From Candidatus Gorgyraea atricola (GTDB taxonomy: Bacteria > Omnitrophota > Gorgyraeia > Gorgyraeales > Gorgyraeaceae): 50,759 nucleotides of DNA. The notes beneath the pieces were generated by a model that saw nothing but the letters and a program-made list of their open reading frames with translations, did no database searches and had not been told where the DNA came from. The position numbers were made by a program, and so were the translations under genes. Of this stretch, positions 1-50,759 are shown in pieces. The stretch covers positions 1 to 50,759 of the forward strand of contig JAVCCW010000002.1 in NCBI GenBank assembly GCA_030765235.1. The letters are read 5' to 3'. Positions within the stretch are counted from its first letter, which is position 1; each line of letters begins with the position of its first letter.

Positions 1-78
1 ACATTATCCACAGAATAAACAAAAAGAAAAAGTCGCCCAAAAAGAAAAAGAACTACTACTAACTGTAACATGAAAACA

Positions 79-120
79 GGACATTTTAACTTTGGTAAGA
101 ACCGGACATTTTAACTTTGG
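79..120. repeat. Direct repeat pair, possible transposon-end remnant
   Basis: The 17-mer GGACATTTTAACTTTGG occurs at 79-95 and again, identical, at 104-120 (25-bp period). Paired short repeats like this resemble the multiple transposase-binding sites at the ends of some DDE transposons. No transposase is visible in the window, so this would be a remnant or the edge of an element lying to the left. This reading is inference; the repeat itself is exact. Confidence 0.4.
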
Positions 121-143
121 CTTGACAATTCCCTTAAATTATA

Positions 144-173
144 TTGACTTATAAGAGCTATATATGATAATAT
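144..173 (+). promoter_or_regulatory. Candidate sigma70-type promoter for lpxL-lpt operon
   Basis: TTGACT at 144-149 is followed after 16 nt by GATAAT (166-171), or after 18 nt by TAATAT (168-173). A second TTGACA at 122-127 has no good -10 partner. The proposed start of transcription would lie only a few bases before the ATG at 183, leaving a very short leader with no Shine-Dalgarno. Moderate to low confidence. Confidence 0.4.
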
Positions 174-182
174 ATCTCGGCT

Positions 183-1079
183 ATGGCAAAGAGGAAGCCG
201 AGACAGGTTGTTGTATATGCGCTCTTTAGAGTAGTTAGTTTTTTTATATATCTCCTACCTCTAAGATCAGGGCTAAAACTTGGGCAGTGTATAGGAAAAA
301 TAGCTTTTCTCTTTCTTAAGAAACAAAGGCGTATTGCGTTAGATAATCTTGAGTTTTCCCTCAGTGATTCCAGGATAGATAAATCCCTTATAGCGCGCCA
401 GGTCTTTGAAAATCTAGGCAAGAATTTTGTAGAAGTAATATCACTTTCAAAATTCAATAAGGCCAATATAGACGCCTATATAAAGTGTAATGGTTTTGAA
501 TCTATCGAGAGACTTTTAAAGCAGGGCAAGGGCGGCATAGTATTATCAGCGCATTTTGGGAACTGGGAACTCATGGCGCACTATTTTGCGTTAAAGGGTT
601 ATAAGGTCAATGTTGTTGCGCGCCGCGTCAGGAATGAATTTTTCGAAAGATTTTTAGGTAAGGTCAGAAGGCAGCACGGCGTGAATGTTTTATATAGAGA
701 CGCGTCAGCAAAAGAAGTATTCGCTGTTTTAAAAAGAAATGAATTTATCGGCATGATGCCTGATCAGGACATGACAAATGTCTCAGGCGTGTTCGTGGAT
801 TTTTTTGACCGCAAGGCATATACGCCAAATGGCCCGGCAGTGCTTAATTTTTTAACAGGCACTCCAATAGTACCGTGTTTCATGGCGAGAAAAGGGTTTG
901 GCCATGAGATTTTAGTTGGCCAGCCTATAGAATTACAAAAAACTGGTGATAAACAGAAAGATATTTTAGAAAATACACAGAGATACACAAGGGTGATAGA
1001 AGATCATGTTAGAAAATTTCCTTCACAATGGGTGTGGTTCCATGAGCGCTGGAAAACTAAAGAAAATAGTCATAGGTAG
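183..1079 (+). CDS. lpxL: Lipid A biosynthesis lauroyl/myristoyl acyltransferase family (LpxL/HtrB-like)
   Basis: Predicted inner-membrane acyltransferase that adds a secondary acyl chain to lipid A (or its Kdo-linked precursor). A hydrophobic N-terminal segment (about residues 10-27) anchors the protein. The family's catalytic H-x4-E motif is visible as HFGNWE at about 124-129, followed by the DQD region at about 194 and a conserved W-FHERWK ending. The length of 298 aa is normal. It is followed, with a 38-nt overlap, by an LptC/LptA-like gene and lptB, which fits an LPS assembly and export operon. Which acyl chain or acceptor is used cannot be told from sequence. No clear Shine-Dalgarno precedes the ATG, but the length and N-terminus fit the family. 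Confidence 0.85.
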   Translation: MAKRKPRQVVVYALFRVVSFFIYLLPLRSGLKLGQCIGKIAFLFLKKQRRIALDNLEFSLSDSRIDKSLIARQVFENLGKNFVEVISLSKFNKANIDAYIKCNGFESIERLLKQGKGGIVLSAHFGNWELMAHYFALKGYKVNVVARRVRNEFFERFLGKVRRQHGVNVLYRDASAKEVFAVLKRNEFIGMMPDQDMTNVSGVFVDFFDRKAYTPNGPAVLNFLTGTPIVPCFMARKGFGHEILVGQPIELQKTGDKQKDILENTQRYTRVIEDHVRKFPSQWVWFHERWKTKENSHR

Positions 1080-1653
1080 TGCGCTAGTTCTTGTTGCTGG
1101 CTTTTCTTTTGCGCAGGATGCTGACCAGGAAGTGGATGGGTTTTCGCTTGTGCAGTATGAGGATGGCGGAACGAAGCAGTGGAAGCTGAGCGGTAAATCA
1201 GCTGAGGTCAAGGACAATGAGATCAAGATAGATGAGGTCTCAGCCTTAAGCTATGGAAAAGAGGCAGCGCTTAAGTTAAAGGCAAAACAGGGAACATTTG
1301 ATAGAGAAAAGAATCTAGTGACTCTGCAGGATGATGTCGTGGCCAAGAGTACAGATGGCACTACAATAACCTGTGACGGCCCACTGGAGATCAATTACAA
1401 TAAGAACCGAGCTGCGTTTTTAAACAATGTAAAGGTAAAGGATTCTAAGGGTGATATTTTTGCGGATCGCATAGATGTGTATTTCAATGATGATACGCGC
1501 CGCGTGAGATGCGTAGTGGCAAGAGGTAACGTGCGGATAGTAAGCGGCGAGAACATTACTTATAGCGAGAAGGCAATATACTTAGTCAATCAGGGCCGCG
1601 TGATATTACCCAAGCGGTCAAAGCTGGTGATAAAAAGTGAAATCCCAAGATAG
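1042..1653 (+). CDS. Periplasmic LPS-transport protein, LptC/LptA (OstA) type
   Basis: Predicted exported component of the LPS transport bridge. I place the start at the ATG at 1042 rather than the upstream ATG at 1006, because it puts a clean signal peptide (KLKK then a hydrophobic run, cleavage after FSFA at residue 24) at the N-terminus. The first part (residues ~28-60, a D-G-K/W-x-L-x-G-x-S-A-E-V pattern) resembles LptC; the rest has the repeated beta-strand pattern of OstA/LptA (LVTLQDDVVA, AAFLNNVKV, VVARGNVRI). It may therefore combine both roles in about 203 aa. It overlaps lpxL by 38 nt and lptB by 17 nt, implying translational coupling. Assigning it strictly to LptA or LptC would need profile searches. 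Confidence 0.75.
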   Translation: MSAGKLKKIVIGSALVLVAGFSFAQDADQEVDGFSLVQYEDGGTKQWKLSGKSAEVKDNEIKIDEVSALSYGKEAALKLKAKQGTFDREKNLVTLQDDVVAKSTDGTTITCDGPLEINYNKNRAAFLNNVKVKDSKGDIFADRIDVYFNDDTRRVRCVVARGNVRIVSGENITYSEKAIYLVNQGRVILPKRSKLVIKSEIPR

Positions 1654-2380
1654 TAGCGAACATATACTGGAAATAAAAAACCTCACCAAGTCCTACGACG
1701 GCAAGCGTGTAGTGAACGGCGTGAATATAAAGATAAAAAGAGGTGAGGTCGTGGGGCTATTGGGCCCTAACGGCGCGGGAAAGACTACTACATTTTACAT
1801 GGTGGTGGGCATGCTAAAGCCGGATCTAGGCGCGATAATATTTGATGGGAAAAATATCACGAAGCTGGCAATGTTTAAGCGCGCCAGAAGCGGCATTGGA
1901 TATCTTTCGCAGGAGCCATCCATATTTAGAAAACTTAGCGTTGAAGAGAATATAATGGCAATACTGGAGACGCTGGATCTTCCGAGGACAGTTCGAAAAA
2001 AAAGACTCAAAGATCTTCTTGAGGAATTACATATTACTAACCTTGCAAAGAAAAAGGCGTATATGCTTTCAGGCGGTGAGAGACGCAGGCTCGAGATAAC
2101 AAGGGCCTTGGTTACAAATCCATTGTTTATATTGCTGGATGAGCCGTTTAGCGGCATAGATCCGATCGCAGTGGCTGACGCGCAGGAGATCATCTCCGAA
2201 CTAAGGGCAAAAGGGCTTGGCATTTTGCTGACAGATCACAATGTGCGAGAAACACTTGAAATAACAGACCGTTCGTATATAATGGCAGATGGACGTATTC
2301 TCATATCAGGGAATGCGGAAAAGTTAATCAACGACCCTAAAGCACGAGAAATATATTTGGGCGAAAAATTCAGGATGTGA
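1637..2380 (+). CDS. lptB: LPS export ABC transporter ATP-binding protein LptB
   Basis: Cytoplasmic ATPase that powers extraction of LPS from the inner membrane by LptFG. All ABC motifs are present: Walker A GPNGAGKTT (~42-50), signature LSGGERRRLEI (~144), Walker B LFILLDEP with the D-loop SGIDP, and the switch histidine in TDHNVRET. The length of 247 aa is typical. The start is a GTG inside the end of the preceding lptC/lptA-like gene (17-nt overlap). In many bacteria rpoN follows lptB; here trigger factor follows after one base instead. LptF and LptG are not in the window. Confidence 0.93.
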   Translation: MKSQDSSEHILEIKNLTKSYDGKRVVNGVNIKIKRGEVVGLLGPNGAGKTTTFYMVVGMLKPDLGAIIFDGKNITKLAMFKRARSGIGYLSQEPSIFRKLSVEENIMAILETLDLPRTVRKKRLKDLLEELHITNLAKKKAYMLSGGERRRLEITRALVTNPLFILLDEPFSGIDPIAVADAQEIISELRAKGLGILLTDHNVRETLEITDRSYIMADGRILISGNAEKLINDPKAREIYLGEKFRM

Positions 2381-2381
2381 C

Positions 2382-3434
2382 ATGAAATCTAATATTAAAA
2401 AACTCAAGAATTGCAAAAAGATAGTCGAGGTGAAACTCTCGGTTGAGAAGGTAAAAGACGAGCTCGAAAAAGTCTATAAGGGTATAGGTAAGGTCGCCAG
2501 TGTTCCTGGGTATAGAGTAGGAAAGGCGCCGCGGGATTTATTGGAACAGCATTATGCCAAGACCGCAAAAGAAGAGGCCCTGAAGAATCTTATCCCAGAG
2601 ACCTATAGAAAGATTTTAGAAGAGCATAAGCTGGATCCCATAGGTTATCCTGAGGTAAGTGACGTAAAGATGGATTTAAAAGAAGGACTTTCTTATACAG
2701 CAAGTATTGAGACAAGGCCTGATTTTTCCTTGAGAAGCTATAAGGGCCTGAGATTGAAAAAGAAAAGCGTAGAGGTAAAAGAAGAAGACGTGCAGAAAAA
2801 TCTAGAATCCTTGAGAGAGGCAAATGCTCAACAAGTGCCTAAGAAGGATGGCGAGGAAAAAGAAAAGGTAGTTCCGAAGCTGGATGATGAGTTTGCAAAG
2901 GATATGGGCTGCGAGAATCTGGAAAAATTAAAAGATGCCGTGCGGCAGTCTCTGAAGCAGAGGCTGGAACAGGATAGCGCGGCTGATCTAGAGGTGCAGA
3001 TCATAAATCAGCTTGTTGAGGCTGTGAATTTCGAGGTGCCTGAGTCGCTGGTAAATGGCGAGAAGGAGAGACTCGTAAAAGATGCAAATTCCAGGATCGC
3101 GTACATGCAGGCTATTCAAAATAAACAAAATCCTGATAAGAAATTTACTTTGTCTGACAAGGATAAAAAGGAATTAGAGGAGAATGCAGGCAAACAGGCG
3201 CTGCGACAGGTAAAGGCATTTTTTATATTGGATAAGATCGCGCAGGCAGAGAAGATACAGCTGAAGCAGGAAGACATAGATAAGCGGATCGAGGAAATGG
3301 CTGTTCAGTACAAGAAATCAAAGGAAGAGGTTCGGAGTCATTTAGAAAAGAATCACATGCTGGACGAGATGGCAGTGAATATGCGTAACGCGAAGGTTAT
3401 GGAGTCCTTGCTCAAGGAAGCGAAGGTATCTTAG
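2382..3434 (+). CDS. tig: Trigger factor lacking the PPIase (FKBP) domain
   Basis: Ribosome-associated chaperone for nascent chains. The N-terminal ribosome-binding domain is clear, including the signature loop GYRVGKAP (~43-50). The C-terminal chaperone arms are also present (LDDEFAKDMG...LKDAVRQSL, then VPESLVNGEKERLV and a long helical tail). The protein is 350 aa, about 80-90 residues shorter than the usual ~430. The missing part is exactly the FKBP-type prolyl isomerase domain: the strand at ~125 runs through a short charged linker (about 140-163) directly into the C-domain. The frame is open throughout, so this is a clean domain loss and not a frameshift. It starts one base after lptB and is followed by clpP, the common tig-clpP order. 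Confidence 0.9.
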   Translation: MKSNIKKLKNCKKIVEVKLSVEKVKDELEKVYKGIGKVASVPGYRVGKAPRDLLEQHYAKTAKEEALKNLIPETYRKILEEHKLDPIGYPEVSDVKMDLKEGLSYTASIETRPDFSLRSYKGLRLKKKSVEVKEEDVQKNLESLREANAQQVPKKDGEEKEKVVPKLDDEFAKDMGCENLEKLKDAVRQSLKQRLEQDSAADLEVQIINQLVEAVNFEVPESLVNGEKERLVKDANSRIAYMQAIQNKQNPDKKFTLSDKDKKELEENAGKQALRQVKAFFILDKIAQAEKIQLKQEDIDKRIEEMAVQYKKSKEEVRSHLEKNHMLDEMAVNMRNAKVMESLLKEAKVS

Positions 3435-3435
3435 A

Positions 3436-3498
3436 AAGAGACAAGAGACAAGGGGGTTTAGATGCTCCTTGTCCCATGTTCCTTGTCACTTGTCACTA
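3436..3498. repeat. Period-7 short-word inverted array
   Basis: Two GAGACAA words in tandem just after the tig stop (about 3439-3454) are followed at 3468-3496 by cttgtcc, catgttc, cttgtca and cttgtca, which are the same word on the other strand. The whole forms an imperfect hairpin between tig and clpP and could also act as a weak terminator, though it lacks a T-tract. Related words appear inside the coding sequence at 33154-33185. Confidence 0.65.
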
Positions 3499-3517
3499 AA
3501 AGTAAAAGGAGGTAGAT

Positions 3518-4120
3518 ATGTCAACATTAGTACCTATGGTAGTCGAGCAGTCGAGTCGAGGCGAGAGGGCGTATGATATCTATTCAAGGCTTTTAAAGGA
3601 CAGGGTTATTTTTATAGGCGATGCGATAAATGATGTGATCGCGAATCTAGTGATAGCACAGTTACTTTTTCTCCAGCAGGAGGATGCTGACAGGGATATC
3701 AGCGTCTACATCAATAGCCCGGGCGGCGTCGTAACTGCAGGACTAGCTATCTATGACACGATGCAGTTCGTAAAGCCAGACATCTCCACGTATTGCATGG
3801 GCCAGGCAACCAGCATGGGCGCAGTGCTTCTCGCAGCAGGCACAAAAGATAAGCGCATAGCCTTGCCTAATTCTCGTGTGATGATACATCAGCCATGGGG
3901 CGGCGTGCAAGGCCAGGCATCAGACATAAACATACAGGCAAAGCAGATCCTTAATATGCGCGACAGGATCAACGATATACTCGCAAAGCACACAGGCCAG
4001 AAATTGGACAAGATCAAGAAAGATACAGATAGGGATTATTTCATGACTGCTGAAGAGGCACAGGAATACGGCATAGTCGACGAAGTAATCACCAGCGACA
4101 AGAAGCGCAAGAAAAAATAA
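3518..4120 (+). CDS. clpP: ATP-dependent Clp protease proteolytic subunit ClpP
   Basis: Self-compartmentalised serine protease that degrades substrates fed by a Clp ATPase. The catalytic triad is readable as Ser99 (ATSMGA), His124 (MIHQPWGG) and Asp173 (in TDRDYF). The length of 200 aa is normal. A strong Shine-Dalgarno (AAAGGAGG) sits before the ATG. clpX, the usual next gene, is absent; an aminotransferase follows after a repeat-rich 136-bp gap, so the unfoldase must be encoded elsewhere. Confidence 0.96.
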
Positions 4121-4125
4121 ATGGA

Positions 4126-4232
4126 GGTTACGTAAAGTTACGTAATGTTTCGTAAAGTTTCGTAAAGTTGCAAAAAGCCAATGTAACTTTACGCAACCTA
4201 GCGAAACTTAACGCAACCTCACGAAACCTTTA
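4126..4232. repeat. Period-10 short-word array forming a long imperfect hairpin
   Basis: The left part (4127-4170) is a run of ten-base words of the type GTTACGTAAA / GTTTCGTAAA. After a short spacer containing aaaaagcc, the right part (4180-4230) carries the complementary words (CTTTACGCAAC, GCGAAACTTAACGC, CACGAAACC). The two sides can pair over roughly 45 nt with mismatches. It fills the gap between clpP and the aminotransferase. No gene is visible here. Confidence 0.7.
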
Positions 4233-4256
4233 ATTATGCATAAGGAGCAATAAACC

Positions 4257-5420
4257 ATGAAGAACTACCTACTCACACCAGGGCCGACACCAGTGCCAGA
4301 TGAGGTGCTTAGCGCAATGGCAAAACCTATAATACATCATCGCACTCCTCAGTTTCAGGCTATATTAAAGGAGACAGAGGAAGGCCTGCAGTATGTGTAT
4401 GAGACAAAAGGCAAGGTGCTTATGTTTGCCTCGAGCGGCACAGGCGCAATGGAAGGCGCAGTAGCGAGTCTGCTTTCGCCAGGAGACAAGGCAATAGTTG
4501 TCAGAGGCGGAAAGTTCGGAGAGAGATGGGGCGAGCTGTGCGCTGCGTATGGCATAGAGTTTATTCCAATAGATGTTGAGTGGGGAAAAGCAGTTGATCC
4601 TCAGAAAATAAAAAAGATACTGGATAACGAATCACGGGCCAACGGGCCAACGGGCCACGGGTCACGAATAAAGGCTGTCTATGTTACGTTTTGCGAAACA
4701 TCCACTGGTGTGGCAACTGACATAAAGGTAATTGCTGAGATTACCAAAAACAGTCAGGCTGTTTTAGTCGTGGATGCAATAAGCGCGCTTGGCGCAGTGG
4801 AGCTGAAGACTGACGAGTGGGGTATTGATGTTGTGATATCTGGCTCGCAAAAGGGTTTAATGATTCCGCCAGGACTGGCGTTTGTGAGTCTGAGCGAGAA
4901 GGCATTGGCCTTAGTTGAAAAATCAACACTTCCGAAATATTATTTTAATTTCAAGGCATACAAGAAGTCTATAGACAAAAACGATACACCATATACGCCT
5001 GCAGTGAACCTTATTATTGGTTTAAACGAGGCATTGAAGCTTATTAAAAAGGACGGACTTGCGAATGTAGTGGCTCGTCACAAAAAGCATGCTCAGGCTG
5101 TGCGAACTGCAATGGGAGCGCTGGGCCTCGAGCTTTTTGCGCCGGACGCGTATTCAGATGCAGTTACTTCGGTCAAGGCCCCAGAGGGCGTTGACAGCGC
5201 GAAACTCGTAAAGACAATGCGCGACAAATACGGCGTAGGTATTGCAGGAGGCCAGGCGCAGCTAAAAGGCAAGATCTTCCGCATTGCCACAATGGGCTAT
5301 ATCACTGCAGCTGATCTAAAGGTGTGCATCCAGACGTTGGAGACAGTACTTGCGGAAATGGGATATAAGTTTGAAAAAGGTGTTGGAGTAAAGGCACTTG
5401 AGAAAGGCCTGGCGAAGTAA
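4257..5420 (+). CDS. Class V PLP aminotransferase (alanine/serine-glyoxylate type), probable role in serine synthesis
   Basis: Fold-type I PLP enzyme of the alanine-glyoxylate/serine-pyruvate aminotransferase group. It opens with the family hallmark LLTPGPTPVP and HHRTPQF, continues with SSGTGAMEGAV, has ETSTGV before the cofactor Asp-Ala (VVDAISALG), and carries the PLP lysine K199 in SGSQKGLMIPPG. The length of 387 aa is normal. serA lies directly downstream, so it probably transaminates 3-phosphohydroxypyruvate or supplies serine/glycine interconversion; that role is inferred from context. An odd short-word array (4633-4667) is in frame at residues ~126-137. A good Shine-Dalgarno (AAGGAG) precedes the ATG. 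Confidence 0.87.
   Translation: MKNYLLTPGPTPVPDEVLSAMAKPIIHHRTPQFQAILKETEEGLQYVYETKGKVLMFASSGTGAMEGAVASLLSPGDKAIVVRGGKFGERWGELCAAYGIEFIPIDVEWGKAVDPQKIKKILDNESRANGPTGHGSRIKAVYVTFCETSTGVATDIKVIAEITKNSQAVLVVDAISALGAVELKTDEWGIDVVISGSQKGLMIPPGLAFVSLSEKALALVEKSTLPKYYFNFKAYKKSIDKNDTPYTPAVNLIIGLNEALKLIKKDGLANVVARHKKHAQAVRTAMGALGLELFAPDAYSDAVTSVKAPEGVDSAKLVKTMRDKYGVGIAGGQAQLKGKIFRIATMGYITAADLKVCIQTLETVLAEMGYKFEKGVGVKALEKGLAK
4633..4667. repeat. In-frame AACGGGCC word array inside the aminotransferase gene
   Basis: Three near-identical period-8 words (cacgggcc, aacgggcc, aacgggcc) and a degenerate fourth (acgggtc) lie within the coding region and are translated as a Ser-Arg-Ala-Asn-Gly-Pro-Thr-Gly-His-Gly-Ser-Arg stretch. 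It falls in the variable loop before the strand AVYVTFCETSTG, where relatives have a short linker. The period is not a multiple of three, yet the frame stays open. Confidence 0.75.
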
Positions 5421-5435
5421 AAGTTATCCACGCCT

Positions 5436-5461
5436 GTAGGCCAGGTTTAAACCTGGCCTAC
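5436..5461. repeat. 26-bp palindrome family, copy 1 (no extended arms)
   Basis: A perfect palindrome with half-site GTAGGCCAGGTTT, between the aminotransferase and serA. In this copy the flanks do not extend the pairing. Three more copies of the same core lie at 11744, 14565 and 16796. Confidence 0.9.
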
Positions 5462-5490
5462 TTGAACAAGCAATCTAAGAGGAGAAATAT

Positions 5491-7074
5491 ATGTACAAGA
5501 TTCTAATTAGCGATTCACTGGCGCAGGAAGGGATTGATATACTTAAGAAGGTGAAGGAGTTTAAGGTAGATGTGAAACTGAAACTCCCGCCAGACGAACT
5601 TAAAAAAATAATAAAGGACTATGACGCGCTTTTGGTGCGCAGCGGCACAAAGGCTACAAAAGATGTGATCGAAGCTGCCACTAAATTAAAGGTAATAGGG
5701 CGCGCAGGCGTTGGCCTCGACAATGTGGACCTCGCGGCTGCTTCAAAGCGCGGCATTATAGTCATGAATACGCCTGGCGGCAACACCATCTCTACTGCAG
5801 AGCACGCAATGTCTCTGATCCTTGCGCTTTCTCGCAATATACCTCAGGCAGACGCGTCTACAAAAAAGGGCCAATGGGAGCGGAAAAAGTTCATGGGTGT
5901 TGAGCTCTACGGAAAGGTCCTGGGGATTATTGGACTCGGCAGGATCGGCGCTGAGGTTGCCAAACGCGCGGCCTCATTCGGCATGAAGGTAATTGCGTAT
6001 GACCCGTTCCTGTCATTGGATAAGGCCAAAGAGGCAGGCGTTGAATCAGTTGAAGTAAAAGATGTATTTAAAAGATCTGACTATATTACTGTGCATACGC
6101 CTTTGACAGACGAGACAAAACATATTATTGGCAAAAAGGCAATTGCCCAGATGAAGCAAGACGTGCGTATTATAAATTGCGCGAGGGGCGGCATAGTCGA
6201 TGAGGTCGCGCTACTCGAAGGCATAAACAGCGGAAAGGTCGCTGGCGCAGCGCTTGACGTCTATGAAAAAGAACCGCCAAAAGAGAGCCCGCTTATTGGA
6301 TGCGACAAGATGATCCTGACTCCGCACCTCGGAGCCTCCACTGAAGAGGCTCAGGTCAATGTGGCAATAGATATTGCCAATAGCGCCAGGGACGCGCTCC
6401 TTGGACGCGGAATAAAAAATGCGGTGAATGTGCCGTGCGTGGATCTCGAGCTTTACAAGATACTTCAGCCATATGTCGAACTTAGCGAAAAACTGGGATT
6501 ATTCGTGGCACAGATAGCAGAAGGAAGGATTTCCCAGATCGATATAAAATATTCAGGTGATGTCGCGGGGCATAGCGTGTCTCCTCTAACAGTGGCGATC
6601 GTAAAAGGCGTGCTTACGCCCATACTGCAGGAGACAGTCAATTATGTAAATTCGCTTATTGTGGCGCGGGAACGCGGCATAAAAATAAAAGAATCAAAAT
6701 CCATGGAGCTCGAGGAATACACGAGCCTTATCACGGTAGAGGTGACTACTGATAAAGGCAAGACATCTGTTTTAGGAACGATGTTTACAAAAAAGGATGC
6801 AAGGATCGTAAAGATCGACGAATTTCATGTAGATGCTATTCCTCAAGGGTACATGGTAGTTGCGCACAATGTAGATGTGCCAGGCATCATAGGTCAGATT
6901 GGTACTATCTTTGGAAAAAATAATATAAATATTGCGACAATGACGTTTGGCCGCGCAAAGCCAGGCGGCAGGACCCTGTCAGTATTGAATGTGGATAGCC
7001 CTGTATCTCAGAGCGTGCTCGAGGAGATAATAAAGGTAAAGAACATATTAGATGCAAAGCTGGTAAAACTATAG
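5491..7074 (+). CDS. serA: D-3-phosphoglycerate dehydrogenase (long form with ACT domain)
   Basis: Catalyses the first committed step of serine synthesis, NAD-dependent oxidation of 3-phosphoglycerate. Order of parts: N-terminal substrate half (RSGTKATKDVIEAA, GRAGVGLDNVD), Rossmann NAD domain with GLGRIG at 148-153, the substrate and catalytic arginine/glutamate region (NCARGGIVDE, DVYEKEPP) and the active-site histidine in TPHLGASTEEAQ, then the allosteric intervening domain (~320-450) and a C-terminal ACT domain (NVDVPGIIGQIGTIFG). The 527 aa length fits the long class. A clean Shine-Dalgarno (GAGGAG) precedes the ATG. The adjacent aminotransferase suggests a serine pair. The ACT domain predicts serine feedback, which is family knowledge rather than shown here. 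Confidence 0.96.
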   Translation: MYKILISDSLAQEGIDILKKVKEFKVDVKLKLPPDELKKIIKDYDALLVRSGTKATKDVIEAATKLKVIGRAGVGLDNVDLAAASKRGIIVMNTPGGNTISTAEHAMSLILALSRNIPQADASTKKGQWERKKFMGVELYGKVLGIIGLGRIGAEVAKRAASFGMKVIAYDPFLSLDKAKEAGVESVEVKDVFKRSDYITVHTPLTDETKHIIGKKAIAQMKQDVRIINCARGGIVDEVALLEGINSGKVAGAALDVYEKEPPKESPLIGCDKMILTPHLGASTEEAQVNVAIDIANSARDALLGRGIKNAVNVPCVDLELYKILQPYVELSEKLGLFVAQIAEGRISQIDIKYSGDVAGHSVSPLTVAIVKGVLTPILQETVNYVNSLIVARERGIKIKESKSMELEEYTSLITVEVTTDKGKTSVLGTMFTKKDARIVKIDEFHVDAIPQGYMVVAHNVDVPGIIGQIGTIFGKNNINIATMTFGRAKPGGRTLSVLNVDSPVSQSVLEEIIKVKNILDAKLVKL

Positions 7075-7083
7075 AGGTGTTTT

Positions 7084-8322
7084 ATGAAAAAAAATAAGAT
7101 CTACATTATTGATGTAACAAACAGGGACGGTGTGCAGACCTCTAGGCTGGGCCTGGCAAAGCTAGAGAAGACCATGATAAACATGCTGCTGAATGACATG
7201 GGTGTATTTGGCAGTGAGTTTGGTTTTCCTGTAACGCGCCACGAGACCAATTATCTAAATGCAAATCTCGAGCTTGCGCGCAAAGGCGTTTTAAAGCCTA
7301 TTCTCCTGAATGGCTGGGTCAGGGCCATAAAGCAAGATGTACAGAAGGCGCTCGAGCTGACAGATATTGAAAATCTAAATCTTTCTATATCCACGTCTGA
7401 GCAGATGACGCGCGGGAAATTCCAGGGAAAAAAGACCAGGGATGATGTATTGAAGATGATGACAGGTGCTCTGGACTATGCGCGAAAGAAAAAGAAATTG
7501 AAAATAATTGGCGTAAACGCGGAAGATGCGTCCAGGACTGACCTGCCGTTTCTTATAAAATTCGCAAAGCTGGCCAGAGACCATGGCGCAGACAGGATCA
7601 GGTATTGCGATACGCTCGGCTACGACGACCCATTCACTATTTACAAAAGGGTAAGGGTGCTTGCAAGCGAGGTAAGACTTCCCATAGAGCTGCACTGTCA
7701 CAATGATCTTGGTATGGTAACGGCATGCTCGATCGCAGGCGCAAAGGCAGCAGTCGATGCCGGGTGCGACGCGTATATAAATACGACTGTCAATGGCATG
7801 GGTGAGAGGGCTGGCAATGCGGACCTGGTGTCTGTGATACTCGCCCTTAAATACTCAAGCGGGTTCAAGGGAAAATATCCTCTTGACGAAAAGATCAAGC
7901 TGGGCCATGCGTGGAAGATCGCGAAGTACGCATCGTTTGCTTTTAATGTGCCTATACCTATAAATCAGCCAGGAGTTGGCGCAAATGCGTTTGCGCATGA
8001 ATCAGGTATTCACGCGGACGGCGCCTTAAAAGACAGACGCAATTACGAACTCTATGATTTTGAGGAGCTCGGCAGGGGCGAGGCAGAAGTTGTTGAGACA
8101 GGCAGACAGATTACCGCGGGCGAATATAGCGGCATCAAGGGTTTTAGAAATGTCTACGAGAAGCTTGAAGTAAAGTTTAAGAATGACAAAGAGGCCACAA
8201 ATATCCTTGAGCTCGTGCGATACGCTAATGTGCACACGCAGCAGCCTCTCACAAGCTACGAGCTTAAGTTCATAGCCAAGTATCCAGACATAGCAAAGCA
8301 GATATTTAAAGTAGATCCATAA
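7084..8322 (+). CDS. DRE-TIM metallolyase: homocitrate synthase / Re-citrate synthase-like
   Basis: Acetyl-CoA-dependent condensing enzyme of the homocitrate/2-isopropylmalate synthase family. Visible marks are the N-terminal DVTNRDGVQ (the family's R-D pair that binds the metal and 2-oxoacid), the HxH metal site in LHCHNDLG (~203), NGMGERAGNAD, and HESGIHADG (~304). The variant NRDGVQ in place of the common LRDGEQ, and the absence of the LeuA C-terminal regulatory domain, argue against ordinary LeuA. Re-citrate synthase of anaerobes or homocitrate synthase are the main options; I cannot choose between them from sequence. It starts nine bases after serA and precedes purA by 18 bases, so it is probably co-transcribed. 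Confidence 0.75.
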   Translation: MKKNKIYIIDVTNRDGVQTSRLGLAKLEKTMINMLLNDMGVFGSEFGFPVTRHETNYLNANLELARKGVLKPILLNGWVRAIKQDVQKALELTDIENLNLSISTSEQMTRGKFQGKKTRDDVLKMMTGALDYARKKKKLKIIGVNAEDASRTDLPFLIKFAKLARDHGADRIRYCDTLGYDDPFTIYKRVRVLASEVRLPIELHCHNDLGMVTACSIAGAKAAVDAGCDAYINTTVNGMGERAGNADLVSVILALKYSSGFKGKYPLDEKIKLGHAWKIAKYASFAFNVPIPINQPGVGANAFAHESGIHADGALKDRRNYELYDFEELGRGEAEVVETGRQITAGEYSGIKGFRNVYEKLEVKFKNDKEATNILELVRYANVHTQQPLTSYELKFIAKYPDIAKQIFKVDP

Positions 8323-9573
<1,251 letters not shown>

Positions 9574-9577
9574 TCTG

Positions 9578-9614
9578 TTCAAAAAAGCCGAGGCTGGACC
9601 TCGGCTTTTTTGAA
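9578..9614. terminator. Rho-independent terminator after purA
   Basis: A-rich left arm AAAAAAGCCGAGG (9581-9593), 5-nt loop ctgga, right arm CCTCGGC with six T. The symmetry of A and T tracts makes it bidirectional. It cleanly ends the serA-purA group. Confidence 0.93.
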
Positions 9615-9629
9615 AATAGGAGGGGATAA

Positions 9630-11720
9630 ATGTTATTTCTTGTACCTATCGGGTCTTTAATCGCGATAATTTTTGCAATTTTTCTTATATGTAAGATAAT
9701 GCGGCAGGATGAGGGCACGCCCGAGATGAAGCAGATCGCTGGCTGGGTAAGAGAGGGCGCTTACGCGTATATAAAGAGACAATATTTAGTAGTTGGTCTA
9801 TTTTTCGCAGTCGTATTCTGCGTCTTATTTTTTCTGTATCTCAGGGGATACCTTATAATATTCGTGCCATTCGCGTTTTTGACAGGTGGGTTTTTCTCAG
9901 GGCTTTGCGGGTTTATCGGCATGGCTGTGGCCACACGCGCGTCAAGCCGCACGACTAACGCAGCGCGTACCAGCTTAAACGGCGCGCTTAGCATCGCGTT
10001 CTCGAGCGGCGCAGTCATGGGTCTCATGGTCGTGGGACTCGGACTCCTGGACCTGAGTATATGGTATTATTTTCTTGACTGGTACTATCGCGGGCTCGAA
10101 GAAGCAGTCAGGATCCAGCATATTACCAGCACGATGCTGAACTTCGGCATGGGCGCAAGCTTCATGGCGCTATTCGCGCGAGTTGGCGGCGGCATCTTTA
10201 CTAAGGCCGCAGACGTGGGCGCGGACCTTGTGGGCAAGATCGAGGCTGGCATACCTGAAGACGACCCGCGCAACCCCGCTGTGATCGCGGACAATGTCGG
10301 CGACAATGTCGGTGATGTCGCAGGCATGGGCGCGGATCTTTACGAGTCTTACGTTGGCTCCATAGTCGCGACTATGGCATTGGGCGCTGCTGCGTTCGTG
10401 AGTTACGGACAGAGCCTTAAAGGTATCACTGTGCCTCTTGTCATGGCAGCTGTGGGAGTTATCGCGAGTGTCATAGGCACGCTTTTTGTGCGCTCAGGTG
10501 AGAAGGCAGATCAGAACGAGCTTCTCATGGCCTTGCGGAAAGGAGTGTTTACGAGTGCCGCTTTAGTCGCAGTCAGTTCATATTTTGTTATAAAATTTAT
10601 ACTCGGCATAGAATTTATAGGTGTGTACTGGGCAGTTCTTTCAGGCCTCCTGGCCGGCATCATAATGGGCCTCTCAACAGAATTTTTCACTTCAGATAAA
10701 TATTCACCTACTCGCACAGTGGCCAAATCCTCAGCTACAGGCCCAGCCACAGTAATCATAAGCGGACTCTCAGTCGGCATGATCTCTACAGTAATCCCTG
10801 TGGTAGTGGTGGCGATCGCAATACTGGCAAGTTTTTATCTTTCAGGCGGCGCAAAGGATTTTAATCTCGGGCTCTATGGCGTGGGCATATCTGCTGTGGG
10901 CATGCTCTCTACGCTGGGCATTACGCTTGCTACAGATGCATACGGACCTGTAGCAGACAATGCAGGCGGCAATGCAGAGATGTCTCACCAGCCTCCAGAG
11001 GTGCGGCAGCGTACAGATGCCTTAGACACCTTGGGCAATACAACTGCAGCCACAGGCAAGGGTTTTGCGATCGGTTCTGCAGCGCTTTCAGCCTTGGCAT
11101 TGATAGCTGCATATAGAGCGCACCTTCATATACTCGGTAAGTCTGTAAACACAGATCTTATGAACCCGCGGCTTTTAGCAGGACTTTTTATAGGAGGCAT
11201 GCTTCCATTTGCATTTTGCTCGCTTACAATGAGCGCGGTTGGCAGGGCTGCATCAGGTGTTGTAATGGAGGTAAGGAGGCAATTTAGAGAGATAAAGGGA
11301 CTTATGGAAGGAAAAGAAAAACCAGATTATGCAAAGTGCGTTAGTATTGTCACTGCCAGCGCCCAGAAGGAAATGATACTTCCTTCACTTTTGGCAATAC
11401 TTGCGCCTATCGTGGTCGGACTTCTAATGGGGATCGAGGCAGGTATAGGCCTTTTAGTGGGAGCGCTGATCACAGGCTTTGTACTCGCGATCATGATGGC
11501 AAATTCAGGCGGCGCATGGGACAATGCGAAAAAATATATTGAAAGAGGCCATGAAGGCGGAAAGGGCTCTATTGGTCACAAAGCCGCAGTGGTTGGCGAC
11601 ACAGTGGGTGATCCATTCAAAGACACCTCAGGACCGTCTTTAAACATCCTGATAAAATTGATGTCCATGGTCTCGATCGTATTTGCATCATTTATAATAT
11701 CGAATACACTGTTCAAATAA
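9630..11720 (+). CDS. hppA: Membrane-bound ion-pumping pyrophosphatase, K+-dependent type
   Basis: Polytopic inner-membrane pump that couples pyrophosphate hydrolysis to H+ or Na+ export. Substrate-site motifs are intact: DVGADLVGK then [31 protein letters not shown] region (~190-235), [11 protein letters not shown] (~447), and [14 protein letters not shown] near the C-terminus. The potassium signature reads [16 protein letters not shown]: alanine (not lysine) after NTT marks the K+-dependent subgroup, which contains both Na+ and H+ pumps. About 16 membrane segments are expected, and 696 aa is normal. A strong AGGAGGGG precedes the ATG, directly after the purA terminator. Confidence 0.95.
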
Positions 11721-11735
11721 GTTTAGGTTCTTCTT

Positions 11736-11777
11736 CTGTCTCTGTAGGCCAGGTTTAAACCTGGCCTACAGAGACAG
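11736..11777. repeat. 26-bp palindrome family, copy 2 (8-bp extended arms)
   Basis: Core palindrome at 11744-11769 with half-site GTAGGCCAGGTTT. Eight more base pairs on each side (CTGTCTCT / AGAGACAG) continue the palindrome to 42 bp. These arms are not shared with the other copies. It lies between hppA and the lipoprotein gene, just upstream of the promoter at 11792. Confidence 0.92.
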
Positions 11778-11791
11778 TTAAGCGAAAAGGC

Positions 11792-11820
11792 TTGACTTTA
11801 CATAGGTACAGTATTATTAT
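11792..11820 (+). promoter_or_regulatory. Sigma70-type promoter for the Pal-like lipoprotein
   Basis: TTGACT (11792-11797), exactly 17 nt, then TATTAT (11815-11820). The in-frame TTG at 11792 that could be read as an early start codon is the -35 box itself, which fixes the real start at the ATG at 11846, preceded by a GGGGG-type ribosome site. Confidence 0.75.
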
Positions 11821-11845
11821 TAAAGAAAAATATAGGGGGTATAAT

Positions 11846-12577
11846 ATGTTCAATAGAAAAGGGTTATGTTGTTTGGTTTTGTGTCTGATTTCGCTTTCTC
11901 TTGTGTTTTCCGGATGCTCAGTGACTATCCAGAAGGGCCGTCGCAGCGATATGGAAAAGATAGAGTCGCTTGAGTACGAGATCGAGGCATTGAATGCCAG
12001 ACTCGCGCAGCTCCAGCAGGCAAAGGATGGCGAGATCTCAGAGCTTGGCAATGCCAAGAAACTCCTGGAAAAACAATTGAAAAGAGAGATAGGCGATAAA
12101 GAGGTGCGCCTGGAAATGGCTGAGAAGGGCCTTGCCATTATATTTTTATCAGAGGTGCTTTTTGATTCTGGAAAGACAGACATAAAAGAAGCAGCTAATC
12201 CTTCACTGAACAAGGTCGCCAAGGTGCTCAAGGAAAATCTGCCAGGCCGGGAAATAGGCATAAGCGGACACACAGATAATGAGCCAATAAAATATTCTGG
12301 ATGGAAATCAAACTGGGAGCTTTCCACTGCAAGGGCAACAAGTGTCCTGCATTATCTGGTAGACGAAAGAGGTGTTGCACCTGAAAAAGTCTCTGCTACG
12401 GGTCATGGCAAATATAAACCAACCGAGTCAAATGATACACCTGAGGGCCAGAGGCAGAACAGACGCGTTGAGATAACAATACTTCCAAAGAACATGGAGA
12501 AGATCCAGGCAGACATGGATAAGATCGCAGAGAGAAAAAGAAAGATCCAAAGACGTCTTAGAAAGTATAAGAAATAA
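11846..12577 (+). CDS. Pal/OmpA-family peptidoglycan-binding lipoprotein
   Basis: Outer-membrane lipoprotein that likely tethers the envelope to peptidoglycan. It has a signal peptide with lipobox FSGC (lipidated Cys24), then a coiled-coil stretch (~residues 35-90, ESLEYEIEALNARLAQLQQ), then a C-terminal OmpA domain. In the OmpA domain the meso-DAP-binding motif is seen as ISGHTDNEPI, then NWELSTARA and GQRQNRRVEI with the binding arginine. A short Lys/Arg-rich tail (~215-243) is unusual. The length is 243 aa. The start at 11846 is chosen because the upstream in-frame codons fall in the promoter. No tol genes are adjacent, so calling it Pal proper is uncertain. Confidence 0.85.
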   Translation: MFNRKGLCCLVLCLISLSLVFSGCSVTIQKGRRSDMEKIESLEYEIEALNARLAQLQQAKDGEISELGNAKKLLEKQLKREIGDKEVRLEMAEKGLAIIFLSEVLFDSGKTDIKEAANPSLNKVAKVLKENLPGREIGISGHTDNEPIKYSGWKSNWELSTARATSVLHYLVDERGVAPEKVSATGHGKYKPTESNDTPEGQRQNRRVEITILPKNMEKIQADMDKIAERKRKIQRRLRKYKK

Positions 12578-12591
12578 AACTGGGGGTGGGC

Positions 12592-12948
12592 ATGGATAAG
12601 AATAAACTTTATTTGATCGCAGCGCCAGCAGTGGTGAGCCTTATTTGCATTGTCCTTGCGGTAAATGCAACGAGTTTGGGATCACAGCTAAATACTGAGA
12701 GGGCTAAGGCAGCAGGGCTTAATACGCAGGTGATCAGTTTAGGGACGCAGTTGGCTAGTCAAGCTGGTCAGGCAGGGATGATCAATGATCTGCAGGGTTC
12801 TTTAGACGCTGCCAGGAGAGACGCGGATGCTGCGAGGGGAGAGCTGGACGCTGCAAGGAGAGAAGTAGAGGGTTTAAGGGCAGCTAATTCTAACCTTGAG
12901 GTAAGGCTTAGCGCGCAAGCAGTAGCACCTGTTCTTGCAGCAGAATAG
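12592..12948 (+). CDS. Small membrane-anchored coiled-coil protein, unknown function
   Basis: Not a family I recognise. It encodes about 118 aa: a short positive N-terminus, one hydrophobic segment (LIAAPAVVSLICIVLAV), then a heptad-like alpha-helical region. That region is rich in Ala, Asp, Arg and Glu, with a reiterated 'LDAARR(D/E)' pattern (around residues 70-95), typical of a coiled coil. The ATG at 12592 is preferred over the GTG at 12586 because the purine-rich GGGGGTGG then serves as ribosome site. It follows the OmpA-like lipoprotein by 14 bases and ends in VAPVLAAE. An envelope structural role is a guess. Confidence 0.65.
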   Translation: MDKNKLYLIAAPAVVSLICIVLAVNATSLGSQLNTERAKAAGLNTQVISLGTQLASQAGQAGMINDLQGSLDAARRDADAARGELDAARREVEGLRAANSNLEVRLSAQAVAPVLAAE

Positions 12949-12977
12949 CGGCATAGAATAATCTTTATGAATCGTGA

Positions 12978-13026
12978 AGGGGGACAGCGACCATTTTTCT
13001 TAGAGAAAAATGGTCGCTGTCCCCCT
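12978..13026. repeat. REP-like perfect hairpin (GGGGACAGCGACC type)
   Basis: Two 23-nt arms pair perfectly around a 3-nt loop (tag). The left arm starts AGGGGGACAGCGACC. Hairpins with this GGGACAGCGACC word recur in many bacterial genomes and are often linked to REP-associated (RAYT) transposases; no transposase is in the window. It separates the coiled-coil gene from uppS and ends 8 bp before the uppS start. Confidence 0.8.
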
Positions 13027-13034
13027 CCCTTTAA

Positions 13035-13736
13035 ATGACGACACAAATACCACAGCATATCGCTATAATAATGGATGGGAATGGCCGTTGGGCCAAGAAA
13101 AGAGGCCTTCCTAAGATATTTGGCCACACCCAAGGCGTGGAATCTGTAAAAAACATAACCAAGGCCTGCGTAAAGTTCAAAGTCAAATACCTCACGCTCT
13201 ACGCGTTTTCTATGGAAAACTGGCAGCGGCCAAAGAATGAAGTCATGAAACTCTTTGGTCTATTGGAAAATTTTTTAAAGAGAGAGATGGCCCTCTTTCA
13301 TGATAACAATGCGAGGCTACGCATAATAGGAGACCGCTCCAGGATCGAGCCAGCGATAAGGAAAATAATAGAGACTGCTGAGAAAGATACAGCTGGTTAC
13401 ACAGGACTTGTTTTAAATATTGCGCTGAGTTATAGTTCAAGGCAGGAGATAGTCAGCGCTGTAAAGGCCATATCAGAAGATGTAAAAAGGGGCGAACTGG
13501 ATCCATCCAAGATAGATGAAGCCCTTTTTTCCACATACCTTTATACCAGGGACTGTCCTGACCCGGATCTTTTGATACGCACGAGTGGCGAGATGCGGGT
13601 GTCAAATTTTATGTTGTGGCAGATATCTTACAGTGAGATTTATGTTACTGAAAAACTCTGGCCAGATTTTGGCGAGAAAGATCTGAAGAAGGCAATAGAA
13701 GAATATAGTAAAAGAGAAAGAAGGTTCGGTAAATAA
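13035..13736 (+). CDS. uppS: Isoprenyl (undecaprenyl) diphosphate synthase
   Basis: Cis-prenyltransferase that makes the C55 carrier lipid for peptidoglycan and LPS. The family start is present: IAIIMDGNGRWA with catalytic Asp14, then KRGLPKIFGHTQG. The C-terminal signature is RTSGEMRVSNFMLWQISYSE. The length of 233 aa is normal. The stop overlaps the cdsA start by one base (taATG). It opens the uppS-cdsA-dxr-rseP-ispG-proS cluster, a conserved arrangement. Confidence 0.96.
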   Translation: MTTQIPQHIAIIMDGNGRWAKKRGLPKIFGHTQGVESVKNITKACVKFKVKYLTLYAFSMENWQRPKNEVMKLFGLLENFLKREMALFHDNNARLRIIGDRSRIEPAIRKIIETAEKDTAGYTGLVLNIALSYSSRQEIVSAVKAISEDVKRGELDPSKIDEALFSTYLYTRDCPDPDLLIRTSGEMRVSNFMLWQISYSEIYVTEKLWPDFGEKDLKKAIEEYSKRERRFGK

Positions 13737-14542
13737 TGCTCAAAAAACGCACGATCACTTCAATGGTTCCAATTTCCATAGCCATCATCACCATATTTTT
13801 CTTGCCCTTACTGGCCTTTAGCATAGTTGCGTCAATATTCATTGGACTTGGCCTTTACGAATTTTTCAGACTAGATCCCAGAAATATCTTTCCTAAAAGT
13901 TTTATGTACCTTGGCATGTTCTCGGGAATCGCACTTCCTTATATCACGCATTTTTTTAGACCTGCAGGGGGACTGTGGGAGGCGTTGTTTTTTATCGTAG
14001 TGCTCATCTCACTTTTTATCATACAGTTTACAAGAAAAGAAAACCAGAATGCAGTGACATTGATCGCGCTGACGCTATTCGGCATATTTTATGTAGGATG
14101 GTTTTTTACATTCCTTGTAAAGATACGATTCTTAGAAGACGGCTATAAGCTGGTAGCGTATTTATTGCTCGTAACAAAGGCAGGAGATATCGGCGCGTAC
14201 CTGGTAGGTTCAAAGTTCGGGAAACATGCCCTTATCCCTAGGATAAGTCCAAAAAAGTCAGTAGAGGGCGCAGTGGGCGGATTTTTATTCAGCATACTGT
14301 TTGCCGTAATTAGCAGGGATTATCTGGTTAGCTGGATGTCGTTAGGAGCTATATTGACAAGCGGTATATTAATAGGTATATTTGCCCAGCTCGGAGACTT
14401 GGCCGAGAGTCTCATGAAGCGGGATTACCAGGTAAAAGACTCAAGTCCTTTTTTTCCAGGTTTAGGAGGCATGCTCGATGTAATCGACAGCATCCTTTTT
14501 ACCGCGCCCATATTTTATATTTATTTAAACATCATTATGTAA
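13736..14542 (+). CDS. cdsA: Phosphatidate cytidylyltransferase
   Basis: Inner-membrane enzyme converting phosphatidic acid and CTP to CDP-diacylglycerol. It has multiple hydrophobic segments and the C-terminal CdsA signature MKRDYQVKDSS...PGLGGMLDVIDS (~residues 222-250). The length of 268 aa is typical. The start overlaps the uppS stop, so translation is coupled. A palindrome (14553-14602) follows before dxr. Confidence 0.93.
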   Translation: MLKKRTITSMVPISIAIITIFFLPLLAFSIVASIFIGLGLYEFFRLDPRNIFPKSFMYLGMFSGIALPYITHFFRPAGGLWEALFFIVVLISLFIIQFTRKENQNAVTLIALTLFGIFYVGWFFTFLVKIRFLEDGYKLVAYLLLVTKAGDIGAYLVGSKFGKHALIPRISPKKSVEGAVGGFLFSILFAVISRDYLVSWMSLGAILTSGILIGIFAQLGDLAESLMKRDYQVKDSSPFFPGLGGMLDVIDSILFTAPIFYIYLNIIM

Positions 14543-14552
14543 CTCTTGCACA

Positions 14553-14602
14553 CCGCGTATCTCCGTAGGCCAGGTTTAAACCTGGCCTACGGAGATACGC
14601 GG
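14553..14602. repeat. 26-bp palindrome family, copy 3 (12-bp extended arms)
   Basis: Core at 14565-14590 with half-site GTAGGCCAGGTTT. Twelve further bases on each side (CCGCGTATCTCC / GGAGATACGCGG) pair perfectly, giving a 50-bp palindrome. The arms differ from those of copies 2 and 4. It lies between cdsA and dxr. Confidence 0.92.
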
Positions 14603-14616
14603 CGGAAGAGGTTTGA

Positions 14617-15720
14617 ATGCAAAAAATAGCAGTCTTAGGTTCAACAGGTTCAATAGGCACAAGTACGCTGGATGTGATTTCCAGGTTTCCGGATAGGTTT
14701 CGCGTGGCCTGCCTTTCAACGAATTCCAATGCGAGCTTACTGGCTAAGCAGGCAAAGAGATTTAAGCCAAAGGCCACATGCGTAGTTAATGAAAAAGGCA
14801 TTAAAGGGCTATGTAAGATGCTGGAAGATGTAAAAGTGGATACAGTTGTCGTTGCCATAGTCGGCTCGTCAGCGCTTTTGCCAATATTAACCGCGCTGGA
14901 TAAAGTAAAAAGGATAGCGCTTGCCAATAAAGAGGCACTTGTCATGGCAGGCAGCATCATCATGAAGAAGGCGAAAAAGAAAAATGTAGAGATAATGCCT
15001 GTAGACAGCGAGCACAGCGCGATCTTTCAATGTATCGCCTCTAATGATACGCGCCAGATAAAAAATATATGCCTTACAGGTTCAGGCGGGCCGCTGCTTA
15101 ATACTTCAAAGAAAAAATTTAAAGGCATTACGCCTCGCCAGGCAGTAAACCACCCAAAATGGAAGATGGGGAAAAAGATCTCTGTGGATTCAGCGACTAT
15201 GATGAATAAAGGGCTTGAGGTGATTGAGGCGCATCATCTTTTTAGCCTGGATGTCAATAGAATCAAGGTATTGATCCACCCTGAGACAGTCGTGCATTCA
15301 ATGGTAGAATTTATCGACGGGTCTATACTGGCGCAAATGGGGAGGTGCGATATGCGGATCCCGATCCAATACGCACTTACATATCCTTCCAGGGCTAGTT
15401 CGTCTGTAAAAGAGATCTCATTTTCTAAACTTGGCGCGCTACATTTTCAGCAGCCTGATTTCAAGAGATTTCCGTGTCTTGAGATCGCGTATGAGGCTGG
15501 TGAGCGCGGCAACACATACCCGTGTGTTTTAAATGCAGCGAATGAAGTAGCGGTAGGAGAGTTTCTTAAAGGTAGGATAAGGTTTACTGATATACCGAGG
15601 CTGATAGAAAAAGTTTTAAATGCGCACAAGGCCGTAAAGAATCCAGGATTAAAAGATATATTAGAAGTGGATACATGGGCGCGCGCTAAAGCAAAGGAGG
15701 TCCAGCGATTAGTTTTATAA
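14617..15720 (+). CDS. dxr: 1-deoxy-D-xylulose 5-phosphate reductoisomerase
   Basis: NADPH-dependent enzyme of the MEP isoprenoid pathway, forming MEP from DXP. Visible marks are the nucleotide-binding GSTGSIGTSTLDVI at the N-terminus, ANKEALVMAG, the metal and substrate residues in PVDSEHSAIFQC, TGSGGPL, and PKWKMGKKISVDSATMMNKGLEVIEAHHLF. The length of 367 aa is slightly short but complete. ispG is two genes downstream and ispH is at 45879, so at least three MEP steps are encoded in this window. Confidence 0.97.
   Translation: MQKIAVLGSTGSIGTSTLDVISRFPDRFRVACLSTNSNASLLAKQAKRFKPKATCVVNEKGIKGLCKMLEDVKVDTVVVAIVGSSALLPILTALDKVKRIALANKEALVMAGSIIMKKAKKKNVEIMPVDSEHSAIFQCIASNDTRQIKNICLTGSGGPLLNTSKKKFKGITPRQAVNHPKWKMGKKISVDSATMMNKGLEVIEAHHLFSLDVNRIKVLIHPETVVHSMVEFIDGSILAQMGRCDMRIPIQYALTYPSRASSSVKEISFSKLGALHFQQPDFKRFPCLEIAYEAGERGNTYPCVLNAANEVAVGEFLKGRIRFTDIPRLIEKVLNAHKAVKNPGLKDILEVDTWARAKAKEVQRLVL
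15692..15710 (+). promoter_or_regulatory. Ribosome binding site supporting the ATT start of rseP
   Basis: AAAGGAGG lies at about 15693-15700 inside the last codons of dxr, seven bases before the ATT at 15708. No ATG, GTG or TTG is suitably placed, as the next candidate (TTG 15735) is 34 bases away. The spacing decides the start. Confidence 0.65.
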
Positions 15721-16781
15721 TTCTTCTTGGTATTTTGGTTGTCGTGCATGAATTCGGGCATTTTATTGTCGCTAAAAAGACTGGCGTGCGCGTGGAAAAA
15801 TTTTCCATTGGATTTGGACCAGAGATATTCGGATTTACAAAAGGCGGAACCAGGTACGCGGTCTCTTTAATACCTCTGGGCGGCTATGTAAAGCTCGCAG
15901 GAGAGACAGAGGCTGAGGCCAGAAAAGGCGAGAAATGGGAGTATATGTCCCGCTCAGTCGGAGAGCGCGCGAGGATAATCTTTGCAGGGCCACTTTTGAA
16001 TTACGTGCTGGCATTTTTTATTTTTTCATTTGTCTTTATTGCTGGTTCACCTACGTTGACTGCTACCATAGGAGGCGTGGTGCCGGATTATCCTGCTGAA
16101 GCAGCAGGCATAAAAGAAGGGGATAAGATCCTAGAGATAAATGGCGAGAGCATTAGTTACTGGGATGATGTAACGCGCATTATCCATACAAATAGAGAAT
16201 CTCGGATCGAACTTGTTATTGAAAGAGACAATAGATTAATAGATCTGACAGTTGAGCCAAAGTCTGAAGACCTTAAGACCATATTTGGTTCAAAGAAAAG
16301 AGTGGGTTTGATAGGTATTCGCCCGGCAGATGAAATAGTATATGTGAAGTATGGATTTATAGAATCATTTTACATGGGTGCTAAGAAATTATCTACACTT
16401 ACCTATATTACATATCGGGCATTGTGGGCTATTGTTACAGGAGCAGTTGCTTTTAAGGACTCAGTAACAGGACCAGTAGGGATTTTTTACATGACAGGAC
16501 AGGCAGCGAAATTAGGAGTCGTTTATTTTTTACAGCTGATGGGAGTAATAAGCGCGTCTTTAGCCATATTTAATCTTTTGCCAGTGCCGGTCCTGGACGG
16601 CGGGCATCTTTTATTCCTTGCAATAGAAAAGGTGCGCAGAAAACCACTTTCATGTAAGCTGCAGGAAAATATAGCGCAGGTAGGCCTCGTATTATTATTG
16701 TGCCTAATGGCATTTGTCTTCTACAGCGACTTCATGCGCTTTGGCATATTCGAAAAGGTCTTAGGATTTTTTGGTAAATAA
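15708..16781 (+). CDS. rseP: RIP metalloprotease RseP (site-2 protease), probable ATT start
   Basis: Intramembrane zinc protease. HEFGH (residues 14-18) supplies the zinc ligands and catalytic Glu; the third ligand lies in VPVLDGGHLL near the C-terminus; one PDZ domain (GGVVPDYPAEAAGIKEGDKILEINGE region) lies between. Reading only ATG/GTG/TTG puts the start at TTG 15735, which would cut off most of the first membrane helix. An in-frame ATT at 15708 sits seven bases after a perfect AAAGGAGG and gives M-S-F-I-I-L-L-G-I-L-V-V-V-H-E-F-G-H, the usual RseP N-terminus. I therefore choose ATT, overlapping dxr by 13 nt; the protein is then 357 aa. Confidence 0.9.
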   Translation: MSFIILLGILVVVHEFGHFIVAKKTGVRVEKFSIGFGPEIFGFTKGGTRYAVSLIPLGGYVKLAGETEAEARKGEKWEYMSRSVGERARIIFAGPLLNYVLAFFIFSFVFIAGSPTLTATIGGVVPDYPAEAAGIKEGDKILEINGESISYWDDVTRIIHTNRESRIELVIERDNRLIDLTVEPKSEDLKTIFGSKKRVGLIGIRPADEIVYVKYGFIESFYMGAKKLSTLTYITYRALWAIVTGAVAFKDSVTGPVGIFYMTGQAAKLGVVYFLQLMGVISASLAIFNLLPVPVLDGGHLLFLAIEKVRRKPLSCKLQENIAQVGLVLLLCLMAFVFYSDFMRFGIFEKVLGFFGK

Positions 16782-16790
16782 AATGACTAG

Positions 16791-16826
16791 TCCCTGTAGG
16801 CCAGGTTTAAACCTGGCCTACAGGGA
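16791..16826. repeat. 26-bp palindrome family, copy 4 (5-bp extended arms)
   Basis: Core at 16796-16821 with half-site GTAGGCCAGGTTT, extended by five more pairs (TCCCT / AGGGA) to 36 bp. It lies between rseP and ispG. Confidence 0.92.
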
Positions 16827-16858
16827 GGGAAGAGGAGCCTTGACAGGTCTAAATTTAT

Positions 16859-17869
16859 ATGACTAAACAGATTAAGGTTGGAAAAGTTAAGATTGGCAAG
16901 GGCGCGCCGATTGTGATCCAGTCAATGGCTAAGGCTGACACAAAGGATGTTCGTGCGACTGTTAAGCAGATCAGGCAGCTGGAGAAGGCCGGCTGTGAGA
17001 TAGTGCGTGTTGCTGTGAAAGATTTTGAGGCAGCAGCAGCTATAAAGCAGATCAAAAAGCGCATAAAGGTCCCGCTGGTCGCAGATATACATTTTGATCA
17101 TCGCCTGGCACTTTTGGCGATTCAGAATGGCGCAGACAAGATACGATTGAACCCCGGGAACATACATAAAGAGGAACAGATCATAGAGGTGGCAAAGGCG
17201 GCAAAGAGGGCGCGAGTAGCGATCAGGGTAGGCGTGAATTCAGGATCAGTTAAGGGCGGAATGGTAAAGTCAGCTTTGGATTACATAAAAATCTTGGAGA
17301 AAGCCAAGTTTTACGATATAATAGTGTCATTAAAGGCGTCAGATGTAGTAATGACTATTAAGGCATACAGGGAGTTTTCGCGAAAGTCAAAATATCCGCT
17401 TCACCTGGGTATTACAGCAGCTGGTCCTGTTTCAACAGGCCTTGTGAAGTCTTCTATAGGTATAGGCGCGCTGCTCTTAGAGGGCATAGGAGATACGATC
17501 AGGGTTTCGCTTACTGCAGACCCTTGCGAAGAAGTAATAGCAGCAAAGAATATCTTGCAGGCGCTTGGTTTGAGGCGCTTTGGGCCAGAGATAATTTCGT
17601 GCCCGACCTGCGGCAGGTGCCAGGTGGACTTGCAGAGCATAGTTAAGGAAGTCGAAGATTACATTACACATTACACATTACACATTACACAAACGCGTTG
17701 GCCCAAGATAGCAATAATGGGTTGTGAAGTGAATGGGCCGGGTGAAGCAAAGGATGCGGATATTGGCATTGCCTGCGGCAAGAAATCAGGTGTAATCTTT
17801 AAAAAAGGCAAAGTTATAAAAAGGGTAAAGGAAAAAAATATAGTAAAGGAGCTGTTAAAAAAGATATGA
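16859..17869 (+). CDS. ispG: 4-hydroxy-3-methylbut-2-en-1-yl diphosphate synthase (IspG/GcpE)
   Basis: [4Fe-4S] enzyme of the MEP pathway that makes HMBPP. The TIM-barrel part opens with VKIGKGAPIVIQSM and contains ADIHFDHRLA, IRLNPGNI and RVGVNSGS. The cluster ligands are Cys248 and Cys251 (CPTCGRC), Cys289 (MGCEVNGPGE) and Glu296. The length is 336 aa, single-module bacterial form. Between the two cysteine blocks, residues ~267-278 are encoded by a tandem word array (17659-17692) that replaces the usual linker. The stop overlaps the proS start by four bases. Confidence 0.95.
   Translation: MTKQIKVGKVKIGKGAPIVIQSMAKADTKDVRATVKQIRQLEKAGCEIVRVAVKDFEAAAAIKQIKKRIKVPLVADIHFDHRLALLAIQNGADKIRLNPGNIHKEEQIIEVAKAAKRARVAIRVGVNSGSVKGGMVKSALDYIKILEKAKFYDIIVSLKASDVVMTIKAYREFSRKSKYPLHLGITAAGPVSTGLVKSSIGIGALLLEGIGDTIRVSLTADPCEEVIAAKNILQALGLRRFGPEIISCPTCGRCQVDLQSIVKEVEDYITHYTLHITQTRWPKIAIMGCEVNGPGEAKDADIGIACGKKSGVIFKKGKVIKRVKEKNIVKELLKKI
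17659..17692. repeat. In-frame ATTACAC tandem array inside ispG
   Basis: Four to five copies of the period-7 word ATTACAC, translated as Tyr-Ile-Thr-His-Tyr-Thr-Leu-His-Ile-Thr. It lies between the CPTCGRC and MGCEVNGPGE cluster motifs, in the linker just before the strand KIAIMGCEV. The frame is kept and the catalytic residues are unaffected. Confidence 0.85.
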
Positions 17870-19578
17870 GGTGGAGTAAGTATTTTATACCAACTTTAAA
17901 AGAAGTTCCTAGTGAGGCTGAGGCTGTGAGTCATAGGCTTATGATTCGTGCTGGTTTGATTCGTAAGCTTGCTTCAGGCGCGTACACGTATCTTCCGCTT
18001 GGCCTTAGGGTGCTGAAAAAGGTTGAGGCTATTATTCGTGAGGAAATGGATGCGAAGGGCGCGCTAGAACTATTTCTACCGTCGTTGCAGCCAGTTGAGC
18101 TTTGGCACCAGTCAGGTAGATACAAGGATCTTGGAGAGGACCTGATTAAATTTAAGGACAGGCACAATCGCACAATGGTGTTTGGCCCAACACATGAAGA
18201 GGTTATTACAGATCTTGTACGGTCTAATATAAAGTCCTACCGCCAGCTTCCTATAACACTCTACCAGATCCAGACTAAATTTAGAGATGAGGTACGGCCT
18301 CGATTCGGCGTGATACGAAGCCGAGAGTTTATTATGAAAGATGCGTATAGCTTTGATAGGGACAATGCCGGGCTTGACGCGAGCTACAAAAAGATGTATG
18401 AGGCTTACGAGACGATTTTCAAGCGCTGCGGCTTGCGTGCGCTAGCAGTTGACGCAGACACTGGCGTAATGGGCGGGGATGTATCGCATGAGTTTATGGT
18501 GCTTGCGGAGAGCGGAGAGGATTTACTTGCGTATTGCTTAGCTTGCGGGTATGCGGCAAGCATAGATGTAGCAGCAGTTGGTCGAGGCGAAACCTCCGCC
18601 ATGCTTAAGCATGGCGGAGGTTTCGCCTCCGTCACTTTAAAAGAGGTGGATACTCTTGGAGTTTCAACTATTGAGAAAGTCAGCGCCTTATTAAAGGTTA
18701 AGCCTGAGGAGATGGTGAAGACGCTTGTGTATGTGGCGGATGAAGAGCCTGTTGCGATTTTGATTCGCGGTGACCACGAAGCAAATGAGGCAAAGATCAA
18801 GAAATTTCTTAAATGCGCAAAGCTAGAAATGGCAGGAGAGGATGTTATTAAAAAAGCCACTGGCGGACCAATAGGCTTTTCAGGGCCAGTTGGCATTAAA
18901 ATAAGGATCATAGCTGATCACTCTATTAAAGGTATAGCTAATTTTGTTGCAGGCGCAAATAAGAAGGATAAACACCTTATAAATGTAAACCTTGACCGTG
19001 ATTTCAAGGTAAAAGAATGGGCAGATTTGCGCATGATTACAGAGAAAGACAAGTGCCCCAAGTGCAATAAACCCATAAAACTAGAGCATGCCATTGAAAT
19101 GGGCCATGTGTTTAAGCTTGGCCTGAAATACTCCAAGGCAATGAAGGCAGAATTTCTGGATGAGGATGGAAAGCTAAAGCCAGCAGTAATGGGCTGCTAT
19201 GGTATAGGTGTAAATCGCATAATCGCAGCTGCAATAGAGTTAAATAACGACAAAAAAGGCATAATCTGGCCAAAGCCCATTGCACCATTCCAGGTAATCG
19301 TAATACCTTTAAATTATGACAAGGAAAATGTCCGCAAAGTCGCAGACCAAGTGTATAGCGACTTACAAAAGAAGGGCATAGAGGTGCTCTTAGACGACAG
19401 AAACGAGTCCGCAGGCATCAAATTCAACGACGCTGAACTAATCGGCATACCTTATCAAGTGGTAATAGGAGAAAGGGCCCTTAAGAAAGGAGTAGTAGAA
19501 GTAAAAAACAGAAAAACCGCTAAGATTCAAGAGATCAAGCCAAAGGATATCAAGGATATTATCCCCACCTTAACCTGA
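17866..19578 (+). CDS. proS: Prolyl-tRNA synthetase with editing (INS) domain
   Basis: Class II aminoacyl-tRNA synthetase that charges tRNA-Pro and clears mischarged Ala-tRNA. Motif 1 is around GLRVLKKVEAIIREEMDAKGALELFLPSLQP, motif 2 around TKFRDEVRPRFGVIRSREF, and motif 3 around GCYGIGVNRIIAAAIE. The INS editing domain lies at about 257-400 and the anticodon-binding domain at the C-terminus (ending EIKPKDIKDII). The length of 570 aa is normal for the bacterial type. A 46-bp palindrome (18584-18629) is inserted in frame at residues ~240-255, in the linker between the catalytic core and the INS domain. Confidence 0.97.
   Translation: MRWSKYFIPTLKEVPSEAEAVSHRLMIRAGLIRKLASGAYTYLPLGLRVLKKVEAIIREEMDAKGALELFLPSLQPVELWHQSGRYKDLGEDLIKFKDRHNRTMVFGPTHEEVITDLVRSNIKSYRQLPITLYQIQTKFRDEVRPRFGVIRSREFIMKDAYSFDRDNAGLDASYKKMYEAYETIFKRCGLRALAVDADTGVMGGDVSHEFMVLAESGEDLLAYCLACGYAASIDVAAVGRGETSAMLKHGGGFASVTLKEVDTLGVSTIEKVSALLKVKPEEMVKTLVYVADEEPVAILIRGDHEANEAKIKKFLKCAKLEMAGEDVIKKATGGPIGFSGPVGIKIRIIADHSIKGIANFVAGANKKDKHLINVNLDRDFKVKEWADLRMITEKDKCPKCNKPIKLEHAIEMGHVFKLGLKYSKAMKAEFLDEDGKLKPAVMGCYGIGVNRIIAAAIELNNDKKGIIWPKPIAPFQVIVIPLNYDKENVRKVADQVYSDLQKKGIEVLLDDRNESAGIKFNDAELIGIPYQVVIGERALKKGVVEVKNRKTAKIQEIKPKDIKDIIPTLT
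18584..18629. repeat. 46-bp perfect palindrome inside proS
   Basis: Two 23-nt arms, left arm GAGGCGAAACCTCCGCCATG then CTT, meet without a spacer at CTTAAG. It is translated in frame as Gly-Glu-Thr-Ser-Ala-Met-Leu-Lys-His-Gly-Gly-Gly-Phe-Ala-Ser. The right arm reads AGCATGGCGGAGGTTTCGCC, which resembles the arm AGCAACCCCGGAGGTTGCC of the equally long palindrome at 32807-32852, so both probably belong to one family. Confidence 0.9.
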
Positions 19579-19589
19579 CAAATTTGTCA
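19576..19589. other. 14-bp palindrome upstream of the giant gene promoter
   Basis: TGACAAATTTGTCA overlaps the proS stop and lies 10 bp before the -35 box of the giant gene. It could be an operator or a weak hairpin. There is no T-tract, so a terminator is less likely. Confidence 0.35.
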
Positions 19590-19599
19590 CAATATGCGC

Positions 19600-19628
19600 T
19601 TGACAAGAAAACGTTTTTATGCTAAACT
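19600..19628 (+). promoter_or_regulatory. Sigma70-type promoter for the giant ORF
   Basis: TTGACA at 19600-19605, exactly 17 nt, then TAAACT at 19623-19628. The AT-rich leader runs to a Shine-Dalgarno AAGGAG about 8 bases before the ATG at 19712. The same TAAACT -10 box is used at 49638 for another exported protein. Confidence 0.75.
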
Positions 19629-19711
19629 TATACTAGTTGAATAGTTTATAAATATATTATAAAATGCTATATATAACCTATGTATAACACAGATATATAA
19701 GGAGAGTTTTA

Positions 19712-22700
19712 ATGTACCGCACTAAAATCAACAAGGTCATTTCAATCGTAACAATCCTAATATTTTTCCTGACAAATTTCGCATCTGCAGCGCCAAGGTC
19801 CCATCTCAGGGCTCCGATGTCTTTTAATAAAGAGATGATAGCAGAGCAGAAAGATATAACTGAAGACACCCAATCTAAAACTGAGACCATGCCTGTGAAG
19901 ATGCTGAAGCCAGTCGAGGTAATAGATGAAAAAACTGGGAAGAAAAGCATAAAGTATGTTGTAAGGCGTGGGCAGGGTAAGGTTGTAGAGGCTGGGAAAA
20001 CGATATTTAGTAGGCTATTGAAGGATTATAAGATAGAGGTTTCAGATGGTGCAAGTGACAGTGTCAAAAAGGTAGCTGCCATACATACTGAGGCAGGTAG
20101 AACGATATTGTCGAAATACGAGAAACAGGGTTTTGTAAAAGAGGTATTGACTGAAGTCAAGAAGGCGCGTGTTTCAAAGAATGTTGAATTTGTAGAAGAT
20201 AATGACACACTTATGGACATAGCGCCTGCGTCTACAGATATATCAGATACTCAAAAAAAGGTTACTAGATTTGACTTGGATCTAGCAAATAGAGACGTAA
20301 TTGATATAGAATATGGAGAAGATACGAATCTCACCTCAAAAGATCCTGAGATACTCCTTGGCACATTAGTACTTTCTGCCTTGGGTCAATTTCACGAATG
20401 GTGCCATCTCTCAGGCATGGATCAACAGCTTGCCATAATGAAGACATTTGATCTGCATGACGTCATGAGCCAAAAGGAAAAAAATGCCCTGTATAAAGTC
20501 CTGGATGCAGGAAGGATAGATGGGAATAATTCCTTTGCCATGGCATTAAAGGCACAGGGCAATTTTGGCCTTGCGCAAGAGATTGAAGAGGAATGGAATG
20601 TTGAGTCGCTTTTGGGTATACCAAGCACAGTGCTTCATGATGTAGGTGTAGCTTTGTCTCAGCAAAAGGCAAGAGAGTTTTGGAATACTATAGAGAACTC
20701 GGAAGGATATGAGACCCTTAAAGAGGCGCTAAAGTCTGTATTTAAAGATGACGGACGACGACGATATGATAACGATAAAAAAGAAGAACTCCTTGTCAAT
20801 ATAGAAAGGGCGCTTAAGTGGAAGGATCAGTGGGCATTGTGGCTAATGGGCCAGGAGCTAATAGATGTGGCCTATGACCAGCAAAAGGTGGCAGAGTTAC
20901 TTAGGGACACAGAAGACGGGGATATAGATGAGAAGAGAAGACAGATCGATGCGGCAATAACATCTAGTTTTGACGATGACGCAGAGATCGGGAACATAAA
21001 AAGGGTAAGCGACAAGATGCGCGAGGAAGACATCATGCTTGTGTGTGGAAGGGTCAGTCGCTCATTCGGCAATCAGATGCTTCTTTTAAGTAATTCAAAA
21101 AAAATAAAGGACCTTTCTCCATTAAGAGATATCACCCTTAAATTAGAAAAGGCAGCCAAAGGCGTTGAAGAGCTTTCTCCAGCTGTAAACAGGTTTAGAA
21201 ACCTTGCATTCGGAGTCGGAAAGAAAAAGAAGGTGTTTCTCTCGCAGCTTAAAGGTGCTGCCTGGCACATGGGCCGCGATTTAGATGATTGGGTCAGGGA
21301 AAGATCAGAAGAGATAAATAATGAAAAAGAAAAAGAAGACCAAAAACACTTTGGCGGAAGGCCTGACTCGTATTTTGAGAATTTGACAAAGAAGCTCTAT
21401 GCAAAGTCTATAGAGATAAAAAAACTCCTCAATGAATACGAAGATACTATTAAATACGCAGACTCAAAGAATTCAGCCTATCTGATTCTCCAACAAAGAT
21501 TCTTACCAGGAGAGACCCAGAGAATAGCGCAGTTAAACTATGGCCAGGACGCGTTTCCAGGAAAGATAGAAGTATTAAAGGACTTTTTTAGAAAAGGCAG
21601 CGCTCTCAGGTATGCTACAAAAGGAGACGCGACCTTTACCCGGCCTGATGGAAAAAAGGTTACTTACAGCTGGCTCACAAAAGCAAATCACTGGATAGAG
21701 TCCATACCTTTATTTATCAAGGAAAGGGTGATCAAAGAAACAGTTATAGGACCGGATGGAAAAGAGATAGAGATAGAGAAGACACAGACAGAGGTTGATC
21801 AGGCTGGCATGGAGGCATTTTTTAGATGGGTAGCTGAGGAAGCGGCAAAGAACTGTGATGAGGTAATGGATTCTGAGCACGTGACTCTGGGCCGTGAGTT
21901 ACTCGTAGATGAACTTGTAAAATCAGATAATAAGGTTGGTGAAAAATTAGAGGTTTTAAGGAAACAATTTGAAAAAGAAAAAAAGAAAGGACTCAAAAGC
22001 AAAAGGCCCAGTATTGCGCGTGATCTTTGGAATAGGCTTATAATTGGAGGCAAGGTAAAAACCAGACTAACCAGAAAACAAGTTGAAAAAATATCAGAGG
22101 AATATGGCAAGGAAGAGGCATATCGCCAGATAATCATTGAAAACGCATTAGGTGAAAGAGTTGCAGAATTAGGCGCCTTGATAGGAAAGGCATATGAGGA
22201 TAACATAGAAGACATTTCATTATACAAAGAACAGAAATCTACACCAAGGATCAACGCAGTAAGGGACAAGGTTATTAAGGCAGGCCTTGTTACTGCAGAT
22301 AGCGAATTAACATCTGATCTAACAGAAAAAGCCGTGGCATTAGAGGAAGAGGCATACAAGAAAAGACGGCCTGTGACTACTGTGCATATCCTTACCACTG
22401 AATCAGCAGGCATGACAGGCGGTTTTGTCCAGACATGGTTAGAGAGTGAAATGTCCATGTATAATCTGATCAAAGGCGAAGGATGGGAAAAGGAAGTAGA
22501 AGATAAGGTAGATGAATATAAACAGCGTCTTAATGCCCTAAATATGAGCGTGATAAATGACTTTGGTATGTGGTCTGAAGTAGAGGAGGCAAAGGTATTG
22601 AATAATCTGAAGAAAGATGACGATGCTGCTGCTATGGGCATAGTTGTTTCAATGAATAGGCCTTTGGCAGAAGAAGTAGCAAAACTTGCAACGCTCATAG

Positions 22701-25700
22701 AGTTTTATGAGAGAAGGGACAAGAAAGTAGACCTAGACAATAAAGAGGATCCAAAAGAGGTAGATGCTTATATAAAGAAAAACAAAAAAAACCTTGAGGA
22801 AACGGCAAGAGGACGTGTCATAGACTACAATGGAAGTGCTATAGAAGATCGTGTAGAAATACTGATGGAAGAAGGCCTAAGCAGGAAAAAAGCAGAACTA
22901 AAGGCCATAAAAGAGAATAAGGATTTTAAAGAGGATTTTGATAATTTCATACGTATCGAGGCAAGGGCCGGGCTTTTATTAGAGTTACATGAAGAAAACA
23001 AGGACCTTGCGCTTAAAGAAAAGGCACAGGAGTATCTTCGCAATCATACTTCATTAGCCAAGTCTATAGCAAGAAGAGAGGTCATAGCAAAGCACAGGGC
23101 ATGGGGTTTAACAAGTGATGTAAGATATAACTACACTGCAAGCGGAGCAAAAAAGAGGTATAACTTGATCTATGTGCCCAGCAGAGTTGACCTGGGCGCT
23201 GAAGAGATGGAGTCGATCGTAAGGTGGTTTCAGTGGTTAAGCGCAAAGGACGAAGAAGCGGAGATCGCAGGTATAGAGTTTTATAACCAGATAAATGAGG
23301 CAGGCGTGGTAGCAAAGCCATGGCTTGAGTGGCAGGAGATACAAAAGACTGCTGAGAATGCCAGCATGGAAGTTGGCAAGGCATTTGCTGCAATGGTTTC
23401 CAAGACAGTAAGAGCTGTTGGCGTAGGAGATGCGCAATTTATGCTGTACCAGATGAGGCTTAGGAGGGATAAAGATAGAGGTGCCCCGCCTCCTTCAGCA
23501 GGATACGCAGGATATTGCGTTACAAAGGATGGGTTATTTCTTGCGTATGTAGGTGGGCTTCTAAACGAGAGAATACTAACACAGATGGGCATCCCAAAGG
23601 AGCTGCATCCTTTGGTTAAAGATATAGCAAAGAAGCTCCTGCGGGAAAGGTCTCAGTTTGCAAGTGAATTTGAATGGGAGACCTGGGCAGCCAAGGAGAT
23701 ATTAAGTGAAGAAAAAATAGATGAATTCATGCGCCCTTATATTGAGGTAAGAAAAAAGAAAGTAGGCCTACGAGAAGAAGATATACTTGTAATGAACTTG
23801 ACAAAGATAGCTAAGGTATTAGGAGAGTTAGGGAAGCCATGGGAGGAAGTAGCTACTGCTGACCAGATATTTGAGAATATTGGCGCGCGCATGGCGCAGA
23901 AGGTAATGATAGAAGATGTTGAAAAGATACAGAGGTACATGGTTACGGATAAAACTTCTTTAATAAGAAGGACTCTAGCTAAACATGGCATGAGAGATGG
24001 CGCAATAGTTGTGCTTACGTCAGAATATAAAAAGGTCCAGGATCTAAGGACTTCAGCAGGCTTAAGAAGAAAGGATCAGCTGGCGCACATAGGAGATGCC
24101 CTTGTACATCAGCTTCTCCCTGAAGGACAGTTTTTGTATTATCTGGATGAACTTGGTTTTACATCTTTACCAAAACTCGAGACTGAAAAAAAGAAAATTC
24201 AAAAGCTATCGGGTGATGAGAAAAAGAGAAAGATGCGCGTATTAGAGCGGAGGAAGATGGTAAGTAAGGCCATGTATGATGATTTTAAACTTGTTGATGG
24301 AAAAGATGATGAGGTAATCAAGAAATTCGAAGAAGATTTTAAACCAGCTGGCCATATGGCAGATATAAGAGATGTTTCATCCACAAGGGCATCTACTGAA
24401 GATGCGTTGCATTATCATGACGATACACGGTTAGAACAGATAGCAGACCAAACTGCAATTAGATTAGCAGAATATGGCCTTACAGAGGATCAGATAAATA
24501 CAAATGCATACGTATATGGAGGGGAACTTGAAAAATGGGCAGGTATAAAAGATCTGCCAGAAAAGGATAGAAAAAAACTACTCAATAGCGAGATCCATTA
24601 CAAGATAAAAGGCGAGCCCTATTCAGTCTCTATTAAGGGCGCGATACATGCATTGGTTTTAAAAGAAAGAGGCCTTTATCATAGTTACATGCAGGCGATC
24701 CAGGGCTCTGATGTAGTGGACTTTGACATAGATTTTCCAGAACTTCTTGAGATAGGATATGACTATCCAAAGCTTATTAAACTGATGCTTACGGGAAGGC
24801 CAAACAGTAAGCTCTATGTATCAGATAGCGGCGTAGGAAGAATAAACAACTCATATACAGATGAGGATATCATGATGTTTTTTGCAGCATGCGATAATAT
24901 AGCAGGGCCAGGAAAAGGTATATATACATCTATTGATAAGGGCTGGAAGGTTATTGAACATCTGCGTGAAGAAAATATGATGCCTAAGAGGCAGCGCTCA
25001 GCAAGGATATTAGAGGCCTTGGGGAAAGTCGCAGACAGTGATGGAGATATAGGAAACATTGAAGAAGCGCAAGAGATTTATTATAGTATCATGGATCAGA
25101 TAATTAACAGGAATGAGGCAGATCAACAAATGCAGGACGAAATAACATACAAGGACTATGGCCGCTGGAGAGAAAGAGATCAGTTTATAACAGAAGGCCT
25201 TTCAAGAGTAAATCAGGGCCTTGGTTTAGATCAGCTTGATTTTGGCACATGGCTTACAATGGGCGGAAGATATCTGGTAGTTGGTAAGTCAGAAGAAGAG
25301 ATACAGAAGATAAGAGAGAAGTTTAGCAAGGCCATTAATATTATAAGCACACGCTCTTCGGGAACAGCATCGAACGAGAATGTCAAGGTTGTAAATAAAC
25401 AGCATGAAAATGAGATTGCTAGAGCGCTTGCATTGCCTGAATTTATTCCAGAGGCTCAGAAGTATAAAGAGAAAGAAATGAAGGAAGGCTCTTCAAAGGC
25501 ATCGGAGGACGCAGCAAGTGAGGCTTTAAAGAAGAGGGCTGCATACCGTCTTAAGGCAATAAGGTTTAGGGCGTTTGGACGCAGAGAAGAAGGATTTGAA
25601 GAAGTTTTGAAAGCAGATGAGCATAAAGGAAAGAGCTTTGATCATTATATCGATGAGGCAAGAGGTAGTTTAGGCGCTTTACAGTCATCGATGCAGGAAT

Positions 25701-28700
25701 TGTTTGATGCGAAAGGCCGTCCTGAAGAGCAGGTAGAGATCAGGGACCGTCTGAATAGTCATACAGGTAAATTCCTTGCACATGCAAAATTAGGCCTGGA
25801 AAGTATTGTAAATGAGATAATGCCTGAAGGTACAGATAAAGAGAAAGAAGAAAAAGAGAAGTTTTTGAAAAACATAAAAGACCTCTACACAGGCAGGGAG
25901 ATAAATATTGATATATGGAGGAAGATTGGAGGCACTTATACAGATTCTAAGGGTGACTTTGGTAGACTCGCAGAGGCTGCAAAAGGAGATAAGAAAAAAC
26001 TTGAAAAAATAGCTGAAGCAGGAATAGAGCTATTTTATGCAACCTTTGCTATTGGCCAGACAATAGAATTCGTGCAGCTGGAAAGGCAAAATGTAGAGCA
26101 GGATAAGCTGTGGCATGACTTGGCTGATTTCTTTGGCGAGACCATATATGATCACATGGCACCATACCTACCTTATGTACTTACAAAAGGCGAAGGTTAT
26201 AAGGATTACACAAGAGACCAGCTGTATGCATTGGCTGTTAAAAAACATAAGTGGCTGGATGATTATTTTCTTAGTATTTATTCCAATATTACTGATGTAG
26301 CAGACTGGAGCCAGGAAGAAAAGGATGCATATTTTGGTAATTTTAAAGATGGTAAGGAAATAGTTCCTGTAGGAAATAATGCGCCTACAGAGGCTGGAAG
26401 AAAGTGGCGTTCCTATGGCACAAAGAGGCAGCTTGCTTTTAATATGAGTGACGGTTTTCATATACCTTTGGTATTTCCTGAGTTTGATCCAGACATAATA
26501 AATGCTGATGAAAGTATTGTTGTAAATATGGGTTTTCCGCCTTCAAGAACACATACCGCAACCTTAATTAGAAAGAGCGCTGCTCTTAACAGGCAAAGAT
26601 TAGCGCGTGGTAAGCGAGGCGCAATTATAGTAGCAAATAGATATGATGAGCCTCAAGATGTGGGTGGCAAAAAGCCTGTTATCATGAATAAGTCCGGGTT
26701 TATCTGTATCTCAAAAGAGCAGGCTGTAGAGGCCCTGGTTAAGAATAAGGGTTACAAAAGAAAAGATGCACGAAAACTCGTTGATAAAATAGAAAGAGAA
26801 GATTTTATAAAAAGCATGATGAAGAATACCAGGTGTAAGCGAAGAGATGCAGAGAAAGAGGCAATACGACTACAGAAGAAAGGTGTACGCATATCACAGG
26901 GTATAATGATAGCAGGGCGTTTTACAAAGCCTATTAAGGCTGATAATGTCATACCATATCACCAATTAGAATTATTTGAAGAAGGAGAGCTTCAGAAATT
27001 AGGCCTGCCTGCTACGGTTCAGACATTGGCAAGCTTTGACGCATCTTATGATAAGGCGCTGTATAAGGATATATTTGAAGGTTCAGGCGTAAGCACTCCT
27101 GCTGAGATTCGTTGGCTCGAGAAATATGAAAAAGGTAAGAGTGAAGAGGAGATTATAAAGCTTATTATAGACGGTGTCCCAGGGACTGACTATAAAGGTT
27201 TAAAGGAATTTTCAAAGGAGTTTCCAGATATTGTTATAAAAGGTAGTTGGGAGTCTGGCGCTAGAAACCTTGATACCTTTACTATTTTAAAGGGCGGTGA
27301 TTTAGAGAAGGCAGCTAAGTTTGTCTATGATGTGGTGCATGCAAGGAGTGTACTGCAAAATGTAGTAATACAAGAGGCACTTTTGTGGTCGCCAGAAGTA
27401 TGGGCTTCAGAAGGTCTTTTACAGATGTTTGTAGATAGGCAAATTATGGAGGGCAATGTATCTGTAAAGCGAGAGTCGTATCCTAAAGACAGGATATATG
27501 CGACGTTTAGAGGTATATTTAGCTCACCTGGCCCAGGTCAAGAGTATGAAATGACTCATCCTATACTTCTAATGAATTTACAGGTCGCTACTAATGTAGG
27601 AAAAGGCGGCACATTAGAGTGTTTATTGGAAGAGTTTATACAGCCTGAGTATCAGAAAATGATCTTGGATGATCTTAAGAAAAAAGGCATATTGGTAAAC
27701 AAGGCTATGACTAAATACATGGAAGAGAAATATCCTGAGATAGCTGAGCAGAAAGAGGGCGAGAGCGATGAGGTGTTTGCGCTTAGAAAGAACACGCATT
27801 TAAAAGACTTAAGGGGCGTTCCTTACAGCTGGATACCATATCTTATGAATGATTTTGCACTAAAGATAGAATGGGAAACACCAGGTGAGCTCGTAGATGT
27901 CGAACCTATTTATAATGAAGCAGGAGTTAGAATAGGTGGTAGGCCCATATTGAGAGATGAAAATGGGAAAAGGTTTGAGGGCAAGATAAAAATAATAGCA
28001 ACAGAAATGCGTTTATTCGAGCCTAATACAGGCATAGGTCTTGTCCCGAATTTTTCACAAAGGCAAGAGGCCAAGGAATGGAGAGCTGCTCTTAGAGAAG
28101 GACGGGATTTTAATATTGATAATGTTGGGATAGATGATATTAGGCTCTTAGAAAATATAGGCGTGGAGCCAGGAGAAGAGACTCGCATAGCTAATCTTGG
28201 ACCAAGTGCATTTCCGCCATCTTCACCTGGCCCTCGTAAAACTTCTCCTGATAAAAAGCTTGATGTAGAAACAAAAGAGTCAACTATGCTCGAGAGGGCA
28301 GCAGAAAAGGCTAGGGCTGCGCTTGGCATGGCCAAGGATCAAAAATTCACCATAGAGCAGATGAGTGTCCTAGCTAAGTATTGGGCTATAGAGCAGGGTC
28401 AGGCAATAGTTGATTTAAACCCTGAGAAGTTTAATATTGAAGATGCGATTAGGAATACAAGCTTTATTCGACTTAGTAAGATTGTAAAAGCAGGGCTTGT
28501 AAAAGGCCTTGATTTGAAAAATCTCAACACAAACCAGAATTATTATTTCACAAGGATCAAGGATCTTGCAATAGAGCAGGCAATAGGTGGCGAACGCGTT
28601 GCGCCAGAGCTCCAAATAGTGCCTGGCAAGGTAAAGGTAAAGGAAGCAAAGAAGATTTTAGGGGATCTGGAGAGTTTCGCAATAGTGCATGAGGGTGGAA

Positions 28701-31700
28701 GGAATTTCACAAACGAGCTCTATGCTCTAATCCATGATTCACTTGCACAGGGAGTTGTAAGTCAGGGCAAGCAACTGAGAAATGTAATAGGCGTTGATAA
28801 GCATTATCTCACAGAAGATGGAAAGGCTCGTAGGATTATCATCTATAGTCACATAACAGGCGAGTTAAAAGAGATAGAGCTTGAGGAGCCAATCAAGATC
28901 GACCGCGCCTTAACGCTTTATGCAAGTAAAGAAGCGCATAGGGAAATCTCTGAGGTGCTTGAGAAGAATGATATAGATGAGGTCAATCCTTATAAGTTTG
29001 CTGAAAAAGCAGACAGCAAGAGCGATTGTTATCGTATATGGAAACGCCAGGCAGTAATAAGTACTCCTAGCACTATCATTATTTCACAGGACACTGAGAA
29101 AAATAGCGTTACAGAGAAACTTAATGATGGTCTGACTAGCATTTTGAGTGAGGCAAAAAAAAGGGGACTTAAAGAGATACCAATTGTTGTTCAGCCTGAC
29201 ACAGGTACTGAGACACAGGGCGCTAAGGCATTTCTAATAGATGTTTCAAGCCCTGATTTAACACAAGCTATAGCGCATATAAGAGAGATCCAAAATACAG
29301 ATAGTGTGATCGTGCGCGAATATAAAGGTAATATTCGCTATTCTGAAGACGGAGGCGAAACAACATACGTGTGTGTATTTAGATACAATGTATCATCTAT
29401 TGCACGTGGCCATGATTATGAAGTAAAAAGCGGATATTTACAGTTAGCACCTACTCCTGATGCGCTTATTACATCTATTGCTAAGGGCGGAAGAATCATA
29501 GGATTTTCTGAAGAGGCATTCAATAAATTATACATTGATCTTGGAGATGGAAAACCCATTAGGTTGATGGGCATGGATAACGGCCATTTGGTTCTACGTA
29601 CAGGTGAGACCATGGCAAAACAATCAGCAATGTTTTTAGGGCTTAGATTTGCAGGCATTGATGTGACTTACGATGAAGCATACAGAAGAGAGTCTATAGA
29701 TAAGTCAAATATGACAGGTGCTGAGCCTTTTATCCTAGACGCAAATCCAAAGCCCGCAGGTCTTACACATACTAAGGCAACTGATCCTCTATACGACGGC
29801 CCATTGTTTAATTTTTGGGAAAAATCATCATCGTCTTTCGAGGATTTAAAGAACCTTCAAAAATCTGTCAAAAAGCCCGACGATGCTACGCCGGGGTCGA
29901 GTTATACGCTGTTGGATAAAGTGCTTGTGCCGCTGCGTGATATGGGGCTTATTCCGGAACAAGGGATTGGGATAGATGAATTGCTAGAGCAGGCAAATAA
30001 TAGAAGAGAAAAGAAAGTGGCCAAGAGCACACTTTACAGTGAGATAGCTGGCCTGAGGATTGCCGGAATAATTAAGCATAAGAATGGTAAAATTAGCCTG
30101 GCAGAGGCTTTTAAGTTTATCACTTACGATGATATTGAGCTCATGAATGCAGCTGCGAAAAAAGTTAATCCCAAGCTTATCCCTAAAGGTCTGGGTCAGG
30201 GCGCATTGGTTAGACGTTTAAGCGCAGAGGATAGGCTAAGACTACGTTCAGCAGTAAGAAAATCAATCCACGAAGAAGTAAAGAGGTACAATATTTTTAT
30301 AGATAATGCGATGGATTTTGCAGCAGGAGGTCGAGCACTGAATAGTGTTGCAGATTTAGTCAAAGATATCGCGTTAGAAAAAACACTTTCAGATGAATTT
30401 TTGACCCATTATTGCATAGATCATTTAATAGAGAGGCTGAAAGGTTTAACTTCGTCTGATCGCGATGCAGCTGAAGAGATTATTGCAAAGGTTTTACCTG
30501 AAGTAGCCAAAGAGATTATAGGTCAAGATTTAAGTACTCCCATAAAGAGCCTTTTTGATTTAATCTCGGATAAGGAAATAAAGAAAAACGCGCTTGTTGA
30601 TTTTATATATAATCTTGAGGATTATACAAACAGTATGCCTATTGACGAGTATGTATTTGACAATACCTCCAGGGCAATGGCATTTATTGCTAAGGCGCTT
30701 GATGAATTAAGGGACATGGGTGCTTCTGTTACTATTGGTACAGATAATGCAGATTTTTGTTATGCTGCATTAAAACGGTTCAAGGACTCTACAAAGAAAA
30801 CGCATCAAGATCAAAGGTCATTGAATTTAATAGCAGATGTCCACGAGTTAAAGAATCAGGTGCTAGATAGCGATGGTTTGGAAAAACTTGCAGCGAGATA
30901 TGAGAAGATCGTGCCAAGGCTTGCCAGGTTAAAGAGGTATTATGAGTTTAATAAGAAATATGGCGCAATATCAGCTAAACCAGTACATAAGGCCCTTTAT
31001 GGAAGGCGGATCCGGGTTAAATTTCCAGTAGGGCTTTCTCTTTCTCGCTGCAATCAGGATAATCCTGGAAAACACACTAAGTCTATTAAAAGCATAAGCT
31101 ATTGGTTAGCTGCCTTTAACATTATGAAAAATAATAAGGCAGAATCAGCTGGCACAGTGGATGTAACAAGGATAGAAGAGAAGGTGCTTAAATTGCATGC
31201 AAAGTCTTATGATGGTGCACCTGTAGAGATACCTTTAAAAGGAAAGCTCTCTTATGATGAGTTTTTTGATATGAAAGATAAGCCTTTTAGGATGATTAAA
31301 GCTAGTCTTAAGGCATCTGGCATTATAAAGGAAGGTTCTACAAATGTGATAGCTGATATATTAGAGTTTACAAATGGCGGAGGTTTGGAAATATCAGTAG
31401 ATACTATTATTCCTGGCGGCACTGGCCTGGGCACAAGCGGTGCAGTTGCAACAGCATTATGTACTGCACTTCAGCAATTACAGGTGGGTGAGACGCCTAT
31501 TACAATAGACAAGGGTTCAAAGATAGGCGAGCTTAGCGAGGTCCTGGAATGCTATTACCTGGATCTATTCAGTGGGCCACAGGATTGGAGACGTCCTATT
31601 GGCGGAGAGAGTGCGTTTAAGATATATACTCATAGGGCAGGAGATGGCCGTAGCCTTTATGATGAGCCAGATGTAAAGTATCTAGACGTTGATGTAGATA

Positions 31701-32770
31701 AATTTAATAAACACTTTATAGGATTTTTCCCTGGTTCTGGTTTTATAAGGGATTCAGGAGATAGATTAGGAGCTGTGTTAAGCCAGTACTTAGTTCGAGA
31801 TAGATTTGGCTATCAGGCAATGCTTGATGTAAATAAGGTCCAGGATAATTTTGAAGATACGCAGAGGACTGGTAATTTTAAAAATGTTGATCTTATGCTA
31901 AAGGCATATCAAACTTCAAGAAATATCATGGATCCTACAACACAGGAGCATCTGAAGAGGCTCCTTGAAAAGTTTGAGAAAGACATTAATAAGCTCGGCG
32001 CTCGCTTTGCATTCACAGGCTCACCAGGCGGTTTCATGAAGGTGTGGTGCAGGAATCCAAAAGATAAGCCACTAGTTGTGGAATATTTAAACAATTTGCC
32101 TAATAACAATGACCCTGCCTTTATGCATGATGGCAAGAACATCTTCAAAAAGGCCCAGGTCTTTGACCTGGAATTCGTGAATACAGGGTATGAGGTGGAG
32201 ATCGAGGAAGCAAAGAAGAGTCCATTCGATGGTCCAGGCGCTGCACCTGCAGAGTTTAACGACAAAAAACTTCCAGCTTATACGCCAACTAATTTCAGTG
32301 CACTGCAAAAGGAAGCTATGAACCTGATGCAGGAAGGCAGAATCGGCGATGCGTATGAGATGACCGATGATTTTATAGACGCAGGCCTTGGTGACGAGAT
32401 TGCAAAGGCAGAGGTGCTTCGTACGCAGATAATGGAAGGGGTCATTGTTGTAGCAGCAGCCAGCATAACGAATGTATCTAACTTTAAGAAATTTGTCCAT
32501 GAAGCAGTAAATGTGCAGAAAAAAGCAGTGGTGGTAATAGCTATGGATGAAGCTAAATACAACTATGTCAAAGGTATCGAAGGTATTAATATAAAGGTGC
32601 AAGCTGGGGCATGGACAAATAAATATGCTCTCAAGGAAAACCAAAAGATCAAATTGAACAACAGGCAAAGAGTATTGATGGAAATCTATAATATGAGAGG
32701 CGTTGATCTGAGCGTACTTGATAGCAGATTAAACAGAAAGACAACCAGGGCTATTGTATCAGGCGTCTAA
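19712..32770 (+). CDS. Giant exported multidomain protein (4352 aa) with HExxH motif, ATP-grasp-like regions and GHMP-kinase-like domain
   Basis: No named family covers the whole protein. Seen: a signal peptide with cleavage after ASA (residue 26), followed by LRAPMSF (32-38); HEWCH at 228-232 in a hydrophobic context, matching HExxH zinc peptidases; and long charged helical stretches through ~2250. A region at ~2260-2780 has IVIKGSWESGARN (~2507), VVIQEALLW (~2551) and EMRLFEPNTG (~2766), resembling ATP-grasp nucleotide and metal sites. A second ATP-grasp-like region at ~3150-3345 has IVVQPDTGTETQGAKAFLID and ILDANPKPAG. A winged-helix-like stretch lies at ~3440, and a GHMP-kinase-like domain at ~3765-4110 with PGGTGLGTSGA (~3900) and FTGSPGGFMKVW (~4102). 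The domain calls are by eye and need profile searches. The frame is open for 13 kb with uniform codon use. It has its own promoter. Confidence 0.85.
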   Translation: MYRTKINKVISIVTILIFFLTNFASAAPRSHLRAPMSFNKEMIAEQKDITEDTQSKTETMPVKMLKPVEVIDEKTGKKSIKYVVRRGQGKVVEAGKTIFSRLLKDYKIEVSDGASDSVKKVAAIHTEAGRTILSKYEKQGFVKEVLTEVKKARVSKNVEFVEDNDTLMDIAPASTDISDTQKKVTRFDLDLANRDVIDIEYGEDTNLTSKDPEILLGTLVLSALGQFHEWCHLSGMDQQLAIMKTFDLHDVMSQKEKNALYKVLDAGRIDGNNSFAMALKAQGNFGLAQEIEEEWNVESLLGIPSTVLHDVGVALSQQKAREFWNTIENSEGYETLKEALKSVFKDDGRRRYDNDKKEELLVNIERALKWKDQWALWLMGQELIDVAYDQQKVAELLRDTEDGDIDEKRRQIDAAITSSFDDDAEIGNIKRVSDKMREEDIMLVCGRVSRSFGNQMLLLSNSKKIKDLSPLRDITLKLEKAAKGVEELSPAVNRFRNLAFGVGKKKKVFLSQLKGAAWHMGRDLDDWVRERSEEINNEKEKEDQKHFGGRPDSYFENLTKKLYAKSIEIKKLLNEYEDTIKYADSKNSAYLILQQRFLPGETQRIAQLNYGQDAFPGKIEVLKDFFRKGSALRYATKGDATFTRPDGKKVTYSWLTKANHWIESIPLFIKERVIKETVIGPDGKEIEIEKTQTEVDQAGMEAFFRWVAEEAAKNCDEVMDSEHVTLGRELLVDELVKSDNKVGEKLEVLRKQFEKEKKKGLKSKRPSIARDLWNRLIIGGKVKTRLTRKQVEKISEEYGKEEAYRQIIIENALGERVAELGALIGKAYEDNIEDISLYKEQKSTPRINAVRDKVIKAGLVTADSELTSDLTEKAVALEEEAYKKRRPVTTVHILTTESAGMTGGFVQTWLESEMSMYNLIKGEGWEKEVEDKVDEYKQRLNALNMSVINDFGMWSEVEEAKVLNNLKKDDDAAAMGIVVSMNRPLAEEVAKLATLIEFYERRDKKVDLDNKEDPKEVDAYIKKNKKNLEETARGRVIDYNGSAIEDRVEILMEEGLSRKKAELKAIKENKDFKEDFDNFIRIEARAGLLLELHEENKDLALKEKAQEYLRNHTSLAKSIARREVIAKHRAWGLTSDVRYNYTASGAKKRYNLIYVPSRVDLGAEEMESIVRWFQWLSAKDEEAEIAGIEFYNQINEAGVVAKPWLEWQEIQKTAENASMEVGKAFAAMVSKTVRAVGVGDAQFMLYQMRLRRDKDRGAPPPSAGYAGYCVTKDGLFLAYVGGLLNERILTQMGIPKELHPLVKDIAKKLLRERSQFASEFEWETWAAKEILSEEKIDEFMRPYIEVRKKKVGLREEDILVMNLTKIAKVLGELGKPWEEVATADQIFENIGARMAQKVMIEDVEKIQRYMVTDKTSLIRRTLAKHGMRDGAIVVLTSEYKKVQDLRTSAGLRRKDQLAHIGDALVHQLLPEGQFLYYLDELGFTSLPKLETEKKKIQKLSGDEKKRKMRVLERRKMVSKAMYDDFKLVDGKDDEVIKKFEEDFKPAGHMADIRDVSSTRASTEDALHYHDDTRLEQIADQTAIRLAEYGLTEDQINTNAYVYGGELEKWAGIKDLPEKDRKKLLNSEIHYKIKGEPYSVSIKGAIHALVLKERGLYHSYMQAIQGSDVVDFDIDFPELLEIGYDYPKLIKLMLTGRPNSKLYVSDSGVGRINNSYTDEDIMMFFAACDNIAGPGKGIYTSIDKGWKVIEHLREENMMPKRQRSARILEALGKVADSDGDIGNIEEAQEIYYSIMDQIINRNEADQQMQDEITYKDYGRWRERDQFITEGLSRVNQGLGLDQLDFGTWLTMGGRYLVVGKSEEEIQKIREKFSKAINIISTRSSGTASNENVKVVNKQHENEIARALALPEFIPEAQKYKEKEMKEGSSKASEDAASEALKKRAAYRLKAIRFRAFGRREEGFEEVLKADEHKGKSFDHYIDEARGSLGALQSSMQELFDAKGRPEEQVEIRDRLNSHTGKFLAHAKLGLESIVNEIMPEGTDKEKEEKEKFLKNIKDLYTGREINIDIWRKIGGTYTDSKGDFGRLAEAAKGDKKKLEKIAEAGIELFYATFAIGQTIEFVQLERQNVEQDKLWHDLADFFGETIYDHMAPYLPYVLTKGEGYKDYTRDQLYALAVKKHKWLDDYFLSIYSNITDVADWSQEEKDAYFGNFKDGKEIVPVGNNAPTEAGRKWRSYGTKRQLAFNMSDGFHIPLVFPEFDPDIINADESIVVNMGFPPSRTHTATLIRKSAALNRQRLARGKRGAIIVANRYDEPQDVGGKKPVIMNKSGFICISKEQAVEALVKNKGYKRKDARKLVDKIEREDFIKSMMKNTRCKRRDAEKEAIRLQKKGVRISQGIMIAGRFTKPIKADNVIPYHQLELFEEGELQKLGLPATVQTLASFDASYDKALYKDIFEGSGVSTPAEIRWLEKYEKGKSEEEIIKLIIDGVPGTDYKGLKEFSKEFPDIVIKGSWESGARNLDTFTILKGGDLEKAAKFVYDVVHARSVLQNVVIQEALLWSPEVWASEGLLQMFVDRQIMEGNVSVKRESYPKDRIYATFRGIFSSPGPGQEYEMTHPILLMNLQVATNVGKGGTLECLLEEFIQPEYQKMILDDLKKKGILVNKAMTKYMEEKYPEIAEQKEGESDEVFALRKNTHLKDLRGVPYSWIPYLMNDFALKIEWETPGELVDVEPIYNEAGVRIGGRPILRDENGKRFEGKIKIIATEMRLFEPNTGIGLVPNFSQRQEAKEWRAALREGRDFNIDNVGIDDIRLLENIGVEPGEETRIANLGPSAFPPSSPGPRKTSPDKKLDVETKESTMLERAAEKARAALGMAKDQKFTIEQMSVLAKYWAIEQGQAIVDLNPEKFNIEDAIRNTSFIRLSKIVKAGLVKGLDLKNLNTNQNYYFTRIKDLAIEQAIGGERVAPELQIVPGKVKVKEAKKILGDLESFAIVHEGGRNFTNELYALIHDSLAQGVVSQGKQLRNVIGVDKHYLTEDGKARRIIIYSHITGELKEIELEEPIKIDRALTLYASKEAHREISEVLEKNDIDEVNPYKFAEKADSKSDCYRIWKRQAVISTPSTIIISQDTEKNSVTEKLNDGLTSILSEAKKRGLKEIPIVVQPDTGTETQGAKAFLIDVSSPDLTQAIAHIREIQNTDSVIVREYKGNIRYSEDGGETTYVCVFRYNVSSIARGHDYEVKSGYLQLAPTPDALITSIAKGGRIIGFSEEAFNKLYIDLGDGKPIRLMGMDNGHLVLRTGETMAKQSAMFLGLRFAGIDVTYDEAYRRESIDKSNMTGAEPFILDANPKPAGLTHTKATDPLYDGPLFNFWEKSSSSFEDLKNLQKSVKKPDDATPGSSYTLLDKVLVPLRDMGLIPEQGIGIDELLEQANNRREKKVAKSTLYSEIAGLRIAGIIKHKNGKISLAEAFKFITYDDIELMNAAAKKVNPKLIPKGLGQGALVRRLSAEDRLRLRSAVRKSIHEEVKRYNIFIDNAMDFAAGGRALNSVADLVKDIALEKTLSDEFLTHYCIDHLIERLKGLTSSDRDAAEEIIAKVLPEVAKEIIGQDLSTPIKSLFDLISDKEIKKNALVDFIYNLEDYTNSMPIDEYVFDNTSRAMAFIAKALDELRDMGASVTIGTDNADFCYAALKRFKDSTKKTHQDQRSLNLIADVHELKNQVLDSDGLEKLAARYEKIVPRLARLKRYYEFNKKYGAISAKPVHKALYGRRIRVKFPVGLSLSRCNQDNPGKHTKSIKSISYWLAAFNIMKNNKAESAGTVDVTRIEEKVLKLHAKSYDGAPVEIPLKGKLSYDEFFDMKDKPFRMIKASLKASGIIKEGSTNVIADILEFTNGGGLEISVDTIIPGGTGLGTSGAVATALCTALQQLQVGETPITIDKGSKIGELSEVLECYYLDLFSGPQDWRRPIGGESAFKIYTHRAGDGRSLYDEPDVKYLDVDVDKFNKHFIGFFPGSGFIRDSGDRLGAVLSQYLVRDRFGYQAMLDVNKVQDNFEDTQRTGNFKNVDLMLKAYQTSRNIMDPTTQEHLKRLLEKFEKDINKLGARFAFTGSPGGFMKVWCRNPKDKPLVVEYLNNLPNNNDPAFMHDGKNIFKKAQVFDLEFVNTGYEVEIEEAKKSPFDGPGAAPAEFNDKKLPAYTPTNFSALQKEAMNLMQEGRIGDAYEMTDDFIDAGLGDEIAKAEVLRTQIMEGVIVVAAASITNVSNFKKFVHEAVNVQKKAVVVIAMDEAKYNYVKGIEGINIKVQAGAWTNKYALKENQKIKLNNRQRVLMEIYNMRGVDLSVLDSRLNRKTTRAIVSGV

Positions 32771-32773
32771 CCT

Positions 32774-32800
32774 TTGAAAATCAGGAATTTGTGGTATAAT
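32774..32800 (+). promoter_or_regulatory. Extended -10 promoter for the TIKI/ChaN-like gene
   Basis: TTGAAA (32774-32779), 15 nt, then TATAAT (32795-32800) preceded by TGG, i.e. an extended -10. It starts three bases after the stop of the giant gene, so the next gene can be transcribed on its own. The transcript would begin just before the 46-bp palindrome. Confidence 0.65.
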
Positions 32801-32806
32801 ACTACC

Positions 32807-32852
32807 TTAGCAACCCCGGAGGTTGCCGTACGGCAACCTCCGGGGTTGCTAA
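32807..32852. repeat. 46-bp perfect palindrome in the 5' UTR
   Basis: Two 23-nt arms, left arm TTAGCAACCCCGGAGGTTGC then CGT, with centre GTAC. Each arm can also fold on itself (GCAACC with GGTTGC). It lies between the -10 box and the Shine-Dalgarno (AAGGAG, 32852-32857), so on RNA it forms a very stable hairpin directly abutting the ribosome site. Same length and similar arm as the palindrome in proS. Confidence 0.9.
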
Positions 32853-32863
32853 AGGAGAAATTT

Positions 32864-34582
32864 ATGAATAAAACTATCTCTATCTTAATTCTTTCGATAT
32901 TTCTTTTTACCAACACCACCTATGCAGCTGAGCGGTCGAGGCAGCTGTTCAGGAAAAAGAAGGTAGACTATAAGAAGCTCTCTACTCAAAAAGAAGAAAG
33001 CCTCCAAAAGCGCAAGGATGTTCTAAAAGGAGATGATAAGGCCCAGGATCGCAAGAAACAGGCCAGGCGAATTCTCCAGCATCATCTAAAGGATTTATCC
33101 CAGATAAATATCCCATCTGAACTTGGCAGGGTAACAGAGGTGTATGACGCAGAGAGGGACAAGGGACAAGGGACAAGGGACAAGGCGAAGGGCGTACTTG
33201 TTGTACATATCCAGGACCTGCACACAAACGCAGAGGCTCAATATAATGAGGCAAAGATACTCGAGATACTCATAAAAGACTATGGCATGAATCTAGTGTT
33301 GTCAGAGGGCGCAGAAGGAGAGGTGGATACCTCCAGCGTCTCAAGCTTTCCAGATGCTGAAGTCAGGGAAAAGACAGCAAGGATTTTTGTAGATTCAGGT
33401 GAGTTAACAGCAGAAGAATACCTGTCAATAACAAAATATCCGGACCTACCTATCTGGGGAATCGAAGACAAAGACATCTATTTTAAGAACATCATAGAGT
33501 TTAATAAGATCATGAGATTTTCACCAAAGTCCCAGGTCTTTATCTCTCAGGCCAAAAAGGCCTTGGAGAATCTTCGGTCAAAACTTTACACGCCTGAACT
33601 TAGAGAGATAGACCAGAAAGAGGTCCAATACGAGAATGAAGAGATAGAGACAAAGGAATATCTGGATTATATCTCCTCTTACATCACACGTTTCAATATC
33701 CCTACAGATAAATATAAAAATATCTCTCTTTTAATAGAGGCTACTGAACAGGAAAAGACCATAAACCAGGCAAAGATCGGCCAGGATTCCCAGAACTTGC
33801 TCATGAATTTGCAGGCAGCCCTTTCAGGCAGTTCCAACCGCAGGACCATGGATTTATTAATGGCAAAGGCCGAGCTCTTTAGAAGCCAGAAGATATCAGC
33901 CTTTTCATTCTATAGCTATCTAAGAAACCTTGCCATAAAGCACTTAGAAGATAAAATGGTGAAATACCCAGATTTGGAAGAGTTCGTGGATTACCTCACT
34001 AAGGTAAATTCCCTGGATACGACAAAGCTCTTTGTTGAAATGGAAGACCTGGCATATGAGGTAAAGCAAAACCTCGCGCAGACACAGGAACAAAAGACCC
34101 TGGTCCAGGGCTTGAGAAACATAAAATTTCTGGAAAACTTATTTAACCTCAAGATCTCAAATGAGGAATTAGACTATTATCTTAATAATAGAGATTCCCA
34201 TAAAGTCTCTTTTTTCAAAGACTTTCTAATACCTACTCTTAAAAAATATGGCATGCAGGCAACTATAGATTATAAATCTGAATTAGTAGACATGAGGCTA
34301 GAAGAGATAGAAGAGTTCTACCAGACAGTTAAGAAGCGCGATTTTTCAATGGTTGAGAATTCTACCAGAGAGATAGAGCGTCGTAATGCCAAGGTCGCTG
34401 CGTTAATAGGCGGTGGCTTTCACACAAAAGGCATAACGCGCCTGCTAAAAGACCAGGGCTACTCTTATGTCGTAGTCTCCCCATACTCTGGCACAGAAAT
34501 AGACGAGGAAAACTACCATTATCTCTTATCAGGAAAGCGTAAACCTTTGTCGGAACTAATAGATGAGTTTGATCAGGAGTAA
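32864..34582 (+). CDS. Exported TIKI/TraB/ChaN-like protein, unknown function
   Basis: About 572 aa with a signal peptide (MNKTISILILSIFLFTNTTYA, cleavage near residue 21). The start at 32864 is fixed by the AAGGAG site; an in-frame TTG at 32774 lies in the promoter. After a basic helical stretch comes VVHIQDLHTNAEAQ (~115-128) and LVLSEGAEGEVD (~145). The C-terminus has ALIGGGFHTKGITRLL (~510-525). Paired His-containing motifs at the two ends of a helical protein resemble the TIKI/TraB/ChaN (EreA-like) superfamily; this is inference and no enzymatic role is claimed. A period-7 word array (33154-33185) is translated at ~97-107. It follows the giant exported gene and may act with it. Confidence 0.8.
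   Translation: MNKTISILILSIFLFTNTTYAAERSRQLFRKKKVDYKKLSTQKEESLQKRKDVLKGDDKAQDRKKQARRILQHHLKDLSQINIPSELGRVTEVYDAERDKGQGTRDKAKGVLVVHIQDLHTNAEAQYNEAKILEILIKDYGMNLVLSEGAEGEVDTSSVSSFPDAEVREKTARIFVDSGELTAEEYLSITKYPDLPIWGIEDKDIYFKNIIEFNKIMRFSPKSQVFISQAKKALENLRSKLYTPELREIDQKEVQYENEEIETKEYLDYISSYITRFNIPTDKYKNISLLIEATEQEKTINQAKIGQDSQNLLMNLQAALSGSSNRRTMDLLMAKAELFRSQKISAFSFYSYLRNLAIKHLEDKMVKYPDLEEFVDYLTKVNSLDTTKLFVEMEDLAYEVKQNLAQTQEQKTLVQGLRNIKFLENLFNLKISNEELDYYLNNRDSHKVSFFKDFLIPTLKKYGMQATIDYKSELVDMRLEEIEEFYQTVKKRDFSMVENSTREIERRNAKVAALIGGGFHTKGITRLLKDQGYSYVVVSPYSGTEIDEENYHYLLSGKRKPLSELIDEFDQE
33154..33185. repeat. In-frame GGGACAA tandem array inside the TIKI-like gene
   Basis: Four copies of the period-7 word GGGACAA, translated as Arg-Asp-Lys-Gly-Gln-Gly-Thr-Arg-Asp-Lys, located just before the conserved strand GVLVVHIQDLH. 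The word is nearly the GAGACAA word of the intergenic array at 3436-3498. Confidence 0.85.
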
Positions 34583-34596
34583 TGCAAACTTTTCTC

Positions 34597-34626
34597 TTGA
34601 CAGGAAGGAGTGTGTTATAGTATAGT
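34597..34626 (+). promoter_or_regulatory. Sigma70-type promoter of the rimP-nusA-infB operon
   Basis: TTGACA (34597-34602), 18 nt, TATAGT (34621-34626). Transcription would start near 34633, about 225 nt before the rimP ATG, leaving a long structured leader. Confidence 0.7.
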
Positions 34627-34658
34627 AGGACTTGCGAAAGGGAGGTGTTTGAGATTAG

Positions 34659-34687
34659 AAGTGGGTGTTTCAGGCCCGCTTTTTTTT
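34659..34687 (+). terminator. Terminator-like hairpin in the rimP leader (attenuator candidate)
   Basis: AAGTGGG pairs with CCCGCTT (one G.U) around a 9-nt loop and is followed by at least six T. It lies only ~30 nt after the predicted transcription start. Leader hairpins with a GTGGG...CCC-CTTTTTT form are common before rimP-nusA in other bacteria. Because the operon lies downstream, read-through must be possible, so control by termination/antitermination is likely. Confidence 0.7.
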
Positions 34688-34691
34688 ATGA

Positions 34692-34735
34692 GCACTTGAG
34701 TTACGAAAATCTTTGATTTTCGTAACTCAATGTGC
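34692..34735. repeat. Leader hairpin A, AGTTACG family
   Basis: A 16-bp perfect stem (TTGAGTTACGAAAATC with its complement, loop TTT) extended by GCAC/GTGC after one bulged base. It is a relative of the hairpin at 34806-34850. Confidence 0.8.
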
Positions 34736-34741
34736 GAATAA

Positions 34742-34799
34742 ACCCCCACACCAATTTCTAAGCATACCAAAAGATGTCTGCTTAAATTGGTGTGGGGGT
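34742..34799. repeat. Leader hairpin B, long stem with CCCCCACACCAATT arm
   Basis: ACCCCCACACCAATT (34742-34756) pairs with AATTGGTGTGGGGGT (34785-34799). An inner TAAGCA/TGCTTA stem is offset by small bulges and closes a loop of about 14 nt. It separates hairpins A and C. Function unknown. Confidence 0.75.
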
Positions 34800-34805
34800 A
34801 AGTTC

Positions 34806-34850
34806 GGCCGAATAAGTTACGGCAATCTTCGATTGTCGTAACTTATGGCC
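34806..34850. repeat. Leader hairpin C, AGTTACG family
   Basis: ATAAGTTACGGCAATC pairs with its complement around TTC, with one G.U pair, and is extended by GGCC/GGCC after a two-base bulge. It shares the AGTTACG..AATCTTYGATT layout with hairpin A, and the changed bases remain able to pair. It ends seven bases before the rimP ATG. Confidence 0.8.
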
Positions 34851-34857
34851 CTCACTT

Positions 34858-35307
34858 ATGCTAGACAAAATCAAACAAGCGATAGAACCTATATTAAAGG
34901 AAGAGGGCTGCGAGCTGGTGGAGATGGTTTACAGGCGCGAGGCTGGGAGAATGGTGCTGCGTTTATTGATAGATAGAAAAGGTGGAATTACGCTGGGAGA
35001 CTGTACACAGTTAAACCAGAGACTTAGTATGGTCCTGGATGAGGCAAATGTAATTACAGAGCGCTATGTATTAGAGGTGGATTCGCCTGGCATGGACAGG
35101 CCATTTAAGATAAAGAGGGATTATGAAAGGGCAAAGGGGAGACTGGTGAGGGTGATGCTGAGTGAGGCAGTGGCAGAGAAAAGAGAACATATAGGGACTT
35201 TAGAGGAGATCTTAGAGGATTCTATAAAGGTAGATACAAAGAAAAAAGGTATCATCGAGATACCGTTTGATAAAATTACGAGAGCGAGGCAAGAGGTGGA
35301 CATATGA
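34858..35307 (+). CDS. rimP: Ribosome maturation factor RimP
   Basis: Small cytoplasmic factor for 30S subunit maturation. The N-terminal domain is typical (PILKEEGCELVEMVYRRE, LRLLIDRKGGITLGDCTQLNQRLS) and the family motif YVLEVDSPGMDRPFK is intact (~73). It is 149 aa. It overlaps nusA by four bases and starts the conserved rimP-nusA-infB operon. No strong Shine-Dalgarno is visible, and hairpin C ends just before the start. Confidence 0.95.
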   Translation: MLDKIKQAIEPILKEEGCELVEMVYRREAGRMVLRLLIDRKGGITLGDCTQLNQRLSMVLDEANVITERYVLEVDSPGMDRPFKIKRDYERAKGRLVRVMLSEAVAEKREHIGTLEEILEDSIKVDTKKKGIIEIPFDKITRARQEVDI

Positions 35308-36524
35308 ACAACGAGTTATTGAATGTATTGGATAGTATTGAGCGCGACAAGGGGATCAAGAAGGAGATCCTTGTGAGGGCCATAGAGAGTGCGCTGGTGA
35401 GTGCTGCGCGGAAGAAATTAGGCAAGCACATCATGGATATAAAGGTAGAGTTTAACGGCGAGACAGGTGACTTTAAGGTGTTTGGTCCGGACGGCAATGA
35501 GGTCGGCGGTGACTTTGGCAGGATCTCTGCGCAAACCGCGAAGCAGGTGATCATACAGAAGATCCGCGAGGCAGAGCGGGATGTGGTGTTTACAGAGTAT
35601 CAGGGCAAAGTGAATGACATTGCCTCAGGTAGCGTGCACAGGTTTGACAAGGGCATGATCGTGGTAGATTTGGGGCGCGCAGAAGGTGTGTTGCCTCGCA
35701 GAGAAGTGCCTCATGGCGAAGAGTACAGGCAGGGTGACAGGATAAAGGCGCTTATCATGGAGGTAAAGAGGACTGCAAAGGGGCCTGAGATATTGCTTTC
35801 AAGGACAAACGCGGGACTCGTGAAAAGGCTTTTTGAGCTGGAGGTGCCTGAGATATATGAGGGGATCGTGGAGATAAAGTTTGTATCTCGAGAAGCAGGT
35901 GATCGCACAAAGATAGCTGTATATTCAAAGGATGAGAAGGTGGATCCTGTTGGCGCGTGTGTTGGCATGAGGGGCCAGCGGGTAAAGAGTATCGTGAGGG
36001 AACTGGGTGATGAGAAGATAGATATCATACGATGGAGCATAGATGCAGGCCAGTTTATTTGCTCTGCTCTTAGTCCTGCAGAGATATCGAGCGTAAGGCT
36101 TAATGATAAAGAGAAAAGGGCTGAGGTGCTTGTGGCAGATGACCAGCTCTCGCTTGCGATCGGGAAAAAAGGCCAGAACGTGAGGCTCGCTGCAAAACTT
36201 ACTGGATGGAATATTGATATACGCAGTAAGGCTGAGATAGATAAGGTGAATAAGATCGGCATTGACGAGATAGATGGTGTGGGGCCAAAGACAAAGAAGG
36301 CGCTTGCAAAGGCAGGGTTTAAGACAGCTGGGAGCATTGCAAAGACAGATCTAAAGTCACTTACTGAGGTAGATGGTGTAGGTAAGAAGACTGCTGAGAA
36401 GATCCTTGCATCTGCAAAAAAGATTTTAGAGCAAAAGGTGCATGAAGTGAGGGATAAAAAAGGGAAAGAGAGAAAGGCAGAGAAGGCAAAGGAAGAGAAA
36501 AAGGAAGCTGAGGCTAAAGCATGA
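35304..36524 (+). CDS. nusA: Transcription termination/antitermination factor NusA
   Basis: RNA polymerase-binding elongation factor. Domain order: N-terminal RNAP-binding domain (1-~120), S1 domain (~125-200, SGSVHRFDKGMIVVDLGRAEGVLP), two KH domains (DPVGACVGMRGQRVKSIVREL and LAIGKKGQNVRLAAKLTGW), then a helix-hairpin-helix region (IDGVGPKTKKALAKAGF and VDGVGKKTAEKIL, ~313-370) in place of the acidic repeats of enterics. It ends in a Lys/Glu tail. The total of 406 aa is normal. It overlaps both neighbours by four bases. Confidence 0.97.
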   Translation: MNNELLNVLDSIERDKGIKKEILVRAIESALVSAARKKLGKHIMDIKVEFNGETGDFKVFGPDGNEVGGDFGRISAQTAKQVIIQKIREAERDVVFTEYQGKVNDIASGSVHRFDKGMIVVDLGRAEGVLPRREVPHGEEYRQGDRIKALIMEVKRTAKGPEILLSRTNAGLVKRLFELEVPEIYEGIVEIKFVSREAGDRTKIAVYSKDEKVDPVGACVGMRGQRVKSIVRELGDEKIDIIRWSIDAGQFICSALSPAEISSVRLNDKEKRAEVLVADDQLSLAIGKKGQNVRLAAKLTGWNIDIRSKAEIDKVNKIGIDEIDGVGPKTKKALAKAGFKTAGSIAKTDLKSLTEVDGVGKKTAEKILASAKKILEQKVHEVRDKKGKERKAEKAKEEKKEAEAKA

Positions 36525-38596
36525 GCATAAAGGTTCATAAACTTGCAAAAGAGTTAGGGCTTACCAGCAAGGAGCTTATGGCTAAGCTTCGCGCATTGAA
36601 AATAGATGCGAAGACTCATATGAGCACTATTGATGATGATGCTGTTGCGCGCGTGAAGAAAGCGCTTGGTGGGAAAAAGGCGGAGAAGAAGGTCAAGAAA
36701 GCACCAGTTAAAAAAACGCCAGTCAGAAAACCCAAAAAAAAGGCACCTAAGGCAGCCAAGCCAAAGCCTGTAAAGGTTGAAAAAGTCATTGTCGAGCCTA
36801 CTCCAGAGCCAGAAGCACCAGAAGTACCAGAGGTGCCAGAATTAAAGATATTAAAGATAGATTTTCCTATTACAGTAAAGGATTTTGCGCTCAAGCTTCA
36901 GGTAAAGGTCAATGACTTAATAAAAAATCTCATGGCCAAAAAGATCCTCGCGACTATAAATCAGACGCTCGATGAAGAGACCGCGAATTCGATCGCTGAT
37001 GAGTTTGGTTATAAGATAGAACGGCTTCCCAGCGAGGAAGAAGTGCTTTTAGAAGAACACGAGAAGGACGACCCTGCCAAGCTTAAGCCCCGCGCGCCTA
37101 TTGTTACATTCATGGGACATGTCGATCACGGGAAGACTTCACTCCTGGACATGATTCGAAAGACAAAGGTCGTGGATAAAGAGGCAGGCGGGATCACACA
37201 GCACATAGGCGCGTATGAAGTGGTGCTGCCAAAAGGCAAGGTGACATTTCTGGATACGCCAGGCCATGCCGCGTTTACTGCTATGCGCGCGAGGGGCGCG
37301 AATGTCACGGATGTAGTAGTCCTGGTAGTGGCTGCTGACGATGGTATTATGCCGCAGACTATAGAGGCGATCGACCATGCAAAGGCTGCAGGTGTGCCAA
37401 TAGTAGTGGCTATAAATAAGATTGATAAACAGAATATAAATTTAGATAAGGTGAATAAACAGCTTGCTGCGCGGGAACTTGCTCCTGAGGGCTGGGGCGG
37501 TAAGACCATTACAGTAGGCGTGTCTGCAAAGACAGGTCAGGGCATTGATGAGCTTTTAAATATGCTTCTTTTGGAAGCAGAGATGCTTGAATTAAAGGCA
37601 AATCCTGACAGGCCAGCTACTGGCGCGATCGTAGAAGCAGAGCTTTCGAAAGGCAAAGGCCCTATTGCAACAGTGCTTGTCTCAAGAGGCACTTTAAGAA
37701 CGGGCGATGTTATGATAGTGGGGCTTAATTATGGCAAGATAAAGGCAATGATAGATGATAAGGGCCACAGGGTCGGAGAAGCTGGGCCTGCGAAACCAGT
37801 AGAGGTGCTCGGACTCTCAGGCGTGCCTTTGGCAGGAGAAAAGTTTTATGTCATAGCTGATGAGAAAAAGGCAAGGGATGTTGTTGGCGTAAAGCGGCTG
37901 GAGGCGGAAAAGAAAAAGCTTGAGGCTGGGTCTCAGAAAATAAGCCTGGAAGATTTTTACAATAAGGTCCAGGAAGGCAAGATAAAAGAGCTTAAGATTA
38001 TTTTAAAAGCAGATGTACAGGGTTCGCTCGAAGCGATAAAAGATTCACTCGAGAGGCTCTCGACAAATGAGGTAAAACTTTCTGTAATACATGCCCAGGT
38101 CGGCAATATCAATGATTCAGATGTCATGCTGGCCTCTGCATCGAACGCGGTTATACTGGGATTTCATGTTGCAATAATACCTAGCGCAAAAGCGCTTTCC
38201 AGGCAGGAAGGCGTTGACATGAGACTCTATAATATAATCTACGAGGCAGTAAATGATATTAAGGCTGCGATGGAGGGTTTGCTTGAGCCAGTTATAGAGG
38301 AAACATTTTTAGGTAGGGCTGAGGTAAGGCAGGTCTTTAGAGTCTCGAAAGTCGGGGTCGTGGCAGGATGTTTTATTTCAAAGGGCGCTATACCGCGCAA
38401 TGCCGTGGCAAGACTCTTGAGAAATAAAGAGGTTGTATTTAAAGGTAAAATAAGCTCTCTCAAACACGTGAAGGACGATATAAAAGAGGCGAAAGAGGGA
38501 TTCGAGTGCGGGATCAGTCTTAGTTTCAAGGATATACAGAAAGGCGACATCATAGAGGCGATCGAGACCAGGAAGGTTGCCCGACGGTTGAAATAA
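36521..38596 (+). CDS. infB: Translation initiation factor IF-2
   Basis: GTPase that brings initiator tRNA to the 30S subunit. An N-terminal IF2N domain ([20 protein letters not shown]) is followed by a basic, Pro/Lys-rich linker (~48-105), a second IF2N-like domain, then the G domain with GHVDHGKTS (~199), [12 protein letters not shown] and [10 protein letters not shown], and domains II-IV ending at GDIIEAIE. The length is 691 aa. It overlaps nusA by four bases. rbfA and truB, often next, are missing here; instead a compound hairpin and trpS follow. Confidence 0.97.
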
Positions 38597-38682
38597 AGGC
38601 AAAGGCCGAGAATAGGCAGACTTTAGTCTGCCTGCTTATGAAGGCCTTTGCGACAAACATGTAGGGCACACTTTAGTGTGCC
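38597..38682. repeat. Compound hairpin element, copy A (before trpS)
   Basis: It begins immediately after the infB stop. Outer stem GCAAAGGCC / GGCCTTTGC encloses an inner hairpin GGCAGAC-TTTA-GTCTGCC; a second hairpin GGCACAC-TTTA-GTGTGCC, preceded by GTAG, closes the element (38661-38682). It is nearly identical to 48321-48407 before tyrS, and the few differences keep pairing. It could be a mobile repeat or a cis-acting leader; no T-box consensus is present. Confidence 0.85.
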
Positions 38683-38694
38683 GAACCTTAAAAT

Positions 38695-39675
38695 ATGACT
38701 AAACGCATATTAAGCGGAATGCGGCCGACTGGGTCGTTACATCTAGGGCATTTATTTGGCGCGCTTGACAACTGGGTGAAGCTGCAGAAGGAATACGAGT
38801 GCTTTTTCATGGTCGCAGACTGGCATGCGCTTATGAGCGAGTATGAGGATCCAGAGAAGTTGCCTCAGTATACGCTGGAGTGCGTGGCAGACTGGATCGC
38901 GTCAGGCATAGATCCGAAAAAGAGCACTATATTTATCCAGTCGCATGTAAGAGAGCACCTGGATCTATACATGGTATTTTCGAATTTTGTGCCGCTTGGA
39001 TGGCTTGAGCGCTGCCCGACTTATAAAGAACAGCTGCGCGAACTCTCGACAAGACACTTGCATACATACGGATTTTTAGGTTATCCAGTTCTGCAGGCAG
39101 CTGATATTTTATTGTATAAAGCAGACGCTGTGCCAGTGGGCAAGGATCAGCTTCCGCATCTTGAGCTTACGAATGATATCGCGGCTAAGTTCAATAAGCT
39201 CTACGGAAAGACATTTGACGAGATAAGGCCGCTTCTTACAAAGATACCAAAGCTCCTTGGCGTGGACGGAAGAAAGATGTCGAAGTCCTATGGAAATTTT
39301 ATTGCGCTTGGCGATACAGAAGACGCGATAAAGGAAAAATGCAGTCAGATGTTCACTGACCCAAAGAGAATAAAGCTTTCTGATAAGGGTCACGCAGATG
39401 AATGCAATCTCTATCAATATTTTAATCTGCTGGACAAGAAACAGGCGCCGAGGGTATATGAATATTGCACAAATGCAAAAAAGGGCTGTACAGAGTGCAA
39501 GAAGGAGCTGGCAGGCGTTGTATCGGATTATTTAAGTGATATCAGAAAGAAAAGAGAAAAACTTTTAAAGGACAAGGCCGCGCTTCGCGACATATTAAAA
39601 CAAGGCGCGAAGAAAGCCAGCAACGCCGCAGCTGAGACAATGAAAGAGGTCCGGAAAGTAGTGGGGTTGACTTAA
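38695..39675 (+). CDS. trpS: Tryptophanyl-tRNA synthetase
   Basis: Class I synthetase charging tRNA-Trp. The HIGH-type motif is GSLHLGHLFG (residues 13-22), the KMSKS motif is DGRKMSKSYGN (~192-202), and the tryptophan-pocket region GYPVLQAADILLYKADAVPVGKDQ is intact. The length of 326 aa is normal. It starts 12 bases after the compound hairpin; no clear Shine-Dalgarno is seen before the ATG. Confidence 0.97.
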   Translation: MTKRILSGMRPTGSLHLGHLFGALDNWVKLQKEYECFFMVADWHALMSEYEDPEKLPQYTLECVADWIASGIDPKKSTIFIQSHVREHLDLYMVFSNFVPLGWLERCPTYKEQLRELSTRHLHTYGFLGYPVLQAADILLYKADAVPVGKDQLPHLELTNDIAAKFNKLYGKTFDEIRPLLTKIPKLLGVDGRKMSKSYGNFIALGDTEDAIKEKCSQMFTDPKRIKLSDKGHADECNLYQYFNLLDKKQAPRVYEYCTNAKKGCTECKKELAGVVSDYLSDIRKKREKLLKDKAALRDILKQGAKKASNAAAETMKEVRKVVGLT

Positions 39676-39677
39676 TT

Positions 39678-39749
39678 TGTGTCAAGTGTCAGGTGAAAAG
39701 TGTCAGGGACTTTGCCTCTATTGACACCTGACACTTTAAACTTGACACC
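39678..39749. repeat. GTGTCAAGTGTCAGG word array with inverted copy
   Basis: The left side has GTGTCAAGTGTCAGGTG and AAGTGTCAGG; after a ~15-nt spacer the right side carries TTGACACCTGACACTTTAAAC and TTGACACC, the complementary words. The two sides form an imperfect hairpin filling the gap between trpS and scpA. Confidence 0.75.
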
Positions 39750-39774
39750 AGCGTAGCTACTTAAAGAGCATATT

Positions 39775-40500
39775 ATGTCATACAAAGTTAAACTCGAGGT
39801 ATTCGAAGGGCCGTTGGATTTATTGCTCTATCTCATTAAGAAGAACGAGGTAGATATATATGATATTCCTATAGCTGAGGTTACAGAGCAGTATCTGGAA
39901 TACATGGAGCTCATGCGCATGCTGGATCTGAACATCGCCGGCGAGTTCCTGGTCATGGCAGCGACTCTCATTCACATAAAGAGCAAGATGCTCCTGCCTC
40001 CTGAGGAGAAAGAGATCTTGCCGGAGGAAGAAGAGGATCCAAGGGAAGAGCTCGTAAGGCGGCTTTTGGAGTACAAGAAATTCAAGGAAGTCGCAGGCGT
40101 GCTGCAGGATCTGGAAGGCCAGCGCAAGAAGATGTTCACCAGGGCCATGACCTTTGAGGCCGAGCCTGGTGAGAAATTTTTTGAAGCGAGTTTATTTGAT
40201 CTCATTACAGCGCTTACCAAGGTGCTGAAGGATGTCCCGAAAGATGTCTTCCAGGAGATAGTAAGGGATGAGTTCACAGTGGAGCAGAAGGTGCATGATT
40301 TATTGCACATGCTCGTGGCCAGACCCATTATACATCTCTCAGAGCTTTTTAAGAACGCAAAGAATAAATCAGAGATTATTGCTATTTTTCTCGCAGTGCT
40401 GGAGTTAATAAGATTAAAAGAGGTCATTGTGGCCCAGAAACAGAGTTTCAGCGAGATAGAGGTAATACGTAACGAAAAACATAGGTTACGAGTGGAATAA
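39775..40500 (+). CDS. scpA: Segregation and condensation protein A
   Basis: Kleisin subunit of the SMC-ScpAB condensin complex. It has the classic N-terminus YKVKLEVFEGPLDLLLYLIKKNEVDIYDIPIAEVTEQYL (residues 2-40), a middle acidic linker (PPEEKEILPEEEEDPREEL) and a C-terminal winged-helix region ending FSEIEVIRNEKHRL. The length is 241 aa. scpB follows after a short gap that holds a hairpin repeat, the usual scpA-scpB pair. smc is not in the window. Confidence 0.95.
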   Translation: MSYKVKLEVFEGPLDLLLYLIKKNEVDIYDIPIAEVTEQYLEYMELMRMLDLNIAGEFLVMAATLIHIKSKMLLPPEEKEILPEEEEDPREELVRRLLEYKKFKEVAGVLQDLEGQRKKMFTRAMTFEAEPGEKFFEASLFDLITALTKVLKDVPKDVFQEIVRDEFTVEQKVHDLLHMLVARPIIHLSELFKNAKNKSEIIAIFLAVLELIRLKEVIVAQKQSFSEIEVIRNEKHRLRVE

Positions 40501-40523
40501 ATGCACAGCAGCTTATAGCAGCT

Positions 40524-40545
40524 GTAGGGCACACTTTAGTGTGCC
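40524..40545. repeat. GTAGGGCACAC hairpin, solitary copy before scpB
   Basis: Identical over 22 bp to the right-hand hairpin of the compound elements at 38661 and 48386. Here it occurs without the outer stem. It overlaps the possible GTG start of scpB. Confidence 0.85.
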
Positions 40546-40553
40546 AGAGACAC

Positions 40554-41162
40554 ATGCACAGAGACCAGGCGAAAAATATAATCGAGGCAATGCTTTTTGT
40601 GAGCGACAAGCCATTGTTTGTCAATGAGATAAAGGGCGTGCTGGAGGATTTTAAGCCTCAGGATGTAAAAGAGGTTATTGCTGAACTGGCAAAGGAGTAT
40701 GAGGACACGAGCCGCGCCTTTAGGGTCAAGGAGATCGCAGGTGGTTTTCAGATAACGACTGATCCATCGCTCGCGCCGTGGCTCAAGAAGCTATACAAGA
40801 CTTCTGGCGTAGACCGGCTCACAGGGCCAAGCCTTGAGACGCTTGCCATAGTCGCGTACAAACAGCCAGCTACAAAGCCAGAGATAGAGGCGATAAGAGG
40901 CGTAAATGTGGACGGTGTTTTGAAGACGCTTATAGAAAAGAATCTTGTAAAGATCGCGGGGAGACGTGAGACTGTGGGTCGCCCCATACTTTATGGCACT
41001 ACGCAGGAATTCTTGCAGTACTTTGGCCTGAATTCTCTCCAGGAGCTGCCGAAATTAGAAGAGTTTCATTTTACAGAAAAAGATATTGAGTTACCTGAAC
41101 ATTTAAAAAAACAAGAAGAGGTGGTCCAAGATGAAATTAACCAACCTTCGCAAGAAAATTGA
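40554..41162 (+). CDS. scpB: Segregation and condensation protein B
   Basis: Winged-helix partner of ScpA in the SMC condensin complex. Family marks are IIEAMLFVSDKPL near the N-terminus, the FRVKEIAGGFQITTDP strand pair, and the second winged helix LETLAIVAYKQPATKPEIEAIRGVNVDGVLKTLIEKNLV, ending GRPILYGTT. The ATG at 40554 gives the usual N-terminus; an in-frame GTG at 40539 lies inside the hairpin repeat and is less likely. The protein is about 202 aa. It overlaps the pheA start by 32 bases. Confidence 0.93.
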   Translation: MHRDQAKNIIEAMLFVSDKPLFVNEIKGVLEDFKPQDVKEVIAELAKEYEDTSRAFRVKEIAGGFQITTDPSLAPWLKKLYKTSGVDRLTGPSLETLAIVAYKQPATKPEIEAIRGVNVDGVLKTLIEKNLVKIAGRRETVGRPILYGTTQEFLQYFGLNSLQELPKLEEFHFTEKDIELPEHLKKQEEVVQDEINQPSQEN

Positions 41163-42195
41163 TGATATTGACAAAAAGATCGTCGAGCTCTTGAGCAAGA
41201 GGGCTTCTGTAGCAAAGAATGTCGGTAAATTAAAACACCGCGCGAAAAGCGGCGTATATGTACCTGACAGAGAGGTTGAGATCTACGCGAATATCGCGAC
41301 ACAAAACAAGGGCCCTCTCTCTGACAGCGCATTAAAGGCGATTTATCGAGAGGTCATGTCGTCTTCTCTCGCGCTCGAGAAGAGTTTGCAGATAGAGTAT
41401 CTCGGTCCTGAGGCGACATTCACGCATATAGCTGCGATAAGCAAATTCGGGAGCCAGGTAAGGTACTCACCTTCTAATAGCATCACAGATGTATTCGGAG
41501 AGGTTGAGGTAGGACGCTCTGACTATGGCGTGGTGCCTGTTGAAAATTCAGTTGAAGGGGCAGTGAATCACACGCTGGACATGTTCATTGATTCAGATCT
41601 AAAGATATGCTCGGAGATATATCAGGACATATCGCATAATCTGATCGGGAGATGCAGGAGACTAAAAGATGTGAAAAGGATTTATTCAAACCCGCAGGTA
41701 TTCGGTCAGTGCCGCGCGTGGCTTAATTCAAACCTGCGCGATGTCGAGCTCATAGAGGTCTCGACCACGAGCAGGGCTGCAGAGATCTCGCAGAGCCAAA
41801 GGAATGCGTGCGCCATAGCGAGCTTACTGGCAGCAGAAAAGTATAAGCTGAGGATACTTGCAAAAGGCATCGAGGACAGTACAAGCAATATCACGAGGTT
41901 TCTTGTGATAGGCCAGCACATATCTTCTGCTACAAAAAAGGACAAGACATCAATAATGTTCGCTGGCAAAGACAGGCCAGGTGTACTGCACGATATGCTT
42001 GTGCCTTTCAAGAAGAACAAGGTGAATCTTACTAAAATAGAATCGCGGCCGTCAAAGAGAAAGGCATGGGAGTATTATTTCTTCGTCGACATGCTCGGTC
42101 ATCATGAGAATCAAAATGTAAAAAATGCCTTAAAGGGAGTAGAAAAACAATGCACCTTTCTTAAGGTGCTTGGATCGTATCCATCAGGGATCTAA
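41131..42195 (+). CDS. pheA: Bifunctional chorismate mutase / prephenate dehydratase (P-protein)
   Basis: Converts chorismate through prephenate to phenylpyruvate. The N-terminal AroQ mutase domain spans ~1-85 (LRKKIDDIDKKIVELLSKR), the prephenate dehydratase domain ~88-265 (YLGPEATFTHIAA, VPVENSVEGAVNHTLD, and the NITRFLVIG end), and the ACT domain ~275-350 (DRPGVLHDML, then IESRPSK) for phenylalanine feedback. The length of 354 aa is normal. The ATG lies within the end of scpB, behind AAGAGGTGG. It opens the pheA-hisC-aroF-tyrA set. Confidence 0.96.
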   Translation: MKLTNLRKKIDDIDKKIVELLSKRASVAKNVGKLKHRAKSGVYVPDREVEIYANIATQNKGPLSDSALKAIYREVMSSSLALEKSLQIEYLGPEATFTHIAAISKFGSQVRYSPSNSITDVFGEVEVGRSDYGVVPVENSVEGAVNHTLDMFIDSDLKICSEIYQDISHNLIGRCRRLKDVKRIYSNPQVFGQCRAWLNSNLRDVELIEVSTTSRAAEISQSQRNACAIASLLAAEKYKLRILAKGIEDSTSNITRFLVIGQHISSATKKDKTSIMFAGKDRPGVLHDMLVPFKKNKVNLTKIESRPSKRKAWEYYFFVDMLGHHENQNVKNALKGVEKQCTFLKVLGSYPSGI

Positions 42196-42196
42196 A

Positions 42197-43273
42197 ATGC
42201 AGCCACGTAAAGCAATACTAAACATAAAGCCATACAAGCCAGGCAAACCTATTGAAGAGGTTAAAAGGGAACTGGGTCTGAAGGATGTCATCAAGATGGC
42301 GTCCAACGAGAACCCGTTCGGGCCTTCTCCAAAGTCTCTGACTGCTATAAAAAAGACCCTTCGCAATATTAACAGGTATCCCGAGAGTGGGTGTTTTTAT
42401 CTGCGCCAGGCCCTTGTCAAGAAATTAAAGGTAAAGCCGACTCAGCTGATCTTTGGCAATGGTTCAGACGAGCTGATAATACTTGCGCTTCGGGCATTTG
42501 TAAACGAGGGCGATGAGGTGGTCGTTGCCGCGCCTACATTTCTTATATATGAGATAGCGTCTAAGATCCAGGGCGCAAAGATAAAAAAGATCCCTACAAA
42601 ATATTTTAAATATGACCTGAAGGCAATGAAAGAAGCAGTCGGCAAGAATACGAAAATGATTTTTATTGCGAATCCTGATAATCCTAATGGTACATATGTC
42701 ACTAAATATGAATTAGACGCATTTTTAAAGGGCCTGCCCGAGTCAGTAGTCGTTTTTATCGACGAGGCATATTTTGATTTTGTGGCTGAGCGGGATTATC
42801 CTAATGGCCTGGACTATGTGGGGAGTAGAAACGTTATTGTGACGCGTAGTTTCTCAAAGTCATACGGCCTGGCAGGCTTGAGGATCGGCTATGGTGTTTC
42901 TAATCCAGAGCTTATTAAATATATGGATACTGTGCGTGAGCCGTTCAATATAAATTCGCTCGCACAGGTTGCTGCCTGCGCAGCACTCAGGGATAAAAAA
43001 TTTCTTTCCCGAGTCAAGAGAGAGACAGAAAAAGGCAGGAGATTTTTTTATTCTGAATTCAAAAAGATAGGACTGAGGTACATACCGAGTGTTACTAACT
43101 TTGTACTGTTCGAGGTGGGTAAGGATGCTGACGCGATTTGCAAAAGACTTTTAAAAAAAGGCGTAATCGTGCGCAATATGAAGGTCTGGGGTCTTGATAC
43201 ATTTATTCGCGTAACAGTAGGTAGGGAAAAGGAAAACAAGCGTTTTATTAAGGAATTAAAGAGGGCATTATGA
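42197..43273 (+). CDS. hisC: HisC-family aminotransferase, probable aromatic amino acid aminotransferase
   Basis: PLP-dependent class I/II aminotransferase of the histidinol-phosphate type. Visible are [12 protein letters not shown] (~30), [36 protein letters not shown], and the PLP lysine in [17 protein letters not shown] (~225), about 358 aa. I use the ATG at 42197, just after the pheA stop; the in-frame TTG at 42170 is unlikely. It lies between pheA and aroF with no histidine gene nearby, so it probably transaminates phenylpyruvate and hydroxyphenylpyruvate; HisC-family enzymes with that dual use are known. Substrate choice is inferred from context. Confidence 0.88.
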
Positions 43274-44283
43274 TTATTGTCTTACGTCCAGACGCGACAA
43301 AAAAAGATATAGACCATCTGTTAGCCAAGGTCAAAAAGCTAGGCTTAAAGACCATGGTTTCAAGAGGCGTTGAGCGCACTATCATAGGAGTGATCGGCGA
43401 AGAAGATGTATTGCGCGTTCAGCCGCTCGAGGCATTTCCTGGCGTTGAAAAGGTAATGTCGATTTTAAAGCCGTACAAGCTCGTGTCGCGCGAGTTCAAA
43501 GGCAAGAATAGCATTATAGATATTGATGGCATAAAGATAGGTGGAAAAAGAATAGTTGTAATGGCAGGCCCGTGCTCTGTGGAGAACCTTGATGGTCTTA
43601 TGACAATAGGCAAGTCAGTGAAAAAAGCAGGCGCATTGGTTTTGCGAGGGGGAGCGTTTAAACCGCGTTCATCCCCGTATAGTTTTCAGGGTTTGGGCGA
43701 AGAGGGCCTTGAATATCTGCAGGAAGTCAAACAGAAGACTGGACTTAAGATCGTGACAGAGGTCATGGATACAAGAGATGTGGAGCTGGTCGAGGGATAC
43801 GCTGATATACTGCAGGTGGGCGCGAGAAATATGCAGAATTTTAATCTATTAAAAGAAGTAGGGCTTTCTAAAAAGCCAGTACTTTTAAAGCGGGGCATTG
43901 CAGGCACAATAAAAGAGCTCCTGATGTCAGCAGAGTATGTGCTTTCCAATGGGAATTTTAATTGCATACTGTGTGAACGTGGCATAAGGACATTTGAGGA
44001 TGCTACGAGATTTACACTGGATCTAAACGCAGTACCTTTAATAAAGCAGCTGACTCATCTGCCTATTATTGTTGATCCAAGCCATGGGACAGGTAAGTGG
44101 AATCTTGTCTCAGATATGTCCAGGGCAGCGATTGCCGCAGGCGCGGATGGTCTGATGATAGAGGTGCATCCAAGTCCAGAAGACGCGCTTTCTGACGGTG
44201 CGCAGTCACTATTACCAAAGAAATTCGCTGAGATGATGAAAGGCCTTGCTCCAGTAGCAAGAGCAGTAGGACGAGACCTGTAA
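43270..44283 (+). CDS. aroF: 3-deoxy-7-phosphoheptulonate synthase (AroAI-beta/KDPS-like type)
   Basis: First step of the shikimate pathway. A small N-terminal ferredoxin-like regulatory domain (~1-68, [21 protein letters not shown]) precedes the TIM barrel with [10 protein letters not shown] (~97), [41 protein letters not shown] and [10 protein letters not shown], ending [15 protein letters not shown]. At 337 aa it is the Thermotoga/Bacillus type, distinct from E. coli AroFGH. It overlaps hisC by four bases and tyrA by one. Confidence 0.95.
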
Positions 44284-45116
44284 TGTTTAAACGTGTAACT
44301 ATAATCGGGCTTGGGTTGATTGGCGGTTCGCTTGGACTCGCTATAAAGGAAAAGCGACTCGCAAAAGAAGTGATCGGGGTTTCCCGAAGACAGACCACGA
44401 TTCGCCAGGCATTGTCGTTAGGAGCAGTTGATCGCGTGACCCTGGATCTAGAAAAGGGGATTAAGGACTCGGATCTCATTATTCTTACAGCACCTGTTTT
44501 AACGATCATTGATATAGCGGGGCGTATCAAAGGCAGTATTAAAAAAGGCGCCATATTGACTGATGCAGGCAGTACAAAGAAGGATATTGTAAACAAGATA
44601 GAAAAGATATTGCCAGCCAGTGCAAATTTTGTAGGAAGCCACCCAATAGCTGGATCTGAGCACTCAGGCGTAGCCTACGCAGACAGGGATTTGTTTAAGG
44701 GAGCGTATTGCATGATGACAAAAACCAGGCGCACAGATAAAAAGGCACTGAATAAGGTAAAAAGATTTTGGAATAAACTAGATATGAAGGTTGAAGTCAT
44801 GAGCCCTGAAAAACATGATCATATCGTCTCAGGCTTGAGTCATCTGCCGCATGCAGCCAGTGTCGCGCTTTCTAATAGCTGCGCTAAAAAGGATCTGCAT
44901 CTTGCAGCAGGAGGCTTTAAGGACACGACAAGAGTCGCTGCTGGCAGCCCCGAGCTCTGGAAGGATATATTTCTCACGAACAGGAAAAATATAATCAAAG
45001 ACATAAGAGTGCTTAAGAGGGAATTATCGAAGATAGAGTCAGCATTGAAAAACAGCAATAGTTCAGAATTGTTAAAATTGTTCAAGAAGGCAAAAGATAT
45101 TAGAGACTCTATATGA
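44283..45116 (+). CDS. tyrA: Prephenate dehydrogenase
   Basis: NAD(P)-dependent conversion of prephenate to 4-hydroxyphenylpyruvate. The Rossmann motif [14 protein letters not shown] lies at ~9-22. [27 protein letters not shown], the helical domain with [12 protein letters not shown], and [19 protein letters not shown] follow. The length is 277 aa, with no C-terminal ACT domain. The start overlaps the aroF stop (taATG). It is the last gene of the Phe/Tyr set. Confidence 0.95.
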
Positions 45117-45243
45117 AAAATCCAAAATCCAAATACTACCAAATCCCAAATAAATCCAAAATCCCAAATCCCAAAATAATGATTGGGATTTGGAAATTGG
45201 GATTTATTTGGTAGTATTGGTAGTATTTGGATTTGGGATTTGA
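45117..45243. repeat. ~125-bp inverted repeat built from AAATCCCAAA words
   Basis: The left half (to ~45180) is made of aaatccaaa, aaatcccaaa and aatactaccaaa words; the right half (45181-45243) carries the same words reversed and complemented (gggatttgg, tttggtagtatt, tttggatttggg). The halves pair imperfectly over about 60 nt with almost no loop. It fills the whole tyrA-plsC gap and runs up to the plsC start codon. Confidence 0.8.
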
Positions 45244-45244
45244 T

Positions 45245-45871
45245 ATGTGCTACACATTCTGGAGATTCGTATTTTTTCTGTTCTTTAAAATATTTTTGCG
45301 TCTAAAGGTGTCTGGCAGGGAGAATTTTCCTAAAGATGGCCCTGTAATTGTGGCGCCGAACCACGTGAGTTTTCTGGATCCAATAATAGTGGGCGTTGCT
45401 GCTCCGAGAAAGTTGAATTACCTGGCGCGCAGCACATTGTTCAGGTCAAAGATCTTTGCTAAGATGCTTTCCTGGGCCAATGTTTCGCCTATAAAGCGTG
45501 AGACAGGTGATGTAAATGCCTTTAGGCTGGCCTTGAACAGGCTGCGGCAGCAAAAGCCAGTGCTTGTGTTTCCAGAAGGTACGCGTTCACAGGACGGCGA
45601 TCTACAAGAGCCAAAGTCAGGCATAGGATTTTTACAGGTTACTTCTGAAGCCAATATTTTACCGTGTTATGTAAAAGGTTCCAGAGAGGCATGGCCCAGG
45701 CATTCTAAGTTTCCGAGATTTGCCCATGTTTCAGTGCATTTTGGCAAGCCTTTGAGATTTGAGAAAGATTTTTCAGGCAGCAAAAAAGAACGATACATGC
45801 ATATTGCCAGAGAGGTAATGCAAGCAATTAGTGAGTTAAAGGAGAATTCCCAGAACGGGCAAACGGGCTAA
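45245..45871 (+). CDS. plsC: 1-acyl-sn-glycerol-3-phosphate acyltransferase (PlsC-like)
   Basis: Membrane-associated acyltransferase forming phosphatidic acid. The motifs are APNHVSFLDP (NHx4D, ~39-48), RSTLFRSKIFAKML, and VFPEGTRSQDG (~108-118), about 208 aa. The ATG at 45245 gives the normal hydrophobic N-terminus; an in-frame TTG at 45227 lies inside the inverted repeat. The C-terminus ends in a short array of AACGGGC words (NSQNGQTG). The order plsC-ispH-rpsA is widespread, usually with cmk before it; cmk is absent here. Confidence 0.92.
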   Translation: MCYTFWRFVFFLFFKIFLRLKVSGRENFPKDGPVIVAPNHVSFLDPIIVGVAAPRKLNYLARSTLFRSKIFAKMLSWANVSPIKRETGDVNAFRLALNRLRQQKPVLVFPEGTRSQDGDLQEPKSGIGFLQVTSEANILPCYVKGSREAWPRHSKFPRFAHVSVHFGKPLRFEKDFSGSKKERYMHIAREVMQAISELKENSQNGQTG

Positions 45872-45878
45872 ACGAAAC

Positions 45879-46709
45879 ATGAAAGTAAAAGTAGCATCGC
45901 ATTCAGGTTTTTGTTTTGGCGTAAAACGGGCAATAAAGATAGCTCAAGTGACGCTGCGGGATTCAAAGGATAAGAGAAACATCTATTCCTTGAATCCTAT
46001 TATACATAATCCTCAGGTAGTAAATGATCTTTCAAAAAAAGGCTTAAAGGTCCAGCATGATATAAAGAGGATCAAAAGCGGGACCGTGATCATATCGTCA
46101 CATGGTGCTCCCATAGACGTGATCAATAAATTGAAAAAGAGGCACGTCAGAGTAGTCGATGCAACGTGCCCTTTTGTAAAGCATGCCCATGACATAGTCA
46201 AGAATTTACGTGGGCAAGGCTATCTAGTTTTTATCGTAGGCGATAAAAAACATCCTGAGATTAAGGCATTATTAAGCCTTACAGGGAATCGCGGAAATAC
46301 GCGGAACGTAACGCGGAATCACGCGGAAAAAAAGATAGGAATTATATCTCAGACAACTCAGAAGAAAGATGATTATATTAAAGGTGTCTTAGATATATTA
46401 AAAAGGGATTTTAGCGAAGTAAGGATTTTTAATACTATTTGCAATGACACATCGCATAGACAGGGCCTCACTCGGAGGCTTTTAAAAGAGTGCGATGTGA
46501 TGATAGTAGTAGGTGGGAAGAATAGCGCTAATACGCGGCGTTTATGGCAGATCTGCAAAGAAAGCGGGGTGGATAGTTATCACATCGAAAAAGCCAGCGA
46601 GTTAAAAAAGCGCTATTTTAAAAGGAAGAGATGCGCCGGAATAGTAAGCGGCGCTTCAACTCCAGATGAAACAGTAAAAAACGTTGTTACAACAATAAAA
46701 AAATTCTAA
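45879..46709 (+). CDS. ispH: 4-hydroxy-3-methylbut-2-enyl diphosphate reductase (IspH/LytB)
   Basis: Last enzyme of the MEP pathway, reducing HMBPP to IPP and DMAPP with a [4Fe-4S] cluster. The three cluster cysteines are Cys12 (SGFCFGVKRA), Cys97 (DATCPFVKHAH) and Cys188 (NTICNDTSHRQ), with SSHGAP and SGASTPDETV also intact. The protein has 276 aa. Residues ~136-150 are encoded by a short-word array (46284-46330) in place of a normal loop between KHPEIKALL and KIGIISQTTQ. It starts seven bases after plsC without a clear Shine-Dalgarno. Confidence 0.95.
   Translation: MKVKVASHSGFCFGVKRAIKIAQVTLRDSKDKRNIYSLNPIIHNPQVVNDLSKKGLKVQHDIKRIKSGTVIISSHGAPIDVINKLKKRHVRVVDATCPFVKHAHDIVKNLRGQGYLVFIVGDKKHPEIKALLSLTGNRGNTRNVTRNHAEKKIGIISQTTQKKDDYIKGVLDILKRDFSEVRIFNTICNDTSHRQGLTRRLLKECDVMIVVGGKNSANTRRLWQICKESGVDSYHIEKASELKKRYFKRKRCAGIVSGASTPDETVKNVVTTIKKF
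46284..46330. repeat. In-frame ACGCGGAA word array inside ispH
   Basis: Four CGCGGAA cores spaced 10-12 bases apart, each preceded by a variable two- to five-base part (gaat, atac, cgtaa, tca). Translated as Thr-Gly-Asn-Arg-Gly-Asn-Thr-Arg-Asn-Val-Thr-Arg-Asn-His-Ala. It sits in a surface loop away from the cysteines. Confidence 0.8.
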
Positions 46710-46730
46710 CGAAAGAGGGGTATTCAAAAA

Positions 46731-48320
46731 ATGGAAGACGAGACAAAGAAAGAGACGAAAAATGAAGAGGTATTTGATCTAGCGTCAGCTTATGCAAAGA
46801 CCTTTCGCAGCCTGGGTGAGGGCGATATCGTAAAAGGCAAGGTCATAGCTATAGGAAAAAAGGACGTGTATATTGATTTCGGGTATAAGTCCGAAGGGAT
46901 CATGCCTGTATCAGAGTTTAAAGATCTCCCGGATATGAAGGTGGGTGATGAGTTTGAAGTGCTTGTTGAGTCCAAGGAAAACGAAGATGGCATGATAGTC
47001 GTTTCAAAGAAAAGGGCTGAGAAGGCACAGGGTTGGAACAAAATAGTCAATCAATGCCATGAGGGCGACATTGTCGACGGAAAGGTCACGCGCAAGGTCA
47101 AGGGCGGCCTTATGGTCGATGTAGGTATAGAGGCATTTTTGCCAGCGTCATTAGTGGCCCTAAAGGGATTTGGCAATGTAAATCAGCTCCTGGGACAGAT
47201 CCTGAAATTTAAAATAGTAAAAATGAACAAGCCAAGAAGAAACATCGTGCTTTCAAGGAAAGACGTGATAATGAAAGACAGGGACGAGGCGAGGAACAAG
47301 ATCATTGGCGAGCTTAAAGTCGGCGAGCTGCGTAAAGGCCTTGTAAAGAACATCACTGACTTTGGCGCATTTGTTGACCTTGGCGGCATAGACGGACTTT
47401 TGCATATCACAGATATGAGCTGGGGCAGGATCTCTCATCCCAGCGAGGTCCTTGCAATAGGCGATACTGTTGAGGTGATGATCCTTAATTTTGACAAGGA
47501 TAAGATGAAGGTATCTCTGGGGCTAAAGCAGAAGACAAGGAGTCCATGGGAGGATGTCGAGGATAAATATTCTCTTGGTTCAAAGATCAAAGGCAAGGTC
47601 GTAAATATCATGCCTTACGGCGCTTTTGTGGAACTAGAGAGGGGTGTTGAAGGCCTGGTACACGTGTCAGAGCTTTCCTGGACAGCAAGGATCAATAATC
47701 CTGGCGATGTTCTGGCAATAGGCGACATCGTAGAAGCGATTGTTCTTAGCGTGGATAAGGTAAGCCAGAAAATCTCTCTTGGCGTAAAGCAGATAGAGGC
47801 AAATCCATGGCTTGAGATAAAGGAAAAATTTCCTGCAGGCACAAAGGTCGAAGGTAAGGTCAGGAATCTTACTGAGTACGGAGCCTTTGTAGAGATAGAA
47901 GGCGGCATAGAGGGCTTTGTTCATGTGAGCGACATGTCCTGGACAAGAAAAATAAACAGCCCAAAGGAATTTTTAAAGAAAGGCCAGGCAGTGGATGTCA
48001 TGGTGCTTGCAGTTGATTCTGACGCGCAGAGAATGAGCCTGGGCATAAAGCAGATCATTACTGATCCGTGGCCAGAGATCATGAAAAAGTACAGCCTGGG
48101 CACATCAGTAGAAGGCACCATAACAAAGGTCGCTGCTTTTGGCGTCTTTGTTGAGATAGAAAAGGACCTTGAGGGTCTGGTGCATGTGTCTGAGCTTGAG
48201 CTTGAGGCGTCGCAGAAGATGGAAGAGATATACAAGCTCGGCGATAAGGTCGAGGCTATTGTGATCAAGGTAGACGAAGCCGAGAGAAAGATAGGATTGA
48301 GCCTGAAAAAGAAGGATTAG
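46731..48320 (+). CDS. rpsA: 30S ribosomal protein S1
   Basis: mRNA-binding ribosomal protein with six S1 (OB-fold) repeats. Their starts are visible as GDIVKGKVIAIG, GDIVDGKVTRKV, GELRKGLVKNIT, GSKIKGKVVNIM, GTKVEGKVRNLT and GTSVEGTITKVA, each about 85 residues apart. Repeats 3-6 have the canonical GAFVxL/I...EGLVHVSE pattern, while repeats 1-2 are the more divergent ribosome-binding pair. The length of 529 aa is near the usual ~550. An AGAGGGG site precedes the ATG. The stop is directly followed by the compound hairpin. Confidence 0.97.
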   Translation: MEDETKKETKNEEVFDLASAYAKTFRSLGEGDIVKGKVIAIGKKDVYIDFGYKSEGIMPVSEFKDLPDMKVGDEFEVLVESKENEDGMIVVSKKRAEKAQGWNKIVNQCHEGDIVDGKVTRKVKGGLMVDVGIEAFLPASLVALKGFGNVNQLLGQILKFKIVKMNKPRRNIVLSRKDVIMKDRDEARNKIIGELKVGELRKGLVKNITDFGAFVDLGGIDGLLHITDMSWGRISHPSEVLAIGDTVEVMILNFDKDKMKVSLGLKQKTRSPWEDVEDKYSLGSKIKGKVVNIMPYGAFVELERGVEGLVHVSELSWTARINNPGDVLAIGDIVEAIVLSVDKVSQKISLGVKQIEANPWLEIKEKFPAGTKVEGKVRNLTEYGAFVEIEGGIEGFVHVSDMSWTRKINSPKEFLKKGQAVDVMVLAVDSDAQRMSLGIKQIITDPWPEIMKKYSLGTSVEGTITKVAAFGVFVEIEKDLEGLVHVSELELEASQKMEEIYKLGDKVEAIVIKVDEAERKIGLSLKKKD

Positions 48321-48407
48321 AGGCAAAGGCCGGGAATAGGCAGATTTCAATCTGCCTGTTTATGAAGGCCTTTGCGACAAAATATGTAGGGCACACTTTA
48401 GTGTGCC
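48321..48407. repeat. Compound hairpin element, copy B (before tyrS)
   Basis: Begins immediately after the rpsA stop and matches copy A (38597-38682) at nearly every position. The inner stem changes from GAC-TTTA-GTC in copy A to GAT-TTCA-ATC here, so the closing C-G pair becomes T-A and pairing is preserved. The terminal hairpin (48386-48407) is identical. It ends 10 bases before the tyrS ATG. Confidence 0.87.
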
Positions 48408-48417
48408 AAAAGGAATC

Positions 48418-49572
48418 ATGGATGTAAGGAAACAATTAGAGATAATCAAGCGCGGAACAGTTGAAGTAATCTCTGAGAAAGAGTTGGTCGCGAAGCTGGA
48501 GAAGGGTAAGCCCTTGATTGTAAAGGCAGGGTTTGATCCTAGCGCGCCTGACATACACCTGGGTCACACTGTGCTTTTGCGAAAGCTCAGGCATTTTCAG
48601 GACCTGGGCCACAAAGTAGTCTTTCTCATAGGTGACTTTACAGGTATGATAGGCGATCCCACTGGTCGCAGCGAAATCAGAAAGCGCCTGACTGAAAAAG
48701 AGGTAAAGGAAAACGCAAAGACCTATAAGAAGCAGGTCTTTAAGATCCTCGACGAGAGAAAGACAAAAGTAGTCTTTAACAGTAAGTGGCTCAATCCAAT
48801 GAGTCTTAAGGACACACTGAGCTTGACTTCACACAGCACTGTGTCACAGCTTCTAGCAAGAGAGGATTTTAATCAGCGGTACAAGAGCGGGAAAAATATA
48901 AGCCTTTTAGAATTTATGTACCCGCTTTTACAGGCCTATGACTCTGTAGAACTAAAAGCAGATGTAGAGCTTGGCGGCACAGACCAGAAGTTCAACCTGC
49001 TTCTGGGCCGCGAGATCCAGAAAGACTATGGCCAGGAGCCACAGGCCATTATCACAATGCCGCTTCTCGTAGGCCTTGATGGTGTGCAGAAGATGAGCAA
49101 GTCTTATGGCAATCACATAGGTATAAATGAGTCGCCAGAGGAGATGTTCGGTAAACTCATGTCCATATCAGATGAGCTCATGAAGCAGTATTATGAGCTC
49201 TTGACAGATGAGGAGCCAAACGAGTCACATCCAATGGAGGCCAAAAAGCATTTGGCAGAACTAATAGTCAGGCAGTATCATGGTGATAAAGCTGCCCAAT
49301 CTAGTCGCAAAGACTTTGAAAACAAGTTCCAGAAAAGAGATCCCTTTACAGAGCTAAAGCTTGAAACAAAGCCCTTCAAATCAACCCTGTGCGAATTTCT
49401 GGTCAGCGAAAAGATATGCGCGTCAAACAGTGACTTCCGCCGTCTAATAAACCAGGGCGCGATAGAAGTCAACTCCGCTAAAATCAAAGACTTGCAATTC
49501 CAACTCCAACCCTCCAAACAATACCAAATCAAAGTAGGCAAAAAACGCTTCCTCAAAGTCATCCTCACCTAA
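48418..49572 (+). CDS. tyrS: Tyrosyl-tRNA synthetase
   Basis: Class I synthetase charging tRNA-Tyr. The HIGH-type motif is APDIHLGHTVLL (~residue 42), the tyrosine pocket includes YPLLQAYDSVELKADVELGGTDQKFNLLLGRE, the KMSKS motif is KMSKSYGN (~225), and a C-terminal S4-like domain (CASNSDFRRLINQGAIEVN) binds tRNA. I take the ATG at 48418, giving 384 aa and the normal N-terminus DVRKQLEIIKRGTVEVIS. An in-frame GTG at 48403 lies within the hairpin repeat. It ends at a strong terminator. Confidence 0.97.
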   Translation: MDVRKQLEIIKRGTVEVISEKELVAKLEKGKPLIVKAGFDPSAPDIHLGHTVLLRKLRHFQDLGHKVVFLIGDFTGMIGDPTGRSEIRKRLTEKEVKENAKTYKKQVFKILDERKTKVVFNSKWLNPMSLKDTLSLTSHSTVSQLLAREDFNQRYKSGKNISLLEFMYPLLQAYDSVELKADVELGGTDQKFNLLLGREIQKDYGQEPQAIITMPLLVGLDGVQKMSKSYGNHIGINESPEEMFGKLMSISDELMKQYYELLTDEEPNESHPMEAKKHLAELIVRQYHGDKAAQSSRKDFENKFQKRDPFTELKLETKPFKSTLCEFLVSEKICASNSDFRRLINQGAIEVNSAKIKDLQFQLQPSKQYQIKVGKKRFLKVILT

Positions 49573-49611
49573 AGTAGACAAATCAGTCACTGACTGTTTT
49601 GTCTACTTTTT
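49571..49611 (+). terminator. Rho-independent terminator after tyrS
   Basis: AAAGTAGACAAA (49571-49582) pairs with TTTGTCTACTTT (49598-49609). An inner CAGTC/GACTG stem after one T.T mismatch closes a 3-nt loop, and T residues follow. It overlaps the tyrS stop codon. Confidence 0.85.
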
Positions 49612-49614
49612 GCA

Positions 49615-49643
49615 TTGACTTGGAAGGGGATTTGTAGTAAACT
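49615..49643 (+). promoter_or_regulatory. Sigma70-type promoter for the exported unknown protein
   Basis: TTGACT (49615-49620), exactly 17 nt, TAAACT (49638-49643). It has the same spacing and -10 box as the giant-gene promoter at 19600. Confidence 0.7.
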
Positions 49644-49678
49644 AATAAATAGATTATAAAAGATTTAAACACGTGAAT

Positions 49679-50455
49679 ATGATAAAATTTAGAGATAAAA
49701 TTATATCTTTAGTAATTATTATTTGCTTTTTATCTGCATCTACCAGTGCGGAGACATTAAGGCTGCCGCTTGCATTTGTGGAGAATAAAGAAGATGAACA
49801 GACAGAAACATCTCTTTTTGGTGAGCGAGGGCCGTTGGGGCTGAACTTATTCAAAGGCGAGAAAGGGTTCCGAGAGACAGAAGGGATTTTTATAATAGAC
49901 TATGACTATGTTAATTCTTATGAGAAGTTTCAGGAGCCGATTATACATATGTGTGAGATGTTAAAACAATTAAGGGAACGAAACCCTGAGGCGCATAAAG
50001 GTGAGATTTGGATTGTTGCTTATGAAGACGGAGAGCCTATCAATGAAGAATTGAAACAAAAGTTTTTAGAGTATAAAGATTTTGTTAGGTTTTTTGATGC
50101 ACCAGAATACCAGCAAGAATACAATAAGGTTAGAGAGAACTCGGGTAATGTTTTTGCAATTGTAAAGAAAGACACAAAGCTTGAAATCTACTATAGAAAT
50201 TTTACTATAGATGATGCTCATGCTAGGGAAACGTATGGCTATAATCAACATTTAGATATTTTGGCACTCTTTCGGTTGCATATCGAATGCCAAAATTATA
50301 AACTTGGAGATAGGTATAAAGCTAGCTATAAAAATGAAATCAGTGAATTATTTCATGACTTGAATATTTTAATTATTGATGAAAGGAAGCACTTAGAAAT
50401 CATGGATCTAATTAAGCTGGCAGGGGAACAAAAGAAGATCATAGATGATATATAA
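49679..50455 (+). CDS. Exported protein of unknown function
   Basis: No family recognised. It encodes about 258 aa with a signal peptide (positively charged start, then IISLVIIICFLSASTSA, cleavage after ~residue 24) followed at once by ETLRLPLAF, which resembles the LRAPMSF after the signal peptide of the giant protein. The mature part is mixed alpha/beta, rich in Glu, Lys, Asp and aromatic residues, e.g. GEIWIVAYEDGEPI and NVFAIVKKDTKLEIYYRNF. Codon use is more AT-rich than in its neighbours. It is monocistronic: own promoter, terminator upstream, and the rRNA promoter downstream. The start could be the ATG at 49679 or the GTG at 49673. Confidence 0.75.
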   Translation: MIKFRDKIISLVIIICFLSASTSAETLRLPLAFVENKEDEQTETSLFGERGPLGLNLFKGEKGFRETEGIFIIDYDYVNSYEKFQEPIIHMCEMLKQLRERNPEAHKGEIWIVAYEDGEPINEELKQKFLEYKDFVRFFDAPEYQQEYNKVRENSGNVFAIVKKDTKLEIYYRNFTIDDAHARETYGYNQHLDILALFRLHIECQNYKLGDRYKASYKNEISELFHDLNILIIDERKHLEIMDLIKLAGEQKKIIDDI

Positions 50456-50474
50456 AAAATCTTTAAAATACCTC

Positions 50475-50502
50475 TTGACACATTCCGGTTCTGTGATATA
50501 AT
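50475..50502 (+). promoter_or_regulatory. Strong rRNA operon promoter
   Basis: Consensus TTGACA (50475-50480), 16 nt, consensus TATAAT (50497-50502) preceded by TGA (extended -10). This is the best promoter match in the window and lies about 155 bp before the 16S gene. Confidence 0.87.
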
Positions 50503-50564
50503 TCATAATTACCTAAAATGATAGATTCTCCTTGATAATATAGCTAATATATATCATGAGGGAG

Positions 50565-50601
50565 GATGCGAAGAGGGCATCGTCTTGGTGCTCTTTTTTT
50601 T
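50565..50601 (+). promoter_or_regulatory. Terminator-like hairpin with overlapping alternative stem in the rRNA leader
   Basis: The 11-bp stem AAGAGGGCATC / GGTGCTCTTTT (50571-50597, three G.U pairs, loop gtctt) is followed by T residues and looks like an intrinsic terminator. The left arm also pairs upstream as GATGC (50565-50569) with GCATC (50577-50581), which excludes the first stem. A boxA-like GTTCTTTGTAAA follows at about 50610. Control by termination/antitermination is plausible. Confidence 0.6.
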
Positions 50602-50657
50602 GTCTATCCGTTCTTTGTAAATTTGGCCAAACTAACGGGTTCGAGTTATGTCAAATA

Positions 50658-50759
50658 TTTTTGGAGAGTTTGATTCTGGCTCAGAACGAACGTTGGCGGC
50701 GTGGATAAGGCATGCAAGTCGAACGATCCCGAGCAATCGGGATAGTGGCAAAAGGGTGA
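50658..50759 (+). rRNA. rrs: 16S ribosomal RNA, 5' end (partial, runs off the window)
   Basis: The universal 5' region is present: GAGTTTGATTCTGGCTCAG at 50666-50684, then GAACGAACGTTGGCGGCG, GTGGATAAGGCATGCAAG and TCGAACG. By alignment to E. coli (GAGTTTGAT starts at base 9) the mature end is near 50658. The GCGTGGATAAG-CATGCAAG form is typical of the PVC group and supports an Omnitrophota-like source. Only about 102 nt are visible. Confidence 0.97.

Follow-up and report, generated by a model that had tools for sequence, protein, structure and literature searches.

The gene P0001 is located between proS and rimP-nusA-infB in the window, i.e. the whole stretch of 50,759 nucleotides that was analysed. 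It is one uninterrupted frame (19712-32770, 13,059 bases) encoding 4352 aa, and the window features given below are on the same forward strand. A ribosome-binding site, AGGAGAG (19700-19706), was recognised in the sequence 5 bases 5' of the ATG. Residues 1-26 (19712-19789) form the leader MYRTKINKVISIVTILIFFLTNFASA, cut before A, in which a Lys/Arg-rich start is followed by a hydrophobic stretch and a cleavage site after ASA; visual inspection and a simple script rule both mark it as a textbook Sec signal peptide. The leader thus meets the sequence criterion for a Sec signal peptide; this is inferred from the sequence alone, and export of the protein is also an inference that has not been shown experimentally. 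Directly after the signal peptide is the motif LRAP (residues 32-35, 19805-19816). Of 21 exported Omnitrophota proteins of at least 800 aa, 17 have LR close to the signal peptide, as compared with 4/21 in a control stretch; the motif had been spotted before the counting, and the significance of this contrast is therefore optimistic. In the fetched Omnitrophota loci the motif is often LRxP, and it is uncommon in smaller exported proteins (7/40). A metalloprotease reading of HEWCH (residues 228-232) was considered and rejected; HExxH occurs at that site in P0001 and the G033 homologue, and is absent from the leaderless homologues.

P0001 is a fusion of parts that occur elsewhere as a three-gene module (A, B and C). 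Comparison with homologues placed module A at residues ~60-2830 (19889-28201), and this part is a separate, leaderless protein of ~2650 aa in other phyla. In Latescibacterota (L048), the order A-B-C is kept as three adjacent leaderless genes of ~2650, ~530 and ~640 aa; the separate A protein matches residues ~55-2830 of P0001, the B protein residues ~2870-3370, and the C protein residues ~3500-4086. The search for related loci reached Gemmatimonadetes, Latescibacterota, Myxococcales, Acidobacteria, Methylotetracoccus oryzae and several more Omnitrophota records. A and B, mostly adjacent, were also found in Acidobacteriota, Myxococcota, Gemmatimonadota and Methylotetracoccus; the two genes lie side by side in the Myxococcales, Acidobacteria and Methylotetracoccus records, as do B and C in Gemmatimonadota (G404). 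A homologue of B was present in 12 of the 13 searched genomes having A, and C was present in some. The module is rare, since the family was found in only one of 189 sampled Myxococcota genomes; a plasmid search with module A gave no match. The leaderless A proteins start a few residues before an LP[VI] stretch aligned with residue ~60 of P0001, which indicates that, compared with leaderless A, P0001 carries the signal peptide and the LRAP linker as an N-terminal extension. We take the separate leaderless homologues to be cytoplasmic, and the leaderless A-B-C module appears to be an undescribed biosynthetic unit.

Within module A, a UDP-sugar-dehydrogenase-like segment (residues ~1145-1280, 23144-23551) was recognised by TIGR03026, PDB 3g79 and alignment. 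The TIGR03026 match has an E-value of 4e-6 in P0001 and 2e-12 in a leaderless homologue, and the family profile of the segment matched PDB 3g79 at E 5.6e-13. The catalytic residues K1212, N1216 and C1269, and also K1272, are conserved in every aligned row that has a residue there; the catalytic cysteine sits in the sequence GEGYGGYCVPKDGLF, which reads SAGYAGYCVTKDGLF in P0001. The segment thus shares the central helical domain and the GYGGYCVPKD catalytic-cysteine motif with the UDP-sugar (UDP-glucose, UDP-ManNAc and NDP-GalNAcA) 6-dehydrogenases (TIGR03026, PDB 3g79 and 4r16); however, it has no recognised NAD-binding Rossmann motif, carries a ~230-residue insertion, and lies inside a protein of ~2650 aa. 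The NAD-binding GxGxxG motif was not found upstream of the segment in any aligned row, and the segment may therefore not be a working oxidoreductase. Since the N-terminal Rossmann criterion is unmet, it was not classed as a member of the UDP-sugar 6-dehydrogenases. In the Foldseek search of the middle region these dehydrogenases rank first, yet the matches are weak (prob 0.99, E about 0.1, low TM-scores).

Two tandem ATP-grasp folds were confirmed in the predicted structure by AlphaFold2 and Foldseek. The model spans residues 2220-3370 and was built with 30 aligned sequences (mean pLDDT 86.7). Its best PDB match is carbamoyl-phosphate synthetase, which has tandem ATP-grasps (E 1.6e-15), and further matches include RimK, D-Ala-D-Ala ligase and glutathione synthetase. 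Neither region was detected by single-sequence Pfam, NCBIfam or PDB sequence searches, and the profile of region 1 gave no PDB sequence match. ATP-grasp 1 (residues ~2425-2775, 26984-28036) lies in module A; K2510 is invariant across the aligned rows, and E2770 and N2772 are nearly so. The roles of the ATP-binding Lys and the metal-binding Glu and Asn were assigned from motif position, not from superposition. ATP-grasp 2, which is module B (residues ~2945-3365, 28544-29806), was supported by profile, alignment and AlphaFold2/Foldseek; it carries the QPxxGTE and DANPKPAGL signatures, and the fold and the C-terminal (D/E)xNxRPxGL signature are both present. The Lys of the VVKPxxGxxGxG loop is absent from module B of P0001 and is replaced by Gln. 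Gln is also found in most leaderless homologues, with Lys in G033, L054 and L091; this replacement is common to exported and most leaderless forms and is therefore not decay after export. Both regions share the fold of the ATP-grasp ligases (RimK, cyanophycin synthetase, glutathione synthetase and carbamoyl-phosphate synthetase), which module B also resembles by sequence profile. Unlike these known ligases, the P0001 modules are part of a putatively exported chain, B has Gln for the usual Lys, and the substrate is unknown.

Module C (residues ~3500-4086, 30209-31969) was delimited by homologue comparison, and is a separate gene of ~640 aa in Latescibacterota and Gemmatimonadota. A fucokinase-like GHMP kinase core (residues ~3847-4125, 31250-32086) was recognised by Pfam, NCBIfam and PDB matches. 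PF00288 scores 24.8 bits in P0001, above the Pfam gathering cut-off of 22.3; the fucokinase half of NF009948 matches at E 6e-8 in P0001 and at 3.7e-36 in the leaderless Latescibacterota gene, which is also matched by the PDB fucokinases. GHMP motif 2 (GGTGLGTSGA) is retained in P0001; motif 3 reads GSPGGF where GAGGGGF is usual. The closest known enzyme is FKP, a bifunctional L-fucokinase/L-fucose-1-P guanylyltransferase (NF009948, PDB 5yys and 9iip), whose GHMP kinase half matches module C; P0001 differs in having no recognised guanylyltransferase half, an altered motif 3 and a signal peptide in front. In the fused homologue of G090, an NTP-transferase match precedes the GHMP domain. The C-terminal domain of P0001 (residues 4141-4352, 32132-32767) has so far been found in only two genomes of the same bacterial family.

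Among the 99 relatives searched were frames of 3,230-6,168 aa that are collinear with P0001 over residues ~200-3365 (about 3,300 residues), and these indicate that the P0001 frame is not a chance one. The family is uncommon in the phylum, as ATP-grasp 1 was matched in 13 of 384 sampled Omnitrophota genomes, three of them weakly. Signal peptides were found on the homologues in G305, G035, G411, G090, G066, G412 and G047. In the G033 homologue (L024, around 11330-11500) the signal peptide is in another frame, and this gene is therefore frame-shifted as assembled; those of G349 and G231 are truncated, and their N-terminus could not be read. A GHMP match follows ATP-grasp 2 in the fused forms of G035, G066 and G090.

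The initial annotation of this gene had claimed a single frame of 4352 residues behind a signal peptide, two ATP-grasp-like regions and a GHMP-kinase-like domain, and all three claims held (the first by the frame, ribosome-binding site and leader sequence, the second by AlphaFold2/Foldseek, the third by PF00288 and the fucokinase half of NF009948). It had named two results that would refute it. The absence of ATP-grasp or GHMP folds in structure prediction was not met, as ATP-grasp folds were seen. Orthologues without a signal peptide were not cleanly met: the fused Omnitrophota orthologues with a readable N-terminus carry one (that of G033 in another frame), and the leaderless orthologues that exist belong to other lineages and are encoded separately, which makes the puzzle more acute. 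Of the checks it had proposed, that on domain order was answered by the collinear frames and the position of the GHMP match; that on active-site residues showed conservation in ATP-grasp 1 and the dehydrogenase-like segment, but Gln for Lys in module B and an altered GHMP motif 3. It had missed the fusion of a three-gene module, the dehydrogenase-like part, and the sugar-phosphate enzymes in other signal-peptide giants at this locus.

A tree was reconstructed from 15 rows of module A, on which the signal-peptide forms require three changes, and a single clade of exported forms was rejected (AU p 2.8e-6). The exported state was thus gained or lost more than once; whether by gains or by losses is undecided. 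P0001 grouped with an Acidobacteriota row (support 100/100), and in a larger quick tree with Acidobacteriota and Myxococcota rows. It lies on a long end branch, and its exact placement is unsure because the branches are long and the letter make-up differs.

The cysteine content also differs between the forms. P0001 has 0.37% cysteine vs 0.97% in 24 cytosolic-type genes of the window (p 1e-4), and the exported forms of G035, G066, G090, G411 and G412 have 0.12% vs 0.70% in leaderless A (p 7e-23). The sole cysteine in module A of G035 is the catalytic one. The exported form of G305 (0.65%) shows no depletion, and even the leaderless A proteins are somewhat low in cysteine. Nearly all forms, exported as well as leaderless, retain K2510, E2770, N2772, K1212, N1216 and C1269. 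The loss of cysteine might be a mark of life outside the cytoplasm; this is an inference, and it supports export only indirectly.

The proS-rimP interval of other genomes holds different genes. It is empty in G007, and other relatives hold different signal-peptide frames there. For example, the G003 locus has a 2020-aa signal-peptide frame with FBPase-GlpX and class-II aldolase matches, and the G002 locus has one of 2002 aa in which UDP-glucose pyrophosphorylase is combined with phosphoglucomutase. A signal-peptide frame of 1906 aa lies 5' of rimP in G011; it matches phosphoglucose isomerase and FBPase, and the motifs IGIGGSS, SKTGET and DPLDGSS are intact. PF00342 (phosphoglucose isomerase) was found in two of 14 Omnitrophota genomes (G011 and G015; L131 and L132), in both only in frames of ~1900-2020 aa. 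In the close relative G006 (L027, 16131-19319) just the last ~211 residues of the giant are left, with a transposase fragment and a frame resembling PEP-utilising enzymes next to them; as only the 3' end is retained, the giant gene is dispensable. As a side observation, the interval (19578-34858 in the window; L123-L127 and L133) appears to be a hotspot for large signal-peptide frames in this bacterial family.

Giant frames with few annotated domains are known from Omnitrophota (Seymour et al. 2023, PMC10066038). P0001 resembles them in phylum, very large frame and few annotated domains; however, those giants exceed 20 kb and were read as adhesins, coat or cell-surface proteins, whereas P0001 is an enzyme fusion and, with 13,059 bases, fails the length criterion of >20 kb. 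The literature searched held nothing relevant on this domain combination, and exported enzymes of this kind were not described in it. The component folds are known; the exported assembly is without precedent in that literature.

The best reading, which could as well prove wrong as right, is that P0001 is an exported sugar-activating mega-enzyme that arose by fusion of A, B and C behind a Sec signal peptide. Module A (the dehydrogenase-like segment and ATP-grasp), B (an ATP-grasp ligase) and C (a fucokinase-like GHMP kinase) would have been fused into one chain, with the signal peptide and linker placed ahead of A. The whole chain would cross the inner membrane and act on sugars there: a sugar may be phosphorylated at C1, a sugar nucleotide oxidised to a uronate, and the acid joined to an amine, with ATP or nucleotide sugars of that compartment paying for the reactions. 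Sugar chemistry that depends on ATP would be expected in the cytoplasm, and no ATP pool is known outside it. Lysed prey or hosts would be the most economical nucleotide source, because the lineage is thought to be host-associated or predatory; the alternative is the cell's own nucleotide export. A search for the ATP/ADP translocase family was uninformative on the ATP source, since it matched no control genome either. Export, folding and activity have no experimental evidence, and the substrate and the ATP source are unproven. The case rests on the joining of leaderless enzymes, the gain of a signal peptide more than once (or its repeated loss), the catalytic residues that are kept and the other cysteines that are reduced. 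If true, this would be an instance of extracytoplasmic metabolism that is direct and open to testing, and it would give the giant genes of Omnitrophota, which are poorly understood, a biochemical role. A bolder reading, against which we lean, is that this Omnitrophota family runs part of its sugar-phosphate and sugar-nucleotide metabolism extracytoplasmically through exported multi-enzyme fusions, which would be fed by nucleotides and sugar phosphates of prey or hosts or by a compartment of its own.

The initial annotation had offered three ways out (export of only part of the chain, other ligands, or ATP available outside), and none of them is decided. It remains possible that P0001 is exported with its nucleotide-using folds repurposed, as binders of other ligands or as a scaffold or coat without catalysis. 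The lack of a known extracytoplasmic ATP pool, the non-canonical GHMP motif 3 and ATP-grasp 2 lysine position, and the long end branch are in its favour; however, the active-site residues are equally conserved in exported and leaderless homologues, and the catalytic cysteine survives the loss of nearly every other cysteine. It is unlikely that the leader directs the chain not to the periplasm but to a membrane-bounded compartment within the cell, where the chemistry would be closed off from the cytoplasm and a dedicated carrier would supply the ATP. The LR motif that recurs behind the signal peptides of large exported proteins might act as an additional sorting signal, and the sugar-phosphate enzymes on other exported giants would also fit; but nothing found here points to such a compartment or carrier.

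Still less likely is that the hydrophobic leader is an anchor only, and that most of the chain remains cytoplasmic. The separate homologues are leaderless, and in this case the enzymes would work normally in the cytoplasm; whereas the Lys/Arg-rich residues before the hydrophobic stretch, the ASA cleavage site after it, the cysteine depletion of exported forms and the recurrence of signal peptides on several separate branches argue against it. A decaying or misassembled fusion without function is all but ruled out. The loss of all but the 3' end in G006 speaks for decay; but the stop-free 13-kb frame, the collinear homologues of similar build and the conserved active sites largely refute it.

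Other large or exported frames were also observed. Adjacent to P0001 lies a protein of 572 residues (32774-34582, probable ATG at 32864) that appears to be exported and has no cysteine and no Pfam match. It is homologous to the N-terminal part of the G002 and G003 giants, and resembles pieces of the giants in G064 and G083. In the G064 giant (L026, 3-14447), one 4815-aa chain combines UDPGP, GHMP kinase, AAA_11/AAA_12 helicase-type and GNAT matches; the frame of the G083 giant (contig C1, ~1457254-1495356) runs to 12,701 aa, its N-terminus is signal-like, and it has a GHMP-like match. Another probable signal-peptide protein of the window (49673-50455), with TLRLP behind its leader, is located just 5' of the 16S rRNA start at 50658.
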